Source: Dysgonomonas mossii DSM 22836 (GTDB lineage: Bacteria > Bacteroidota > Bacteroidia > Bacteroidales > Dysgonomonadaceae). From it: a stretch of 64,000 nucleotides of DNA. The position numbers were made by a program, and so were the translations under genes. Where the stretch lies: NCBI RefSeq assembly GCF_000213575.1, contig NZ_GL892007.1, forward strand, positions 124,001-188,000. The letters run 5' to 3'. Below, piece after piece: positions 1 to 64,000 of this stretch. How positions within the stretch are numbered: position 1 is the stretch's first letter; every line of letters begins with the position of its first letter. Under the pieces are notes generated by a model. That model ran no database searches and was not told where the DNA came from. It was given only the letters and a program-made list of their open reading frames with translations.

Positions 1-1240
1 ATAGTAGTCCAACCTCTATAGCTACCGTAAGGTCAAATATTACCGTCAGGAAGAATGTAATCAACAATACGGCAATATCCGACTTCTGATTTCTCAAAAG
101 AGATTTGAATGTACGCCACTCACTCATATTGTATGATACAATAACAAGTATTCCGGCAAGACAAGCCATGGGGATGTATTGAGCCAAGGGCATAAACAGA
201 AGTAAAATAAGCAACAATACCACTGCATGTATGATTCCGGCGATAGGAGTTCGTCCTCCGTTGTTAATATTGGTCATCGTACGAGCAATAGCTCCTGTTG
301 CAGGTATACCACCAAACAAAGGTGTCACAATATTCGCCACTCCCTGCGCTATAAGCTCAGTGTTTGAATTATGCTTCTCCCCTCCGATCACACCATCTGC
401 AACCGTCGCCGACAAAAGAGATTCTATAGCACCAAGCATCGCTATAGTGATAGCAACAGGTAACAAATCTATAATTGCAGCCATATTAATGACCGGAATT
501 TCTGCATCGGGAATTTCGGCCTTTATTCTGAAGCGATCCCCAATAGTATCTATCACTTCTATGCCGACATACGTTTTTAATAGATATACAACTACTGTTA
601 TTATTAAAATTGCGACGAGCGACCCCGGAACCTTTTTCACAATGCGGGGAGTCATTACAATTATAAATATACTGGCTATACTGATAAGTGTATTCCACCA
701 GTTGATCGTTCCAAAATATTTAAAATACATTATCCATTTTCCAATAAAATCTCCGGGTAGTTTTTCACCGCCAAAGTTCAATCCGAAAACATCTGCTATC
801 TGGGTTGTAAATATAGTAACGGCGATACCGCTTGTAAAACCTACAATAATAGGATATGGTATAAATTTTATAATCTTCCCTAGCTTAAACACACCTAAAA
901 GGACGAGTATAACACCCGAGATAATAGTTGCAATAATAAGTCCCTTGATGCCATGGGTTTGAACAACTCCATATACAATAACGATAAAAGCTCCTGTTGG
1001 TCCCCCAATCTGTACCCGACTTCCACCCATGAACGATATAATAAATCCGGCAATAATGGCGGTTATAATACCCTTTTCGGGAGTAACACCCGATGCTATA
1101 CCAAAAGCCAAAGCAAGAGGCAGGGCAACAATGCCGACTATAAGGCCAGACATCAGGTCGTTTATGAATTTTTCTTTATTGTATGTTCTTAAGGAAATAA
1201 ATAGCTGAGGAGTAAAGTCTTTTAGGAAATCTTTTTTCAT
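1..1240 (-). CDS. SulP-family anion permease (3' end cut by window edge)
   Basis: The reverse strand reads from an ATG at 1240 through the left edge without a stop, giving about 413 residues. It begins MKKDFLKDFTPQLF and then shows the typical first SulP helices (DLMSGLIVGIVALPLALAFG, the GGPTGAF motif). Multiple hydrophobic segments follow, including the conserved FGGIPATGAIART region. SulP proteins are inner-membrane transporters for sulfate, bicarbonate or dicarboxylates, usually with a C-terminal cytoplasmic STAS domain. That domain would lie beyond the edge and cannot be seen here. The substrate cannot be assigned from sequence alone. A candidate promoter lies about 150 bp upstream. Family assignment is firm; specificity is unknown. 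Confidence 0.9.
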   Translation of the reverse strand, partial: MKKDFLKDFTPQLFISLRTYNKEKFINDLMSGLIVGIVALPLALAFGIASGVTPEKGIITAIIAGFIISFMGGSRVQIGGPTGAFIVIVYGVVQTHGIKGLIIATIISGVILVLLGVFKLGKIIKFIPYPIIVGFTSGIAVTIFTTQIADVFGLNFGGEKLPGDFIGKWIMYFKYFGTINWWNTLISIASIFIIVMTPRIVKKVPGSLVAILIITVVVYLLKTYVGIEVIDTIGDRFRIKAEIPDAEIPVINMAAIIDLLPVAITIAMLGAIESLLSATVADGVIGGEKHNSNTELIAQGVANIVTPLFGGIPATGAIARTMTNINNGGRTPIAGIIHAVVLLLILLLFMPLAQYIPMACLAGILVIVSYNMSEWRTFKSLLRNQKSDIAVLLITFFLTVIFDLTVAIEVGLL

Positions 1241-1387
1241 AACAAACGAGGAATGGATTAATGTGATTTATTATTTGCTATAAAATACATAAAAAATATA
1301 ACATTCTGAAATTATAACATTTAGAAGTACTTATATAATCTCTTCCAACGATACAATAACAAGTCCTGATGTTCAATTTTCAGGGCA

Positions 1388-1395
1388 CAAAGGTA
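1388..1395 (-). promoter_or_regulatory. Candidate -7 box for the SulP gene
   Basis: On the reverse strand this reads TACCTTTG, matching the Bacteroidetes -7 consensus TAnnTTTG. An A/T-rich TTTTCT element lies about 24-30 bp upstream, a weak -33. It would give a leader of roughly 140 nt before the SulP start. Confidence 0.4.
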
Positions 1396-1437
1396 TAAAA
1401 TCATTTGAATTCTTTCTTAGAAAAGGATTTTAAATAT

Positions 1438-1445
1438 TAAATTTG
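1438..1445 (+). promoter_or_regulatory. Candidate -7 box for rubrerythrin
   Basis: TAAATTTG matches TAnnTTTG and lies 35 bp before the rbr start. A TTTC at 1412-1415 is only a rough -33 match, with a spacer of about 22. It is back to back with the SulP candidate promoter. Confidence 0.45.
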
Positions 1446-1479
1446 TAAAAATCATTTTTTTAAAACTATCATCAAAGTT

Positions 1480-2058
1480 ATGGAAAAAAGTATTAAAGGC
1501 ACAGAAACAGAAAAATGCCTACTGAAATCTTTTGCCGGAGAATCTCAGGCAAGAATGCGTTATACAATGTTTGCAAGCACTGCTAAGAAAGAAGGATATG
1601 AGCAAATAGCAGCCATATTCCTTGAAACAGCAGATCAGGAAAAAGAGCATGCAAAACGTATGTTTAAATTTCTAGAAGGCGGTATGGTTGAAATAACAGC
1701 TATGTATCCTGCCGGAAAAGTTGGTACTACCGAAGAAAATCTAATTGAAGCGGCAGCCGGAGAACATGAAGAATGGGCTATTGATTACCCTGCATTTGCT
1801 GAAATAGCAGAGAAAGAAGGATTCAAAGAAATTGCAGTAATGTACCGAATGATAGCAAAAGTAGAAAACATGCACGAAGATCGCTACAAAGCTCTATTGG
1901 CTCGTGTACAGAGTAATGGTGTTTTCTCTCGCGAAGAAGCTATCGACTGGCAATGCCGCAACTGTGGTTTTGTGATCAAAAGCAAGGTAGCACCAAAGAC
2001 CTGTCCTGCTTGCCTTCACCCACAAGCTTATTTCGAACCACTTAAATGGAATTTCTAA
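1480..2058 (+). CDS. rbr: Rubrerythrin
   Basis: This 192-residue cytoplasmic peroxide-scavenging protein has the standard two-domain layout. Residues 1-145 form a ferritin-like diiron four-helix domain: GES at 20-22 and the E54xxH57 motif in DQEKEHAKR, with a second E/ExxH set in the later helices (the KVENMHEDRY stretch). A C-terminal rubredoxin-like FeS4 domain carries CRNCG and CPAC. Rubrerythrins reduce hydrogen peroxide with electrons from rubredoxin or NAD(P)H and are common in anaerobic Bacteroidales. Length and both metal sites are complete. The gene is monocistronic, with its own candidate promoter and a shared terminator with the convergent sigma-factor gene. Confidence 0.96.
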   Translation: MEKSIKGTETEKCLLKSFAGESQARMRYTMFASTAKKEGYEQIAAIFLETADQEKEHAKRMFKFLEGGMVEITAMYPAGKVGTTEENLIEAAAGEHEEWAIDYPAFAEIAEKEGFKEIAVMYRMIAKVENMHEDRYKALLARVQSNGVFSREEAIDWQCRNCGFVIKSKVAPKTCPACLHPQAYFEPLKWNF

Positions 2059-2092
2059 ACAGAAATTTTAATTAGATTTCGCAAAAAAGAAA

Positions 2093-2121
2093 AAAGGGAA
2101 TTAGTTTTACTAGTTCCCTTT
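2093..2121. terminator. Bidirectional terminator between rbr and rpoD
   Basis: AAAGGGAATTAG pairs with CTAGTTCCCTTT (12 bp with one G-T type mismatch) around a TTTTA loop. It is A-rich before and T-rich after, so it can end both convergent transcripts. Confidence 0.8.
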
Positions 2122-2149
2122 ATAATTTTAAATACTCGACTATTTATTT

Positions 2150-3010
2150 TTAGCCTAAGTAACTCTTCAATAATTTACTTCTTGAATTTTGTCTTAAACG
2201 CTTAATTGCTTTCTCCTTAATTTGACGTACACGCTCACGTGTCAATTGAAACTTATCACCAATTTCTTCAAGGGTCATTTCTTGATACCCAATACCGAAG
2301 AACATTTTGATAATCTCACTTTCCCTTTCTGTCAATGTTGATAATGCACGTTCGATCTCCTGCTGGAGCGATTCGTTTATCAACTTACGGTCTGCAATTG
2401 GGGCGTCATCATTTACAAGTACGTCTAACAGACTGTTGTCTTCTCCTTCAACGAAAGGAGCATCCATAGAAATGTGTCGTCCTGAAACTTTTAGCGAATC
2501 GGCGATTTTATCAACCGGTATATCTAATTGCTCTGCTAGCTCTTCTGCCGATGGCTTGCGTTCGTTTTCCTGCTCAAACTTAGAAAATGCCTTGCTGATC
2601 TTATTCAGCGAGCCTACCTGGTTGAGCGGAAGGCGTACGATACGCGATTGTTCCGCTAAAGCTTGCAATATAGATTGGCGAATCCACCATACCGCATAAC
2701 TGATAAATTTAAACCCTCTGGTTTCGTCGAATTTTTCCGCAGCTTTGATTAGTCCCAAATTTCCCTCATTAATTAAGTCGGGCAAGCTTAATCCCTGATT
2801 CTGATATTGTTTTGCAACAGATACCACAAATCTAAGATTGGCTCTTGTAAGTTTTTCGAGTGCTGCTCGGTCACCTTTTTTAATAGCCTGCGCTAACTCT
2901 ACTTCTTCCTCGACCGTAATTAGATCTTCACGACCAATTTCTTGTAAATACTTGTCTAATGACGCGCTCTCGCGATTAGTAATTGACTTTGTAATCTTTA
3001 ACTGCCTCAT
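2150..3010 (-). CDS. rpoD: RNA polymerase primary sigma factor (RpoD/SigA)
   Basis: This 286-residue protein is the short primary sigma typical of Bacteroidetes. It lacks region 1.1 and starts [15 protein letters not shown]. Region 1.2 ([16 protein letters not shown]) is followed by region 2 with the -10 recognition and melting segments ([33 protein letters not shown]). Region 3 and region 4 follow, the latter with a helix-turn-helix near the C-terminus ([20 protein letters not shown]). The Bacteroidetes housekeeping sigma reads the TTTG/TAnnTTTG promoters seen across this window. The gene stands alone between rbr and degQ. Confidence 0.95.
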
Positions 3011-3048
3011 ATACAGATATGTATAATAAAATACCCCAAAAATGTTTG

Positions 3049-3056
3049 CAAATATA
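3049..3056 (-). promoter_or_regulatory. Candidate -7 box for rpoD
   Basis: Reverse-strand TATATTTG matches TAnnTTTG, 39 bp upstream of the rpoD start. The -33 position about 20 bp further holds TGGTG rather than TTTG, so the match is partial. Confidence 0.45.
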
Positions 3057-3164
3057 GTAAAAAAATACTAGATAGTCACCATCAACAGTCTGGTTTTATT
3101 GTTGAATGGCTTAAATAGTACTTATTAAAAAGAATATTATTTTGTACTTCATAAAGTTTATACA

Positions 3165-3216
3165 TATAAATAACGCTTAAGTAACATTATTGTTTTGAAC
3201 TTAAGCGTTATTTATA
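3165..3216 (-). terminator. Strong hairpin after degQ
   Basis: An 18-bp perfect stem (arms 3165-3182 and 3199-3216, core AACGCTTAAGT) encloses a 16-nt loop. It sits 21 bp beyond the degQ stop and is AT-rich on its outer edge. It separates the degQ transcript from rpoD, which lies downstream on the same strand. Confidence 0.75.
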
Positions 3217-3236
3217 TTTTAATACGAATATGATAC

Positions 3237-4748
3237 TTATTCGCTAAGATCTACCGCATAATATTTCCTTGCACCGGATGGGGTTATTCCGGATATAAAC
3301 AATACTTTATCCTGACTGCCTGCTGTTGATGTGATAATGTTTTCTACCTGACTTGGAGATGATACAGGTTGATTATTTATCTTCTGAATAATAAAACCTT
3401 TGCTTATTCCTTCTTTGTAGAATTTACCACCATTGTCTACACCTGCTACTTCAACACCATAGCTTACGCCTAAGTCTTTCTTCTTGTCAGCCGATAGCTC
3501 TTTGAAGGCAGCACCTACAGCAGCTATACCGTCGCCTTTTTTGACTACAGATGTATTGCCCGAACTATTTTTAAGTGTAACATCATAAGTCTTAGTAGAG
3601 CTTCCTCGGATTATATCTACTTTTACCTTATCTCCCGGACGGAACCTGTTTACCTGATCTTGAAGTTCACTCACTCCCTTAACCTTCACGCCATTGATAG
3701 CTGTAATCACATCACCTTCCTCTAATCCTGCTTGTTTGGCCGGACTCATTTCTGCAAAACCACCAACATAAGCACCTTCATTTGCTTTAAGGCCTTTAGT
3801 TTTGTCCGGATTAGCTTCCTTCGCTACAGAAATATCCTGAATCATAACACCCAGCACTGCGCGTTGCACAGTCCCGTATTCTTTTATATCTGCTACAACT
3901 TTTCCTGCGATAGAGATAGGAACTGCAAAACCATATCCGGCAAAGTCACCAGTTTGTGAATAGATGGCAGTGTTGATACCGACTAGTTCTCCGTTTGTAT
4001 TTACAAGCGCACCACCACTGTTTCCTCTATTAATAGCAGCATCTGTCTGTATAAACGATTGGATATCTCCACTATTTGCACCGATACCTCCACGACCTTT
4101 AGCGCTTACAATTCCGGCGGTTACTGTAGATGTCAGGTTGAAAGGATTCCCTACTGCCAACACCCATTCTCCTACTTTCAAGTTATCTGAATTACCAAAT
4201 GGTATATATGGAAAATCATTCCCTTCTATTTTCAGCAAGGCAATATCTGTCTGCGGGTCTGTACCTATTAGCTTAGCTGTAAACTTCCTATTGTCGTTCA
4301 ATGTAACCTCTATCTCATTTGCCTTGTCAATCACGTGATTGTTAGTAACAATATAACCATCTTTTGAGATAATAACACCCGAGCCAAAGCCTACACTAGG
4401 CTGGGGAGTACCAAAATCCTGTCCTCTATCCCCAAATCCGAAGAAATATTCGAATGGATCAATTGCTCTTTGACGTCCTTGTACAGGAGCCTGAGATTTT
4501 ACTGTTGATTTTATATGCACCACTGCATGTACCGAGTTTTCAGCCGCTTTAGTAAAATCAGGGTATCCTTCCGCTGTCAAGCTCGCCAAATGAACACCTT
4601 TTTGATTGAACTCTCCCCCATAATTATAAAAATCGGATGAGCTATATCCTCTACGATGATCCATAAAAGTATACATACCGTAAGTAGCACCTATACTCAC
4701 TAATGCAACCAACGCATAGGTTGAAATATTTTTCCAAATCTTTTTCAT
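3237..4748 (-). CDS. degQ: Periplasmic serine endoprotease DegQ/HtrA (Do family)
   Basis: From the ATG at 4748 the product is about 503 residues; an in-frame ATG two codons upstream at 4754 is possible. A hydrophobic N-terminal segment (residues 9-28) acts as signal or anchor. The trypsin-like domain carries an intact triad: His in TNNHVID (about 138), Asp in TDIALLKI (about 168) and Ser in GNSGGAL (about 244). Two PDZ domains follow: AVLGVMIQDISV through the 390s, then GVSYGVEVAGVDNGG to the end. DegQ-type proteases degrade or refold misfolded envelope proteins. The gene is monocistronic with a strong terminator. An AT-rich 560-bp gap separates it from the divergent symporter. Confidence 0.93.
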   Translation of the reverse strand: MKKIWKNISTYALVALVSIGATYGMYTFMDHRRGYSSSDFYNYGGEFNQKGVHLASLTAEGYPDFTKAAENSVHAVVHIKSTVKSQAPVQGRQRAIDPFEYFFGFGDRGQDFGTPQPSVGFGSGVIISKDGYIVTNNHVIDKANEIEVTLNDNRKFTAKLIGTDPQTDIALLKIEGNDFPYIPFGNSDNLKVGEWVLAVGNPFNLTSTVTAGIVSAKGRGGIGANSGDIQSFIQTDAAINRGNSGGALVNTNGELVGINTAIYSQTGDFAGYGFAVPISIAGKVVADIKEYGTVQRAVLGVMIQDISVAKEANPDKTKGLKANEGAYVGGFAEMSPAKQAGLEEGDVITAINGVKVKGVSELQDQVNRFRPGDKVKVDIIRGSSTKTYDVTLKNSSGNTSVVKKGDGIAAVGAAFKELSADKKKDLGVSYGVEVAGVDNGGKFYKEGISKGFIIQKINNQPVSSPSQVENIITSTAGSQDKVLFISGITPSGARKYYAVDLSE

Positions 4749-4754
4749 ATGCAA

Positions 4755-5312
4755 GTATCTTTAATTATTTAATAACTGATTATTATCATTCAATTTATTT
4801 TCAAATTTAAATACAAAAACTGTACACTTGATACAAGATAAGACTATTTTTTAACACTTTTAACCGAGTAAAAATCCTTTATTATTATTTTAACAATTGG
4901 GGCAGACTTTTTGTCTGATTTATAAAGTTATAATGTCCTTTTTTATCACAAATCGCCTAGTTTATCAATCAGTTTAAGGGATAAGAACAACCAGACACAA
5001 AATCAGGAGGTTCTCTGCAATATAATAACATAGGCTTTCATTCATATACTTGTTTATTAATAGTCATTTTTAGAAAAAACATATCCACCGAATTATTTTC
5101 AAGTTCTTTATTTCTTACCTTTAGCCCTGCATAATTATTTTAAGTAAAACTTAAAAATTGATTCAGATATAAACCTATGTCAAATTGTCACTTCTCAGTA
5201 TGTTTCTCTACATTGGCAAATATAAAGATGACTGACGTTGAATATATAAGCAATACTGTTTACATAGAATCGTTTTACAGGAATATATAATGAATATATA
5301 GCAAATCATCTT
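4755..5312. other. Intergenic region between divergent degQ and symporter genes
   Basis: This 558-bp AT-rich gap has no convincing ORF. On the reverse strand a TAAATTTG (4802-4809) fits the -7 consensus for degQ, but no good -33 lies at the right distance. A small hairpin, CAGAC-TTTTT-GTCTG at 4903-4917, is the only other structure I see. No RNA family was recognised. Confidence 0.5.
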
Positions 5313-6767
5313 ATGGGAATCTACATACTTGTTATTATTGCAGTCTATTTTACAACGCTGTTAGTTATTTCTCATTTTGTAAGTAAAAAAAGTAGCGATA
5401 ATGAAGCATTCTTTTTAGGAAACAGGCAATCTCCTTGGTTTGTAGTTGCCATAGCTATGATTGGCACATCCATCTCGGGAGTAAGCTTTGTGTCTGTTCC
5501 GGGAATGGTAGGTAAATTTGATATGACATACATGCAAATGGTGTTTGGGTTTACTGTTGGATATTTCATAATAGCCTTTATATTACTTCCCCTATATTAC
5601 AAGCTAAATCTGACGACTATATATGGTTATTTGGAAAAGCGTTTTGGCTTTTATTCTTATAAAACGGGGGCATTCTTTTTTATCTTATCTAAAATCATCG
5701 GGGCTGCCGCACGCCTATATCTAGTAGCTATTATATTGCAAACTCTTGTTTTCGATCAATGGAATATTCCATTTTTCGCAACTGTTACCGGTATCATTCT
5801 ACTTATCTGGGCATATACATTTCGCAGTGGTATCAAGACCATTATATGGACAGACACACTACAAACCTCATCTCTGATACTGGGTGTTATACTCATTATA
5901 TGGCAGATTGCATCAAAGATGAACTTAGATATATCACAAGCAGTGAATGTGATCAGCAATAACGAACACTCCCGCATATTTGTTTTTGACGATTGGGCTT
6001 CCCGTCAAAACTTTTTCAAACAATTCCTTAGCGGAATATTCATTACAATTGTAATGACAGGACTCGATCAGGATATGATGCAGAAGAACTTAACATGCAA
6101 GAACCTGAAAGATGCACAAAAAAACATGATCACATACGGATTTGCATTTATCCCTATCAATCTTCTATTTTTATCATTAGGAGTCTTGCTGCTATTGTTT
6201 GCGAGCCAATTTAATATCACCCTACCCGAACACTCCGATCAAATATTGCCCGTAATGGCAACCGAATATTTAGGATTTCCCGTACTTATATTTTTCACTA
6301 TCGGTATAATTGCAGCTGCCTTCTCCAGTGCTGATTCGGCATTAGCCGCATTAACAACATCCGTATGTATAGATATCCTTAATATCAAACGAGATAATGA
6401 CGAGCAAGCAAAGAAGACAAGAAAAAGAGTACATCAACTCGTTAGTTTGGCATTTTTACTGGTGATCCTTATCATAAATTCTATTCATCAAGAAAACGTA
6501 TTGGACACAATTTACAAAGTAGCATCATATACTTATGGCCCATTGCTTGGCTTATTCTTCTTCGGTCTTTTCTCAAAAGTTAGCATACGAGATAGGTATG
6601 TGCCATATATATGCATACTCGCACCCGCACTAAGCTATCTCATTGAATTTCTTTCCCTAAGGTTATTTTCTTACACGGTAGGATATGAAATATTATTACT
6701 TAACGGACTGTTAACCGCTATTGGTTTATTGTGCCTGAAGCACGATAAACAAACAACATCTGTATAG
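5313..6767 (+). CDS. Sodium:solute symporter family protein
   Basis: The 484-residue integral membrane protein has about 13 predicted hydrophobic helices. SSS-family landmarks include SDNEAFFLGNRQSPWFVVA near the N-terminus, the GTSISGVSFVSVPG segment of the unwound first core helix, and AAFSSADSALAALTTSVCID in the later core, which bears the Na+-site serines. Members couple sodium influx to uptake of sugars, amino acids, sialic acid or other solutes; the substrate cannot be told here. The start at 5313 begins MGIYILVIIAVYF. The glpE-like gene starts 44 bp downstream on the same strand and is probably co-transcribed. Confidence 0.88.
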   Translation: MGIYILVIIAVYFTTLLVISHFVSKKSSDNEAFFLGNRQSPWFVVAIAMIGTSISGVSFVSVPGMVGKFDMTYMQMVFGFTVGYFIIAFILLPLYYKLNLTTIYGYLEKRFGFYSYKTGAFFFILSKIIGAAARLYLVAIILQTLVFDQWNIPFFATVTGIILLIWAYTFRSGIKTIIWTDTLQTSSLILGVILIIWQIASKMNLDISQAVNVISNNEHSRIFVFDDWASRQNFFKQFLSGIFITIVMTGLDQDMMQKNLTCKNLKDAQKNMITYGFAFIPINLLFLSLGVLLLLFASQFNITLPEHSDQILPVMATEYLGFPVLIFFTIGIIAAAFSSADSALAALTTSVCIDILNIKRDNDEQAKKTRKRVHQLVSLAFLLVILIINSIHQENVLDTIYKVASYTYGPLLGLFFFGLFSKVSIRDRYVPYICILAPALSYLIEFLSLRLFSYTVGYEILLLNGLLTAIGLLCLKHDKQTTSV

Positions 6768-6811
6768 TTTTGTTATAGTAATATATATAAAATTAAAAGA
6801 TGTAGACTATT

Positions 6812-7114
6812 ATGGCATTTAAACATATCAATCCCTCTCAAGCTAAAGCATTATTGGATGAGAATCACGCAGTACTTGTAGACATTAGAGATGAGCTAAG
6901 CTTCAGCCTTTCTCATGATGATCGAGCAATAAATCTTTCTCAATCATCCTTACCTAAATTTCTATCCGAGACCGAAAAAGATACTCCGGTATTGGTAATT
7001 TGTTACCATGGTAACAGTAGCCAACTTGCAGCAGATTTTTTATCGCAACACGGATTCTCAGATGTATATAGTATTGATGGAGGATATGAAGAATGGAAAG
7101 AATGGAAAGAATAA
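6812..7114 (+). CDS. glpE: GlpE-type thiosulfate sulfurtransferase (single-domain rhodanese)
   Basis: The 100-residue cytoplasmic protein has one rhodanese domain. The active-site loop VICYHGNSS carries the persulfide-forming Cys64, and CYHGxSS is the GlpE signature loop. The N-terminus (FKHINPSQAKALL) and the VDIRDELSFSLSH stretch match GlpE. It transfers sulfane sulfur from thiosulfate to acceptors such as cyanide or thioredoxin. No signal peptide is present, unlike the second rhodanese at 14555-14923. It lies just after the symporter gene and before a hairpin terminator. Confidence 0.88.
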   Translation: MAFKHINPSQAKALLDENHAVLVDIRDELSFSLSHDDRAINLSQSSLPKFLSETEKDTPVLVICYHGNSSQLAADFLSQHGFSDVYSIDGGYEEWKEWKE

Positions 7115-7122
7115 GAAATAAA

Positions 7123-7144
7123 AAAAGCTAAGTTTACAGCTTTT
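7123..7144 (+). terminator. Terminator after glpE
   Basis: AAAAGCT pairs with AGCTTTT around an 8-nt loop, starting 9 bp after the stop codon. The stem is short but correctly placed. Confidence 0.5.
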
Positions 7145-7231
7145 CAAGCCAAGATCTTCGCACACATTCTAAGCTGCTTATGTATATTGAATGTGTGGTA
7201 TTCATATTATTAATTTAAAACAACCCAATCC

Positions 7232-7900
7232 ATGAAAAATAAACATTTTACAATTCTATACCTGATACTTCTGCCGATATTGTCATATGCACAAGATGAC
7301 TCGGGTTCTAAATTTTTATTTGAAAAATTTGAGAAAGGAAAAGTAATATACAAGAAGGGAAGCACAACTACAGCCTCCTTCAATTATGATATACTTACAG
7401 GGAAAATGGTATTTATGGGAGATAATAACCTCATTATGGAGCTAGCAAACCCATCTCTTATATCCTTTATTAATATCAATGACCGAGTCTTTGAGCATAT
7501 AAAAAACGATGAGTTTTATGAAAAAGTAAAACTTAATTCAGAAACCTTACCCTTATATATAAGATGGCATTCTAGTTTTATAGCTAAAGGTAAAACAGGA
7601 GCTTATGGCATGAGGTCTGTCAACAACTCCTCTACTGAAATGAAAAATATAAATCAGGACTTCAATGGTCACACCCCTGATTTGGTGTTAGGTAAAGACG
7701 TTGTAAAGCAACCTAAAAATTCATATCTTTTAAAAATAAAAGGGAAGTTCCACAAATTCAACTCTTTTGACTCTTTAGCAAAAATATTTAAAAAGCACGA
7801 GCTTGAGATAAAAGGGCAACTAAAGGAATCAAATCTTGACTTCAAAAATATTGAAGATGTAAAAAAGGCGGTTGAATATTGTTCTCAATTTGTTGAATGA
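7232..7900 (+). CDS. Secreted protein of unknown function
   Basis: This 222-residue protein starts with a clear signal peptide (MKNKHFTILYLILLPILSYAQ, cleavage after the SYA). I do not recognise a family. The mature part begins DDSGSKFLFEKFEKGKV and contains beta-rich stretches (GKVIYKKGSTTTASFNYDI, GKMVFMGDNN). It ends in a Lys/Glu-rich helix (residues 185-222). The alternating pattern resembles small periplasmic Bacteroidetes proteins annotated only as hypothetical. It is flanked by gaps on both sides and looks monocistronic. Confidence 0.75.
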   Translation: MKNKHFTILYLILLPILSYAQDDSGSKFLFEKFEKGKVIYKKGSTTTASFNYDILTGKMVFMGDNNLIMELANPSLISFININDRVFEHIKNDEFYEKVKLNSETLPLYIRWHSSFIAKGKTGAYGMRSVNNSSTEMKNINQDFNGHTPDLVLGKDVVKQPKNSYLLKIKGKFHKFNSFDSLAKIFKKHELEIKGQLKESNLDFKNIEDVKKAVEYCSQFVE

Positions 7901-8127
7901 TATAAAAACGGAATTCCAATTATGCTTTTTCTCTAAAAAATATAGAAAAACGTAATTTATTTTTAAATATAAGAATTCTATTAGTTTAGCCTATCCGAAC
8001 ATAGAAAAGTTTTATTAACAAAGTAGTATTATTTTGATATTTTTCATATAAATAAGTTTGTTTATTCATGAATACTTTTTTCCTTTGTTTAAGATTAAAT
8101 AAATACTATCTGTTATTAAAGTAAGTA

Positions 8128-9975
8128 ATGCAAAACACAGTAAAAATTAAGGACGTAAAAGACATAGTCGTACGTTTTTCTGGCGATTCGGGAGATGGTA
8201 TGCAGTTAACCGGAACCATTTTCTCAAACCTCTCTGCTATCTTTGGAAATCAGATAGCTACATTCCCCGATTTTCCTGCAGAAATTAGAGCACCTCAAGG
8301 TACTCTGTATGGAGTTTCAGGCTTTCAAGTACATTTAGGTAACCAAATATACAACTCAGGTGATATGTCTGATGTGTTGGTTGCAATGAATCCTGCTGCT
8401 TTGAAAGTAAACGCCAAATCGTTGAAAAAAGATTCTGTTATAATTATCGACACAGACTCTTTCGGAAAACGTGATTTGGAAAAAGCTCTATTTGCTACAG
8501 AAGATCCATTTACAGAATTAGGACTGACAACACAGCAGATAATCTCCGTGCCGATAACAACTCTAACAAAGAGTAGTCTCGAAGGCATGGAAATGGATAT
8601 GAAATCTCGTGTCAGAAGTAAAAATATGTTTGCATTAGGACTTGTATGTTGGTTATTTAATCGTCCATTGGATGTGGCTAACCATATACTTTCTAACAAA
8701 TTTGCAAAGAAACCGATTTTGGTAGAAGCAAATCTTAAAGTATTAGCTGATGGATTTAATTACGGACATAATACCAATATGTCTATCTCTTCATATAGGG
8801 TAGAAACAGTAAATATCGACAAAGGATATTATATAGATATTAATGGAAATACAGCAACAGCATATGGATTGATTGCTGCTTCCGAGAATTCAGGGAAACC
8901 GCTGTTCTTGGGCTCATACCCAATTACTCCGGCAACAGACATTTTGCAAGAACTCGTTAAATTTAAACAATTAGGAGTTAAAGCAATTCAGGTAGAAGAT
9001 GAAATAGCCGGTGTATGTACGGCTATAGGTGCCAGTTTTGCGGGTAACTTAGCAGTTACATCCACATCCGGACCAGGTTTAGCCCTCAAAGGTGAAGCTA
9101 TAGGGTTGGCTGTAATGGCCGAATTGCCACTTATTGTTATCGATGTTCAACGAGGAGGCCCATCTACAGGCCTACCAACTAAAACAGAACAAACCGATCT
9201 CAGACAAGCACTATATGGCCGCAATGGCGAAAGTCCTATTGTAGTACTGGCAGCAGCGAGTCCTACAGATTGCTTTGATATGGCCTATTGGGCATCTAAG
9301 ATCGCATTAGAGCGTGTTATGCCTGTGATCCTGTTAACAGATGGTTATATAGCAAACGGTTCTTCGGCATGGCGTATTCCAGACTTAGACCAATATCCGG
9401 CAATAACTCCGCATGACATATCACAATACACAGGCAACGAATGGAATAGTGCTTTACGTAATGACGAAACAATGGTTCGCTATTGGGCTGAAGCAGGCTT
9501 AGAGGGTTATACACACCGCATTGGTGGGCTCGAAAAAGACTTTAAGACCGGAGCTATCTCTACCGACGCAGCCAACCATCAAAAAATGACTGATGTCAGA
9601 CAGCAAAAAGTAGATAAAGTGGCGGATATAATCCCACAACTGGAGCTAATTGGCGGAGAAGATGCAGAGTTGTTGGTTATTGGATGGGGTGGAACATACG
9701 GACATTTGCGAGAAGCTGTTGAAAAAATGAATACCCTCGGGCATAAAGTGGCTTTAGCTCATTTCCGGTTTATTAGTCCATTACCTAAAAATACAGAGTC
9801 GATACTCCGTAAATTTAAAAATATTATTGTTGCAGAGTTAAACAACGGTCAATTCGCAGGCTATTTGGTGGACAAAATCCCCGGATTGCAAGTATCACGT
9901 TACAACAAAGTGGAAGGACAGCCATTCGCTGTTTCCGAATTGATTGAAGCATTCACTAAGAAGTTAGGAGAGTAA
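8128..9975 (+). CDS. korA: 2-oxoacid:ferredoxin oxidoreductase subunit alpha (gamma-alpha fusion)
   Basis: The 615-residue protein joins a gamma domain (about 1-200, starting VRFSGDSGDGMQLTG) to an alpha pyrimidine-binding domain (about 230-600, with GSYPITPATDILQEL and VQRGGPSTGLPTKTEQ). This order is typical of KorA. With KorB it forms a thiamine-diphosphate enzyme that oxidatively decarboxylates 2-oxoglutarate or a related 2-oxoacid to the acyl-CoA and reduces ferredoxin. The reverse reaction can fix CO2 in anaerobes. Only 4 bp separate it from korB. The 2-oxoglutarate specificity is inferred from the two-subunit architecture. Confidence 0.92.
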   Translation: MQNTVKIKDVKDIVVRFSGDSGDGMQLTGTIFSNLSAIFGNQIATFPDFPAEIRAPQGTLYGVSGFQVHLGNQIYNSGDMSDVLVAMNPAALKVNAKSLKKDSVIIIDTDSFGKRDLEKALFATEDPFTELGLTTQQIISVPITTLTKSSLEGMEMDMKSRVRSKNMFALGLVCWLFNRPLDVANHILSNKFAKKPILVEANLKVLADGFNYGHNTNMSISSYRVETVNIDKGYYIDINGNTATAYGLIAASENSGKPLFLGSYPITPATDILQELVKFKQLGVKAIQVEDEIAGVCTAIGASFAGNLAVTSTSGPGLALKGEAIGLAVMAELPLIVIDVQRGGPSTGLPTKTEQTDLRQALYGRNGESPIVVLAAASPTDCFDMAYWASKIALERVMPVILLTDGYIANGSSAWRIPDLDQYPAITPHDISQYTGNEWNSALRNDETMVRYWAEAGLEGYTHRIGGLEKDFKTGAISTDAANHQKMTDVRQQKVDKVADIIPQLELIGGEDAELLVIGWGGTYGHLREAVEKMNTLGHKVALAHFRFISPLPKNTESILRKFKNIIVAELNNGQFAGYLVDKIPGLQVSRYNKVEGQPFAVSELIEAFTKKLGE

Positions 9976-9979
9976 AATT

Positions 9980-11014
9980 ATGATAGATGTAAATTTAAAA
10001 ATGGCCTCTTCTCATCAGGCTAAAGATTATAAAAGCGATCAGTATGTACGTTGGTGTCCGGGATGCGGAGACCATGCTCTTCTCAATTGTTTGCATAAAG
10101 CAATGGCTGAGTTAGGCATAGAACCTCATAAAACAGCTGTTATATCAGGTATCGGATGCTCTTCTCGCCTGCCTTACTATATGAATACATATGGGTTTCA
10201 TACCATTCACGGACGTGGAGCTGCTATTGCTACAGGTGTTAAAACGGCAAAGCCGGAACTATCGGTTTGGCTTGCTACCGGTGATGGCGACTGCTTGGCG
10301 ATTGGAGGTAACCACTTCATACATGCTGTGCGCCGCAATGTAGATATTAACATATTGCTACTAAATAATAAGATTTACGGCTTAACAAAAGGGCAATTTT
10401 CACCAACATCTGACAGAGGATTTGTTTCCAAGTCTTCTCCTTTTGGGACAGTAGAAGATCCATTCCACCCCGTAGAATTAGCACTGGGAGCACGTGGAAC
10501 CTTTTTTGCTCGTTGTATAGATGTCGATTTAGCTAACACGACTGAAGTTCTGACTTTATCTGCAAAGCATAAAGGAACATCTGTTGTAGAGATATTGCAA
10601 AATTGTGTAATATTCAACGATGCAATCCATGATAATGTTGTAGACAGAGCATGGAGAGCCGAACGTACCATCTTGCTTAAACATGGAGAAAAAATGCTGT
10701 TCGGTGCAAACAAAGATAAAGGATTGGTAATTGATGGCTGGCAAATCAAAGATGTAATAATCGGTCAGAATGGTTATACAATCGATGATATTTTGGTGCA
10801 TGACGCTACTACTAAGGATGACACATTACACCTAAAACTAGGATTGATGTCTCCTCAAAATGGCTTACCTCTAGCATTAGGTGTTATTCGTGATGTAGAA
10901 GAGCCAACATACGACCAAGGTATAGAAGATCAAGTAAAAGAAGTACAAGCTAAAAATCCTGTACGTAAGCTTACAGATTACCTGATGAAACAGGATGTAT
11001 GGGAAGTGAAATAA
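9980..11014 (+). CDS. korB: 2-oxoacid:ferredoxin oxidoreductase subunit beta
   Basis: The 344-residue beta subunit binds thiamine diphosphate and part of a 4Fe-4S cluster. WCPGCGDHALL near residue 28 and GIGCSSRLPYY supply cluster cysteines. GDGDCLAIGGNH followed by NNKIYGLTKGQ is the Mg-ThDP motif (GDG...NN). Length matches KorB. It lies 4 bp after korA and is followed by a strong terminator, so the two form a simple bicistronic operon. Confidence 0.94.
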   Translation: MIDVNLKMASSHQAKDYKSDQYVRWCPGCGDHALLNCLHKAMAELGIEPHKTAVISGIGCSSRLPYYMNTYGFHTIHGRGAAIATGVKTAKPELSVWLATGDGDCLAIGGNHFIHAVRRNVDINILLLNNKIYGLTKGQFSPTSDRGFVSKSSPFGTVEDPFHPVELALGARGTFFARCIDVDLANTTEVLTLSAKHKGTSVVEILQNCVIFNDAIHDNVVDRAWRAERTILLKHGEKMLFGANKDKGLVIDGWQIKDVIIGQNGYTIDDILVHDATTKDDTLHLKLGLMSPQNGLPLALGVIRDVEEPTYDQGIEDQVKEVQAKNPVRKLTDYLMKQDVWEVK

Positions 11015-11035
11015 TACAACTTAGATATTAAACTA

Positions 11036-11074
11036 AAAAGCCTCTGATCTCTTATAAAGTTTCAGAGGTTTTTC
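11036..11074 (+). terminator. Terminator after korAB
   Basis: AAAAGCCTCTGA pairs with TTCAGAGGTTTTT, ending in a T run, 22 bp after the korB stop. Confidence 0.85.
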
Positions 11075-11194
11075 AATTGTATAGAGTTCATAAAAAACAA
11101 ATAAAAATATCCACCTTCTATCTTAGCTATTTGTCTTTATTTTTACTTAACTTTATATCATATAACATGTTTAATATACAAAACTCTCAATGCT

Positions 11195-11503
11195 ATGGAC
11201 GTAAAAGAAATTCAAGATCGTTATATGGAAAATTATAAGAAACTCAACGAGTCTTATAATAATCTTAATATCGCAGGTTTAGTAAATGATATTAACAAAG
11301 CGATATCTTCTTCCGATATTGAAAGTGTAAATACCTACTTCAATAAAATTTCGGAATGGAATGAGAATGTATCAAAACTACAAGGAGCAAGAATCGCTAT
11401 AATTACTCAATATAAGTTTCTAAAACTCCCCTCTGTATCGGAATTATCAATTGTGTTTGATTTTGTAAACAAAGAATGGAAGTTTAATACTGACCCGGAA
11501 TAA
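11195..11503 (+). CDS. Small helical protein of unknown function
   Basis: This 102-residue protein has no signal peptide or recognised domain. It is mostly amphipathic helix (DVKEIQDRYMENYKKLNESY, then DINKAISSSDIESVNTYF). It ends with a short strand-like tail (IVFDFVNKEWKFNTDPE). It is flanked by two good terminators, which supports a real single-gene unit. Function unknown. Confidence 0.65.
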   Translation: MDVKEIQDRYMENYKKLNESYNNLNIAGLVNDINKAISSSDIESVNTYFNKISEWNENVSKLQGARIAIITQYKFLKLPSVSELSIVFDFVNKEWKFNTDPE

Positions 11504-11557
11504 TTCCATTTTAGATTTTGCAAGGTTAGATAATTTGTATTCTATTAGTTAATAAAA

Positions 11558-11579
11558 AAGGACAACAAATGTTGTCCTT
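11558..11579. terminator. Bidirectional terminator
   Basis: AAGGACAACA and TGTTGTCCTT form a near-perfect stem between two convergent genes, with A-rich 5' and T-containing 3' flanks. Confidence 0.8.
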
Positions 11580-11603
11580 GTATAATTAAAAAGTAAATTA
11601 CAA

Positions 11604-12425
11604 TCAATAATATACCTCGAGAACCTTGGCTTCTTGGTATTCCACTCTAAAATCACTTTCCGGTAAGGGTGGCGTTCCACAAAACGTCATATTAGGAACA
11701 TGATATTTAACCGGATATCCATTTTCATTGTAAGTGTGGGTTATCTTAAAGGTGGTAGGTGTTTGCTCTTTTCCATTCTCATCTAAAAAAGACACTTGTA
11801 TTTGGTTACAATTATTATAAATGTAAGTAGCGTCCAGCATAGTTACCAGAAACCACTGAGGCGTATTCACTGAGCTATATACACCATTATAATCATCATA
11901 GGTATAAGAATAATAATTGTTGTTAAAGTCTTTCTTTATCAAATTGCCCTTTTGATCGTATTGATAATTATATTCTATCGATGCATTTTGATCATTCGCA
12001 TAATATTGCTTCATTTTCAACACATTGCCTTGTGCATCAATGTCAATATGTCGCGTATAATATTTATCTTGCACTACTATATGTGATCCCTCATAAGTTA
12101 TTGTATAAGTATAACTTTCGCCTTCTGAGGATTCATATGTAGCTTTCTCTACACGCTCCAGTGCATCGTATTGTATTTTAAGTTCGCTGGTCTTAGATAG
12201 CTTCTTATCTGATTTAGAAAAATAACTACAACTTATAAGACGATTATAATCATCGTATACGAACACTGTCTGACCACCATTCTTTTCTCCGGATATTTTT
12301 ACCGGCAATAATTTTGCAGAAGTTCCACCGGGAAAATTCTGTATGCTGTTATCATCAGAGCATGCTAAAAATGATAAACACGCCAGCACAAGGCATAATT
12401 TGAAATACGAACTTATGTTTTTCAT
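11604..12425 (-). CDS. Lipoprotein with YD/RHS-like repeats
   Basis: The 273-residue protein has a lipoprotein signal (LACLSFLACSDD, lipidated Cys22). The rest is made of short beta-hairpin units, such as YNRLISCSY, GNVLKMKQYY and GNLIKKDFN. These follow the YD-repeat pattern (G-N-L-x-x-x-x-Y-D) seen in RHS-like lipoproteins of Bacteroidetes. Such proteins are surface or periplasmic with no established function. There is no toxin or core domain, so it is not an RHS toxin. It is probably monocistronic. Confidence 0.75.
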   Translation of the reverse strand: MKNISSYFKLCLVLACLSFLACSDDNSIQNFPGGTSAKLLPVKISGEKNGGQTVFVYDDYNRLISCSYFSKSDKKLSKTSELKIQYDALERVEKATYESSEGESYTYTITYEGSHIVVQDKYYTRHIDIDAQGNVLKMKQYYANDQNASIEYNYQYDQKGNLIKKDFNNNYYSYTYDDYNGVYSSVNTPQWFLVTMLDATYIYNNCNQIQVSFLDENGKEQTPTTFKITHTYNENGYPVKYHVPNMTFCGTPPLPESDFRVEYQEAKVLEVYY

Positions 12426-12581
12426 TATAATATATATAAGGGTTACTACTCCTATTTATAATATATAGATGATTGTTATCTAAAAAAAGTTGCATGCGAA
12501 AGTAATATTAGCAACTCTTACATAAATTATTATTTAGCAAATACTTAATAAAATTTTAATCGAAATGAAATAATCATATAA

Positions 12582-12589
12582 TACATTTG
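12582..12589 (+). promoter_or_regulatory. Candidate -7 box for the 36-residue membrane protein gene
   Basis: TACATTTG matches TAnnTTTG, 24 bp before the small ORF. A TTTTAAT at 12554-12560 is at the right distance to be a weak -33. Confidence 0.5.
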
Positions 12590-12612
12590 AGTAAACAAAA
12601 ACAATTTATGCT

Positions 12613-12723
12613 ATGGATATTAATGCTGTTAATTTGGTTATGCTGAGTGTAGTGGTGGTATCCTACCTTGCCTTTCTAGTCTATTGCATCTTAAATAATT
12701 TATTTAAAGGGAAAAAGCATTGA
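12613..12723 (+). CDS. 36-residue single-pass membrane protein
   Basis: An ATG at 12613 opens a 36-codon frame ending TGA at 12721-12723. The peptide is an acidic/polar N-terminus (MDINAVN), one hydrophobic helix of about 22 residues (LVMLSVVVVSYLAFLVYCIL), then NNLFKGKKH. The positive C-terminus and short polar N-terminus predict a single-pass protein with N-terminus out and C-terminus in. A consensus -7 element lies 24 bp upstream and T-rich sequence follows the stop. I do not recognise it. A chance ORF of this composition is possible but unlikely given the clean topology. Confidence 0.6.
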   Translation: MDINAVNLVMLSVVVVSYLAFLVYCILNNLFKGKKH

Positions 12724-13158
12724 TTTTTTTATTAAAATCTATTCTATTTACTTCTCAGTTGAATTATGTCTTTTCTTTTCACTTCAGATTTTGTAAAGAA
12801 ATATCTGTAGATCTTCTCTGAATATTTTTTAGCTTCGAGTATCAGTATTAAAATGTTTATTTTAAATAAATTTTTATTAAATTTATTTGATTTACATTTT
12901 CCTTTTATCTACTTTTGAAAAGCACTAAACACCTTTATATAAAAAGGTTATAGTATCGAAATCCGAACATGAAGACATTGTTAATCCTTGATAATTAATC
13001 AAAGCTTAGACTCTGGTCAAATAGCTTGTCATTCCTTAAATCTATTTTCAGAATATACTGATTTCATTATAAACTTAAACAAAATGAGAAAACTATTTTA
13101 ATATAGAACGAAACATCAAGAAACTCATTTTGAAGATTAATTTTAAACAAATGATACT
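12724..13158 (+). other. Long leader / possible small RNA before the HSDR_N gene
   Basis: This 435-bp AT-rich gap contains a good promoter (12886-12917) far from the next ATG at 13159. The implied leader is about 235 nt. It starts with a small hairpin (CCTTT-N5-AAAGG near 12932-12948) and contains a 5-codon mini-ORF MRKLF at about 13084. It may be a long 5' UTR or a separate small RNA. No known RNA family was recognised. Confidence 0.4.
12886..12917 (+). promoter_or_regulatory. Bacteroidetes-type promoter TTTG-N20-TACTTTTG
   Basis: TTTG at 12886-12889 and TACTTTTG at 12910-12917 are separated by 20 bp, which is close to the full sigma-RpoD consensus. Transcription would start near 12923, about 235 bp before the HSDR_N gene. 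Confidence 0.55.
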
Positions 13159-14223
13159 ATGGACTTCAAAGATCAAATTAAACAGCTTTCAGACAGAGCC
13201 GAAAAGCTAAAAGACAGCCTGCAAACAGAAGAAGCAACTAAAAATGCTTTAATTATGCCTTTTCTTCAAGCAATGGGTTATGATGTGTTCAATCCATTAG
13301 AAGTAATGCCGGAGTTTACTTGTGATATAGGAACAAAAAAAGGAGAAAAGATCGATTATGCTATATTTAGAGATAATCAGCCTGTCGTTTTAGTAGAGTG
13401 CAAGCACTGGAAGCAAGATCTGACATTACATGACAATCAGCTGTTGCGTTATTTCCATGTATCAAATGCTAAATTTGGGTTATTAACCAATGGAATAGTT
13501 TACAGGTTCTATACAGATCTTGAAACTCCTAATAAGATGGATGAAAAACCATTTCTTGAAATCAATTTATTTGATCTCAAAAGCAACACAGTAGAGGAAT
13601 TAAAAAAATTCCATAAAACATATTTTGATGTTGATAATATATTGAGTTCTGCAAGTGAATTAAAATACACAAGTCAGTTGAAAATGATTATTAACAACGA
13701 ATTCTCAAATCCGAGTCCTGAGTTTGTTAAATTATTTGCAAAACAGGTTTATGATGGAGTTATCACCCCTAAGCTATTAGAACAGTTTACTTCTCTAGTG
13801 AAGAAGTCTATTTCAGGTTTGATTAGCGATACTATTTCAGATCGTCTCAAAACAGCCTTAAAGACAGAAGTTGCTCAAGAAGAGCAACCCGAACAAATAG
13901 ATCCACAAGTTATTGAAGACAAGAATAATGGCATAATAACAACGGAAGAAGAACTGGAAGGCTTTATGTTAGTTAAGGCTATACTTCGAGAAGTTGTAAA
14001 TGTATCGAGAATAACATATAGGGATGCTCAAACCTACTTTGCAATAATATTTGATAATAATAATCGAAAACCTATAGTCCGATTGTATTTTAATTCACCT
14101 ACAAATAAATACATCGTAACTTTTGATAAAGAAAAAAAGGAAACAAGGCACAATATATCTTCTTTGGATGATATATACCAATATGCCGATGAAATAAAGG
14201 AAGTAATTAAGAACTATATATAA
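13159..14223 (+). CDS. Orphan HSDR_N-domain (PD-(D/E)XK nuclease-like) protein
   Basis: The 354-residue protein carries the N-terminal nuclease fold of type I restriction HsdR subunits. E24 sits in TEEATKNALI, D66 in GEKIDYAIF and the E80-x-K82 pair in VLVECKHW, so the active site is intact. Residues 185-250 form a helical linker. A separate C-terminal domain follows (about 255-354, GFMLVKAILREVVNVSRITY onward). There is no helicase/translocase part, and no hsdM or hsdS gene lies nearby, so it is not a type I system. Such standalone proteins are widespread and uncharacterised; a role in defence or DNA repair is only inference. Confidence 0.82.
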   Translation: MDFKDQIKQLSDRAEKLKDSLQTEEATKNALIMPFLQAMGYDVFNPLEVMPEFTCDIGTKKGEKIDYAIFRDNQPVVLVECKHWKQDLTLHDNQLLRYFHVSNAKFGLLTNGIVYRFYTDLETPNKMDEKPFLEINLFDLKSNTVEELKKFHKTYFDVDNILSSASELKYTSQLKMIINNEFSNPSPEFVKLFAKQVYDGVITPKLLEQFTSLVKKSISGLISDTISDRLKTALKTEVAQEEQPEQIDPQVIEDKNNGIITTEEELEGFMLVKAILREVVNVSRITYRDAQTYFAIIFDNNNRKPIVRLYFNSPTNKYIVTFDKEKKETRHNISSLDDIYQYADEIKEVIKNYI

Positions 14224-14235
14224 AAAAAAGACAAA

Positions 14236-14271
14236 AAACCCTTTGATTATCTACTGAAAATCAAAGGGTTT
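14236..14271 (+). terminator. Terminator after the HSDR_N gene
   Basis: AAACCCTTTGATT pairs perfectly with AATCAAAGGGTTT (13 bp, 10-nt loop), 13 bp after the stop. Confidence 0.8.
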
Positions 14272-14285
14272 CTAAAATTAATCCG

Positions 14286-14367
14286 TGCGCATGAAGGGAC
14301 TCGAACCCCCACGACCGTAGGTCACTGCCACCTGAAGACAGCGCGGCTACCATTACGCCACATGCGC
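14286..14367 (-). tRNA. tRNA-Leu (anticodon CAG)
   Basis: The reverse strand folds as an 82-nt class II tRNA. Acceptor GCGCATG pairs with CATGCGC, with discriminator A. The anticodon stem is CTGTC/GGCAG with loop TTCAGGT. A long variable arm (GACC-TAC-GGTC) and a GGTTCGAGT T-loop region complete it. CCA is not encoded. Confidence 0.95.
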
Positions 14368-14377
14368 ATTTTTTTCG

Positions 14378-14450
14378 AGCGAAAAACGGGGCTCGAACCC
14401 GCGACCCCAACCTTGGGAAGGTTGTGCTCTACCAACTGAGCTACTTTCGC
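14378..14450 (-). tRNA. tRNA-Gly (anticodon CCC)
   Basis: This is a 73-nt cloverleaf on the reverse strand. Acceptor GCGAAAG pairs with TTTTCGC, with discriminator T as usual for Gly. The anticodon stem is CAACC/GGTTG with loop TTCCCAA. It lies 10 bp upstream of tRNA-Leu in the same transcript. Confidence 0.93.
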
Positions 14451-14491
14451 AATCGGTGTTGTAAAATTAGTATATTTTCTGAACTCTGACC

Positions 14492-14531
14492 AAAAATAAG
14501 AATACTATTTTATGTTACTATTCTTATTTTT
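14492..14531 (-). terminator. Terminator for the metNI-rhodanese operon
   Basis: AAAAATAAGAATA (14492-14504) is the exact reverse complement of 14519-14531, and the reverse transcript ends in a T run. It overlaps a possible TATTTTTG -7 box for the tRNA-Gly/Leu transcript (14491-14498). Confidence 0.65.
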
Positions 14532-14554
14532 TATAAAGGAGAAAACTCAACGTG

Positions 14555-14923
14555 CTACTCTTCTTCACGTGCTTCTAAAATAGCCTTTAGATGCTCCCAA
14601 CCTCCACCATTATATACATTCGTAAATCCAGCCTCTTCCAACTCAGCTTTGGCTTTAGCACTTCGTTTGCCACTACGGCATATCACAATTACTTTCTCAT
14701 AATGTTTTAAACTCTCAATAGAATCCCCCATTGTCTGTAAAGGAATATTTATAGACGATTCGATATGCCCTTCATTGTACTCCTCTACTGTACGCACATC
14801 AACAATAACAGTACCTTTACGTGTAGTCAATGACCTTAATGTATCTGCACCCGCTATCTGCGCATGAATAGAAAGAGATACCAGACTAAGGATAATTGTA
14901 AATAAAAAATAAGATAGTTTCAT
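14555..14923 (-). CDS. Secreted single-domain rhodanese
   Basis: The 122-residue protein has a cleavable signal peptide (MKLSYFLFTIILSLVSLSIHAQ) and one rhodanese domain. The catalytic loop is VICRSGKRS with Cys82, and the DVRTVEEYNEGHI motif precedes it. It should act in the periplasm as a sulfur carrier or thiol-handling protein. It starts 52 bp after metI on the same strand, before a shared terminator, so it is probably the third gene of the methionine transporter operon. The sulfur link makes this sensible, but the role is inferred. Confidence 0.87.
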   Translation of the reverse strand: MKLSYFLFTIILSLVSLSIHAQIAGADTLRSLTTRKGTVIVDVRTVEEYNEGHIESSINIPLQTMGDSIESLKHYEKVIVICRSGKRSAKAKAELEEAGFTNVYNGGGWEHLKAILEAREEE

Positions 14924-14975
14924 TCTCTAACTGAAATTGTAAATTTTATTTATATAAAAAAAAAGAGCAAAGTGA

Positions 14976-15629
14976 TCATCTATGGTCAAACTTCTTAGAA
15001 ATATAATTGCCTGTATATTGTATTATAAAGACTAATATTACGAGTAAAGCTAAAACGATATTCATTATTTCCAGATTATAGCCAACATAGCCATATTGGT
15101 AACCAATTTGCCCCAATCCTCCGGCCCCCACGGCACCTCCCATCGCAGAATAACCGACAAGCATAATTAACGTGATAGATACACAGTTAACAATGGACGG
15201 TAATGCTTCTGGCAATAAAACCCTTTTCACGATCTGAAATGGCGTTGCCCCCATAGACCGCGATGCTTCTATCAAACCGCCAGGCACATCAATAAGGCTA
15301 TTCTCTATCATTCGGGCAACAAAAGGAGCAGCACCGATACTCAATGGAACAAGTGCGGCTAAAACCCCTATTGATGTTCCTACCAACGCACGAGTGAAAG
15401 GAATCATCCATACAATAAGAATAATAAAAGGTATAGCCCTGAAGATATTTACAACTGTTGATAGGATATTATGCAATAGCAAATTTTCTTTTATCTGTCC
15501 TTTGCGTGTTATATACAGCCAAACCCCAAGTGGTAATCCCAGCAAAAAACTAAAAAAACCGGAAACAAGGGTCATGACGATTGTTTCACCTGTACCTTTT
15601 AACAATAAGTCGATCATTTCACTAGACAT
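14976..15629 (-). CDS. metI: Methionine ABC transporter permease MetI
   Basis: The 217-residue inner-membrane permease has five hydrophobic helices. It has the MetI hallmarks: [20 protein letters not shown] near the N-terminus and the EAA loop [25 protein letters not shown] that docks on MetN. It forms the channel for D/L-methionine uptake with MetN and MetQ. Its start overlaps the metN stop by 8 bp, indicating translational coupling; a second in-frame ATG four codons in (MIDLLL) is possible. Confidence 0.93.
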
Positions 15630-16653
15630 ATCCTAAAACACTTACGTTTATATTTTTACTTTTTAAATACTCAACAGCTAATATTTCATTTTCGGGCAAG
15701 CCGTGCAATTCTATCAGCATAACTCCAAACTTAACACCCTTTATATGGTCTATTTGAGCACATACAATATTACTGTTTACCTCATACAGCTTCGCAATAT
15801 CCGAGAGCACGGCATTTGCTTCAGACTGTCCCGATATTTCCAATCGAATGAGCATATGTTTATTATCCACAAATTGCTCTGTCAACCGATCTGAATAATT
15901 TGAAGGAATATGCAGCCTTATAGAAGAGTCTATAAAGTATTTGGTTAACTCATTTTTAGGATGTGAAAATATCTCTGCGATTAAACCTTGCTCTATCAAC
16001 TCTCCTTTGTTCAGGACAGCGACTTCATCACAAATCGTTTTTACAACTTCCATTTCATGTGTGATCAACAATATTGTAATATCCATCTTCTTATTAATAT
16101 CTTTCAGCAACGAAAGAATTGAATAAGTGGTTGCCGGATCTAATGCACTAGTTGCTTCGTCACACAAAAGGATTTGAGGATTATTAGCCAATGCGCGCGC
16201 AATAGCGACACGCTGTTTCTGTCCACCCGAAAGTTTTGCAGGATAATCATCAGCCTTGCTTTCTAAGCCCACAAGAGCCAACAACTCCAGAACCCGTTGT
16301 TTAATTAATTCCTTAGGTGTTTTATTTAGTTTTAAGGGGAATGCTATATTTTCAAATACCGTAGCTGAGGATAGCAAGTTGAAGTGTTGGAATATCATAC
16401 CTATCTTCCTTCGGGTAGCTGTGAGCTCCGAAGGAGACAAAGTCATCATATTTTGCCCATCAATATATATTTCGCCTGAAGTGGGACGTTCCAATAAATT
16501 TACACAGCGAATCAGCGTACTTTTACCGGCACCCGACTCTCCTATTATACCAAATATTTTTCCTTTCGGAATAGTAAGAGATATATTCGAAAGAGCCGTA
16601 GAAGACGTATCTTTTCCCTGAAAAACCTTTGTTACATTCTTTATTTCAATCAT
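15622..16653 (-). CDS. metN: Methionine ABC transporter ATP-binding protein MetN
   Basis: The 343-residue ATPase shows Walker A (GESGAGKST, about 38-46), the Q-loop (IFQHFNLL), signature LSGGQKQR, Walker B ([12 protein letters not shown]) and the H-loop (LLITHEM). A C-terminal NIL/ACT-like domain (about 265-343, ending NVSVLGYV) binds methionine in characterised MetN and inhibits transport when the cell is replete. It is the first gene of metN-metI-rhodanese and is divergent from metQ. Confidence 0.95.
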
Positions 16654-16688
16654 CTAAATATATAGATTGTTTCTTTTAATTATTTTGC

Positions 16689-16696
16689 CAAAAGTA
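16689..16696 (-). promoter_or_regulatory. Candidate -7 box for metNI
   Basis: Reverse-strand TACTTTTG fits TAnnTTTG, with TTTTAT 19 bp further upstream as a weak -33. It implies a leader of about 30 nt before metN. Confidence 0.55.
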
Positions 16697-16783
16697 CACA
16701 TTCCAAGCTATTCTATAAAATTATATTTTCAATATTTCCTCTCCTTATTTATAATCCATAAAATTAACTGTATAGCTTATACA

Positions 16784-16809
16784 ATAAATACCTTATTTAT
16801 GGTATTTAT
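16784..16809. promoter_or_regulatory. Palindromic candidate operator in the metN/metQ control region
   Basis: ATAAATACC and GGTATTTAT are perfect 9-bp inverted arms separated by 8 bp. The site lies between the divergent metNI and metQ promoters. It could bind a dimeric regulator; none is encoded nearby. No SAM riboswitch core was seen here. Confidence 0.45.
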
Positions 16810-16827
16810 GATTAAAGGAAAGCCTTA

Positions 16828-16835
16828 TACTTTTG
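16828..16835 (+). promoter_or_regulatory. Upstream candidate -7 box for metQ
   Basis: TACTTTTG, the first of two identical boxes 53 bp apart. It begins 19 bp after the palindrome at 16784-16809. Confidence 0.4.
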
Positions 16836-16880
16836 CAGAGACGATAAAGATCATAAGTTTTTTATTATAATTAGATTCTT

Positions 16881-16888
16881 TACTTTTG
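16881..16888 (+). promoter_or_regulatory. Downstream candidate -7 box for metQ
   Basis: TACTTTTG with TTTT at 16858-16861 as -33, spacer 19. The leader to metQ would be about 90 nt. Confidence 0.55.
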
Positions 16889-16982
16889 TGTTAGATGAAA
16901 ATTGCAGGCTATTATTTTATTATTGAAGACAAATACAATTAGCCAAGTCATTATTTAATAATTTAGAAAATATAACATCAGT

Positions 16983-17786
16983 ATGAAAAAAATAAATGGA
17001 TTGATTACTATATGTATATCTCTTTTGCTACTTACATCTTGCGGAAACAAAAAAAATAACGACCCGAACCATATTAAAGTGGGGGTATCTTCAGGTCCTG
17101 AATACGTAATAGCCGAAGCGGCTAAAAAAGTAGCGAAAGAAAAATACGGACTAGAAGTAGAATTAGTACAATTCAGTGATTATGTAATGCCAAACACAGC
17201 ATTAGATCAAGGAGATATAGAAGCCAATGTATTCCAAACAAAGCCTTTTTTAGAAGAACAAACTACGAACCGTGGGTATAAATTTGCCATCGTAGGTAAT
17301 ACGTTTGTATATCCAATGGCAGCATATTCAAAAAAAATAAAAAGTTTGGATGAGTTGAAAGATGGAAGTGTAGTAGTGATCCCGAATGATGCATCAAACA
17401 ATAGCAGAGCATTGCTATTATTACAAAAGGTGGGATTGATAAAACTTAAAGAAGGAGCAACATCTCCACGATTAGTTGATATAATAGAAAACCCTAAAAA
17501 CTTGGAGATATTAGAACTAGAAGCACCACAACTACCTAGAGTATTAGATGACGCAAAAGTGTCTCTATCTATCATCAACAATAATTTTGCTGGACAAGCA
17601 GGGCTCTTACTTAAAGACGCTGTTTTTGCAGAAGATAAGGAGTCTCCTTATGTCAATCTGATTGTGACTCGAGAAGAAAATAAAGATAGTGACAAAATCA
17701 AAAAGTTTGTAGAATCGTATCAATCAGAAGAGGTAGAGAAAGTTGCAGCTGATGTATTTAAGGATGGGGCCGTAAAAGGTTGGTAA
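16983..17786 (+). CDS. metQ: Methionine-binding lipoprotein MetQ
   Basis: The 267-residue NlpA/MetQ-family lipoprotein has lipobox LLLTSC (Cys20). The mature protein begins with the family pattern IKVGVSSGPEYVIAEAAKKV, then VELVQFSDYVMPNTALDQGD and NVFQTKPFLEE. It delivers methionine to MetNI. Its gene is separated from metNI and transcribed divergently, rather than as the third gene of a metNIQ operon. A very long perfect hairpin follows. Confidence 0.94.
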   Translation: MKKINGLITICISLLLLTSCGNKKNNDPNHIKVGVSSGPEYVIAEAAKKVAKEKYGLEVELVQFSDYVMPNTALDQGDIEANVFQTKPFLEEQTTNRGYKFAIVGNTFVYPMAAYSKKIKSLDELKDGSVVVIPNDASNNSRALLLLQKVGLIKLKEGATSPRLVDIIENPKNLEILELEAPQLPRVLDDAKVSLSIINNNFAGQAGLLLKDAVFAEDKESPYVNLIVTREENKDSDKIKKFVESYQSEEVEKVAADVFKDGAVKGW

Positions 17787-17823
17787 TTCAGTATATCAAA
17801 AAGCAGAAATTATACATACTTTC

Positions 17824-17872
17824 AATAATAAACGAACAGGGTTAGAAATTCTAACCCTGTTCGTTTATTATT
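17824..17872. terminator. Long palindromic terminator after metQ
   Basis: The arms 17824-17847 and 17849-17872 are exact reverse complements, giving a 22-bp stem with a 5-nt loop (core GAACAGGGTTAG). A- and T-rich ends would let it work in both directions. Confidence 0.85.
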
Positions 17873-17902
17873 ATACAGATGCTAAAGAAATGACTCTAAA
17901 TA

Positions 17903-17935
17903 AAAAAAGACTATCCAAATTGGATAGTCTTTTTT
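17903..17935 (-). terminator. Terminator of the SRP RNA / tRNA-Thr transcript
   Basis: GACTATCC-AAAT-GGATAGTC is flanked by A and T runs, 1 bp beyond the tRNA-Thr 3' end. Confidence 0.85.
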
Positions 17936-17936
17936 G

Positions 17937-18010
17937 AGCCTCTTGTCGGATTCGAACCAACGACCCCGAGATTACAAATCACGTGCTCTGGCCAACTGAG
18001 CTAAAGAGGC
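17937..18010 (-). tRNA. tRNA-Thr (anticodon TGT)
   Basis: This is a 74-nt cloverleaf on the reverse strand. Acceptor GCCTCTT pairs with AAGAGGC. The anticodon stem is CGTGA/TCTCG with loop TTTGTAA, and GGTTCGAATCC forms the T arm. It follows the SRP RNA by a few bases. Confidence 0.95.
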
Positions 18011-18012
18011 AG

Positions 18013-18112
18013 GTGGGTAAGCTTACTATATCGCGTCGCTACAACCGACGGCCCTTGCTGCGATCAAACCCTGGGGGATTAATCGGGAGCTGACCGTATA
18101 GGACTTACCCGC
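18013..18112 (-). ncRNA. ffs: Signal recognition particle RNA (small bacterial type)
   Basis: The roughly 100-nt reverse-strand transcript forms one rod. Its ends GGGTAAG and CTTACCC pair. The apical part contains CCAGG and GCAGCAAGG, the two sides of the conserved symmetric loop that binds Ffh. This RNA guides co-translational targeting with Ffh. The apical tetraloop differs from the GGAA of E. coli, as I would expect in Bacteroidetes. Position next to a tRNA and a perfectly spaced promoter supports the call. Exact ends are approximate. Confidence 0.75.
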
Positions 18113-18114
18113 GA

Positions 18115-18145
18115 CAAAAGTAGATAAATTTTTCATATTCACAAA
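18115..18145 (-). promoter_or_regulatory. Promoter of the SRP RNA / tRNA-Thr transcript
   Basis: On the reverse strand TTTG (18142-18145) and TACTTTTG (18115-18122) are 19 bp apart, an exact Bacteroidetes consensus. The expected start falls at about 18110, where the RNA begins GGGTAAG. Confidence 0.8.
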
Positions 18146-18181
18146 ATATGATTTCAATTTTTTCCTTTGATTTCCTTTTAC

Positions 18182-18189
18182 TACATTTG
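18182..18189 (+). promoter_or_regulatory. Candidate -7 box for pepT
   Basis: TACATTTG fits TAnnTTTG, with a TTTT run about 19 bp upstream. It is divergent from the SRP RNA promoter and gives a leader of about 90 nt. Confidence 0.5.
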
Positions 18190-18283
18190 TATGAAACTCT
18201 TTTGTAGAAAGAAAATACTAGAGATCAAAGCGTTAACAAATCTGATTTTTCAATAAAAATATTATAAAAAATAAATAGAGAAT

Positions 18284-19504
18284 ATGACAGTAGTAGATCG
18301 TTTCTTGAAGTACGTAAAATTTGACACAGAATCAAGCACAGAAACAGGTACAACACCAAGTACTCCCGGACAAATGGTTCTAGCCCGTGAACTCGAAAAA
18401 GAGTTGCATGAAATGGGTTTGGAAGATATATCTTTGGATGAGAAAGGATATATTATGGCAACTCTTCCGGCTAATACAGATAAAAAAGTGCCAACCATAG
18501 GGTTCGTTGCGCACATGGATACCAGCCCCGATTTAACGGGTAAAGATGTAAATCCACAGATTGTAAAAAATTATGACGGAAAAGATATCATATTAAATAA
18601 AGAGCTTAATATAGTTTTATCCCCTAACGATTTTCCTGAGATGCAAGACTATGTAGGTCAGGATTTGATAGTAACTGATGGTAAAACACTATTAGGTGCA
18701 GATGATAAAGCAGGGATAGCAGAGATATTGACTGCTATCAAATACTTGAAAGATCATCCGGAAATCAAACATGGAAAAATCCGAATAGGATTTACCCCTG
18801 ACGAAGAAATCGGCGCAGGTGCCGACTATTTTGATGTTGAAAAATTTGGCTGTGAATGGGCTTATACGATGGATGGTGGACCTATTGGCGAACTGGAATA
18901 CGAAAACTTTAATGCTGCCGGCGTAAAAATTAATATTCAAGGGCGAAGCGTTCATCCCGGATATGCAAAAGACAAGATGGTTAATGCATTGGTAGTAGCC
19001 AACAAATTAGTCTCTCTCCTACCCTCAAATGAACGTCCCGAACATACTACCGGATATGAAGGATTCTACCATTTGACAAATATATCGGGAACAGTAGATG
19101 CTGCAACCGTAGGTTATATAATACGTGACCACGATCGTGAAATATTCGAAAAGCGCAAAAAAGTAATGTTAGACACTATCGCTTTCATCAATAAACTATA
19201 CCCGGATAGTACTACTGTAGAAATAAAAGACCAATATTACAATATGCGCGAAAAGGTTGAACCTGTAAAGCATGTGGTTGATCTAGCTTTCGATGCAATG
19301 ACCGCTGTAGGCGTTACCCCTATTGTAAAACCTATCAGAGGAGGAACAGATGGAGCCCGTCTATCTTTTATGGGATTACCTTGTCCGAATATCTTTGCAG
19401 GTGGACATAACTTCCATGGACGTTACGAATTTGTACCTATCCAGTCTATGGAAAAAGCTGTACAGGTGATCGTTAAGATTGCCGAATTGGTAACGAGTAA
19501 ATAA
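18284..19504 (+). CDS. pepT: Peptidase T (tripeptide aminopeptidase)
   Basis: The 406-residue cytoplasmic M20-family metallopeptidase removes N-terminal residues from tripeptides. The dinuclear zinc site is complete: [11 protein letters not shown] (His and catalytic Asp), [12 protein letters not shown] (bridging Asp), [12 protein letters not shown] (catalytic Glu and ligand), MDGG (ligand Asp) and [10 protein letters not shown] (C-terminal His). The dimerisation domain occupies roughly residues 205-315. It has its own candidate promoter and a short terminator, so it is probably monocistronic. Confidence 0.96.
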
Positions 19505-19505
19505 A

Positions 19506-19525
19506 TCCTATTCGTATAGATAGGA
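19506..19525 (+). terminator. Short terminator after pepT
   Basis: TCCTAT pairs with ATAGGA around an 8-nt loop, followed by a T-rich run. Confidence 0.45.
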
Positions 19526-19620
19526 GTATTCATTTTTTTATGTGAATAAAATTATCTATATTATATGGAAATACACTATAAATAATAAAAAGTGACAAGT
19601 AAAACCTATATATTATGTGT

Positions 19621-19628
19621 TACTTTTG
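19621..19628 (+). promoter_or_regulatory. Candidate -7 box for gcvT
   Basis: TACTTTTG, 49 bp before gcvT. No TTTG lies at the -33 position. Confidence 0.4.
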
Positions 19629-19676
19629 TTACTTTTTAGTAATATTGAACACTAATAACGAAATATATAATAAGTA

Positions 19677-20774
19677 ATGAAAAAAACTCCATTTACAGAC
19701 ATCCACATTGCTCTTGGCGCTAAGATGCATGAATTTGCGGGCTATAATATGCCGATCGAATATTCAGGTATTATAGATGAACACATGACCGTCTGCAAAG
19801 GCGTGGGAGTATTTGATGTATCTCATATGGGCGAGATATGGGTAAAAGGTCCCAGAGCTCTTCCTTTTCTACAGAGAATGTTAAGCAATGACGTTGCCAC
19901 TCTCGAAATAGGTAAAGCCCAGTATACTGCCATCATTAACGATCAGGGTGGAATAGTAGATGATATAATCATATATCACTACGAGCCCTATAAATATATG
20001 TTGGTAGTAAATGCATCGAACATAGAGAAAGACTGGAAATGGCTGACAGATCATAATGAAGAATTGGCTGATCTTGAAAACTCGTCCGACACGATAGCTC
20101 AATTAGCGATACAGGGGCCTAAAGCCTTGGCGACGCTTCAAAAGCTAACGAAGATAGATCTAACAATGATTCCTTATTATTCATTTGTTATTGGCAGCCT
20201 TAAGGGATCGGGGCTGGATAGCGTAATTATATCCAATACTGGATATACCGGAGCTGGAGGTTTTGAGCTATACTTTTACCCTGAATACGGAGAAGATATA
20301 TGGAACGCTATCTTTGAGGCTGGAGAAGAATTTGGTATTAAACCGATAGGACTGGGTGCTCGCGATACACTTCGCCTCGAGATGGGATTTTGTCTGTATG
20401 GCAACGACTTGGATCATACAACGACTCCTATCGAAGCCGGGTTAGGTTGGATTACCAAATTTACGGAAGGAAAAAATTTTACTGCTCGCGAAATACTTGA
20501 AAAACAAAAGCAGGAAGGTGTCAATCGTAAACTGTGCGGATTCAAAATGCAAGAAAAAGGAATTCCACGTCACGGTTACGATATAGTAAACGAAAATAAT
20601 GAAAAAATAGGGACAGTCACATCAGGGACAATGTCACCTACAGCCAAGATAGGCATAGGATTAGGTTATATAAAACCAGAGTATGCAAAGCTGGGAACCT
20701 CTATTTTTATTAAAGTACGAGAAAAGAATTTGAAAGCAGAGGTGGTAAAACCACCATTCAGGAAATTGGATTAA
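19677..20774 (+). CDS. gcvT: Glycine cleavage system aminomethyltransferase (T protein)
   Basis: The 365-residue T protein transfers the methylene group from the aminomethyl-lipoyl H protein to tetrahydrofolate, releasing ammonia. Family marks include [27 protein letters not shown] and [13 protein letters not shown] (the folate-proximal Asp region). The C-terminal barrel carries GIPRHGYDI and [10 protein letters not shown]. Length is normal. gcvH and gcvP are not adjacent, so the system genes are dispersed. Confidence 0.95.
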
Positions 20775-20906
20775 TCCAATTACACCTTTTCTTCAAAAGA
20801 TGCAGGACCAAAAGGCAAAGACGGAGGTGAAGGATGATTTAAACAATCTCGTTGTTTTATATGTTTGTATTTACAATAGATCGAGTTACATCTAAGAATA
20901 CAAAAT

Positions 20907-21584
20907 ATGAGATTGGATGACAGAAAAACCAGTGACAACGTAGATGACCGTCGAGGGGAAAAAACTTCGGGTAAGATCTCTTTAAGTATTGGCGGAACAA
21001 TCTTAATTGGCCTCATTATTTGGCTTGTAGGAGGTAATAATCCTATGGAATTTATGACTCAGCAAGCAACCGATATAATATCTCTAGAGAAAACTTATAT
21101 TCCTTCCGCCCAAGAGGAATCTGCTGCTAATTTTGCAAAAACGATATTTGTCGGCAAAGAAGATGTATGGGCTGACAGATTTCCTCAGAACGGACTGAAA
21201 TATATAGTTCCCGAAGTAGGTTATCACATACAATACTTGCCGGGGATGTTGCAAAAAGGACAACAAAAGCAACAGTTGACCGAAAAAGAAAGTAACGAGC
21301 TTAACGTTAGGTTTGAACTACAAGCTGAATTTTATGCCGAAGTATGGGTCTGTCACGATAATGAAAAGTTCAATTCGTTTGAAGAAGGTGATATAGAAAA
21401 AGGACTGAACGCAGCCTCAAAAACTGGAGATGACCATCTGCAAATACAATTGCAACTATGCACGGTCCCCGAGACATTTAATCACGGAACGTCTGCTCAA
21501 CGCATACGCTGGTTGAAGAAAGGACTCCCAATAGGGGATATACAAGATCGAAACACTTTTGATCTCCCCTATAAACAGTTATAA
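20907..21584 (+). CDS. Degenerate YpfJ-family (neutral zinc metallopeptidase-like) protein
   Basis: The N-terminus (MRLDDRKTSDNVDDRRGEKT), a single transmembrane helix (about 30-45) and the C-terminal half (ELQAEFYAEVW, EEGDIEKGLNAASKTGDDHL, HGTSAQRIRWLKKGL) match the YpfJ family of putative zinc metallopeptidases. As I recall the family, members are near 280-300 residues; this one has 225. The segment between EDVWADRFPQNG and the active-site helix is shortened by roughly 60 residues. The HEVGHH motif reads PEVGYH, so both zinc-binding histidines of HExxH are lost. The frame is open, so it may be an inactive paralogue rather than a dead gene. Confidence 0.8.
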   Translation: MRLDDRKTSDNVDDRRGEKTSGKISLSIGGTILIGLIIWLVGGNNPMEFMTQQATDIISLEKTYIPSAQEESAANFAKTIFVGKEDVWADRFPQNGLKYIVPEVGYHIQYLPGMLQKGQQKQQLTEKESNELNVRFELQAEFYAEVWVCHDNEKFNSFEEGDIEKGLNAASKTGDDHLQIQLQLCTVPETFNHGTSAQRIRWLKKGLPIGDIQDRNTFDLPYKQL

Positions 21585-21935
21585 TATAGAGACGAGGATT
21601 AAGCGTAGTAATTAGTTTCTTTTTTATAATTATAAACATGAAGTAAGTCTAGGATTTGCCCTAAAGAGACAGACAGTTTTATACTTCATTGTTATACTTT
21701 TACAAAAAACAAATACAGGTCAGTAGCATATGAGAAAAGCTAAATAAAGTTTCGATCATACTATATTCCACGTTATTTGATAAATGTTTTTATTTTACAA
21801 AGCCTGTTTCGGGAAATATATAGTGGAAAAACATTTGATGCCACTAAACTATTATACCCTTATGGGTGTTCTTTTAAGCATCTTTTTTGATAGTATTTAT
21901 AAACATAGTTTCCTCTTTTTAATACATTGTATACA
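21585..21935. other. Intergenic region before the hybrid histidine kinase
   Basis: This 351-bp AT-rich gap has no convincing ORF or consensus promoter. An 8-bp inverted repeat (ATGAAGTA at 21638-21645, TACTTCAT at 21682-21689) is the only structure seen and may be chance. Confidence 0.4.
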
Positions 21936-24686
21936 ATGGATATGAAGTATAGACAATATTCCAAGGATGAACTGATACAGCGCATAAAAGATCTGGAATA
22001 TGACAATTTTGCATTACAAAAAGAATTAATAAACAAATATGTAGGAAATGTATCGTATAGTAATACAGAGGAGACCAATGTTAATCTGTTACATGATAGA
22101 GAAAGAGCCTTTGAGATTTTACTAAAAACCTGCGATTCGCTTTTTTTATTCCGCTACGATGGTACTTGCGTAGATTGTATCATAAAATCAAATCACTGGT
22201 TTCTAAAATCTGAACAAATTGTAGGGCAGAATATTTTTGACATACTCCCCAAAGAAACGGCATTAAATTTTAAAGCTCATTTTGATGATGTTGTTGCAAA
22301 TGGGGGGACTTCAAGTCAGAACTACGACCTTCCTTTAAAAAGAAATACTATATACTTCAAGTGTATTATACAACTTTACGACAAGGAGTTTGTCCTTTGT
22401 CAATATCGCGATATAACTCAGCGCAGCCAGATGAAAAAGAGGTTAGATAACGCTAACCGAAAGTTAAAAGAAACACAAAAAATAGCAAAAATAGGACATT
22501 GGAAATATAATCCTCTAGTAGGTATGTTGTATTATTCCGGATTTGGGAATATATTCTCTATAGTGGAAGAAGAAGCAATTATATCTATTGATGAATATTC
22601 CTCTAAAATACACCCGGCCGACAAAGAAGCATTTATAGATTATTTGAATGGCAGGATTTACAACGGCAAATATCTGGACTATAGACGAGTTTACACGAAA
22701 GACAATTACTCTATTGTTTCTTATATAAGAACACAAATCACCAGTGTATACGAATATAAAGGGGAAACAATCATAGAAGGTTATGTACAAAACATAGACG
22801 ATGTTATAAAAAACCGTTGGGAATATGAAACAGTAAACTTCATGAATAATGTGACAAGCGATCATATTTTTGGAGTCTTTATGGAAGATGGTCAATTAAT
22901 TTTTGCCAATCAACAATTTCTACTTCACAACAATATATCGAAAGACAAGGATATTTCAGACTACAAAATAACAGAACTGAAGCAGCTTAGTTTAGAACAA
23001 TGGGACCTGATTCTAAAAAAACTAGAATCGAATGAAAGCTATAAGTATAACATAATTTATACAGATAGTGAAACTGAAAAAACGTCCTACTTTGATTGCA
23101 TCTCGTATTTAACAAGAGATACTTTCGGTACAAAATTTATATGGAGTTACTGGTCGAATACCACAAAGCAGAAGTATGCAGAGATTGAGAGCAAAAATAC
23201 TCGCAATCTCATGAATATGGTTTTAGATAATATGCCTATTTCTGTATTCATTAAAAACCCATTGAACGACTATAAATATATATATTGGAATAAAATATCG
23301 ACGCAATTCTATCTTGTTCAAAACGATGACTTTTCCGATAAAACGGACTTTGACATTTTCCCAAAAGAAGTGGCAGAAAGATATCGAGCTGAAGATATAG
23401 CAGTATTTGAGACTGGTGTTCCCCAAAGAGTATTTCAAGAATTTGTAGATGATGAAGGAAATATCCGATATGTAGATATTCTTAAAATACGATTAAATAG
23501 TGAAACTGATAATTCATCTCTAGTAATAGGTTTAGGCTGGGATATTACAGAACTTAAACAAATAGAAAAAGAGCTTACAACAGCAAAGTTGAAGGCAGAG
23601 CAGTTAGACAAATTAAAATCTGCATTTCTCTCTAATATGAGTCATGAAATACGTACACCTCTGAATGCAATATTGGGATTTTCTCGCATTATAGCAGAAA
23701 CTGATGATCAGGAAAAACGAAACTATTATTTTAATTTCGTCGAGTCCAACAGTGGACGGTTACTGGGTTTAGTAAATGAAATTCTTGACTTTTCGAAAAT
23801 AGAATCCGGCATTGTGGAGTTTGAACCAGAAGACTTTGATTTTGGGATGTTATGCTTGGAAATATATGAAACATATGCATCCCAATGCCATCCCGAAACA
23901 GAACTTATCTATAATAATATAGGAGCAGAGCTATGGATACGATCCGACAGAAACAGAATACATCAAGTTCTATCAAACCTGATTATTAATGCTCAGAAAT
24001 TTACAAAAAAAGGATATATAAAATATGGATTTGAGGTTATAGACAATAACGTCAAAGTTTATGTAAATGATAGCGGAATAGGAATAGTCGAGGATCAATT
24101 AGATAAAATATTCGAACGATTTATGCAAGTTGACAGCAATGCTATTGGAACCGGTTTGGGTTTAGCTATTTGTCGTTCCATCGTAGAACGTCTTGGTGGA
24201 GAAATATCCGTTACATCTGAATTGCAAAAAGGATCTTGCTTTACATTTACATTGCCATACGAACCGATAAGAAATTGGGAAGCAGAGGAAGGCAACTCCG
24301 AAAATTCGATCAAGCCTTATTCTTTCGAGCAGAATTGTACGATTTTAGTCGCCGATGATGATGACAATAGTTATCAACTGATAGACGCAATGATAGGAGA
24401 AGAGTATGCTTTGATACAGGGGCTAAATGGAATGGAGGCTGTAAGAATGTTTGAAGAGTATAATCCTGATATAATATTAATGGACTTAAATATGCCTACG
24501 CTTGATGGATTTGAAGCAACGAAAATCATCCGTCAAGTATCTCCGGACGTTATCATTATTGCGATCAGTGCTAAGGCTTATGAAAAAGACATAAAGAAAG
24601 CAATTGATTCTGGTTGCAATGAATTCCTAGCCAAACCAATCTGTAAAGATAAATTAATAGAAACTATTCATAAATATATCATTTAA
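21936..24686 (+). CDS. PAS-containing hybrid sensor histidine kinase / response regulator
   Basis: I take the ATG at 21936 (MDMKYRQYSK), giving 916 residues; a TTG three codons upstream also opens the frame. An N-terminal coiled coil precedes at least three PAS/PAC-like sensor modules (roughly 45-165, 180-290 and 430-550). The HisKA domain has SHEIRTPLNAILGF with His570. A HATPase domain follows with the N box (QVLSNLIINAQKF) and G boxes (DSGIG, GTGLGLAI). A C-terminal receiver has DLNMP with phosphoacceptor Asp850 and Lys in LAKPI. No transmembrane helix is evident, so it senses a cytoplasmic signal. The partner is unknown; the receiver-only protein at 29718-30080 is a candidate. Confidence 0.9.
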   Translation: MDMKYRQYSKDELIQRIKDLEYDNFALQKELINKYVGNVSYSNTEETNVNLLHDRERAFEILLKTCDSLFLFRYDGTCVDCIIKSNHWFLKSEQIVGQNIFDILPKETALNFKAHFDDVVANGGTSSQNYDLPLKRNTIYFKCIIQLYDKEFVLCQYRDITQRSQMKKRLDNANRKLKETQKIAKIGHWKYNPLVGMLYYSGFGNIFSIVEEEAIISIDEYSSKIHPADKEAFIDYLNGRIYNGKYLDYRRVYTKDNYSIVSYIRTQITSVYEYKGETIIEGYVQNIDDVIKNRWEYETVNFMNNVTSDHIFGVFMEDGQLIFANQQFLLHNNISKDKDISDYKITELKQLSLEQWDLILKKLESNESYKYNIIYTDSETEKTSYFDCISYLTRDTFGTKFIWSYWSNTTKQKYAEIESKNTRNLMNMVLDNMPISVFIKNPLNDYKYIYWNKISTQFYLVQNDDFSDKTDFDIFPKEVAERYRAEDIAVFETGVPQRVFQEFVDDEGNIRYVDILKIRLNSETDNSSLVIGLGWDITELKQIEKELTTAKLKAEQLDKLKSAFLSNMSHEIRTPLNAILGFSRIIAETDDQEKRNYYFNFVESNSGRLLGLVNEILDFSKIESGIVEFEPEDFDFGMLCLEIYETYASQCHPETELIYNNIGAELWIRSDRNRIHQVLSNLIINAQKFTKKGYIKYGFEVIDNNVKVYVNDSGIGIVEDQLDKIFERFMQVDSNAIGTGLGLAICRSIVERLGGEISVTSELQKGSCFTFTLPYEPIRNWEAEEGNSENSIKPYSFEQNCTILVADDDDNSYQLIDAMIGEEYALIQGLNGMEAVRMFEEYNPDIILMDLNMPTLDGFEATKIIRQVSPDVIIIAISAKAYEKDIKKAIDSGCNEFLAKPICKDKLIETIHKYII

Positions 24687-24702
24687 AAAAAATCTGAACT
24701 TA

Positions 24703-25758
24703 ATGGGAAAAGTTGCTGCAATAAAATTAGTAAACTTTTATATTGTCATTTTTAGTCTACTAATTGCAGGTACTACAATTATAGGTGTCCTCTCTCCATT
24801 CTTTGACCCTAGAGATTATAGTATTATTCCTTTTATAGGACTAATATTACCGATAATTTTAATTCTCAACATCGTAAGTTGTATATATTTACTTGTTACT
24901 AAAAGATTTATTGTTGCATCTATTATTGCCATTACATTTTGTATAGGCTTTCTAGGAGCGGGCTACAAACTGCCCAAATCGTCCAAAACAATAGATTCTG
25001 TAGGAAAAAACATACGGGTAATGACCTTTAATATAAGTCAAAACAATGCTGGCAATAATAACTATGATGATTTGCAAGCAATAGTCGAGTTTGCAAAAAC
25101 AGAAAATGTAGATATTTTTTGTATTCAAGAATACCCGGACAACAATGAGGTTGGAGACTCATTGAGAAAATGCCTCAGCTTCCTACCATATTATACTTTT
25201 CCCGAAAATGTAAAAGGTTATTTAAAAGTGGCAATATTCTCTCGTTACCCAATACAAAACATAAAGCAAATGCTGTTCAAAAACAGCTACAATAGCGCTA
25301 TTACAACAGACCTGTTAATTGAAAACAAAACCATACGGCTTATTTGTGCTCATTTGCAAACAACAAACTTCAATCAAAAAAGAATAGGCTCGATATGGAA
25401 CACTCCAAGCTCACTTTATAAGACGATTAGCAAAATGAATGTAAATCAAAGAATACGGGCATCTCAGGCTGATCTTATACGGGAGGAAATTCGTTTGAGT
25501 ACAACACCAGTTATATTTTGTGGAGATATGAATGATACACCAACCTCTTATACGTACAAAACTATAAAAAAAGATCTACAGGATGGATTTGAAGAATGTG
25601 GTAATGGTATTGGGCATACTTACAAAGGATTATTCAGTGTCCTACGAATTGATTATATCTTATATTCAAAAGAAATTTCAGGAATAAAGTATGAATCACC
25701 TAAAAAGGTATATAGTGACCATAATCCAGTTATCATGGATTTAGTATTAAACTATTGA
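24703..25758 (+). CDS. Membrane-anchored endonuclease/exonuclease/phosphatase-family protein
   Basis: The 351-residue protein has three N-terminal hydrophobic helices (about 8-88) followed by an EEP-fold domain. Catalytic signatures are present: VRVMTFNIS-type start (IRVMTFNISQNN), the metal-binding Glu in FCIQEYP, CGDMNDTP (Asp/Asn pair), RIDYILYS and the terminal YSDHNPV (catalytic His). The fold hydrolyses phosphodiesters or phosphomonoesters in nucleic acids or lipids; the substrate is unknown. The domain probably faces the periplasm. The gene follows the hybrid kinase by 16 bp and overlaps the convergent kinase gene by 7 bp. Confidence 0.85.
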   Translation: MGKVAAIKLVNFYIVIFSLLIAGTTIIGVLSPFFDPRDYSIIPFIGLILPIILILNIVSCIYLLVTKRFIVASIIAITFCIGFLGAGYKLPKSSKTIDSVGKNIRVMTFNISQNNAGNNNYDDLQAIVEFAKTENVDIFCIQEYPDNNEVGDSLRKCLSFLPYYTFPENVKGYLKVAIFSRYPIQNIKQMLFKNSYNSAITTDLLIENKTIRLICAHLQTTNFNQKRIGSIWNTPSSLYKTISKMNVNQRIRASQADLIREEIRLSTTPVIFCGDMNDTPTSYTYKTIKKDLQDGFEECGNGIGHTYKGLFSVLRIDYILYSKEISGIKYESPKKVYSDHNPVIMDLVLNY

Positions 25759-26885
25759 TTAGTTATTTCTTTGGGAAGAGAAAAGAAAAATATAGACCCC
25801 ACTCCCTCTTTAGATTCAAACCATAATCTTCCATTGTTTTTTTGGACAAATTCCATTGTCAACAACAGCCCCAAACCTGAGCCTTCTTCCTGAGCTGTTC
25901 CATAACTTGTATAATGAGTGCCGACATTTAATAGTTTTTGCTGATTCACCTCACTTATACCACATCCGTTATCAGAGACAGAGACAATATACTCTTCATC
26001 AGACTCTTTTATTTCTACTTTAATCAATCCTCCTTCATAACTAAACTTAATGGCATTGCTGATTAAGTTGCGCATACAACTTTTCAACATATCTATATCT
26101 GAAAAAACATTAGCGGATTCAATATCTGTATGAAATTCTACTTTGATATTCTTAATACTGGCAACATTCATAAAAACATCTGTAGTCCCTTTTACAATAG
26201 GCACAAGATCTACGCTTTGAGGAATAGCTAATTGCTTACCAATCTGCAGCTTGGTCCATTTCAGTAAATTATCGAGCAAGGAAAATATATCTTCTGTTGT
26301 TTTATTAGCAAGTTTCAATAGCTCATATATAGACGGGTCTACTTTATCTTTGTCAACATCATGCATTATTGAATTCATTATCATCATCATCGATGCCATT
26401 GGCGAACGTAGATCATGTGCTATTACCGAATACATTTTGTCCCTATCTAAAATTGTCTTCTTAAGCACATGGGTTCGTTTTACAATAATACGTTTAGCAG
26501 CAAGTAATGAGAGTTGATGAACTATACGAGCCATTAATTCCTCCTTATTAAAAGGCTTTGTTATATAATCACTTCCTCCTAATCTAAACCCTTTGACAAT
26601 ACTGTCAACATCATTCATCGCCGTTAAAAATATGACAGGAATCTCTCTATATAATGAATATTTTTTAACCTCTCTTATCACTTCAAAACCATCCATATTA
26701 GGCATATTGATATCCAAAAGAATAAGATCGGGCACATCCTTCCTAATTATTTCAATAGCAGCTTGCCCGTCATTTGCTGTAACAACGTTGAATCCTTCCT
26801 TATCCAATAACACTTGAAGAAGTAATACATTTGTCATTACATCATCTACCACTAATATTGTATAATCGGAATGATTTATTTTCAT
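25752..26885 (-). CDS. Receiver-histidine kinase hybrid protein
   Basis: The 377-residue soluble protein begins with a receiver domain (DD at 14-15, phosphoacceptor Asp58 in LLDINMP, Lys110 in TKPF). A short helix leads to a HisKA domain with His157 in VIAHDLRSPM. A complete HATPase domain follows (SCMRNLISNAIKF, DNGCG, GSGLGLLL). This REC-first order is typical of kinases switched by phosphorylation of their own receiver and used as intermediate relay proteins. It is convergent with, and overlaps by 7 bp, the EEP gene. Confidence 0.9.
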   Translation of the reverse strand: MKINHSDYTILVVDDVMTNVLLLQVLLDKEGFNVVTANDGQAAIEIIRKDVPDLILLDINMPNMDGFEVIREVKKYSLYREIPVIFLTAMNDVDSIVKGFRLGGSDYITKPFNKEELMARIVHQLSLLAAKRIIVKRTHVLKKTILDRDKMYSVIAHDLRSPMASMMMIMNSIMHDVDKDKVDPSIYELLKLANKTTEDIFSLLDNLLKWTKLQIGKQLAIPQSVDLVPIVKGTTDVFMNVASIKNIKVEFHTDIESANVFSDIDMLKSCMRNLISNAIKFSYEGGLIKVEIKESDEEYIVSVSDNGCGISEVNQQKLLNVGTHYTSYGTAQEEGSGLGLLLTMEFVQKNNGRLWFESKEGVGSIFFFSLPKEITNQ

Positions 26886-27256
26886 TTTAAATAATTAGGA
26901 GTTAGTTTTAATAAAAAAATTATTGGATATTAGGTAAAACAAACAAGTGCCTATGAAGTTCACGAAACAGCGCATTTTTAAAAGAAAAAGTACATATATA
27001 CACAGTATAGAGAGGGAAGGCATCAAATGCTAAATTATCTAAAAGAGTCATAATGTGTTAATTTTTTCTATTAATGAACTTGAGAGTATTTATTTTTGTT
27101 ATAGCTATGGTTTCAAGACATTTCAATAATATTTTTGGAAATAAATAACTAATAATAAAGAAAATATATATACTTTTACTCAGTTTTTTAGAAAACCATT
27201 TATACTATATATAGTTTATATTGAGGACAATCAGAAAACCCCTTTTTTATTTAATT
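26886..27256. other. Intergenic region between a kinase gene and the LruC-domain gene
   Basis: The 371-bp region separates divergent genes. A TATTTTTG at 27091-27098 fits the -7 consensus for the forward gene with only a T-run at -33. No ORF or RNA family was recognised. Confidence 0.4.
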
Positions 27257-29596
27257 ATGAAAATCAAATTTGCGTATACAGCATTGCTGTTCATAGCTTT
27301 ACTAACTAGTTGCAGCGAACAAGATTATTATGACCCTAATTCTCAGGTAATACCGGATGAATTGTCAGACTTAACCGTTCCATCAGGTTTTGACTGGACT
27401 ACAAGTTCCAATATTAGTCTCAATTTGGATGTGAACGATCAATACGATGGTTTATATTATTACCAATTAGAAGTTTTTAATCAAAACCCTATCATTTCAC
27501 CAAATGCATCCCTTTTGGCAAAAGGCCTAGCGAAAAAAAACGAACCGTTTAAAGCTAAGGTTACATATGCTAAGTCGGATAGCATCTTGTATATCCAAGA
27601 AACAGACCCAACCGGAAAAATGTCAGTAAGAGCACTTTATACCTCAAATGCTTTAAAATCGGCAAGTGTAGCAACACTAAAATCAGGCTCAACTAAAAGT
27701 TTAGATATAAACTATACTGCGCCAACAAGAACATATACAACACCATCTAATGCAACCGTTATATCGGGGGCATCATACAACATCAGCTATTCAAGTAATC
27801 AATATGTGATACCCGCAGGGCAAACATTTGAAGGTCAAATAAACAATGGCTCATGGTACGATGCATACGTATATGTGGAAGGAACATGGAAAAATACTTC
27901 AACTAATACAGAGCTGAATAATTTAAAAATAATTATTCAAGATGGAGGAAAATATATTCCAACACAAACTTCATCAAACATAAAAGCGAATGGTTCGGCC
28001 AAAATAGTTGTAGCTACAACAGGGCAATTCAATCCAGATAAAAAAGAGGTTAATGTGGATATGAATAATGAAAATGGACAAATAGTAAACAACAGTACTG
28101 TATTCAACATCAATAATATTTCGAATATAAGAAGTTTGTTTAATTATGGTACAATGTCTTCATCAGGTACATTATCTGCAAATACAAGTAATGTACAGGT
28201 TGTAAACGAGAGTTCTTTGACAGTTCAAAACTTGTCTATAAACAATAATGCAAATCTTATCAATAAAGACCAATTTACGGTTAATGGTAATACATTTTTA
28301 CAGAACTCAATAATCAATAATAATGCAGCGTTTACAACTCAAAATATAACTGTTAATGATGCTACAATTGAAAATGGATGTAAATTTATCATTGCAGATA
28401 AAGGAACTTTCCAGGGCACGACATTAAATACAGCTGCTGAAACATTGTTAATAAGTAACATTTTAGATCTTCAGAGTAATAATAAAATAAACCTTGGGTC
28501 TCATGCTATAATGAATGTTACAAATGAACTAAAGTTTAGCAATACAGGAACCAGTATCAATGGTCCAGCATCAGGCAATAAAGCGTTGGTAAAATTAGAA
28601 AAATTCTCAATCACAGAATGGAGACACCCTGCATTTACAGGTTATTTAGAAATAGAATCATCGAACTATCCTGCTAACTCAGGTTCTACAGGATATGACG
28701 TTCCTTCTGATACAAAATATGTTAACTTTGTAAGAAAAGGAGAGTCTACTGTTGATATTGAAGCAACAAGCTGCAACGAAGGAGGAAATGTTGTTCAAAG
28801 AGGTGGTCCTGGCATTATAACATATCCAATAAGTGCAACATTAGGAACAACTTATACTTATGCATTTGAAGATAATTACCCAAGTATAGGGGACTATGAT
28901 ATGAATGATTTTGTACTGGATATAGATCTAGGATTTACATTGTCTGCAGCTAATAAAGTTTCAAAAATAGACATTCAAAGTAAAGTAAGAGCTGTTGGTG
29001 CTACAAAAAGACTTGCTGCTGCTATTCAGCTAGACGGCGTATTGAAAGGTAATATTAAAAGTATAACAAACTCAAACACGAGCTTCAGTGGCGACGTTTT
29101 CTCTATGAGTAATGGTTTGGAAAACGACCAAGATTATGCAGTTATTCCACTTACAGATAATGCTCATGCACTATTTGGGGCTACCACTTCTCAAATAATA
29201 AATACGAAAGCAGGAGAAAACCATCTTCCGGCTAAAGCTATCACTATCAGCATATTATTCAACGATCCTATAGACATTTCTACTGTTTCTTTAATTGATA
29301 TGCTAAACGTATTCATTGTGAACGGAGGCTATAATACATCTAATAGAAAAGAAGTTCATTTAAGGAATTATGCAGCAACAAAAAAATCGACAGATGTATC
29401 TTCTGGAAGAAACTATAGTACATCCGACTTAGTATATGGAATAAGAGTTCCTCTATCGTTTAAATATCCGTTAGAGTGGGTTCGAATAATTGATGCATAT
29501 CCTCAATTTAAATCATGGGTATCCTCAAATGGACTAAATTATCCTAATTGGTATCAAGCTTACGAAACAAATAAAGTATATTTATTAGAACAATAG
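27257..29596 (+). CDS. LruC-domain lipoprotein with an Asn-rich beta-solenoid
   Basis: I choose ATG 27257 over the TTG at 27221 because it places a clean lipoprotein signal at the N-terminus (lipobox LLTSC, Cys19), giving about 779 residues. Residues near 190-480 are an Asn/Thr-rich series of short strands (INNISNIRSLFNYG, NESSLTVQNLSINN and similar) expected to form a beta-solenoid. The C-terminal part has the LruC-domain hallmark YAFEDNYPSIGDYDMNDFV. LruC-domain proteins are surface or secreted proteins with no defined role. It lies directly before the exopolysaccharide operon. Confidence 0.82.
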   Translation: MKIKFAYTALLFIALLTSCSEQDYYDPNSQVIPDELSDLTVPSGFDWTTSSNISLNLDVNDQYDGLYYYQLEVFNQNPIISPNASLLAKGLAKKNEPFKAKVTYAKSDSILYIQETDPTGKMSVRALYTSNALKSASVATLKSGSTKSLDINYTAPTRTYTTPSNATVISGASYNISYSSNQYVIPAGQTFEGQINNGSWYDAYVYVEGTWKNTSTNTELNNLKIIIQDGGKYIPTQTSSNIKANGSAKIVVATTGQFNPDKKEVNVDMNNENGQIVNNSTVFNINNISNIRSLFNYGTMSSSGTLSANTSNVQVVNESSLTVQNLSINNNANLINKDQFTVNGNTFLQNSIINNNAAFTTQNITVNDATIENGCKFIIADKGTFQGTTLNTAAETLLISNILDLQSNNKINLGSHAIMNVTNELKFSNTGTSINGPASGNKALVKLEKFSITEWRHPAFTGYLEIESSNYPANSGSTGYDVPSDTKYVNFVRKGESTVDIEATSCNEGGNVVQRGGPGIITYPISATLGTTYTYAFEDNYPSIGDYDMNDFVLDIDLGFTLSAANKVSKIDIQSKVRAVGATKRLAAAIQLDGVLKGNIKSITNSNTSFSGDVFSMSNGLENDQDYAVIPLTDNAHALFGATTSQIINTKAGENHLPAKAITISILFNDPIDISTVSLIDMLNVFIVNGGYNTSNRKEVHLRNYAATKKSTDVSSGRNYSTSDLVYGIRVPLSFKYPLEWVRIIDAYPQFKSWVSSNGLNYPNWYQAYETNKVYLLEQ

Positions 29597-29604
29597 AAAA
29601 TATT

Positions 29605-29644
29605 ACGAATATCTCAAATTATTTTATTAAATTGAGATATTCGT
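29605..29644. terminator. Inverted repeat after the LruC-domain gene
   Basis: ACGAATATCTCAA pairs perfectly with TTGAGATATTCGT (13 bp, 14-nt loop), starting 9 bp after the stop. The T run is weak, so termination may be partial. Confidence 0.55.
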
Positions 29645-29717
29645 GAAATTAGAAAAAACTATTTCTATTTCATATTTATTTGTTTATCCTAAGAATCCCA
29701 GATAAAAAAAGGAAATA

Positions 29718-30080
29718 ATGCAAAGAATATTAATTATTGATGATAAAGAAGCTATAGCCAAAGTTATAGCTAACTATTTTAGAGAAGACTATGAATGTAT
29801 TTATTTTGAGAATCCATTAAAAGCAATTCAATGGTTGGAGCAAAATTCGATGCCGGATTTGATTATTCTAGATTTAAGAATGCCTTTCATGACTGGAGAA
29901 GAGTTCCTAGCTTATATCAAAAAAAATGAACTTTTTAAGTCTATCCCTGTAGTTATCCTTTCTAGTGAGGATAACAGTATAAATCGAATTCGATTATTAG
30001 AAAATGGAGCTGAAGATTTTATTTTGAAACCCTTTAACCCGATGGAGTTAAAAGTTAGACTAAAAAAAATTCTTAAATGA
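29718..30080 (+). CDS. Stand-alone response-regulator receiver
   Basis: The 120-residue CheY-like protein has every catalytic residue: DD at 9-10, phosphoacceptor Asp53 in LDLRMP, Ser in LSSED and Lys in LKPFNP. It has no output domain. Its stop overlaps the start of the next gene by 4 bp (ATGA), so its synthesis is coupled to that of the initiating sugar transferase, which itself carries a degenerate receiver. It therefore probably reports a kinase signal to polysaccharide synthesis by protein-protein contact; that role is inference. Confidence 0.92.
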   Translation: MQRILIIDDKEAIAKVIANYFREDYECIYFENPLKAIQWLEQNSMPDLIILDLRMPFMTGEEFLAYIKKNELFKSIPVVILSSEDNSINRIRLLENGAEDFILKPFNPMELKVRLKKILK

Positions 30081-31228
30081 CTTTTATTATATATATAGGT
30101 AGTAATAAAGAATATATCAATCATTTTCAAGAATTATTACAAGAAAATATAGTTATAGTCAAAAATAAAGAAGAGGCTGGTATTATATTGAAAGAATTAC
30201 CCTCAAATAAAATCCAGCCTCTTTTATATGAAAAAATTAACCCTGATGTAGATAAAGTTAATATTGCATACCTGAAAAAGAAATTCAAAAACCTATATAT
30301 AATTCTTGTTACCAAAAAAATAGGAAAAGAAGAAACAAGTATATATATAGAAGCTGGTGCTAATAATACTATTTCTCCGGATGCCGATTCTGATGTATTT
30401 AAAGCAATCACTAATTTTATATCTAAAAATGAAATTCTAAGTAAAAAGGAAAAAAAAGAACAGAATAAAATTGATGAAGTATTTACAATACCTAAAGGCA
30501 AACGGATATTTGATATAATTATTTCACTTTCAGCTCTTATAGCTCTATCTCCGTTTTTGATTTTAATAATGGTCTTAATTAAGCTTGAAAGTAGAGGACC
30601 TATTTTATATAAGTCGAAAAGAGTTGGGAGCAACTTTTATATCTTTAATTTCTGGAAATTCCGATCTATGTATATAGATGCAGAGGAGCGACTATCGAGC
30701 TATCGATCAATGAATCAATACACAAAAGAGTCAAAAGAAAAAACGTTAGAAGTAAACACAGCAAAGGCTGATATTATAAATGATGACATTGTGCTGGTTT
30801 CAGACGATTATGAAATATCAGAACATGAATATCTAAATAAGAAAAAAGAGAAAAAAGATACAACTTTTTTTAAAATAGCACACGACCCCAGAGTCACAAA
30901 AATGGGTAGATTTATGAGAAAATATAGTATCGACGAAATCCCCCAATTAATAAATATATTAAAAGGAGACATGTCAATAGTGGGTAATAGGCCCTTGCCT
31001 CTTTATGAAGCAGAGCTATTGACTGGAGATGAATATATTGAACGGTTTATAGCTCCGGCAGGATTGACCGGGCTATGGCAAGTTGAAAGACGTGGAGGAG
31101 AAGGTAAAATGTCAGCAGAAGAAAGAAAACAGCTTGACATATATTATGCTCACAATTATTCCATATGGCTTGATTGCAAAATTATTTTTAAAACATTTTT
31201 CTCATTTATACAAAAAGAAGATGCTTAA
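30077..31228 (+). CDS. Pseudo-receiver fused to initiating undecaprenyl-phosphate sugar transferase
   Basis: The 383-residue protein has a receiver-like N-terminal domain (about 1-120) lacking the chemistry. The acidic pair is replaced by GSN (8-10), the phosphoacceptor by Glu52 (LLYEKINP) and the conserved Lys by Ser (TISPDAD). From about residue 140 a bacterial sugar transferase domain follows. It has KRIFDIIISLSALIALSPF (membrane segment), KFRSM, a Bacteroidetes-type insert of some 60 residues, DPRVTKMGRFMRKYSIDEIP, VGNRPLP and the C-terminal LTGLWQV. Such enzymes attach the first sugar-phosphate to undecaprenyl phosphate at the inner membrane. A hairpin covers its stop codon. Confidence 0.88.
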   Translation: MTFIIYIGSNKEYINHFQELLQENIVIVKNKEEAGIILKELPSNKIQPLLYEKINPDVDKVNIAYLKKKFKNLYIILVTKKIGKEETSIYIEAGANNTISPDADSDVFKAITNFISKNEILSKKEKKEQNKIDEVFTIPKGKRIFDIIISLSALIALSPFLILIMVLIKLESRGPILYKSKRVGSNFYIFNFWKFRSMYIDAEERLSSYRSMNQYTKESKEKTLEVNTAKADIINDDIVLVSDDYEISEHEYLNKKKEKKDTTFFKIAHDPRVTKMGRFMRKYSIDEIPQLINILKGDMSIVGNRPLPLYEAELLTGDEYIERFIAPAGLTGLWQVERRGGEGKMSAEERKQLDIYYAHNYSIWLDCKIIFKTFFSFIQKEDA

Positions 31229-31244
31229 CAAGTATTAAGCATCT
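31219..31244 (+). terminator. Intra-operon hairpin over the sugar-transferase stop codon
   Basis: AGATGCTTAA and TTAAGCATCT form a perfect 10-bp stem with a 6-nt loop. A GTAAGTTTTT tail follows. It looks like an attenuator between the regulatory/initiating genes and the rest of the operon. Confidence 0.6.
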
Positions 31245-31260
31245 GTAAGTTTTTACATTT

Positions 31261-31992
31261 ATGAAACTAAAACTAATCATCATTACGTTTTTCCTATCCT
31301 CTTGTAATATTTATCTGTTAGCTCAAGATATAACAGAGTTAAAACCTAAAGATTATCTAGACTTTCAGTTACCTCCGATATCTGTTCTATACGAAAACGC
31401 TAAAGCTAGCCCTATTCTCAGCTATTATGAGAAAAAAAAGCAGGGACATAAAAGTTTGATAGATTCCGAGAAAAAAAGATGGTTGAGTTTCATCAAATTA
31501 GTCACTAATTATCAATATGGGGTAGTAGGTAACAATACAACTTTTTCAGATACAAACACCCCAATATTCTATCAATATTCAGGAAATAAACAGAGTTGGT
31601 ACAACTTTGGAGCTTCAGTATCTATACCATTAGATGACATTTTTGATAGAAAGAATAGGGTAAGAAAACAAAGGTTGGATATGGAGGCGACTGAGTTTGA
31701 ACAAGAGAAATGGTATGATGAACAAAAAATCCGTATAGCAGCAATGTATAGTCTCGCAATGAAAGACTTAGCATTAATAAAAATTAAATCAGAAGCCTTA
31801 CTCTTTGCAGAGGCTCAATTAAATCTAAGCGAAACAGACTTTATTAATGGTAATATCACTATCCAAGAACTCGGGAAACAAAAATCTGTATATACAACAG
31901 CTGTATCCGACTATGAAGAAACCAAAGCAAGTTTAAACTCCTCTCTACTTCAGCTTGAGATATTGGCAAAAACTCAAATCATATCTAAATAA
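31261..31992 (+). CDS. Short TolC-family outer-membrane protein
   Basis: The 243-residue protein has a signal sequence (MKLKLIIITFFLSSCNIYLLAQ). Its long amphipathic helices and the SVSIPLDDIFDRKNRVRKQR motif are typical of one TolC repeat. TolC proteins normally have two such repeats (over 400 residues); this one has one. Short TolC-like proteins occur in Bacteroidetes exopolysaccharide loci, perhaps as an export component. The helix-loop pattern supports the fold, and the export role is inferred from its position just before the co-polymerase. Confidence 0.72.
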   Translation: MKLKLIIITFFLSSCNIYLLAQDITELKPKDYLDFQLPPISVLYENAKASPILSYYEKKKQGHKSLIDSEKKRWLSFIKLVTNYQYGVVGNNTTFSDTNTPIFYQYSGNKQSWYNFGASVSIPLDDIFDRKNRVRKQRLDMEATEFEQEKWYDEQKIRIAAMYSLAMKDLALIKIKSEALLFAEAQLNLSETDFINGNITIQELGKQKSVYTTAVSDYEETKASLNSSLLQLEILAKTQIISK

Positions 31993-31998
31993 AATAAT

Positions 31999-34122
31999 AT
32001 GCAACAAATAAGGTGTATATATACGTTTATCAATAAAATAAAATGGTGGTTATTGATTGTACCGTTGCTAATATCAGGTTTAGTTATCTTATCTACAAGA
32101 CATCTTAACCTCGAATATACTGTAGAAACTACAGTTTTCACTGGTGTTGTCTCCAGCTATGGATTAGATTCCGAACAGCCGACGACCCAAAACTGGAATA
32201 TATTAAATAACACTTTAGAAAATATTATAAATATTGTAACCTCTAAAGAGACATTGAAAGATGTTGCACTCCGGCTGTATGTGCAAGATATGATATATGG
32301 TGATTCGGAAAAAGATAATATTTACATCAAAGCATCCAATTACAGGAAACTCTTAAATATAACGCCAAAAGAAGTTCAGGCTCTTATAGATAAGAAATCA
32401 GAGGAGAAAACACTCGAGAATATTCTGGCTTATGAAAAGTCCGATCCTAAGAATTTTATATATGGATTATTAAATTGGCATCATCCACACTATAGCTATG
32501 AGGCCTTAAGCAAAATCTCTGTAAAAAAACTAGGCAACAGTGATATGCTAGAAATAACATATACAGCTAATGATCCGGGCATAGCATACAATACTTTGGT
32601 AATACTCAATCAATCATATGAAAAAAAGTATCAAGATATCCAGTTCGGAACAACCAATAATGTCATTCATCACCTTGAAAAAGAGCTAGCTAAAGTGAGT
32701 TCAGAACTTAGAAATGGAGAAGATTCTTTAACAAACTATAATATTGAAAATCGCGTCATCAACTACGACGAACAAACAAAACAGGTAGCAGCATACGATA
32801 AGGATGTCCAATTGATATATCAGGATGCATTGCTTAGACATAGTAGTTCTAAGGCATTAATTACTCATCTAGAAAGTAAGATATCGGAAAACTTAGCATC
32901 AATAAAAAACAACTCTGAGTTTATTTCCAAACTCAATACTATATCTCAATTACGCAGTAAAATTGCCGAGATAGAACCATTCTACAAAGACTCTCTAGTT
33001 AGTCCCGCAAATCAAAGACAAATTAATAAGTATAAAGCCGATCTTAAGACTGCAGAGGGTGATCTTCATGTAATTATGAATACATTGAGTAATCAAAAAT
33101 ATACCAAGGATGGTTACCCGACATCCAATTTCGTATCCCAATGGCTTGATGAAGTATTAAAAAATGAAAAAGCTTCTGCAGAACTTGCTGTTTTAGATAG
33201 AAGACGAGCCGAATTGGATCAGGAATACCTTCACTTCTCGCCAATAGGTTCTACAATAAAACGGAAAGAAAGAAGTATTGATTTTCTTGAACGTTCTTAT
33301 TTATCAATTTTATCAAGCCTTAATACGGCCCGATTAAGATTAAAAAGCTTAGAAATGAACTCCGCTTCATTGAAAGTACTCAATGAGCCTACATTTCCAC
33401 TATTATCAAAACCTACAAAAAGAAAAGCTATAGTTTTAGGTTCTTATGTAGCTAGTGTTATATTTATAATCGGTTTATTCTTATTAAAAGAATTATTTGA
33501 TAGAAGGTTATTAGATAAAATGCGAACTGAACACATTACTTTAGGTAAAGTTTTAGGAGTATTTCCAGAAGAAGGTAAATTGGGTAAAAGAATTTTTAGA
33601 AAATCTTATGAAGAAACCTGTATACTACTATTAGGTAATAACTTATTAAATTACTTTGCATCTGAAAAACCTAGTATAATAAACGTCTTCAGTATTTCAA
33701 ATGGAGTTCAAAAAACATATATAGCAAATGCTTTATCGGATTATTGGAAACGCATAGGTTTATCTGTAAAAAATATTGATTGGACGAAAGATTTCTCGAA
33801 CTCTTCAAAAAGCTATCTGTTGATCAACAAATTATCAGATATCAATATAGATATAATTAACAATGACGTTGTGATTGTTGAATATCCTTCAATAAAAGAG
33901 AATCCAATACCTAAAAACTTATTACAAACCGCTTCTTTTAATTTGATATTACTCGACGCAAAAAAACAATGGAAAGGTAGCGATCAGTTAATTTTTGATG
34001 AGATAACAAGACTTTCAAAAGATGTTCCGATTATGATTCTATTAACAAATGTAAGCCATGCTGTAGTAGAAAATATAACAGGAATAAAACCGCTAAAAAA
34101 GGATATCGAAGCCAATAATTAA
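31999..34122 (+). CDS. Wzz/Wzc-like polysaccharide co-polymerase with degenerate kinase domain
   Basis: The 707-residue protein has two transmembrane helices (about 16-32 and 473-497) bracketing a long coiled-coil periplasmic Wzz/GumC-type region. The cytoplasmic tail (about 515-707) has the shape of a BY-kinase. Walker A is reduced to SNGVQKTYIAN, the Walker A' Asp run becomes NIDWTKDF, and Walker B reads VVIVEYPS. No C-terminal tyrosine cluster exists. It should set chain length and bridge to export but cannot autophosphorylate. It follows the TolC-like gene by 6 bp. Confidence 0.83.
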   Translation: MQQIRCIYTFINKIKWWLLIVPLLISGLVILSTRHLNLEYTVETTVFTGVVSSYGLDSEQPTTQNWNILNNTLENIINIVTSKETLKDVALRLYVQDMIYGDSEKDNIYIKASNYRKLLNITPKEVQALIDKKSEEKTLENILAYEKSDPKNFIYGLLNWHHPHYSYEALSKISVKKLGNSDMLEITYTANDPGIAYNTLVILNQSYEKKYQDIQFGTTNNVIHHLEKELAKVSSELRNGEDSLTNYNIENRVINYDEQTKQVAAYDKDVQLIYQDALLRHSSSKALITHLESKISENLASIKNNSEFISKLNTISQLRSKIAEIEPFYKDSLVSPANQRQINKYKADLKTAEGDLHVIMNTLSNQKYTKDGYPTSNFVSQWLDEVLKNEKASAELAVLDRRRAELDQEYLHFSPIGSTIKRKERSIDFLERSYLSILSSLNTARLRLKSLEMNSASLKVLNEPTFPLLSKPTKRKAIVLGSYVASVIFIIGLFLLKELFDRRLLDKMRTEHITLGKVLGVFPEEGKLGKRIFRKSYEETCILLLGNNLLNYFASEKPSIINVFSISNGVQKTYIANALSDYWKRIGLSVKNIDWTKDFSNSSKSYLLINKLSDINIDIINNDVVIVEYPSIKENPIPKNLLQTASFNLILLDAKKQWKGSDQLIFDEITRLSKDVPIMILLTNVSHAVVENITGIKPLKKDIEANN

Positions 34123-34136
34123 TACATTAGCCAGAA

Positions 34137-35621
34137 ATGAGCAAACCCTCAGACATATATTCCAAATTTTATGATAAATGTTTTTATCTAGGGCTCTTTC
34201 TTGGACTACTGATTATATTAGGAACAACTATATATACACGGAACTTTATTAGCGGGATATTATTCGCCTGTATACCAGCAACATGCCTTGTCTTATTCTG
34301 TTTTTTCAAATTTCCTCAATCGCTTCTGATGATTCTATTCATAGTTAATTACATAATTATGGGTATCAGCCGATACGTACCAAGTATTCCCGGAGGAATG
34401 GTGATAGATGCCTTATTGGCATTCATATTATTTATTCTATTATTCCGTACGGTATTCTTTTCTGTCGATTATTGGAAAAGATTTAATAATCCATTGACAT
34501 ATCTCTCTCTTTTTTGGCTTATTTATTGTATTATGGAAATTCTAAACCCATATACAACGATTGAGCTCTGGATGACTTCTGTCAGGGGACTGGGATTTTA
34601 TTTATTCTTATTTATAGTTGTTACCACGGCTTTATTCAAACGCTATAAAGATCTGAAAAAGGTGCTCCTTCTATGGGGAATACTTACAATTTTTGCTGTA
34701 TTAAAAGCTATCATTCAAAAATTTATAGGATTTGATTCGGCTGAAAACCATTGGCTGTATGTTGAAGACGGAGCTAGAACACATATTATTTATTCGGGTA
34801 TTCGATATTTTTCATTTTTCACTGATGCTGCTAACTTTGGTTGTAGCATGGCTTTATCCATGGTTGTATTCTCGATAAGTGCATTATATATCAAAAATAA
34901 AAAGCTTAAAGTGTTTTTCTTTATTGTAGCTATTTTGGCTGGTTATGGTATGCTTATATCGGGAACTAGAACAGTTTTAGCGATATTATTTGTGGGATAT
35001 GCAACCTTTATTCTAATATCAAAGCTCGGAAAAGTTATTATTGGAGGCACATTTCTTATATTATCTTTATTTATTTTCCTAAATTTCACCAACATTGGGC
35101 AAAGTAACGCAGATATACGTCGTATGAGAACTGCTTTTCATGGCGCCGAAGATGCGTCTTTCAATGTAAGGATTGAAAATCAGAAAAAGATGCGAGAGTT
35201 CATGCCTAACCATCCTTTTGGAGTTGGTATAGGAAAAGCGAAACACACGGATTCAAACGATCACATGTATGGATTAGCTACAGATTCTTCCCTTATTTAT
35301 GTATGGATAGAAACAGGTATTGTTGGCCTCATTCTTTTTATTTCTATTTTTCTATTTGTACTAGCAAGAGGAATATATGATATATTGTTTCGTATCAAGA
35401 ATAAAGAACTTAAAGGCATAATGAGTGCTCTAATAGCAGGTCTATCAGGGATTTTAATTGCATCTTATGGAAATGAGGTTCTACAACAGTTTCCTACCGG
35501 ACCGATTTTATATATGTGTATGGCATTCATCATGATGGGACGGTATTTTGATAAAGAGATCGAAAACAAAGAAGCCGAAAATAACAAGTTGTCCTCTAAG
35601 AATGAATATACCTCTATCTAA
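34137..35621 (+). CDS. Wzy/O-antigen-ligase-like polysaccharide polymerase
   Basis: The 494-residue membrane protein has about ten to twelve helices and one large extracytoplasmic loop after roughly residue 195. The loop and flanks carry the Wzy_C pattern (ISGTRTVLAILFVG and NHPFGVGIGKAKHTDSNDHM). Polymerases of this class join lipid-linked repeat units in the periplasm. It sits 14 bp after the co-polymerase, its usual functional partner. Ligase versus polymerase cannot be told by sequence; context favours polymerase. Confidence 0.82.
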   Translation: MSKPSDIYSKFYDKCFYLGLFLGLLIILGTTIYTRNFISGILFACIPATCLVLFCFFKFPQSLLMILFIVNYIIMGISRYVPSIPGGMVIDALLAFILFILLFRTVFFSVDYWKRFNNPLTYLSLFWLIYCIMEILNPYTTIELWMTSVRGLGFYLFLFIVVTTALFKRYKDLKKVLLLWGILTIFAVLKAIIQKFIGFDSAENHWLYVEDGARTHIIYSGIRYFSFFTDAANFGCSMALSMVVFSISALYIKNKKLKVFFFIVAILAGYGMLISGTRTVLAILFVGYATFILISKLGKVIIGGTFLILSLFIFLNFTNIGQSNADIRRMRTAFHGAEDASFNVRIENQKKMREFMPNHPFGVGIGKAKHTDSNDHMYGLATDSSLIYVWIETGIVGLILFISIFLFVLARGIYDILFRIKNKELKGIMSALIAGLSGILIASYGNEVLQQFPTGPILYMCMAFIMMGRYFDKEIENKEAENNKLSSKNEYTSI

Positions 35622-35641
35622 TTAAGGTTTAGCACAAGGAT

Positions 35642-36532
35642 ATGAATGATGTATATATATCTATAGTAAGCGTTAACTACAATGGGATGAATGATACATG
35701 CCATATGATAGATAGCTTAATGCAATATCTATCTGAAGTATCGTATGAAATCATTATAGTGGATAATGCTTCTTTAAAAGATGAAATTACTGAGATACAA
35801 GCAAAATATAGAAACATACATTGTATAAGAAGTAATTCAAACTTAGGTTTTGCAGGAGGCAATAATTTGGGTATAATCGAGGCTAAAGGAAAATATGTCT
35901 TATTATTGAATAATGATACATATATTAAAGATAATTCATTATTAAGTCTCGCAGAATTTTTAGATTCAAACGCAACAGTAGGAGCAGTTTCTCCTAAAAT
36001 AAAATTTGCAGACTCCAACACTATTCAGTTTGCAGGCTATACAGATTTATCTCAAGTCACATTGAGAAATAGCCTTATAGGTTTTGGTGAGCCTGATCTT
36101 GGGCAATATGATACACCAGCCAAATCTCCATTCCTTCATGGAGCTGCGATGATGCTTAGGCGAGATATTATAAAAAAAGTAGGTCTAATGCCGGAAATAT
36201 ATTTTTTATATTACGAAGAGTTAGACTGGTGCGAACAAATAAAAAAAAATGGATTTGAATTGTGGTATAATCCTCAGGCTGTAGTATTTCATAAAGAAAG
36301 TCGGAGCGTAGGACAAAATAGTCCTTTGCGATGTTATTATATGACACGCAACAGATTACTCTATGCATGGAGGAACAGAAGAGGAATAATTCGATTAGTG
36401 GCTATACTATATCAATTTCTTATCGCCAATCCTAAAGGTATATTTACCTACACATTGAATGGACGTCTCGATCTAGTTAGAGCTTCTATAAGGGGAATGA
36501 TTAATTTTACTAATATGAAAAAAACTTTATGA
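35642..36532 (+). CDS. GT2 glycosyltransferase (rhamnosyltransferase-like)
   Basis: The 296-residue GT-A enzyme starts VYISIVSVNYNGMNDT. It has the nucleotide-binding pocket IIIVDNAS, the metal motif as LLNND (DXD variant), FLHGAAMMLRR, and the acceptor-side YYEELDWCEQIK. The GT2 subgroup with GFAGGNNLG and EELDW patterns often adds rhamnose. The donor is not determinable. Its stop overlaps the next start by 4 bp. Confidence 0.85.
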   Translation: MNDVYISIVSVNYNGMNDTCHMIDSLMQYLSEVSYEIIIVDNASLKDEITEIQAKYRNIHCIRSNSNLGFAGGNNLGIIEAKGKYVLLLNNDTYIKDNSLLSLAEFLDSNATVGAVSPKIKFADSNTIQFAGYTDLSQVTLRNSLIGFGEPDLGQYDTPAKSPFLHGAAMMLRRDIIKKVGLMPEIYFLYYEELDWCEQIKKNGFELWYNPQAVVFHKESRSVGQNSPLRCYYMTRNRLLYAWRNRRGIIRLVAILYQFLIANPKGIFTYTLNGRLDLVRASIRGMINFTNMKKTL

Positions 36533-37680
36533 TCCTCGTTAATATAGTTGATTCAATATTATTTGTATTGATGTTATTTTCTGTTTTGTATCTTCTTATT
36601 TTTGCAATAGCTTCGCTAAATAAGAAAAAGATACATTACCCTGAAACAGACAATAAACTCAAATATGTTATTCTTTTTCCGGCATACAAAGAAGATAAGG
36701 TTATAATATCATCCGTAAAATCCTTCCTTGCGCAAGATTATCCTAAAAGTTATTTCGATGTTGTTGTTATCTCGGATCAGCTAAAAGATGAAACAAACGA
36801 AGAACTTTCACAATTGCCTATTAACCTGCTTATTGCAAATTACGAAGACAGTACAAAAGCAAAAGCTTTAATTTTTGCTCTTGACAATTTAAGTAAAGAT
36901 GATTATGATGTTGTAGCAATAATAGATGCGGACAATACGGTAAGTACTAATTTTTTGAATGAAATAAATAAAGCATTTTTCTTTGGTATAAGAGCCCTAC
37001 AGGTTCACCGCATAGCAAAAAATCCGGAGACAGACATGGCCATCTTAGATGCCGCGAGCGAAGAGATAAACAATTCTTTTTTCAGAAGCGGGCATATACG
37101 GTTAGGCTTATCTTCTGCTCTTAGTGGATCAGGGATGGCATTCGAATACAAATGGTTTAAAAAGAATATTAAAAACATATCTTCTGTAGGAGAAGACAAA
37201 GAATTGGAGCTACAATTATTACGACAGGGTATATATATTGATTATCTGGAAGATGTATTTGTATATGATCAGAAAGTACAGAATCAACAAGTCTTTTATA
37301 ATCAACGACGACGATGGATGGCTTCTCAATACGAAAATTTGGCAAAAGGAATAAAATATATTTCAGAAGCATTGAGAACAGGAAATATCGATTTATTTAA
37401 TAAACTTATACAATGGGCTATGCTCCCTCGATTGATTTTATTGGGATTAATATTCGTTCTTGCGGTTCTATTTTTGTTTATTAATATATTTTGGTCTATA
37501 AAATGGTGGATATTGCTAATGTTTATGTGCTTATCTCTAGCCATTGCTATCCCGGATGAAATGGTTAATGAGCGTTTGATTAAAATACTCAGAAAATTAC
37601 CTAAGCTTTTTATTTTAATGGTTATTAATCTATTCAGAATGAAAGGCGCGAAAAAGAAATTTATACACACAGAACATTGA
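36529..37680 (+). CDS. Membrane-bound GT2 glycosyltransferase (processive-type motifs)
   Basis: The 383-residue protein has an N-terminal helix (about 5-28), a GT-A domain and C-terminal membrane helices (about 293-345). The DXD motif is IIDADNT. GEDKELELQLL stands for the TED motif, and QRRRWMASQ is the QxxRW signature of cellulose/hyaluronan-type synthases. It could make a glycan chain directly or add a single residue to lipid-linked sugar. It is co-translated with the preceding gene by a 4-bp overlap. Confidence 0.83.
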   Translation: MILVNIVDSILFVLMLFSVLYLLIFAIASLNKKKIHYPETDNKLKYVILFPAYKEDKVIISSVKSFLAQDYPKSYFDVVVISDQLKDETNEELSQLPINLLIANYEDSTKAKALIFALDNLSKDDYDVVAIIDADNTVSTNFLNEINKAFFFGIRALQVHRIAKNPETDMAILDAASEEINNSFFRSGHIRLGLSSALSGSGMAFEYKWFKKNIKNISSVGEDKELELQLLRQGIYIDYLEDVFVYDQKVQNQQVFYNQRRRWMASQYENLAKGIKYISEALRTGNIDLFNKLIQWAMLPRLILLGLIFVLAVLFLFINIFWSIKWWILLMFMCLSLAIAIPDEMVNERLIKILRKLPKLFILMVINLFRMKGAKKKFIHTEH

Positions 37681-37695
37681 CATTAAGAATAGTAA

Positions 37696-38805
37696 ATGAA
37701 GATTGCAATTGAAGCACAACGTATATTTCGAAAGAAGAAACATGGAATGGATATTGTCATTCTAGAAGCTTTGAAGGAAATACAAAGACAAGATACGTCT
37801 AATGAGTATTATATATTCGTAGCACCGGGGCCTGACAAGTGTTTAGAAAAAACCGCAAATTTTCATATAATAGAAGTAAAATGTCCGTCCTATATATTAT
37901 GGGAGCAAATAGGACTGCCTCGTTCTATATCTAAAATAAAACCCGATGTGCTGCACTGTACAAGTAATACTGCACCTCTGTTTGTAAATGTACCGTTGAT
38001 AGTAACATTACATGATATAATATTTTTAGAAAAGAAACAAAGCTCGAATAAGTCTCTATACCAAAATTTAGGGCGCATATATAGAAAACTTATTGTACCT
38101 CGAATATTATCTAAAAGCAAGAAAATCATCACCGTATCAGATTTTGAACGCGAAAATATTTGTAAAAAGACAAATACGCCATCATCTAAGGTAGTCACTA
38201 TTCACAATGGATATAATAAGCGATTTCATTATATACCAAACTATCATAATGTTACAAACAAATATATAGAAGATGACAACTATATTTTATTCTTTGGGAA
38301 TACAGATCCTAAAAAAAATACTTTGCGAACAATAAAAGCTTATGCTCTATATCTCGAGAAATCCGATTATAAAAGACCTTTATTGATTTTAGATATTAAT
38401 AAATCTATTATTGAAGAAATTCTCAAGAAGGAAAATATAGAGCACATAAAACCTTTTGTACACTGTCCAGGGTATATAAATAATTCAGATCTACCATATA
38501 TATACAATGGAGCATTTGTTTTCATTTACCCATCATTGAGAGAAAGTTTTGGACTACCAATACTGGAGTCGATGGGCTGCGGAACCCCTGTTATTGTATC
38601 CAATACCTCGGCTATCCCCGAAGTAGCAGGTGAGGGAGCTTTATACACAGATCCATATAACGAACAAGATATTGCTAATAAGCTGCTACTTATCGAGAAT
38701 GATAAAGAAATGTATCAAAAATTAGTTGAATACGGAAGAGTGAGAGTTAATTCGTTTTCGTGGGAAAATACAGCAAGAGAATTATTAAATGAATATAAAT
38801 CATAA
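37696..38805 (+). CDS. GT4 glycosyltransferase
   Basis: The 369-residue GT-B fold enzyme has the family pattern [20 protein letters not shown] (with a Gly-poor donor loop), [11 protein letters not shown] and IVTLHDIIF. The C-terminal nucleotide-sugar motif is [21 protein letters not shown] (E-x7-E). It is probably retaining and peripheral on the inner membrane. Donor unknown. It starts 15 bp after the previous gene. Confidence 0.88.
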
Positions 38806-38807
38806 GA

Positions 38808-39434
38808 ATGAATATATCTCTTTTAAAAGAAAAATTTAAAAAAAATAGAACGATCAAGAGTTTTATTATAAAATTAATATCTCCATCATTGAATCCCAGA
38901 CCTCGATTATGGGTTCGTTTATTAGTAAACCCATGGGTTCACAAAAAAGGTAAGGGGTGTAAAATAAGACAAAGGAGGTCTAGAATAGATGTATTCCCTT
39001 GGAATAAATTCAATGTAGGCGACAATGTGTTAATCGAAGACTTCACAACCATTAATAATGGAGCTGGAGATGTAATAATAGGTAATAACTCGCGTATAGG
39101 AATTGGTTCTGTAATCATTGGACCTGTAACTCTTGGAAATAAAGTCGGATTGGGACAACATGTTTTTATTGCCGGATTTAATCATGGATATGCCGATGCC
39201 TCTATAGACTCTAATGAACAAGATTTAGTTAAGAGTACAGTAATTATCGAAGACGAATCTCATATCGGTTCAAATTCTGTAATATTAGCTGGAGTTCATA
39301 TTGGTATACGTGTACAAATCGGGGCAGGAAGCGTTGTAACAAAAGATATACCGTCATACTGTGTAGCCGTAGGAAATCCCGCACGAGTTATAAAAAAATT
39401 TGATTTTCAAAAAAAAGAATGGGTAAGGATGTAA
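38808..39434 (+). CDS. Left-handed beta-helix acyltransferase
   Basis: The 208-residue protein has hexapeptide repeats typical of the LbetaH/WcaF-type family. Examples are [49 protein letters not shown] and [20 protein letters not shown]. The substrate-site His lies near FNHGYAD. It probably acetylates a sugar of the repeat unit using acetyl-CoA. Its 3' end overlaps the next gene by 16 bp. Confidence 0.86.
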
Positions 39435-40375
39435 TTAAGCCAAAAGTAAGTGTTATCATACCTGTTTATAATACAGGAAAATATGTAGAAGAATCGGTTC
39501 GTTCAATTATAAATCAAACGCTACCTGAATTAGAAATTATAATTATTAATGATGGATCTACGGATAACAGTTTGCAAGTAATAACTCTATTACAAGACAT
39601 TGACAAGCGTATATTTATTCATTCTCAAGAGAATCAAGGGCTGTCATCTGCTCGAAATCAAGGACTAAATTATGCCAATGGAGAATATATCTATTTTATG
39701 GATAGTGATGATATACTGGATACAAACGCATTAAAAGTCTGTTATGAAAGATGTGTATCAGAAGAACTTGATTTCGTTTTTTTTGATGCAATAACATTTA
39801 CAGATAGCAATATACAAGCACCAATATCTTATAATAGAAAAGAGAAGATTACAAGTGAAATTAAAACCGGATTACAAAGTTTAAACACATTGCTCGAGAC
39901 TTCAGGCTATAGATCTTCGGTTTGTCTTCTATTTATAAAACATAATTATATAACTTCTTTATCCTTAAATTTTCTACAAGGAATAATACATGAGGATCAA
40001 CTATTTACAGCAAAGTTGTACACTCAGGCACAAAGAGTAGCGTATATCCCTGAAGCATTCTTTCACAGACGATTTCGCCCCGATTCAATTATGACTAAAC
40101 AATATACGATCTTTAATGTTAAAAACTATTTTATAGTCGTAGATGAACTTATAAAATTTGCATCCGGGCAAAATGAAATTATAAAAAAAACAATAAATAA
40201 AACTATTCGGTTCTTTTTTGATCCTGCTATATATATGGCCAATATATTTAGATGGTACGAACGCTTTAGTATTGCCAAGACTTGCTTTCTTCGCTATCGT
40301 AAATATATATCAGTTAAGTCATGGCTCGTCCTTCTTTTTCCTTGGCTAATAAAACTAAAATCATATATAAAATAA
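39419..40375 (+). CDS. GT2 glycosyltransferase
   Basis: The 318-residue GT-A enzyme opens [20 protein letters not shown]. It has [11 protein letters not shown] (donor pocket), [11 protein letters not shown] (DXD as DSD) and the acceptor-side [12 protein letters not shown]. It resembles the WaaV/EpsJ-type branch of the family. The product and linkage are unknown. The start ([11 protein letters not shown]) overlaps the acyltransferase end by 16 bp. Confidence 0.87.
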
Positions 40376-40387
40376 TAATTAATCCAA

Positions 40388-41827
40388 GTGTCGTTAAAAA
40401 AAGATTTATTTACAGGTGTCACATATAGTGCAATATCTAAATACAGTGGTATTGTTGTATCATTAATTGTTTCTGCTGTATTAGCTAGACTTATTACCCC
40501 TCAAGATTTTGGTCTTATAGCGATAGCTATGGTTATCATTACTTTTTTTAGTGTTTTTAGCGATTTAGGATTAGCGCCTGCAATAATCCAGAATAAAAGT
40601 TTAACTAAAGAAAATTTATCCGATATCTTCTCCTTTACTGTTTGGTTGGGGATAATTATTTCTCTTGGGTTCTTTTTTTCATCGTGGGCTATAGCGTCTT
40701 ATTATGAAAAAAACGATCTTATCAACATATGTCAGATATTGTCTGTAAATTTATTCTTTGTTACAGTTAATATTGTTCCAAGCGCATTACTGTACAGAAA
40801 TAAGGAATTTAAATTCATTGCCTTTCGAACATTTGTAGTTCAATTTCTAGGTGGATTTATATCTATAATTGCGGCCTTAAATGGAGCTGGATTATATGCT
40901 TTGCTTATTAATCCGATCTTTTCAAGTGCAACTCTATTTATTGTTAACATATTGCGTTATCCTCAAAAGATGAAGATTATATTTAACATTTCCTCATTGA
41001 AGATTATACTTTCTTACTCCTCTTATCAGTTTCTGTTCAATCTAATAAATTACTTTAGTAGGAATCTTGACAAATTACTTATCGGGAAATATATGGGAAT
41101 GTCTTTGCTCGGATATTATGAAAAATCATATCGTCTAATGATGTTACCATTACAAAATATAACCTATGCCATAACACCTGTTATGCATCCTATTTTTTCA
41201 GACTTTCAGAATGACCTTAAAAAATTATCATCCTCTTATCTCAAAGTTGTCCGTCTTTTAGCTTTCATTGGGTTTCCTTTGTCTATACTACTTTGGTTCA
41301 CAGCAAGAGAGGCTGTATTAATAGTATTTGGCGATCAATGGATAAACTCTATACCTGTATTTCAGATTCTATCCTTATCTGTCGGAATACAAATTATATT
41401 ATCTACATCCGGTGCTATTTTTCAAGCAGCTAATGCAACAAAATTACTATTCATAAGTGGACTGTTATCTTCTATATTAAATGTTTCAGGAATATTAATC
41501 GGAATATTTATATTTAATTCGCTTATTGCAGTTGCATGGTGCATTACAATTACATTTACTATGAATTTTATTCAATGTTACTATATCATGTACCGATACA
41601 CTTTAAAGACAAGTATTATTAATTTTGTCAAACAATTCATATCTCCAATAATTCTTAGTATCATTCTATTTTCAATTCTACTATTTATATCTCAGTTAAT
41701 AACAATATCAAACATATTTATAAGTGCTTTGTTTAAAAGTTTAATATTTATGCTTATATACAGCCTTTATATACAGCTAACAAAAGAAATTGATATTTGT
41801 GGTAAATTAAAAAATAAAATAAGATGA
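40388..41827 (+). CDS. Oligosaccharide flippase (Wzx-like, MOP superfamily)
   Basis: The 479-residue membrane protein starts with GTG (MSLKKDLFTG). It has the usual MOP N-terminus (TGVTYSAISKYSGIVVSLIV) and VLARLITPQDFGLIAIAMV. About twelve hydrophobic helices follow. It should flip lipid-linked repeat units to the periplasm for the polymerase. Its stop overlaps the next start by 4 bp, showing coupling. Confidence 0.88.
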   Translation: MSLKKDLFTGVTYSAISKYSGIVVSLIVSAVLARLITPQDFGLIAIAMVIITFFSVFSDLGLAPAIIQNKSLTKENLSDIFSFTVWLGIIISLGFFFSSWAIASYYEKNDLINICQILSVNLFFVTVNIVPSALLYRNKEFKFIAFRTFVVQFLGGFISIIAALNGAGLYALLINPIFSSATLFIVNILRYPQKMKIIFNISSLKIILSYSSYQFLFNLINYFSRNLDKLLIGKYMGMSLLGYYEKSYRLMMLPLQNITYAITPVMHPIFSDFQNDLKKLSSSYLKVVRLLAFIGFPLSILLWFTAREAVLIVFGDQWINSIPVFQILSLSVGIQIILSTSGAIFQAANATKLLFISGLLSSILNVSGILIGIFIFNSLIAVAWCITITFTMNFIQCYYIMYRYTLKTSIINFVKQFISPIILSIILFSILLFISQLITISNIFISALFKSLIFMLIYSLYIQLTKEIDICGKLKNKIR

Positions 41828-42942
41828 AACTATTATACCTGATTTTTCATGGGTTTGAGGCATATAACGGCATCAGTAAAAAAATACACTATCAGGTTAG
41901 TGCTTTGAAAAAGTGTGATGTGGAGACACGTCTATGCTATATTCATATTGACAATGATGGTTATCAGAGACGAATGATAGATGATCAGGTACTAGAAAAC
42001 ATTGGACATGGAATTAAAGCCAAAATAAAAAAAAGAGTAGACTACTCTACAATATTAAATTATCTAGAAAAAAATGATATCAGCTTGATTTATATTAGAT
42101 CATTCCACAATGCAAATCCTTTTTTAATTTCTTTTGTGAAGCAAGCGGCTAAAATAGGGGTTAAAACATTGCTCGAAATTCCAACCTATCCATACGACAA
42201 CGAATACATCAACAGTTCTTTGTCAGCTCGCATAAAGTTGCAAATAGATAAGTTATATCGTCGCAAACTAGCCCGCAATATATTCAGAATTATTACATTC
42301 TCAAACGAAAAAAACATCTTTGGAGCAAAAACAATTAATATATCGAATGGCATAGACTTCGATGCTATAAAAATAAAAGAGCCGACAAATAATCCGAATA
42401 AAATAACTCTGATAAGTGTGGCTGAAATTCATATTTGGCATGGATTCGACCGTTTACTAAAAGGATTAGCCGAATATTATAAAGTAAAACAAGATATAGA
42501 AGTTCGGTATGAAATTGTAGGGTACGGAGATGAACGTGAAATTGCGAAGCTAAAAAATTATATAATCCAGAATAAATTGGAAAACTATGTCACCTTTCAC
42601 GGGCCACAATATGGAGAAAGCTTAGATAACTTGTTTAATGAGGCATCATTGGGTATTGCCAGTCTGGGACGTCATCGAAGTGGGATCAGCAATATAAAGA
42701 CTTTAAAAAACCGAGAATACGCAGCAAGAGGCATTCCGTTTATCTACTCCGAGATAGATGATGATTTTGAAGAAAAACCTTATATTATGAAAGTAAGTGC
42801 TGACGAATCGCCAATAAATATTCTTGATGTGATTGCATTTTATGAAAAGGTAAATACAATACCTGCTATAGAAATCCGTAATTCTATCAGTAATCTTTCA
42901 TGGAGGAATCAGATGGAAAAGGTTATTTCAGCTTGTAAATAA
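41824..42942 (+). CDS. GT4-like glycosyltransferase
   Basis: The 372-residue GT-B enzyme starts MKLLYLIFHGFEAYNGISKKI, with the acceptor-domain pattern GISKKIHYQVSALK. Donor-domain strands include TLISVAEIHIWHGFDRLLKGL, EIVGYGDEREIAKL and VTFHGPQYGESLDNLF. The late E-x7-E is weak (SLGRHRSGISNIKTLKNREYA), so it is a distant member. Specificity unknown. Confidence 0.78.
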   Translation: MKLLYLIFHGFEAYNGISKKIHYQVSALKKCDVETRLCYIHIDNDGYQRRMIDDQVLENIGHGIKAKIKKRVDYSTILNYLEKNDISLIYIRSFHNANPFLISFVKQAAKIGVKTLLEIPTYPYDNEYINSSLSARIKLQIDKLYRRKLARNIFRIITFSNEKNIFGAKTINISNGIDFDAIKIKEPTNNPNKITLISVAEIHIWHGFDRLLKGLAEYYKVKQDIEVRYEIVGYGDEREIAKLKNYIIQNKLENYVTFHGPQYGESLDNLFNEASLGIASLGRHRSGISNIKTLKNREYAARGIPFIYSEIDDDFEEKPYIMKVSADESPINILDVIAFYEKVNTIPAIEIRNSISNLSWRNQMEKVISACK

Positions 42943-42963
42943 ACGATTTGAATTATTGTTTTT

Positions 42964-44160
42964 ATGATTTTAATTATTGTATTCTGCCTATTTGCATTCA
43001 TTATTTTCTATACTTACTTAGGGTATGGCATCTTAATTTGGTTTCTGGTTAAAATCAAAGAAGTTTTAAAACCACAAAGCAAGAATAAATTGCAAGATGT
43101 AGAGTTACTCGATATAACCTTGCTGATTGCAGCTTATAACGAAGAAAATGTTGTGGTCGAAAAAATGGTCAATATAGAGTCATTGGATTATCCAAAGGAA
43201 AAGCTCCACGTTGTCTGGGTTACTGATGGTAGCACAGACAGTACAGTAGAAATGCTAAAGTCGTATCCTAATATAAAAATCTTGCATAAACCTGAACGTG
43301 AAGGAAAAACTGCTGCCATAAACAGAAGCATGTCTTACATAGATACTCCTATTGTTATATTTACAGATGCAAATGCTATACTAAACACTCAAAGTATAAA
43401 AGGGATAGTATCCTTATTTGCAGACAGTAAAGTAGGTTGTGTAACAGGAGAAAAAAGAGTAAACATAGAATCAAAAGATAACGCTTCGTCTAGTGGCGAA
43501 GGATTTTATTGGCGTTACGAATCTGTATTAAAAAGTTTAGACTCTCGTTTATACTCTGTAGTTGGTGCTGCAGGCGAGTTATTTGCGATAAGACGTGATT
43601 TGTTTGAATATATTCCAAATGATACAATTCTTGATGATTTCGTCTTGTCTCTAAAAACAGCAGAAAAAGGTTATCGCATAGCGTATTGTTCCGAAGCATA
43701 TGCAATAGAATATAGCTCCGATTCGATGATAGAAGAAGAAAAAAGAAAAGTAAGAATTGCAGCAGGAGGACTACAAGCTGTATGGAGATTACGTACTCTA
43801 CTTAATATATTCAAGTATGGAGTTTTAAGTTTTCAGTACATATCCCATCGCGTGTTGAGATGGACCATAACACCTTTGGCTCTTTTTGCTCTATTACCTC
43901 TTAATGTATTACTTTGCATACAAACCTACCCGACTTGTACATTGCCTGCTATATTATTAATATTACAAGTTATTTTCTACTCATTAGGTTTTATCGGATA
44001 TACACTTGCTAAAAAGGAGATAAAAAATAAGGTGCTGTTTATTCCATATTATTTTATTTTTATGAACTTAAATGTCATAAAGGCATATTCTTATTTAAAG
44101 AAAAGAAGTAATAGCGGAATATGGGAGAAGGTTAAAAGAAAATCTACTCAAAATAGTTAA
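42964..44160 (+). CDS. Membrane-bound GT2 glycosyltransferase, last gene of the operon
   Basis: The 398-residue protein has an N-terminal helix, a GT-A domain and C-terminal helices (about 300-370). Motifs are LLIAAYNEENVV, VWVTDGSTDST, VIFTDANAIL (DXD) and DDFVLSLKTAEKG (TED-like). KRKVRIAAGG stands where QxxRW usually lies. It is similar to ICA/NodC-type enzymes but without a clear QxxRW motif, so processivity is doubtful. It ends the forward operon about 35 bp before a convergent regulator gene. Confidence 0.82.
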   Translation: MILIIVFCLFAFIIFYTYLGYGILIWFLVKIKEVLKPQSKNKLQDVELLDITLLIAAYNEENVVVEKMVNIESLDYPKEKLHVVWVTDGSTDSTVEMLKSYPNIKILHKPEREGKTAAINRSMSYIDTPIVIFTDANAILNTQSIKGIVSLFADSKVGCVTGEKRVNIESKDNASSSGEGFYWRYESVLKSLDSRLYSVVGAAGELFAIRRDLFEYIPNDTILDDFVLSLKTAEKGYRIAYCSEAYAIEYSSDSMIEEEKRKVRIAAGGLQAVWRLRTLLNIFKYGVLSFQYISHRVLRWTITPLALFALLPLNVLLCIQTYPTCTLPAILLILQVIFYSLGFIGYTLAKKEIKNKVLFIPYYFIFMNLNVIKAYSYLKKRSNSGIWEKVKRKSTQNS

Positions 44161-44194
44161 ATTGGAGAAATCAAGATACCAAGAAAGAACCTAA

Positions 44195-44605
44195 TTATAG
44201 AGGCTCACTACATTTATTACAACTCCCTTTTATTAATATCTCACATTCATCAGATTTAAATCCTTCCGGTAAGTTATACTTTTTTAAAGATATATTATCG
44301 AGACAAGTTATTGAAAGACACCTTTTACAATAGAAATGAGCATGATCTTTTTTATTGACTGAAAGATGAACATCATTCAGTACATATTTTGTTATGTTAT
44401 CAACTGTAATTTTATGTATGATTTCAGTTTCCAATAATGTTTGGACTGTGCGATAAAAAGTTATACGGTCGTAAAGATCTCCCATCTCCAGCTTTATATC
44501 ACCCTCGGTTAAAGAAATACTTTTCTTTTGCAAAATATTAATCAGCATAACTCGCTGAGCTGTTTTCTTTAACCCCTTATTCCTGAGTAAATCTATTGCA
44601 TTCAT
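44195..44605 (-). CDS. Fur/Zur-family metal-responsive repressor
   Basis: I choose ATG 44605 (MNAIDLLRNKGLKKTAQR), giving 136 residues; a frame extending to 44647 is less like the family. The DNA-binding winged helix (KKTAQRVMLINILQ through YDRITFYRTVQTLLE) is complete. The C-terminal dimerisation part has HFYCKRC and a second SCNKC, the CxxC pair of the structural zinc site. Sensor His residues lie in DHAHFYC. The divergent TonB-receptor cluster makes Zur more likely than Fur. Confidence 0.85.
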   Translation of the reverse strand: MNAIDLLRNKGLKKTAQRVMLINILQKKSISLTEGDIKLEMGDLYDRITFYRTVQTLLETEIIHKITVDNITKYVLNDVHLSVNKKDHAHFYCKRCLSITCLDNISLKKYNLPEGFKSDECEILIKGSCNKCSEPL

Positions 44606-44677
44606 AATATCAATCTTTATGGCTAAACAAAAATACCACAAAAACAAAGATCACACAAATTGATAAAATATAAATAT

Positions 44678-44692
44678 TGAAACAATGTTGCA
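44678..44692. promoter_or_regulatory. Candidate Fur/Zur operator
   Basis: TGAAACAATGTTGCA is a near-perfect 15-bp palindrome of the form TGnAACAnTGTTnCA. It lies midway between the repressor gene and the divergent metal-uptake genes and overlaps the candidate -33 of the forward promoter. Confidence 0.5.
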
Positions 44693-44715
44693 TTTAAATA
44701 AAATTTATATATTTG
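44687..44715 (+). promoter_or_regulatory. Candidate promoter of the metal-uptake genes
   Basis: GTTG at 44687-44690 and TATATTTG at 44708-44715 (spacer 17) approximate the consensus. The start would fall about 20 bp before the GTG of the first gene. Confidence 0.5.
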
Positions 44716-44744
44716 CAATCTCCTAGTCAAAATTCAGATTCGGT

Positions 44745-45119
44745 GTGAGACAATATAAAGCAAACAAAATTATCTTGGCATGGCTATTAGCGGCTATATT
44801 CATAACTCCGCTTATAGTTAAGGGTATTCATATTTATAAAGATGAGTGCTATGAAAAGCATTGTTCACACGCTAACGATAAACATAAACCGCAACATAAT
44901 AACAATACATGTCAGGTTTGTAAGCAGACTTTATCTTTATTTACTGAAGCTAGCTTTTGTATTTCAGATACAATACAAGTAGTATATACTAACCGGATAT
45001 ACTACTTATATCTGGAAAATGGATATAATTCTATACCTCAACTCAATTATCTACGAGCACCTCCCTCTATTAAAAACACATTTTCCTCCGGGATAATTCT
45101 ATCCCAACTTTATTCGTAA
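44745..45119 (+). CDS. Small His/Cys-rich membrane-anchored protein
   Basis: The 124-residue protein uses a GTG start; an upstream stop and the lack of any ATG in the frame force it. A single hydrophobic helix (about 9-26) is followed by a metal-ligand cluster (ECYEKHCSHANDKHKPQH, then CQVCK). The rest is polar. I do not recognise a named family, though it resembles small metal-binding proteins placed before TonB receptors. The position before a TonB receptor and after a Fur/Zur gene suggests periplasmic zinc or copper handling. Confidence 0.7.
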   Translation: MRQYKANKIILAWLLAAIFITPLIVKGIHIYKDECYEKHCSHANDKHKPQHNNNTCQVCKQTLSLFTEASFCISDTIQVVYTNRIYYLYLENGYNSIPQLNYLRAPPSIKNTFSSGIILSQLYS

Positions 45120-45147
45120 ATTATTTTTAATAAAAACAAATATTTAT

Positions 45148-47307
45148 ATGTATATCCGAATAATTCGGATTATGCTCTTACTTCTATTTGTATTGCCCTT
45201 GTATAGTCAACAAACTGACTCTATCAAACAGATAGAGTTAGAAAGTATTACTATAACTGCAACATCTTATAAGACATCGAGTAAACTTAACTCAGCTCTG
45301 TCGATAGAAGTAGCAGACAAGGATTTTTTAAGAAATCACTTTACAGGCAATCTTATACAAGCACTTGAGCATATACCGGGAGTGCGTTCTATGGATATCG
45401 GCTCCGGATTTTCCAAGCCCATGATACGGGGAATGGGATTCAATCGTATTTCTGTAAACGAAAACGGAATCAAACAGGAAGGCCAACAATGGGGTAGCGA
45501 TCACGGATTAGAGATTGACGCATTTAACATCGAACGAGTCACTGTCCGCAAAGGGCCATCCTCACTCCTCTATGGAAGCGATGCGATGGGTGGCGTAGTG
45601 GAAATAACTCAAGCTCCCCCACCCTTCGACAATCAGATTTTTGGTGAAGCTATGGTACTAGGCAAAAGTGTAAATGAAACATTCGGCGGTTCTGTATTAT
45701 TAGGTCTGAAAAAAAGTGCATGGTATACAAAGTTTCGATATTCCGAACAGCGTTTTGGAGATTATCGCATACCTACAGATACCATTGTCTATCTTACACA
45801 GAAAATTCCAATATATAATCGGAAGTTGAAGAATACAGCCGGTATTGAGCGTAATATAAGTTCATACACCGAATACCGTAGCGGAAAGTATTATTCAAAT
45901 TATTCAATAAGTAATGCTTATCAAAAAACAGGATTTTTTCCCGGAGCACATGGCATACCTGACATATCTCGTGTACAGGACGATGGAGATGACCGTAATA
46001 TTGAATTGCCATATAGCAAAGTGAATCATTTGAAAATAACATCACGCCAGCAATATATATGGGATAAACTCATTGGATATTGGGACGTTGGATATCAGAA
46101 GAATCACAGAGAAGAGTGGAGTAAGTTCCATACTCATTATGGAACACAAGCACCTCCCGACAAAGATTCGGATAAAGAGTTGGCTTTCACTCTCGACACA
46201 TATAGTTCTTCTATTAAGCTGAAAACAATAGCCTCAGCCACATGGGAATATAATGCCGGGCTTGATATTCAATATCAACAAAATCGTATATCTGGATATT
46301 CATTTCTCTTACCCAGATACAATAGATTTACAGGTGGAGTATTTGGTATTGCTACATGGAGGCCATCAGAGCAGCTTAGCTTTAGTGGAGGTATTCGCTA
46401 CGATCATGGAAATATAGACATATCAGCATATAGTGATCCTTACCTAGAAACATATCTGCAAGAAATGGGATATGACAACGAACTGATAAAGCAATATAAG
46501 TGGCGTAGCTATGCAGTAAATCGCAACTTTGGAGACTTTTCGGGATCGCTCGGTATTATATGGAATCCGAATATCTATCATCTTATAAAGGCGAATATAG
46601 GACACAGTTTTCGGCTTCCCGGGGCGAATGAGTTAGCAGCAAATGGAGTACATCATGGTACGTTCAGGCACGAACAAGGAGACCCATCTCTTAATTCGGA
46701 AAGAGGATGGCAGCTAGATGCATCTTACTTGTATGAAAACAAGAGCATTTCTTTTTCCATCACTCCATTCTTTAGCTGGTTTAGTAATTACATTTTTCTG
46801 AAACCAACAGGCGAATGGTCTGTACTCCCTCATGCGGGACAGATATATCGATATACGGGTGCTGAAGCTATTTTTGCAGGAACTGAGATGTCTTTCAGTA
46901 TAGACTTGTTCCCACATCTGAAATATTCCTTCACAGGTGAGTATGTATATACTTACAACCTTGATGAGAATACTCCTTTAAGTTTCTCGCCGCCGGCATC
47001 TATGCGAAATACAATTACATGGAAAAAGAATCAATTCCAAATACATGCTGAATTGTATAGCATTGCCAGTCAAAATAGAGTGTCAAAGAACGAAAGTACA
47101 ACATCAGGGACCAATTTAATTAATCTCGGAGGAAATATAAACATACCGATATATAACACAATGATAGATATCAGTTTATCACTGCGAAATCTATTGAATA
47201 CTAAATATTATAACCACTTAAGTTTTTACAGAAAAGTCGAGATTCCAGAACCGGGTCGCAACTTTCAATTATCAATTAAAATACCTTTTAAAAATAAATT
47301 AAAATGA
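45148..47307 (+). CDS. TonB-dependent outer-membrane receptor (metal uptake)
   Basis: The 719-residue receptor has a signal peptide (MYIRIIRIMLLLLFVLPLYSQ), a plug domain (about 45-155, with IEVADKDFL, NLIQALEHIPGVRSMD and GPSSLLYGSDAMGGV) and a C-terminal beta-barrel ending FQLSIKIPF. It is not a SusC: there is no N-terminal CarboxypepD_reg domain and no SusD. Context favours zinc or another divalent metal, like ZnuD, but no ligand-specific motif is diagnostic. The stop overlaps the next start by 4 bp. Confidence 0.85.
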   Translation: MYIRIIRIMLLLLFVLPLYSQQTDSIKQIELESITITATSYKTSSKLNSALSIEVADKDFLRNHFTGNLIQALEHIPGVRSMDIGSGFSKPMIRGMGFNRISVNENGIKQEGQQWGSDHGLEIDAFNIERVTVRKGPSSLLYGSDAMGGVVEITQAPPPFDNQIFGEAMVLGKSVNETFGGSVLLGLKKSAWYTKFRYSEQRFGDYRIPTDTIVYLTQKIPIYNRKLKNTAGIERNISSYTEYRSGKYYSNYSISNAYQKTGFFPGAHGIPDISRVQDDGDDRNIELPYSKVNHLKITSRQQYIWDKLIGYWDVGYQKNHREEWSKFHTHYGTQAPPDKDSDKELAFTLDTYSSSIKLKTIASATWEYNAGLDIQYQQNRISGYSFLLPRYNRFTGGVFGIATWRPSEQLSFSGGIRYDHGNIDISAYSDPYLETYLQEMGYDNELIKQYKWRSYAVNRNFGDFSGSLGIIWNPNIYHLIKANIGHSFRLPGANELAANGVHHGTFRHEQGDPSLNSERGWQLDASYLYENKSISFSITPFFSWFSNYIFLKPTGEWSVLPHAGQIYRYTGAEAIFAGTEMSFSIDLFPHLKYSFTGEYVYTYNLDENTPLSFSPPASMRNTITWKKNQFQIHAELYSIASQNRVSKNESTTSGTNLINLGGNINIPIYNTMIDISLSLRNLLNTKYYNHLSFYRKVEIPEPGRNFQLSIKIPFKNKLK

Positions 47308-47792
47308 GAACAATTATTAAAATCCTATTCCTATCAATTATTAGTATAATAACATCTATATCATTTACTTCTTGTAGTAATGATAACGATGGAGATACAA
47401 CTCCACCTGCGATCAATCTAACTGCTCCGGCAGAAGGTGCTGTATTAAAGATTGGATCAGATATTCATTTCGACATGGAATTATCCGACAATGAAATGTT
47501 ATCTTCCTATAAAGTAGAGATACATAACAACTTCGATGGTCATAACCATACAAAATCGTTAAAAGCCGAAGATGGTACTACCGCATTTGCTTTTCAGAAA
47601 ACATGGAGTGTAGCCGGACAAAAAACAGCAAAAATACATCATCATGAAATAATCATACCGGAAAATGCAACCCCTGGTAATTATCACTTGATGGTATATT
47701 GTACAGACGCCGCCGGGAACGAATCGTATGTTGCACGTAATATTGTATTAAGTCACGACGGAGAAGATGATGACCATGATCATGATCACTAG
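47304..47792 (+). CDS. DUF4625 lipoprotein with His-rich tail
   Basis: The 162-residue lipoprotein has lipobox FTSC (Cys24). Residues 35-150 form a DUF4625-type beta-sandwich (PAINLTAPAEGAVL through AGNESYVARNIVL). His residues occur in the core (HNNFDGHNHTK and KIHHHEII) and an Asp/His tail HDGEDDDHDHDH closes the protein. These would hold divalent metals at the cell surface. It is the last gene of the TonB-receptor cluster and is followed by a strong terminator. Confidence 0.83.
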   Translation: MRTIIKILFLSIISIITSISFTSCSNDNDGDTTPPAINLTAPAEGAVLKIGSDIHFDMELSDNEMLSSYKVEIHNNFDGHNHTKSLKAEDGTTAFAFQKTWSVAGQKTAKIHHHEIIIPENATPGNYHLMVYCTDAAGNESYVARNIVLSHDGEDDDHDHDH

Positions 47793-47812
47793 ATAAAAGC
47801 CCCTTTATAAGT

Positions 47813-47851
47813 AAAACCTCAGTATAGCTCAATAAAGTATACTGAGGTTTT
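47813..47851. terminator. Terminator after the metal-uptake genes
   Basis: AAAACCTCAGTATA pairs with TATACTGAGGTTTT (14 bp perfect, 11-nt loop) with A/T flanks. It can serve both convergent transcripts. Confidence 0.85.
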
Positions 47852-47933
47852 CTTCTGAACTCAACAATTTTATTTACAGCAAAATAAACTCTTATACAAT
47901 AACTTAACAAGTATTTTATTTGTAATTCAGATT

Positions 47934-50597
47934 CTAAATCAAAGAAAAGGTTAGTTCAGACACGCCATTTCCAATCTCAATAGAAGATTTTGTTTTATCC
48001 AAATCAAGCCCATTCACTTTACTCTTGTGAGCATTAGCTGGTACGATAACCGTTGCGCTGCATCCCACAGGAAGTGTAACATTCATTTTCATCACAGTAT
48101 CTTCGAGCGACCAATCAACCGATACTTTTCCATACGGTGAGTCTACCGATGTTTTTGCCCACGTAACACCTTCTGGAATCTGAGGTTCAATATATACATG
48201 CTTGTAGCCGGGATTTTTCTCATCAGTACGAATACCGCCCAATGCCTGATAGAACCAAGAACCTATAGCGTTATAACAATTATGAATACGGCTTCTCTCA
48301 CCGCTCCAGTATTCCCATGTGGTAGAAGCTCCATTATCTATCATATGCAGATAGCCTGGGTAGTCACGTTTTTTCAGCATGGAATATATAAAGTCTGCCG
48401 ATTTGTTTTCTATAGCCCATCTGGTCAGAATAGAAACGCCCACCAATCCTACTGCTATATGATCATTGTATTTCTCTTTTGTTTCTCTGAACAGTTGATC
48501 TTTCACTTTATCATAAACGTCCGAAGGCGTTACTCCTACAAGCATTGGATACGACATATCAAGCTGTGAACCTGTAGAGTACATGTTCTTATCAGCATCA
48601 AAAAACGTTTTATGCAGTAGCTGATCCAAAATGACTTTTCGCTGAGCAAAATCTTTTGCTTCATCAGGTTTATTCAGCACTGTGGCTATTTTTTCCATTA
48701 TACCGAAGCAATCACTTACAAAACAGTTGTTCACGAGATTTATAGATAATTCCGACCCCGAATCGACACCTATCGGAGCTAGCCAATCGCCTAAAAACCA
48801 ATCGCGGTAAGGTGTATCCGGCCAACGCTTCAATAGACCATCTACTGTATATTTTTCTACATATTTCAACCATTCCTTCATCGCAGGGTAATATTGCTCT
48901 ATCAGTCTGGAATCATTATAGTTGACGTAAATTCTCCACGGCGCAACGATAAAAAATCCACACCAATACGGGCCACCTCCACCCGCTCCGGGATTAGGGG
49001 CAACATGGGGCAGACTTCCACCTTCGCACATAGAGTCATCCCAAGCTTGCAGCCAGTTCATAAACAGAGGCGATACATCATACATTGTTTGAAGTGTCTC
49101 CAGCGACGAATTACCGTCCCCGCCATATCCGGCTCGCTCTAAATGGGGACAATCCACCATATAACCTGAAAAAGTAAGGCAACGCATCGTGTATTTAATC
49201 ATATTATGAATCGCATTCAGGTCGAGATCGGAGCATTCAAAAGATGACCTGTCTCGATAGTCGGTATGTATAAGATATGCCTTTATATCTTCTTTTACAG
49301 GTTTTTCCTTCAAATGTGAAACTCTTACATACTGAAAAGCATGATGATTAAATTTATTTTTGAATACCTCTTTGCCTGTACCGGAAGCGATATAAATATC
49401 ACTTTGTCCCTGATCGAGAAAATTGCCATCCTTATCCAAAAAATCAGTATATTCGAGTAGTATCTCATGCCCTTCGGGTAATTTTGGAAAATGAATCTCA
49501 AACCAACCGTTCAACGCTTTTCCCATATCCACAAGCCATGTACTATCACCCAGTTGCTTAATATTTTTAGGTATGAATATTTCTTGTATCTTGTTTGGCT
49601 GAGTCATTTCAGGCGAAGCCTTGTGTCCGGGTAAATTGACTTCTACTACCTGAGACCATGTCATACAATTGAGCGTACTTGGTGATAAATCAATCGGGGT
49701 AAGTTTACGATCCAGACGTTCGCCTTTGAATTGTAAGGCTTGCCATGTACCTGTATCCATATATCCACTCTGAGAACCTAGCCAAGAAGAATCTGTAGTC
49801 AATATGGTATTCCAATTTTTGTTATATAAAATATCCAACTGAGCCTTTACAAGCGGGCCATCATGATCGGTGCCGAATGTTGTCTTCTTATACCAGCCGC
49901 TACCAAGCCAGATAACCAATTCGTTTTCACCTTTCTTCAAATAGTTGCTTACATCGTATGTTACAATAAGTGATCTTTTATTCAATTGCGAAACTGCGGG
50001 AGAAAGGACATCATCACTTACTTTCGTTCCATTGATATATATTTCGTGATAGCCTAAGGAATTGATATGTAAAAACGAAGTCCCTGTATTCTCAATCCTG
50101 AACTTTTTCCTTAACAAAGGGGTTTGTGTGTTTCCTGCACCCACAGGCAAGCCGATATAGCTGCCTTGCATTTTATCATTACCCACTATTCCGATTCCAA
50201 ACCGTGCAATATCGCTCCAATCAGAAACTTCACCTTTATCATTCCATATACGAACCCGCCAATAGCATAACAACCTTGATGATAAAGGACGTCCATTATA
50301 AGAGACCATTACCGACGAGGAAGAACGCACTTTTCCCTGATTCCACAAATCAGCTTTATTATTCAAAAGAGCAATACTGTCCGATGCTACTTGTATTTCA
50401 TAAAACCGTTGTTGCATTTGTCCTTTGGAATATGCTATTTTCCAACTAAAATGAGGATTTACATTATCTATAGCATTCGGATTTATAAGATTCTCACACC
50501 TCAGGTCTGTAATACCTATCAAAGAGCGGGCATTACAGATCGGGTGTATAAGCATCGATATAATTATCAAAAAAATATGATAGTATGATTTTCCCAT
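47934..50597 (-). CDS. GH78 alpha-L-rhamnosidase
   Basis: The 887-residue protein has an N-terminal signal (ending ICNARS). Family modules follow: an N-terminal beta-sandwich with DLRCENLINPNAID, a second sandwich with ISLGYHEIYING-type strands, and an (alpha/alpha)6 barrel. The barrel core MVDCPHLERAGYGGDG is the conserved catalytic region that also bears the general acid. A C-terminal beta domain (GWTVD-like VSVDWSLE) ends the protein. It removes terminal L-rhamnose, probably in the periplasm. It follows the GH130 gene by 11 bp. Confidence 0.9.
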   Translation of the reverse strand: MGKSYYHIFLIIISMLIHPICNARSLIGITDLRCENLINPNAIDNVNPHFSWKIAYSKGQMQQRFYEIQVASDSIALLNNKADLWNQGKVRSSSSVMVSYNGRPLSSRLLCYWRVRIWNDKGEVSDWSDIARFGIGIVGNDKMQGSYIGLPVGAGNTQTPLLRKKFRIENTGTSFLHINSLGYHEIYINGTKVSDDVLSPAVSQLNKRSLIVTYDVSNYLKKGENELVIWLGSGWYKKTTFGTDHDGPLVKAQLDILYNKNWNTILTTDSSWLGSQSGYMDTGTWQALQFKGERLDRKLTPIDLSPSTLNCMTWSQVVEVNLPGHKASPEMTQPNKIQEIFIPKNIKQLGDSTWLVDMGKALNGWFEIHFPKLPEGHEILLEYTDFLDKDGNFLDQGQSDIYIASGTGKEVFKNKFNHHAFQYVRVSHLKEKPVKEDIKAYLIHTDYRDRSSFECSDLDLNAIHNMIKYTMRCLTFSGYMVDCPHLERAGYGGDGNSSLETLQTMYDVSPLFMNWLQAWDDSMCEGGSLPHVAPNPGAGGGGPYWCGFFIVAPWRIYVNYNDSRLIEQYYPAMKEWLKYVEKYTVDGLLKRWPDTPYRDWFLGDWLAPIGVDSGSELSINLVNNCFVSDCFGIMEKIATVLNKPDEAKDFAQRKVILDQLLHKTFFDADKNMYSTGSQLDMSYPMLVGVTPSDVYDKVKDQLFRETKEKYNDHIAVGLVGVSILTRWAIENKSADFIYSMLKKRDYPGYLHMIDNGASTTWEYWSGERSRIHNCYNAIGSWFYQALGGIRTDEKNPGYKHVYIEPQIPEGVTWAKTSVDSPYGKVSVDWSLEDTVMKMNVTLPVGCSATVIVPANAHKSKVNGLDLDKTKSSIEIGNGVSELTFSLI

Positions 50598-50608
50598 GAT
50601 TAAAATAT

Positions 50609-51754
50609 TTATTCTTTTCCCTTTTCCGGATCATATACAGCTACAGCCACGCGCGAATCGGCACATCCATAGTATAAATACCATTTTTTACCATAAAACA
50701 CTAACCCTTCAATAAACACCGTTCCGGCAGGATACTGTCCGCTTTTTTCAAAATCAGCTTGGGGAGTATAAAAAGGCTTATCAAGTTGCCCGAGTAGCTT
50801 AGTCGGATCTTTCAAATCAAATAAAGCTTGCCCTGCGCAATAAGAATTGGCAGTATACAAAGTATCACCTTCTATTCCGTCTGCATTCTTACCATTATAT
50901 AGCAACAAGATCCCCTTCTCGGTCATCACTGCCGGAGGGCCACATTCGGTAAGCGAGCTATCGAACTTTCCTTTACGAGGCTCTATTACTTTCAAGAAAT
51001 CTCCGTCTTCGGTCAATAAAGGAGTCCAGTTTATCAAGTCTTCTGACGTTGCTACATTTACAAATTTCTCACCCCAGTACATCCAGTATTTTCCATCAAT
51101 TTTAGCAATCACCTGTTTTCCGTCTACCAGTTTGGTAACAATTGATGCTGATTTCGAAAAATCATCTTTAAATCTCCCATTATAAGCTTTTGTAAATACC
51201 GGTCCATGTTTCTCCCATGTATGTAAATCTCGAGTAGTAGCTACCGCCAAACGAGCTTGTTTTCTATTCCATTGCGTATAAAACATAACATACATACCAT
51301 CTTCAGTCACAGCCAGACGCGGATCTTCACAACCACCGGGCCACTCTAGCTCTTTTTGGCTATCATTGTCAGGGTAGAATGCAGGTATAGATTTTCGTTG
51401 AAAATGAAGCCCGTCTTCCGACCAAGCATATCCCAAGCGGGATGTACGTCCACCTATGCCCTGCCCCGACTTATCTTCTGCACGGTAAAGTACTACTATT
51501 TTACCATCGTAGATAGTTGCTGCCGGATTGAAGGTGTCATTCGATTCCCAATCAACAGAGTCCTTTGTTATCGGACAATAAAAACGGGTTGTGCTATCAG
51601 GTGAGATAATCGGATTAATACCTTCAGGACGCTGAAAATCAGTCCATGCCCAATCTGGAAATTCCGCAACCTTTTCCGATTTTTTTTTCTCATTACAAGA
51701 GATCAATGTAATCACTGCTACAAAGAGAATTACTTTAAAAATACTATTTTTCAT
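50609..51754 (-). CDS. GH130 lipoprotein (mannosidase or mannoside phosphorylase family)
   Basis: The 381-residue protein has lipobox LISC (Cys20) and a five-bladed beta-propeller. The GH130 marker is GGCEDPRL, with the catalytic Asp in EDPR. Other family residues are in YRAEDK, ECGPPAV and EGLVFYGKKW. GH130 cytosolic members phosphorolyse beta-mannosides; exported ones are hydrolases of beta-1,2-mannosides. Because this one is exported and lipidated, hydrolysis is more likely. It is the first gene of a pair with GH78 and has its own candidate promoter. Confidence 0.88.
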   Translation of the reverse strand: MKNSIFKVILFVAVITLISCNEKKKSEKVAEFPDWAWTDFQRPEGINPIISPDSTTRFYCPITKDSVDWESNDTFNPAATIYDGKIVVLYRAEDKSGQGIGGRTSRLGYAWSEDGLHFQRKSIPAFYPDNDSQKELEWPGGCEDPRLAVTEDGMYVMFYTQWNRKQARLAVATTRDLHTWEKHGPVFTKAYNGRFKDDFSKSASIVTKLVDGKQVIAKIDGKYWMYWGEKFVNVATSEDLINWTPLLTEDGDFLKVIEPRKGKFDSSLTECGPPAVMTEKGILLLYNGKNADGIEGDTLYTANSYCAGQALFDLKDPTKLLGQLDKPFYTPQADFEKSGQYPAGTVFIEGLVFYGKKWYLYYGCADSRVAVAVYDPEKGKE

Positions 51755-51791
51755 TGATTTATATTTTAATTATTTTTCTATTTGCATGAAT

Positions 51792-51799
51792 CAAAAATA
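51792..51799 (-). promoter_or_regulatory. Candidate -7 box for the GH130-GH78 pair
   Basis: Reverse-strand TATTTTTG fits TAnnTTTG, about 40 bp before the GH130 start, with a CTTTTTAAG stretch at the -33 distance. Confidence 0.45.
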
Positions 51800-51822
51800 T
51801 GAGATTTACATACGCTTAAAAA

Positions 51823-51894
51823 GTGACACCATCCAAAAGCACACATCAACATCATAATCAAATATATAAGCCCCAAAAGGTGACAAAAGTGACA
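51823..51894 (+). repeat. GTGACA direct repeats
   Basis: Copies start at 51823, 51880 and 51889. The last two are within AAAAGGTGACAAAAGTGACA, a near-tandem pair. A fourth, inverted copy lies at 52015-52020. They flank the GH130 promoter and may be an operator. Confidence 0.5.
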
Positions 51895-52050
51895 GATCTA
51901 AAGCATATATTTAAACTGTTACGTTATTTAAACATAAAACTCTTATTATCTGCACTATATAGATAAACAAAAAGAAATAAAGTTACAATCGTATTTAGTC
52001 AATACGAAGGTCTCTGTCACCTTATTTTTCGCTATATACTACTCAAATCT

Positions 52051-54204
52051 CTATGGAAACGAAGGAGCGTCTACCTTAGTTCCCCATTGCAAATTGGACT
52101 TATCCGAAGTAGAATATTCAAGTGTACCTCCGTTAGATATATCATCCCAATTTATCCATGTATTATCATAAGGTTTACCATCGAAGTTCAAAGAACGAAT
52201 ATAAATATCTTTTTCTGAACCACCTTTTATCAATAAATCTCCTTTTCTGAGGTGTACTTTTATCGATTTAAAAATCGGCGTATTAATTGAAAAGCCCCCA
52301 ACTCCCGGGATTTCGGGATACAATCCTATACATGCAAAAACATACCACGCCCCCATCGTTCCCAAATCATCATTACCGGGAAGTCCATCTACCTGATTGA
52401 AGTATTGCTCATTCAAAATACGGTTTACTACTTTCTGGGTTTTGTCAGGGCGTCCGGCCCAGTTGTATATCCAAGGAATATGAAAACTCGGTTCGTTGCC
52501 CGAAGCAAACCAATCGTCATTATAGCCTGCATCCAATCGTCTAAACAAATCATCGAGACGAGCCACAGCATTCGTTTTCCCTCCTATCAACTCTACTAAT
52601 CCACCCAGATCATACGGGACCATCCAAAAATAGTTTTTATATGTAGACTCACGGAAATCATCCCCTAATGACTTCCACGAACCGTCTGCATTACGTGATT
52701 GCAACCACCCTGTTGCAGGATTATATAGATTTTTCCACGAACGTGCAAAATGAAAATACCGCCAACTGGCAAACTCATCACCACAGGCATATAAAGCAAA
52801 CCGGGCTATAGCAAAATCAGCAGAAGTATACTCCAGTTGTTCCGATGCATTGTAGTATCCTTTATCAAGATACTGTTTCAATCCGGGACGCACTTCTACC
52901 TTCTGAGACATAGAGCCCGAAACCTCTGCTCCATGCTGCATTATCTTAAAAATAGGCTTCGGGTTATAATTCCTCGCACCAAAAGCCCAAGCATTCGAAA
53001 TTAGTATAGAACTAGGGTCTCCCTGCATGATACCTGTTTCCACATTTGCCATCACCCAACGGGGAAAACCTTCGCCACCTGTTTGTTCAGCAAACAACTG
53101 ATGAGAAATCACAACATCGGATGCCACATCGGGATCGAGCATAGCAAGCAACTGTATCTGAGTACGGTATGTATCCCAGTTGCTAAAAGATGTATAATGC
53201 TTCGATTTACTTTTATGTACCTTAAAATCAGCACCCATATAGTCTCCATTCGTATCACTACATACATTGGGATGAATAAGAGCTCTATATAGATGCGTAT
53301 AAAACTGAGTAATGCGCTCGGGGTTTGTACCCTCAACCTCTATCTTAGCTAAATATTTATTCCATTTTTTTTCGGCCTGATTCTTAATGACATCAAAATT
53401 CCATGCTGAATTCTCAGCTCTCAGGTTTTCTCTTGCATTCTCAACCGATACGTACGAAACGCCTATTTTGTATTGTATCACTTTATTCTTACTCATATCG
53501 AAAGTGAAGAATACTCCTGAGTTCTTACCTTCTGCAAAAACAGACTTCTCTCTTATTTTATCATCTTTCCAGGTTCCTACCTCAATAGCATTCGTATCAA
53601 ATTCGGCTACAAAGTAAACTTTATAAGGTGTTGGATATCCACAAAAAGTACCTCCTTGGGCATATCCTTCGCAAGTATTCACACCAGTAATTACAACTGT
53701 TGCGTTTTCTGTATTTGTAGCAGCCACTCCTGCCCCGATTATAATAGTACCAAAGCTTTCATTCGAGGAGTATTCATAACGCGCCATTCCTGTTCTCTCG
53801 GTCACAGTAAGTTCGGCCTTAATATCATCCTGAACCTTAGCTTGATAATAACCGGCATGTCCTTTCTCTTCTGATAAGTTTATCCTATAGCTGATAATAT
53901 CATCAGGTGACATCCGCAACTTTCCTTTTACCGGAAAAGTAGGAAAATTTCCCATGTGTTCGCATCCACCGCCACTTAATTGATTAATAACAAAACCGGA
54001 TTGCTTGGAAAAATAAGTTGGGGTAAATTGTACCATTCCAAAAGGGTAAGTTGCGCCGGGATACATATATCCGGATGCCAACCCCACACCTTTGTTTCCG
54101 ATGAGGGTGTTCACCCGACTTGCATAATCTATGCCTGTCGTTTGAGAGTTTACAATAAAGGGTACAATAAGAAAGAAGGATAAGAGCAACAATCTATTTT
54201 TCAT
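52051..54204 (-). CDS. GH92 alpha-mannosidase, divergent +1 site
   Basis: The 717-residue secreted enzyme (signal MKNRLLLLSFFLIVPFIVNSQ) is a calcium-dependent exo-alpha-mannosidase by family. Landmarks: RVNTLIGNKG and GATYPFGMVQ near the N-terminus, the catalytic-acid region FRESTYKNYF, and GNEPSFH with the catalytic-base region GNDDLGTMGAWY. It lacks the His-Glu pair that marks alpha-1,2 specificity in BT3990-type enzymes, so another linkage (1,3, 1,4 or 1,6) is likelier. It starts 5 bp after the GH2 remnant and is the last gene of the SusCD operon. Confidence 0.9.
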   Translation of the reverse strand: MKNRLLLLSFFLIVPFIVNSQTTGIDYASRVNTLIGNKGVGLASGYMYPGATYPFGMVQFTPTYFSKQSGFVINQLSGGGCEHMGNFPTFPVKGKLRMSPDDIISYRINLSEEKGHAGYYQAKVQDDIKAELTVTERTGMARYEYSSNESFGTIIIGAGVAATNTENATVVITGVNTCEGYAQGGTFCGYPTPYKVYFVAEFDTNAIEVGTWKDDKIREKSVFAEGKNSGVFFTFDMSKNKVIQYKIGVSYVSVENARENLRAENSAWNFDVIKNQAEKKWNKYLAKIEVEGTNPERITQFYTHLYRALIHPNVCSDTNGDYMGADFKVHKSKSKHYTSFSNWDTYRTQIQLLAMLDPDVASDVVISHQLFAEQTGGEGFPRWVMANVETGIMQGDPSSILISNAWAFGARNYNPKPIFKIMQHGAEVSGSMSQKVEVRPGLKQYLDKGYYNASEQLEYTSADFAIARFALYACGDEFASWRYFHFARSWKNLYNPATGWLQSRNADGSWKSLGDDFRESTYKNYFWMVPYDLGGLVELIGGKTNAVARLDDLFRRLDAGYNDDWFASGNEPSFHIPWIYNWAGRPDKTQKVVNRILNEQYFNQVDGLPGNDDLGTMGAWYVFACIGLYPEIPGVGGFSINTPIFKSIKVHLRKGDLLIKGGSEKDIYIRSLNFDGKPYDNTWINWDDISNGGTLEYSTSDKSNLQWGTKVDAPSFP

Positions 54205-54209
54205 ACAGT

Positions 54210-54476
54210 TTATTTATTATTATATGGAATTACTTCCAGTTTATAGCCATTTTCAGGTAAAAGCGAAGCTCCAAATTCTATTTCCAGATTCTTACTTTCC
54301 CCTTGTCTGAGGGTAAAATAATTATCATTCATTATGACAGGCAAAATACGTTCTCCGTCAGAAGTTCTATATGGTTGCACATTTATAGCAAAAGCAAGAG
54401 ATGATTGAGCCACATGTTCTTCTTCCGGCAAAACTGGCGTATTAAATTCGCCCCGATACAAGAAATTTCTATTCAT
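54210..54476 (-). pseudogene. Remnant of a GH2 beta-mannosidase/glucosaminidase C-terminal Ig-like domain
   Basis: The 88-residue frame has an ATG but no signal peptide and no catalytic part. Its pattern SSLAFAINVQPY followed by ILPVIMNDNYFTLRQGES matches the last Ig-fold domain of GH2 exo-beta-mannosidases and glucosaminidases, where DNYFxLxPGE is characteristic. It lies 19 bp after one GH92 and 5 bp before the other. The most likely history is deletion of the enzyme body leaving its tail in frame. A retained stand-alone domain cannot be excluded. Confidence 0.65.
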
Positions 54477-54495
54477 TATTTGGATTTATATCTGT

Positions 54496-56775
54496 TTACT
54501 TTTTAGACAGAGAAAATGGAGCAGCGTCTTTTGTAATTCCTCTCCCTTTATTCGGCTGGCTTCCCATTGTATATTCAATAGTTCCTCCATTTACGATAGC
54601 TTTGTAAGTAATGTAATTCTTATTTAACGAATTCCCATTGAGCTTAACGGATTGGACATATATATTATCGTTACTGTTATTATTTGCTTCTATAACAAAC
54701 TTCTTTCCGTCTTCCATCGTAATTGTAGCTTTTTTGAATAGCGGACTACCCAATACATATTCATCCGTACCGGGACAAACAGAATAGATACCAAGCGCGC
54801 TCAGTACATACCACGAAGCCATACCTCCTTGATCCTCATCACCCGGATAACCTTTTTCTGTAGAATTATATAGTCTATTCATAATTTGGCGAGCCCAGTA
54901 TTGGGTTTTCCATGGTTGTCCTGCATACGAATACATATATATCATATGTTGAATAGGCTGGTTGCCTTGTGCATATTGTCCCATACCTGCAAGTTCCATC
55001 TCTTTCATTTCGTGGATAATGCCACCGTATGTACCGGGTTTTATAATATTAGGTACAGTAAATACCGAATCCATTTTCGAGACCATATTTTCTGCACCGC
55101 CAAACAAGTCGATCAGTCCCTGCACATCGTGAAAAACAGACCAAGTATAATGCCATGCATTCCCTTCGCAGTAAGGACCACCCCAAACAAAAGGATCGAA
55201 TGGTTCCTGCCACTTTCCATCTTTGTCTTTGCCTCTCATAAAACCAACTGTAGGATCAAAGACATTCCGATAGTTGTACATCTGTCTTTCAAAAACATCC
55301 ATATAGAACTTATTTCCTGTCATTCGTGCCAATTCATACCCACACCAATCATCATAGGCATACTCCAATGTTTGTGCTGTAGATCCCGACGACTCCGGAT
55401 AAGGCACATATCCCAACTGAAAATATTCTTTCCAAAAAATACGACCGTTAGCACCTCCCCACGGGCCTTTATTCATTGCCTCATGTGCATAAGCTTTTAG
55501 CGCACGATCAGGATCAAAAGTGCGAATGCCTTTTGCCCATGCATCAGCAAGAAGCGAGATTGCATGATTGCCGATCATACCACCTGTTTCTCCCGGTTGC
55601 GACCACGATGGCAACCAACCACATTGATCGTGAGCATCAAGCAAAGCATTCATATACCGCCCCTGCATGGTAGGATGAAGGATATTGGTCAGAGGAAACT
55701 GAGTGCGGAAAGTATCCCAAAATCCATTGTCGGTATACATATAGCCGTTGTATATCTTGCCATCGTAAGGACTGTAATAGTATGGCTCATTATTTTCATT
55801 ACGCTCGTAAAATTTGCGTGAAAAAAGGTTTGCACGGAAAAGACAGGAGTAAAATGTCCTAATCTGTTCGTCGGTTCCTCCTTCAACAATTACTCTGTTT
55901 AATAATTTGTTCCAAGTTTCCGCTCCTCTAGCTTTTGTCTGTTCAAGGTTCTTATCGCTGCCTAATTCCCTATTTAACGTAAGTATAGCTTGTTGTTGAC
56001 TAATGTAAGACGAAGCTGCTTTAGCCTGCACCTTTGCTCCTTTTTTGAACTTTAGATATACACCTGCTCCCTTACCTTGGCGGTAAATCTCGGCAGGAAA
56101 TGTCTTATCATTTTGATTTTCCCATGTTCCATAAGCATCGAAAGGCTTATCGAATTGAACGACAAAATAACTACGGAAATTCTCAGCGTTATTTACAAAA
56201 CGCTGATTATTTACCCAGCCGGTTATCTGTCTTTTTTGCGAATCTATCTTAACCTCACTCATATCGGTATAACCATCAAGCACGAGATAAGCATCTCCGT
56301 TTCCGGGAAATGAGAATCGGAGGTGTACACCTCGTGTGGTTGGCGCCATCTCGGTAGTAATACCATTATCCAACGTAACTTTATAATAGTGAGGTTTGGC
56401 TATTTCATTACTATGACTAAACTTCGAGGCTCTTTTTTCCTGATTCACCTCTAATGCACCTTCCATCGGCATAAATGAATACACTGCATAATCGCTTACC
56501 CACGGACTGCATTGATGTGCCTGTTGGAATCCACGTATTTTATCTACAGAATACTGGTACTTCCATCCTTCTCCATTGACCCCGGTCTGTGCCGACCATG
56601 TATGCATAGCATAAGGCATAGCAGTAGTGGCATATGTATTGCCATAACTAAGACCGAAATGAGAATCGGTTCCCTGTAATGTATTTACATACTGTACCAA
56701 ATCTTTTAATTGCGCTCCGGCATATATTGTTTGCAATAGCGCGGCGGCAATAAATAAGGCTTTTCGTACTTTCAT
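54496..56775 (-). CDS. GH92 alpha-1,2-mannosidase-like
   Basis: The 759-residue exported enzyme has a signal (MKVRKALFIAAALLQTIYAGAQ). It has VNTLQGTDSHFGLSYG and ATTAMPYAMHTWSAQTG near the start. Aligned by motif spacing to BT3990, Glu537 in EGNAWHY is the catalytic acid and the Asp pair in GDEDQGGM the base. The His588-Glu589 pair in IIHEM matches the +1 residues specific for alpha-1,2 linkages. The canonical GNEP is GNQP here. It should remove terminal alpha-1,2-mannose from N-glycans or fungal mannan. Confidence 0.92.
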   Translation of the reverse strand: MKVRKALFIAAALLQTIYAGAQLKDLVQYVNTLQGTDSHFGLSYGNTYATTAMPYAMHTWSAQTGVNGEGWKYQYSVDKIRGFQQAHQCSPWVSDYAVYSFMPMEGALEVNQEKRASKFSHSNEIAKPHYYKVTLDNGITTEMAPTTRGVHLRFSFPGNGDAYLVLDGYTDMSEVKIDSQKRQITGWVNNQRFVNNAENFRSYFVVQFDKPFDAYGTWENQNDKTFPAEIYRQGKGAGVYLKFKKGAKVQAKAASSYISQQQAILTLNRELGSDKNLEQTKARGAETWNKLLNRVIVEGGTDEQIRTFYSCLFRANLFSRKFYERNENNEPYYYSPYDGKIYNGYMYTDNGFWDTFRTQFPLTNILHPTMQGRYMNALLDAHDQCGWLPSWSQPGETGGMIGNHAISLLADAWAKGIRTFDPDRALKAYAHEAMNKGPWGGANGRIFWKEYFQLGYVPYPESSGSTAQTLEYAYDDWCGYELARMTGNKFYMDVFERQMYNYRNVFDPTVGFMRGKDKDGKWQEPFDPFVWGGPYCEGNAWHYTWSVFHDVQGLIDLFGGAENMVSKMDSVFTVPNIIKPGTYGGIIHEMKEMELAGMGQYAQGNQPIQHMIYMYSYAGQPWKTQYWARQIMNRLYNSTEKGYPGDEDQGGMASWYVLSALGIYSVCPGTDEYVLGSPLFKKATITMEDGKKFVIEANNNSNDNIYVQSVKLNGNSLNKNYITYKAIVNGGTIEYTMGSQPNKGRGITKDAAPFSLSKK

Positions 56776-56961
56776 ATTATATTGTATTTATAAGTAAAAC
56801 GAATCAAGACTGAATATTTACCTTTTAGCGCCGAGCGAAGCGAAGATTCTTTTTAGCCTACTCCCAACCATTAATAAGAGAGACAAGAACTTCGCTTCTT
56901 ATAGTATCAAAATACTATTTAGCCCGGCTTATACTAAAAGCTATTCTTTTGATACCCATCC
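56776..56961 (-). other. Structured intergenic region between SusC and GH92 genes
   Basis: This 186-bp spacer contains a 9-bp inverted repeat GAAGCGAAG / CTTCGCTTC (56836-56846 and 56889-56898) around a 45-nt loop. A second hairpin, ATAGTAT-CAAA-ATACTAT, lies at 56901-56918. They may reduce transcription or protect the mRNA between susC and the enzymes. No ORF. Confidence 0.5.
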
Positions 56962-59900
56962 TTAAAAGGACATCAAAACACCAAAATTGATAACACGTTG
57001 ATTCATATAAGCATCACCGGCCGAGTTTGTTTGTATTTCGGGGTCTTGCTGATATTTATCATAATTTGTTTTAGTGAACATATTATACGCATTCACATAA
57101 AAGCGTGTGCTTTGTATTCCTTTAGGCAATACACTTTTTGGTAATTCATAACCTAAATCGATTGTTTTGAGACGAATATACCATGCGTTTACCAACCAGA
57201 AATTAGACATGTACGCCTCACTACTACTAATAGTAGAAAGATTGGTTGTTAAACGAGGAAATTGGATATCTCCTCCATTCTCATATTTTTCGGCAGTCCA
57301 ACGTTTCTCGTGAATTGGCTGAAACTGGCTCTTGAAAGATTCAATACCTGTTCCTACTACGCTGAAGCTATAATCGAATGATCCTTGAAACAATAGACTG
57401 ATAGAGAAACCTTTGTATGATCCACCTATAGTCCAACCCAATGTAGTAGTAGGTAAGTTAGGCTTACCAATGGCTCCCTTGTCAAAGTCGTCGATGATAC
57501 CATCATCATTCAGGTCTGCATATTTAAGGTCTCCGGCCGATACAGGAATATTCGGTACAGGAATCTTATTCGGATTGCCTGCATTGATTTCTGATATATC
57601 GCTCGGTGTATAATATCCTACCCATGTATAGCCGAATGGTTGCCCAATAGGCTTACCGGTCTCCGACAGCCATGAATATCTCTGCTGAGCCTCAGCTTTA
57701 TATTTTACCTTATTCTTCGCATAAGAGAATACAAAGTTGGTAGAGAAATTAAAGTCGCCAAATTTATCATTGTATGAGATTTGTCCATCAAAACCGTGAT
57801 TTGTAGTTTCCCCAACATTTGTACGAGGCAAGCCTATACCCAACAGCAACGAAACATCACTTCTTTCTACTAACTGGTCGTAACGGTAATCGTAAAAATA
57901 ATCTATTGTAAACGATAATTTGTTACGGAACATACTGGCATCTATACCCACGTCAAATTTGCGAGCTTTTTCCCATGTAACATATTCATTTCCTAAAGAA
58001 CCTTCCCTGTATGATGCCACTCCAATTGGAGTTTCGCCAAAAGAATAGCCATAACCTTGCTCATATACTTGTTTGTATAAATAGCGGTTACCGGGTGTTA
58101 TATCAGATCCCACAAGTCCGTAAGAAGTTCTTATCTTCAACATATCAATTTTATCGTTAAATCTTTTCTGAAAAAAAGGTTCTTCTCCGATATTCCACCC
58201 CAAAGCAACAGCAGGAAAGAAGCCGAAACGATTGTTTTGACCAAAACGGTCGGTTCCGTTGTAAGCCGTATTAAAGTCAAACATATACCGGTTCTTATAA
58301 TTATAGTTGATCTGTCCTGTATATCCCTGAAACTTTGCAGGCACTTCGGCACTAGCAAGTCCATTTTTGTCTGTAATACTACTTTCCCTATTGTATAATA
58401 TCATCCCTTTAATTGTATGATCTTCGTTAAAGGTACGTTCGTAATTAACAAAGGCCTGTATATTCAAATTTCTGATGGCTTTGTTTGTTCCGGCATTGAG
58501 TATATAATTTTCATAAGCATACGAATTGGCTGTCGGATTGATCGTATAAGTATCTGTCGCACTGTTATAGTGGTAAGTAGGATACATCTTACTATCTCTC
58601 CTCATAGCCCTGTAATTCTCATCTATACTCGAATATGCCACGCGAGCCATTGTAGAAAGTCCTTTAGTTATGAAACTCAGATCTTGTGAAATATCAAACA
58701 GTATATTTGAGTCGAAGCGCCTAGTCCGAGTATAACCTTCATTTGCCAGACGTGCATTCAATGTAGGGTCTTTACTGTCGGTCAAGAAATAATTATGATA
58801 AGCATATGTTCCGTTCGGATTCATAAAAGGAGCTGAGAACGGAGTCATTTTCCTGAAATTATAGATTTCGCCTACCGCATTCAAACTATTCGGCTCGTTA
58901 ATATTCATAAACCGTGACGACATATCTAAACGTACTTTTGTAGTAGAAGTAACATCGAAGTCAAGGTTGCTTCGAAAGTTAAACCTACGATAGAAATAAT
59001 CGGTATTCACTTCTTCTTTTGGATCTTTGAAATTACGGGTTAAACCGTTTTGAGAGAAGAAACCGCCTGTGACAAAGTATCGTAATCTTTTTGAACCACC
59101 CGAAATATCCATGTTCACATTTTGCTGTGTAGCAACATCTTTGAAGATTGTTTTATACCAATCTACATCCGGATGCCCGTATGGATCGTCTCCCAACCTG
59201 AAATGTTCAAGATCGGCATCTGTAAAAGGCTTACTGTTTCCCAGCCCATCGTTTTCAAAAGCTTCATTCGTCAATGATGCTGCCTGATATGCGTTCAAGA
59301 ATTTAGGTCTACGAATAGGCATGGTTAATCCACCCTCTGCTCGTACATTTATATGCGGACGCCCTTCTTCACCCCGACGGGTTTTGACAACCAAAACGCC
59401 ATTAGCTCCTTTGATACCATAAATAGCTGTAGTAGAAGCATCTTTCAACACAGAAATACTCTCTATTTCATTTACATTGATCTGTTGCAGCTGATCGTAA
59501 GTATATTGTACATCATCGACAATAATCAACGGACGGTTTCCATCCGAGTTTAATGAGCTGGCTCCACGGATAAAAAAGTCAGAAGCATCTTTCCCCGGTT
59601 GTCCGGAACGTTGCTGCGAAAAGAAGCCGGGTAATTTACCCGTCAAAGCATTTTGTACACTCGATGTTGGCACGGCACGTATTTCGTCAGCCGACACGGC
59701 ACTTACCGATCCGGTGAGCGTAATTTTCTTTACTTTACCATAACCAACTACCACTACTTCGTCCAAAGTTTTCTGATCTGATTCGAGTACAATATCAACG
59801 ACCTTTTGATTCGTTATCTTAACTACTCGTTTTGCGAATCCGATAAAAGAGAACGATACCTGATCACCTGATTTCACGGTTAATATATAATTACCGTCTA

Positions 59901-60063
59901 CATCGGTCATCGTACCATTTGTTGTTCCATCAACAGTCACACTAACACCTGTCAAAAGCTCCCCGTCTGTTGATGATACTTTACCTTTCAATTGGAACTG
60001 TTGTTGACCAAAAGCAAAAGCAAAGATTTGTATACTTATAAATAATAAAGTCAGTCTTTTCAT
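56962..60063 (-). CDS. SusC-like TonB-dependent glycan importer (second copy)
   Basis: The 1033-residue protein has a signal peptide (ending FAFGQ) and a CarboxypepD_reg-like beta domain (about 23-95, QLKGKVSSTDGELLTGVSV). The SusC linker is DEVVVVGYGKVKK. A plug (VSADEIRAVPTSSVQNALTG, GANGVLVVKTRRG) and a barrel ending VINFGVLMSF complete it. It imports oligosaccharides with a SusD lid. Here it lies downstream of susD and is not followed by one, so it may share the SusD or act alone. Confidence 0.93.
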   Translation of the reverse strand: MKRLTLLFISIQIFAFAFGQQQFQLKGKVSSTDGELLTGVSVTVDGTTNGTMTDVDGNYILTVKSGDQVSFSFIGFAKRVVKITNQKVVDIVLESDQKTLDEVVVVGYGKVKKITLTGSVSAVSADEIRAVPTSSVQNALTGKLPGFFSQQRSGQPGKDASDFFIRGASSLNSDGNRPLIIVDDVQYTYDQLQQINVNEIESISVLKDASTTAIYGIKGANGVLVVKTRRGEEGRPHINVRAEGGLTMPIRRPKFLNAYQAASLTNEAFENDGLGNSKPFTDADLEHFRLGDDPYGHPDVDWYKTIFKDVATQQNVNMDISGGSKRLRYFVTGGFFSQNGLTRNFKDPKEEVNTDYFYRRFNFRSNLDFDVTSTTKVRLDMSSRFMNINEPNSLNAVGEIYNFRKMTPFSAPFMNPNGTYAYHNYFLTDSKDPTLNARLANEGYTRTRRFDSNILFDISQDLSFITKGLSTMARVAYSSIDENYRAMRRDSKMYPTYHYNSATDTYTINPTANSYAYENYILNAGTNKAIRNLNIQAFVNYERTFNEDHTIKGMILYNRESSITDKNGLASAEVPAKFQGYTGQINYNYKNRYMFDFNTAYNGTDRFGQNNRFGFFPAVALGWNIGEEPFFQKRFNDKIDMLKIRTSYGLVGSDITPGNRYLYKQVYEQGYGYSFGETPIGVASYREGSLGNEYVTWEKARKFDVGIDASMFRNKLSFTIDYFYDYRYDQLVERSDVSLLLGIGLPRTNVGETTNHGFDGQISYNDKFGDFNFSTNFVFSYAKNKVKYKAEAQQRYSWLSETGKPIGQPFGYTWVGYYTPSDISEINAGNPNKIPVPNIPVSAGDLKYADLNDDGIIDDFDKGAIGKPNLPTTTLGWTIGGSYKGFSISLLFQGSFDYSFSVVGTGIESFKSQFQPIHEKRWTAEKYENGGDIQFPRLTTNLSTISSSEAYMSNFWLVNAWYIRLKTIDLGYELPKSVLPKGIQSTRFYVNAYNMFTKTNYDKYQQDPEIQTNSAGDAYMNQRVINFGVLMSF

Positions 60064-60101
60064 ATCAATTTATGTATTAAGAATTGATAAACACGGCTTT
60101 G

Positions 60102-61889
60102 TTACCAGCCCGGGTTTTGAACCATATTACTGTTTTTGTTTACTTCGCTATATGGTATCGGATATAAATACCTTTTAGGATCGAATTTAGCATCAAGAAC
60201 ATCAATATGTTCTGTCAGTATATTTCCGGCCTTCATCACCAAGGCCAATCCTTTGAGTGGTTGATTAAATATATCTTCAGCTGTTTTCCAACGGCGAATA
60301 TCATAAAAGCGGTGTTCTTCAAATGCCATTTCAATTCTTCTTTCGTTACGAATAATTTCTCTCATCTCCAAACAAGTTACATTGTCGGATATACCATAAG
60401 TACCATCATCGCCATCAATACCGGCTCTTTTTCTTATACTCCTTATGTATTCGATTACTTTAGCATCAACTGTAGTTTTTGAAGATGCAAGGTCATATTC
60501 ATTCTTTGCTTCGGCATAATTGAGAAGTATTTCGGCATAACGGAATAATACCCAGTTGCGAAGAAGCCCTGTATATTCTGTTTTATCCTCATAATTTCCC
60601 ATAAATTTACGCAGGTAATAACTCGTTTTGGTTGTAGCATCGGTTGATCCGGTCGGATTGCTTCGCCCTCCGATATATGTATGCAATGTTGTACTCAGCC
60701 ACTGAGAGCCATTATGCAACACAGTATAATCGAGGCGAGGATCACGATTGTCATACATCCACTGCTCAGAATAAACGTATTTAGTACTTTGTCCTATTGG
60801 TTTCCCATCTTTCATAGGAAAAGCGTCCACCAGATTTTGAGTAGGACTGGTACGACCGTTTCCTTTAGCATTGCTTGAAAATCCTACAGGTCCATTATTC
60901 TGCTCCACATCTCGCTTATCAAGCGCACCTTGCACATGGAAGATGACTTCGTTTGTTACCGGTCCGTAATAATTGAGGAACACATCTTTGAAATTATCCA
61001 TCAACCCATATCCGCCATAACGTCCTGAAGGCCCCCAATCGTTGATAAAATCTTCTGCAGCCTCCGCAGCTCTAGCCCAACGAGCCGGATCATATGTATC
61101 ATAACCTACGTATGGATTAGCAGCCTGAACCGGAGATTCGTTAAATAATGGACTAGCCGCATACAACAGTACCCTTGCCTTGAGAGCCATAGCTGCTCCT
61201 GCCGTTACCACATGACCATCGGCTCCAATATTGGCAATAGGAACTGAACGTAAACTATCCTTAACATTATCAAGTTCGCTTACAATATATTCGATGCACT
61301 CATCAAACGTATTTCTCGGCAACTCCATCGGTTCGCCCAATTCGTATGGTATATCACCAACCAAAGACACACCTCCATAGCGTTTTACTAGTTCGAAGTA
61401 ATAATAAGCTTTTAGAAAGCGTGCTTCCGCCTTTAGGGCTCTGTTTAATGGTACATTTGTTGCTACATGGTTATTATATGTTTGTAGGAAAGGTACCACA
61501 TCTATATTGTTGATAAATGTATTTGCCCGACGAATGCCTCTGTAATAGTTAGCCCATCCCATATCAGCAAGACGAGTAAAAGCCGAATAACGCCCTATTT
61601 GCAACTGGTATATCTGATTTTCGGAAAAAGATGACGTAATAGCATCATCGGATGCAGCATCAAGATAGTCTCCCTCGATGGCATTATGCCCATATCGTAA
61701 AACACTATAAACGTCATTTAAATATTTCTTCGCATTTACTCCCAATGAGTCTGTAGAAGAAAATACATATTCGAGAGTGAGTTTTTCCACAGGAACATCC
61801 TCGTAATCGTTACATGACCACAATGTGAGCGATAGACCTATCAGCACAATATATAATTTGTTTTTGATCCGTATATTCATGTCTTTCAT
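60102..61889 (-). CDS. SusD-like surface glycan-binding lipoprotein
   Basis: The 595-residue lipoprotein has lipobox TLWSC (Cys26). SusD/RagB features follow: tetratricopeptide-type helices (NRALKAEARFLKAYYYFELVKRYGGVSLV), and C-terminal ILLNYAEAKNEYD and IRNERRIEMAFEEHRFYDIRRW. The terminal YLYPIPYSEVNKN is the standard SusD ending. It lids the SusC barrel and binds the glycan. It lies 12 bp after one susC and 38 bp before the other. Confidence 0.94.
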   Translation of the reverse strand: MKDMNIRIKNKLYIVLIGLSLTLWSCNDYEDVPVEKLTLEYVFSSTDSLGVNAKKYLNDVYSVLRYGHNAIEGDYLDAASDDAITSSFSENQIYQLQIGRYSAFTRLADMGWANYYRGIRRANTFINNIDVVPFLQTYNNHVATNVPLNRALKAEARFLKAYYYFELVKRYGGVSLVGDIPYELGEPMELPRNTFDECIEYIVSELDNVKDSLRSVPIANIGADGHVVTAGAAMALKARVLLYAASPLFNESPVQAANPYVGYDTYDPARWARAAEAAEDFINDWGPSGRYGGYGLMDNFKDVFLNYYGPVTNEVIFHVQGALDKRDVEQNNGPVGFSSNAKGNGRTSPTQNLVDAFPMKDGKPIGQSTKYVYSEQWMYDNRDPRLDYTVLHNGSQWLSTTLHTYIGGRSNPTGSTDATTKTSYYLRKFMGNYEDKTEYTGLLRNWVLFRYAEILLNYAEAKNEYDLASSKTTVDAKVIEYIRSIRKRAGIDGDDGTYGISDNVTCLEMREIIRNERRIEMAFEEHRFYDIRRWKTAEDIFNQPLKGLALVMKAGNILTEHIDVLDAKFDPKRYLYPIPYSEVNKNSNMVQNPGW

Positions 61890-61901
61890 TTTTAGAAAAT
61901 A

Positions 61902-64000
61902 TTAGAATTTAATATTAATTCCTGTATTGAAGCCACGTAATGCAGGGTAGCTTCTAAAGTCGATAACTTCAGGATCAACCAACCCGAAAGCCGATTTTGT
62001 CCATAGATTTTGTCCACTGACAAAGATTTTGACTTTTACTCCCCCCAGATAGTTTCTCGAAAATGAATCAGGAAAAGTGTAGGCTACATTCAGATTTTTT
62101 AATCGTATATAATTTCCCGACTTCAGCCAGAATGAATTACTCATACCACTTGGAGCTACATTATAATTAGGGCTGGTAGAAAGTCTTGGGAAAAGAGCTG
62201 TTTCTGCCGTTTCGGGAGTCCAGCGTCTCAGAGTATGCTCATATGCCTGACTATAGGTATTACCCCAAGCAATGAAGCCTGTAGCATATTCCCATCCTGC
62301 GTCCGGGAAATATATCTCGCGATTATATGCACCTTGAAACAAAGCCGATAGTTCAAATCCTTTATATTCGAATCCCAGATTCAATCCGAAAAAAGATAGA
62401 GGTTTATTACCGCCAATCACAGTCTGATCATATTCATTGATTTCTCCGTCTCCATTCATGTCTTTATATTTCAAGTCGCCGGGAACGATCTTATACCCCG
62501 ATATGACAGGGCTATTCGCTACTTCCTCACGTGTTTGGAAAAAGCCCTCGGAAATAAGTCCGTAACGTGTACCCACCGGATTGCCTGTTCTGCGCATATA
62601 ATCGTAAGGAACATTTTGTTCGTCCATAAATAGGATCTTGGACTGAGTAATACTCCAATTTCCGGTGACATAATAATTGAAGTCGCTGATGTTATTCTGA
62701 TAAGTTACAGACAAATCGACTCCCTGATAACGGACTTTCCCGATATTTTCGCTCGGATAGTTCAAACCTATCAGCTCAATACTTTTTCCTCTGGTCATCA
62801 ATAAATCAAAATACTTATCACTATAAAAGTCACCCGTAATCTGCAATTTATTATTAAACAAGCTGGCATCCAGTCCCAGATTCAATTTATAGGCTCTTTC
62901 CCATGTCAGATTCGGATTAGCCAAACTATTATTGGTTTCGATAAGTCCAAGTGCCGGATCTGAATACCATGAAGTATAGCTCGATCCTTGAGGATAAGAA
63001 GTGCTTGCCACTGCATTTATATCAGTGTCGTATTGTTGCCTCCATGTATAATAATTGCTACGGCTTATACTGTTTCCGGTTTCACCGAATACTCCACGCA
63101 GCTTTAGTTTATTAACCCAGTCAACAGATTGCATAAATGTTTCCTTGCTAATATCCCAGCCTAAACCAAAGGCATAGAAAGTTCCCCATCTTTTACCCGG
63201 CGCATACCTGTTGAGGTAACTCTGTGATATTGCTGCCTGAGCAAAATATTTATCTCCATAATTATATTTAAATTCTCCATTGATGTTAGCGGGTACTTCA
63301 GGCAATTGATAATTATCCAAAACTTGTTTTATATCAGCTGATACATTTCCTTCTATAGAGTGCACTGTATTTAGCTTCTTTTTATAATTCAGAGTAACCT
63401 GTCCGAAGAAATGTTGAAAATTAGAAACTCCTACAAAGTCATTTTTCTGAGTTACAATAGAACCAAAACGTTCATAATCACCTCCCGATCCGTCGGAATA
63501 TGGAATATATTGATATACCGGCTCTTGCTTGTTACGAAACAAAGCACTACGGCTCTGAGAAGAAACATTTCCAACGGCAGTGGCCGATAAGCCTTCAGCA
63601 AGCCAAGACATATCATGATCGATGACAATATTACCATATCCGTCACGCATCATATCTTTTATATAACCTGAACTTATGGTTTTCGCCATCAGATTATTCT
63701 GATAGTTATTATTACCTCCATAAGATCCATTCGGGTTATAGATCGGGTAAACTCCACCGGGAAGACTGTATACATCATTCATTATGCTGCTCAATCCGGC
63801 TCCCGGCTGATTACCTTCCTCTATACGCCCTATTATAGTAGCACTCATTTTCAGGTTATTCAAGACATTCACATTGATCTTGGATGTCACCATATAACGT
63901 TCGTAAGAAAGATTGGTATTGTAACTGTTTTTAGAATCTTCACGAAGTAATCCATCCTCACCAAAATACCCTAAGCTGACAAAATACTGAGCTGTTTTAT
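61902..64000 (-). CDS. SusC-like TonB-dependent glycan importer (5' end cut by window edge)
   Basis: The reverse frame is open from the right edge to 61902, at least 699 residues. The internal Met at 63893 is not the start because barrel sequence continues upstream (QYFVSLGYFGEDG). The seen part is the SusC barrel, with YLNRYAPGKRWGTFYAFGLG, NKLKLRGVFGETGNS and the terminal ALRGFNTGINIKF. It pairs naturally with the SusD gene 12 bp downstream. Signal, regulatory domain and plug lie outside the window. Confidence 0.9.
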   Translation of the reverse strand, partial: KTAQYFVSLGYFGEDGLLREDSKNSYNTNLSYERYMVTSKINVNVLNNLKMSATIIGRIEEGNQPGAGLSSIMNDVYSLPGGVYPIYNPNGSYGGNNNYQNNLMAKTISSGYIKDMMRDGYGNIVIDHDMSWLAEGLSATAVGNVSSQSRSALFRNKQEPVYQYIPYSDGSGGDYERFGSIVTQKNDFVGVSNFQHFFGQVTLNYKKKLNTVHSIEGNVSADIKQVLDNYQLPEVPANINGEFKYNYGDKYFAQAAISQSYLNRYAPGKRWGTFYAFGLGWDISKETFMQSVDWVNKLKLRGVFGETGNSISRSNYYTWRQQYDTDINAVASTSYPQGSSYTSWYSDPALGLIETNNSLANPNLTWERAYKLNLGLDASLFNNKLQITGDFYSDKYFDLLMTRGKSIELIGLNYPSENIGKVRYQGVDLSVTYQNNISDFNYYVTGNWSITQSKILFMDEQNVPYDYMRRTGNPVGTRYGLISEGFFQTREEVANSPVISGYKIVPGDLKYKDMNGDGEINEYDQTVIGGNKPLSFFGLNLGFEYKGFELSALFQGAYNREIYFPDAGWEYATGFIAWGNTYSQAYEHTLRRWTPETAETALFPRLSTSPNYNVAPSGMSNSFWLKSGNYIRLKNLNVAYTFPDSFSRNYLGGVKVKIFVSGQNLWTKSAFGLVDPEVIDFRSYPALRGFNTGINIKF

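Follow-up and report, generated by a model that had tools for sequence, protein, structure and literature searches.

A Stand-Alone Receiver Paired with a Degenerate Receiver-Phosphoglycosyl Transferase Fusion as a Candidate Switch on Polysaccharide Initiation in Bacteroidota

The first step of polysaccharide synthesis commits a scarce lipid carrier, and control of this step by a response regulator has been reported only recently, in a myxobacterium. According to the available text of that report, phosphorylated EpsW of Myxococcus xanthus stimulates the initiating phosphoglycosyl transferase (PGT) EpsZ post-translationally (PMC12802240, mBio 2025). The same text cites O'Toole 2021 (PNAS) for receiver domains in small monotopic PGTs (monoPGTs). 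Large monoPGTs of the WbaP type also place an N-terminal regulatory domain before the same kind of catalytic domain as in the protein studied here; in the accessible portion of that work, this domain is a DUF (PF13727) with a transmembrane bundle, and no receiver or single-domain response regulator is described (PMC10942596). The pseudo-receiver of FrzS is stated, in the available text, to work through its output face without Asp phosphorylation (PMC1974792).

Here we describe a locus within a 64,000-nucleotide stretch of Dysgonomonas mossii DSM 22836 (contig NZ_GL892007.1, positions 124,001 to 188,000), which we call the window. In it, a gene for an intact single-domain response regulator (SDRR) directly precedes a gene for a small PGT whose N-terminus is a degenerate receiver, or pREC (pREC-PGT). 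As far as the EpsW-EpsZ report is accessible, the two systems share an intact single-domain response regulator and a PGT that starts a Wzx/Wzy exopolysaccharide. EpsZ, however, belongs to the large monoPGTs and contains a four-helix bundle and a DUF, whereas the window PGT is small and has a dead receiver of its own; here, unlike in EpsW-EpsZ, the genes for SDRR and PGT adjoin or share bases, and the window system is known from sequence alone. The small monoPGTs of O'Toole 2021, to judge from that citation, have the fused receiver in common with the window protein, whose own pREC lies below Pfam detection. FrzS, in its available text, resembles pREC in having a receiver fold without a working phospho-Asp, output-face action being a feature of FrzS, but it controls the polar localization of a motility protein and is not fused to a polysaccharide-synthesis enzyme, unlike pREC.

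By analogy, the SDRR/pREC-PGT pair is most likely the Bacteroidota counterpart of EpsW-EpsZ. EpsW orthology is not indicated by NCBIfam NF041866, against which the SDRR scores 55.8 bits (cut-off 200). Judging by the accessible text of PMC12802240, it is already known that an SDRR can control a large PGT and that receiver domains occur in some small monoPGTs, and EpsW-EpsZ is a counterexample to the statement in the original prediction that a receiver-regulated initiating transferase had yet to be described. As far as the open-licence literature shows, three things are new: the fused receiver is consistently degenerate, it is nearly always paired with an intact SDRR, and the arrangement extends across the phylum; in that literature, which includes few subscription papers, we found no report of an SDRR/pseudo-receiver-PGT pair. 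If the reading proposed below is true, a live/dead receiver pair would represent a control mechanism of general use in a phylum that is of central importance for polysaccharide biology in the gut and the sea. The pair also offers a compact, testable system for pseudo-receiver function.

The Transferase and Its Two Receivers

The stop codon of the SDRR gene and the start codon of the pREC-PGT gene share four bases (ATGA; Table 1). With D8, D9, D52, S82, and K104 intact and no output domain, the first protein is a single-domain response regulator, and among the 23 receivers above cut-off in the genome, it is the only stand-alone receiver frame. When compared with 39 other receivers, SDRRs (leaving aside L005, L060, L063, and L149) specifically conserve S87, R90, I91, N107, and P108 in α4 and β5-α5, and elsewhere W39, a G and an N at 43-44, F63, and F73.

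Residues 142-378 of the second protein match Bac_transf (PF02397) with an E value of 3.3e-60 (203.1 bits, cut-off 27), which identifies a monoPGT. The re-entrant-helix residues S158 and P159 are, like D286 and E287, invariant in all seven aligned homologues; we take this Ser-Pro and the Asp-Glu dyad to be monotopic PGT motifs, and the catalytic role of D286-E287 is our assignment from PglC. A large monoPGT of the WbaP/EpsZ type is not indicated, as the N-terminus is modelled as a receiver and the protein has 383 residues in total. Its scores are also below the NCBIfam cut-offs for TIGR03025 (245.7 vs 295.55) and the EpsZ model (154.1 vs 800). The genome encodes three PF02397 proteins, and the remaining two frames, at 459 and 482 residues, are of large-PGT size. 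The catalytic domain spreads 237 residues over 178 model positions, corresponding to an insertion of ∼59 residues before the DE motif; judged by eye, this insertion is also found in homologues with and without the dead receiver.

Table 1. Features of the locus, with positions in the window
Feature	Position	Strand	Basis or remark
Hybrid kinase PAS-HisKA-HATPase-REC, candidate phosphodonor	21927..24686	+	neighbourhood comparison
REC-HisKA-HATPase receiver-histidine kinase, candidate phosphodonor	25752..26885	-	Pfam
LruC/DUF4842 protein	27221..29596	+	Pfam/neighbourhood comparison
Stand-alone (single-domain) receiver, SDRR	29718..30080	+	120 aa; PF00072 E 2e-25
pREC-PGT, dead receiver plus small monotopic PGT	30077..31228	+	383 aa
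pREC domain (predicted), residues 1-134	30077..30478	+	profile comparison, AlphaFold, Foldseek
Tyr6-Ile7-Gly8, conserved Y-[IV]-G around the lost acidic pair	30092..30100	+	homologue alignment
Glu52 codon (GAA), phospho-Asp site, end of β3	30230..30232	+	alignment, AlphaFold model
pREC strands and helices (predicted), β1 to β3			residues: β1 3-7, α1 11-24, β2 25-28, α2 31-40, β3 46-52
pREC strands and helices (predicted), α3 to α5			residues: α3 56-69, β4 75-78, α4 84-93, β5 97-99, α5 104-134
PGT catalytic domain, PF02397	30500..31210	+	Pfam, residues 142-378
Asp286-Glu287, presumed catalytic dyad	30932..30937	+	invariant, 7 aligned homologues
TolC-like outer-membrane factor (OEP)	31261..31992	+	Pfam
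Chain-length (Wzz/PCP-like) protein	31999..34122	+	weak NCBIfam matches below cut-off
Wzy-type polymerase/O-antigen ligase, PF04932	34137..35621	+	Pfam
Glycosyltransferases, hexapeptide-repeat transferase, Wzx flippase (40388-41827, PF13440)	35642..44160	+	Pfam

Sequence profiles and structural models support a receiver fold for the first ∼118 residues of pREC-PGT. The window's own pREC, run singly, gives no Pfam receiver match, and its identification accounts for a domain that Pfam misses in this protein. Aligning 29 N-termini with 26 SDRRs in hhalign gave a probability of 96.5 and an E value of 7.1e-10, co-linear across 120 columns. A profile of 43 pREC N-termini reached PDB receivers at about 1e-15, and the narrower 29-member profile matched the PDB weakly, with one match below 0.001 (a response regulator, 0.00079). 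PF00072 itself is matched by 31 of the 43 members at E<=0.01, the window's member not being among them. AlphaFold2 modelling of residues 1-135 returned alternating strands and helices, with a best pLDDT of 89.3, a pTM of 0.79, and a range of 73.0-89.3 over five models. The 21 rows of the underlying alignment were the window pREC, L005, and receivers of the window, of L005, and of viral contigs; because this alignment consisted of receivers, the model supports the fold and is no independent proof of it. When searched against the PDB with Foldseek, it gave 50 listed matches, all of them receivers or receiver-bearing regulators, with TM-scores to the query of 0.57-0.77. The predicted α5 is long and runs toward the catalytic domain in this model. 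Single-sequence AlphaFold of the whole pREC-PGT gave a pLDDT of 34.9 and no usable model.

At the five positions that make up the phosphorylation site, the window pREC reads G-S-E-T-P and the upstream SDRR D-D-D-S-K, so that the Asp pair has been replaced by G8-S9, the phospho-Asp by Glu52, and the Lys by Pro, with the Thr retained. The alignment thus agrees with the original prediction, which had placed a receiver fold at the N-terminus (as the structure prediction of residues 1-135 also does), read the acidic pair and the Lys as gone, and found Glu52 at the phospho-Asp site. The window pREC is not a phosphorylatable receiver by this measure, and no homologue is complete: a full set, scored as a β1 Asp or Glu together with the Asp, Ser/Thr, and Lys, is present in 0/93 homologous pRECs (the phospho-site column being gapped in three of them) vs 88/94 neighbouring SDRRs, where six of the 94 precede PGTs without a pREC domain and the odd sequences L060 and L063 appear truncated or misread. 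Because the alignment is loose at β5, its Lys column is the least certain of the site columns. Both receivers look degenerate in L005. In L123 and L130, which belong to one family, Glu replaces the phospho-Asp even in the SDRR.

Glu occupies the phospho-Asp site in 63 of the 74 pRECs from the window's order, with Ser, Asp, Asn, Gln, or Ala in the remaining 11, and in 3 of the 18 from outside it (L068, which is cut, is in neither group). Over 133 columns in the 74 same-order pRECs, Y6 ranks first in conservation, G8 second, and E52 fifth, so that the site residues do not vary at random (random variation would have spoken against the original prediction); across all 93 pRECs, E52 ranks 12th. Gly8 is found in 75 of 76 aligned rows, one of which (L005) lies outside the window's order. 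Apart from Y6, G8, and E52, the domain drifts fast: the window and L014 are 29% identical in pREC vs 68% in the SDRR. In two distant pRECs (L109 and L113), Glu is at the site and a β1 Asp, Ser, and Lys are retained. Since Glu is conserved in the window's order and not beyond it, phosphomimicry is not the general function of these domains, and what the pREC group has in common is lost phosphorylation and not Glu.

Pairing of the SDRR with pREC-PGT

An SDRR is encoded directly upstream of 88 of 91 pREC-PGTs vs 6 of 24 bare small PGTs. The 91 are those of the 93 pREC-PGTs for which the sequence reaches 250 bp or more upstream, and the 88/91 is made up of 86/89 proteins of the pREC class and 2/2 with an N-terminus below the pREC model (L119 and L130), taking in L005, with its degenerate upstream receiver, and gaps of up to 240 bp (L123). 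Counting was restricted to proteins that contain the letters NRP, identical C-termini entered once, and 20 neighbourhoods that repeat the same genes were excluded; the NRP filter left out L099_2562 (a pREC-PGT with an SDRR, gap 47), L148 (a bare PGT), large PGTs, and distant matches. The four-base overlap of the window, a gap of -4, is seen in 20/86 pairs. One scored exception, L066, has a sequence that stops 272 bp upstream; in the other two, L088 and L122, no SDRR was found upstream of the pREC-PGT. A histidine-kinase-like frame lies directly upstream in L122, and there is no ATG, GTG, or TTG at the expected pREC start.

The six bare PGTs with an adjoining SDRR include L118, L120, and L121, from one family, and L054, from the window's order. 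Receiver-bearing frames lie farther upstream of the SDRR and bare PGT in the first three, with kinase motifs in L118 only. In genomes holding both kinds of PGT, the SDRR is beside 0/10 bare copies with enough upstream sequence (L137-L139 and L141-L147), and the large PGTs that were fetched have no SDRR upstream, as judged with a narrower receiver model. No frame longer than 471 aa is among the profile matches that align to the N-terminal domain, and thus no single chain with both receivers was found in this set.

Co-occurrence within the family gives the same picture. Among 101 same-family genomes, pREC-PGT is present in 14, and the SDRR (E<=1.6e-50) is present in 13 of those and in none besides; in the 14th (G026), the contig starts 60 bases ahead of the gene. 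The next matches of the SDRR search are receivers within frames of 963-1385 aa, with E values of 8.7e-34 or weaker. In four genomes with two modules (G395, G458, G637, and G734), each of the eight pREC-PGTs is accompanied by a separate SDRR. G395 and G458 share one clearly corresponding module (93% in the SDRR, 86% in the N-terminus), and their second putative pair, at 69% and 54%, is no closer than paralogues (64-70% and 49-54%). A partial mirror-tree correlation of SDRR with pREC given the catalytic domain is 0.35 over 85 pairs (500 permutations, maximum 0.13), and the value for SDRR with the catalytic domain, 0.41, is no lower, so the pairing does not point to pREC in particular; the 85 pairs exclude L005, L060, L063, L068, and partnerless rows.

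The original prediction had called for a search for the same fusion in other Bacteroidales, and it is indeed found there, in the 74 same-order pRECs, with others beyond the order. The PGT profile has matches in 66/393 same-order and 31/395 phylum-sampled genomes, counts that were made at different E-value limits and include PGTs without a receiver domain. Four loci came from a scan of genome contigs, with a pREC domain in one (L005), and four from viral contigs, where the match is confined to the catalytic part. On the PGT tree, which is rooted at its midpoint only, the fusion may have been either gained or lost.

A Proposed Switch and Its Alternatives

We propose, with a probability of about 0.5, that the SDRR and pREC-PGT form one post-translational switch, working by docking, on the first step of a Wzx/Wzy polysaccharide. 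Lacking an output domain and being the sole stand-alone receiver frame found in the genome, the SDRR would, on the simplest reading, exert its effect by binding the product of the adjacent gene. It would be phosphorylated by a histidine kinase, for which the two encoded 3-8 kb upstream are candidates; SDRR~P would then dock on pREC-PGT, most simply via the α4-β5-α5 face, to form a live/dead pair with pREC, and the signal would travel along the long α5 helix to the membrane-embedded transferase and switch initiation, with activation likelier than inhibition. Unphosphorylatable itself, pREC would serve as a docking or relay element and not as a phosphate sensor. The near-constant adjacency of an intact switch protein in relatives suggests direct on-off control of polysaccharide production by a signalling pathway. 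A docking surface for the upstream receiver was one of two roles offered in the original prediction, and the 88/91 pairing and the family co-occurrence speak in its favour, docking being what we infer from them. The SDRR-specific residues on α4 and β5-α5 and the co-divergence of SDRR and pREC (0.35) also fit it. Against it, other SDRR-specific residues fall elsewhere; Y6, G8, and E52, which are among the best conserved positions of pREC, lie at the former active site and not on the output face; no SDRR was found upstream in L088 and L122; the SDRR is altered in L005, L123, and L130; and kinases are not regular neighbours.

A wider reading, which we hold only tentatively, is that a heteromeric receiver switch gates a class of exported polysaccharides across Bacteroidota, in which a live SDRR would be phosphorylated by a kinase and a dead PGT-fused receiver kept as its dedicated docking or relay subunit. 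The pREC site has been lost in different ways: by Y-[IV]-G plus Glu in one order, with Glu and the other residues kept in L109 and L113, and elsewhere with Asn, Ser, Gln, Tyr, or Asp at the site. That phosphorylation was lost by several routes would, on this reading, mean that the dead partner is retained as a docking or relay subunit.

The SDRR could instead act directly on the catalytic domain, with pREC a fixed structural part in, for example, dimerization or membrane positioning. We consider this less likely, although six bare PGTs with an adjoining SDRR leave room for action on the catalytic domain in place of pREC or in addition to it, and the co-divergence of the SDRR with the catalytic domain is as strong as that with pREC. 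EpsZ, moreover, contains no receiver, and the available text places EpsW, by modelling, on its DUF and its catalytic domain (PMC12802240). The difference between 88/91 and 6/24, on the other hand, ties the two receivers to each other. The same pairing is left unexplained if pREC is a ligand-sensing pseudo-receiver for a nucleotide, sugar nucleotide, or second messenger. This alternative, which we regard as improbable, draws on the modelled clustering of the conserved Y6, G8, and E52 at the edge of the old active site and on two precedents in the accessible parts of their sources, the binding of c-di-GMP by REC1 of ShkA (PMC7010744) and the proposal that the WbaP DUF is a UMP sensor (PMC10942596). 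c-di-GMP is an unlikely ligand for pREC because GGDEF has no match anywhere in the genome at E<=0.001.

We give little credence to the idea, also part of the original prediction, that Glu52 mimics phosphorylation and locks pREC and the enzyme in one state. The frequency of Glu within the order (63/74) and its rank of 5/133 are in keeping with it, and it is possible in L109 and L113, where Glu is combined with the β1 Asp, Ser, and Lys. An acyl-phosphate mimic, however, normally acts through the Asp pair and Lys, and these are gone in nearly all pRECs; moreover, 11/74 same-order pRECs have no Glu, and only 3/18 outside the order have it. Equally doubtful is that the SDRR and pREC-PGT are mere neighbours in a conserved operon, the SDRR regulating another target. 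The surrounding cluster keeps its order in many relatives, so linkage alone is no proof of a shared function, but the SDRR stays with the PGT even where the next genes differ (no OEP match after the PGT in L161, L171, and L172), each module of the two-module genomes has an SDRR of its own, the SDRR is absent from family genomes without the PGT, and the window genome has no other stand-alone receiver.

Genomic Setting

The PGT is placed at the start of a Wzx/Wzy pathway because the cluster downstream of its gene holds OEP, chain-length, Wzy, glycosyltransferase, hexapeptide-repeat transferase, and Wzx genes (Table 1). Pfam gives no match to the chain-length protein at E<=1. Inspected by eye, its C-terminal part is BY-kinase-like with a degenerate Walker motif, and the protein is possibly a pseudokinase like EcpK of Myxococcus.

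Both candidate kinases are encoded upstream, together with the LruC/DUF4842 protein and an Exo_endo_phos protein. Three same-genus neighbourhoods and L163 have close homologues of the receiver-histidine kinase near the locus, and L168 and L173 have weaker matches. We also considered a kinase as a regular neighbour of the pair and set this aside: a rough motif scan found kinase-like frames in 6/99 loci (L049, L051, L054, L093, L118, and L122), where most loci hold 1-2 kb of upstream sequence and the window's own kinases lie beyond that reach. Of 20 related neighbourhoods, 7 (L154-L156 and L158-L161) have the LruC/DUF4842 gene upstream of the SDRR, and L163 has it downstream; its product is possibly a matrix protein made with the polysaccharide.

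Genes for polysaccharide use adjoin the polysaccharide-making cluster. These encode an α-L-rhamnosidase, a GH130 phosphorylase, and a GH92 protein (47934-54204, minus strand), and a TonB receptor (45148-47307) is also beside the cluster, as is a DUF4625 protein (47304-47792).
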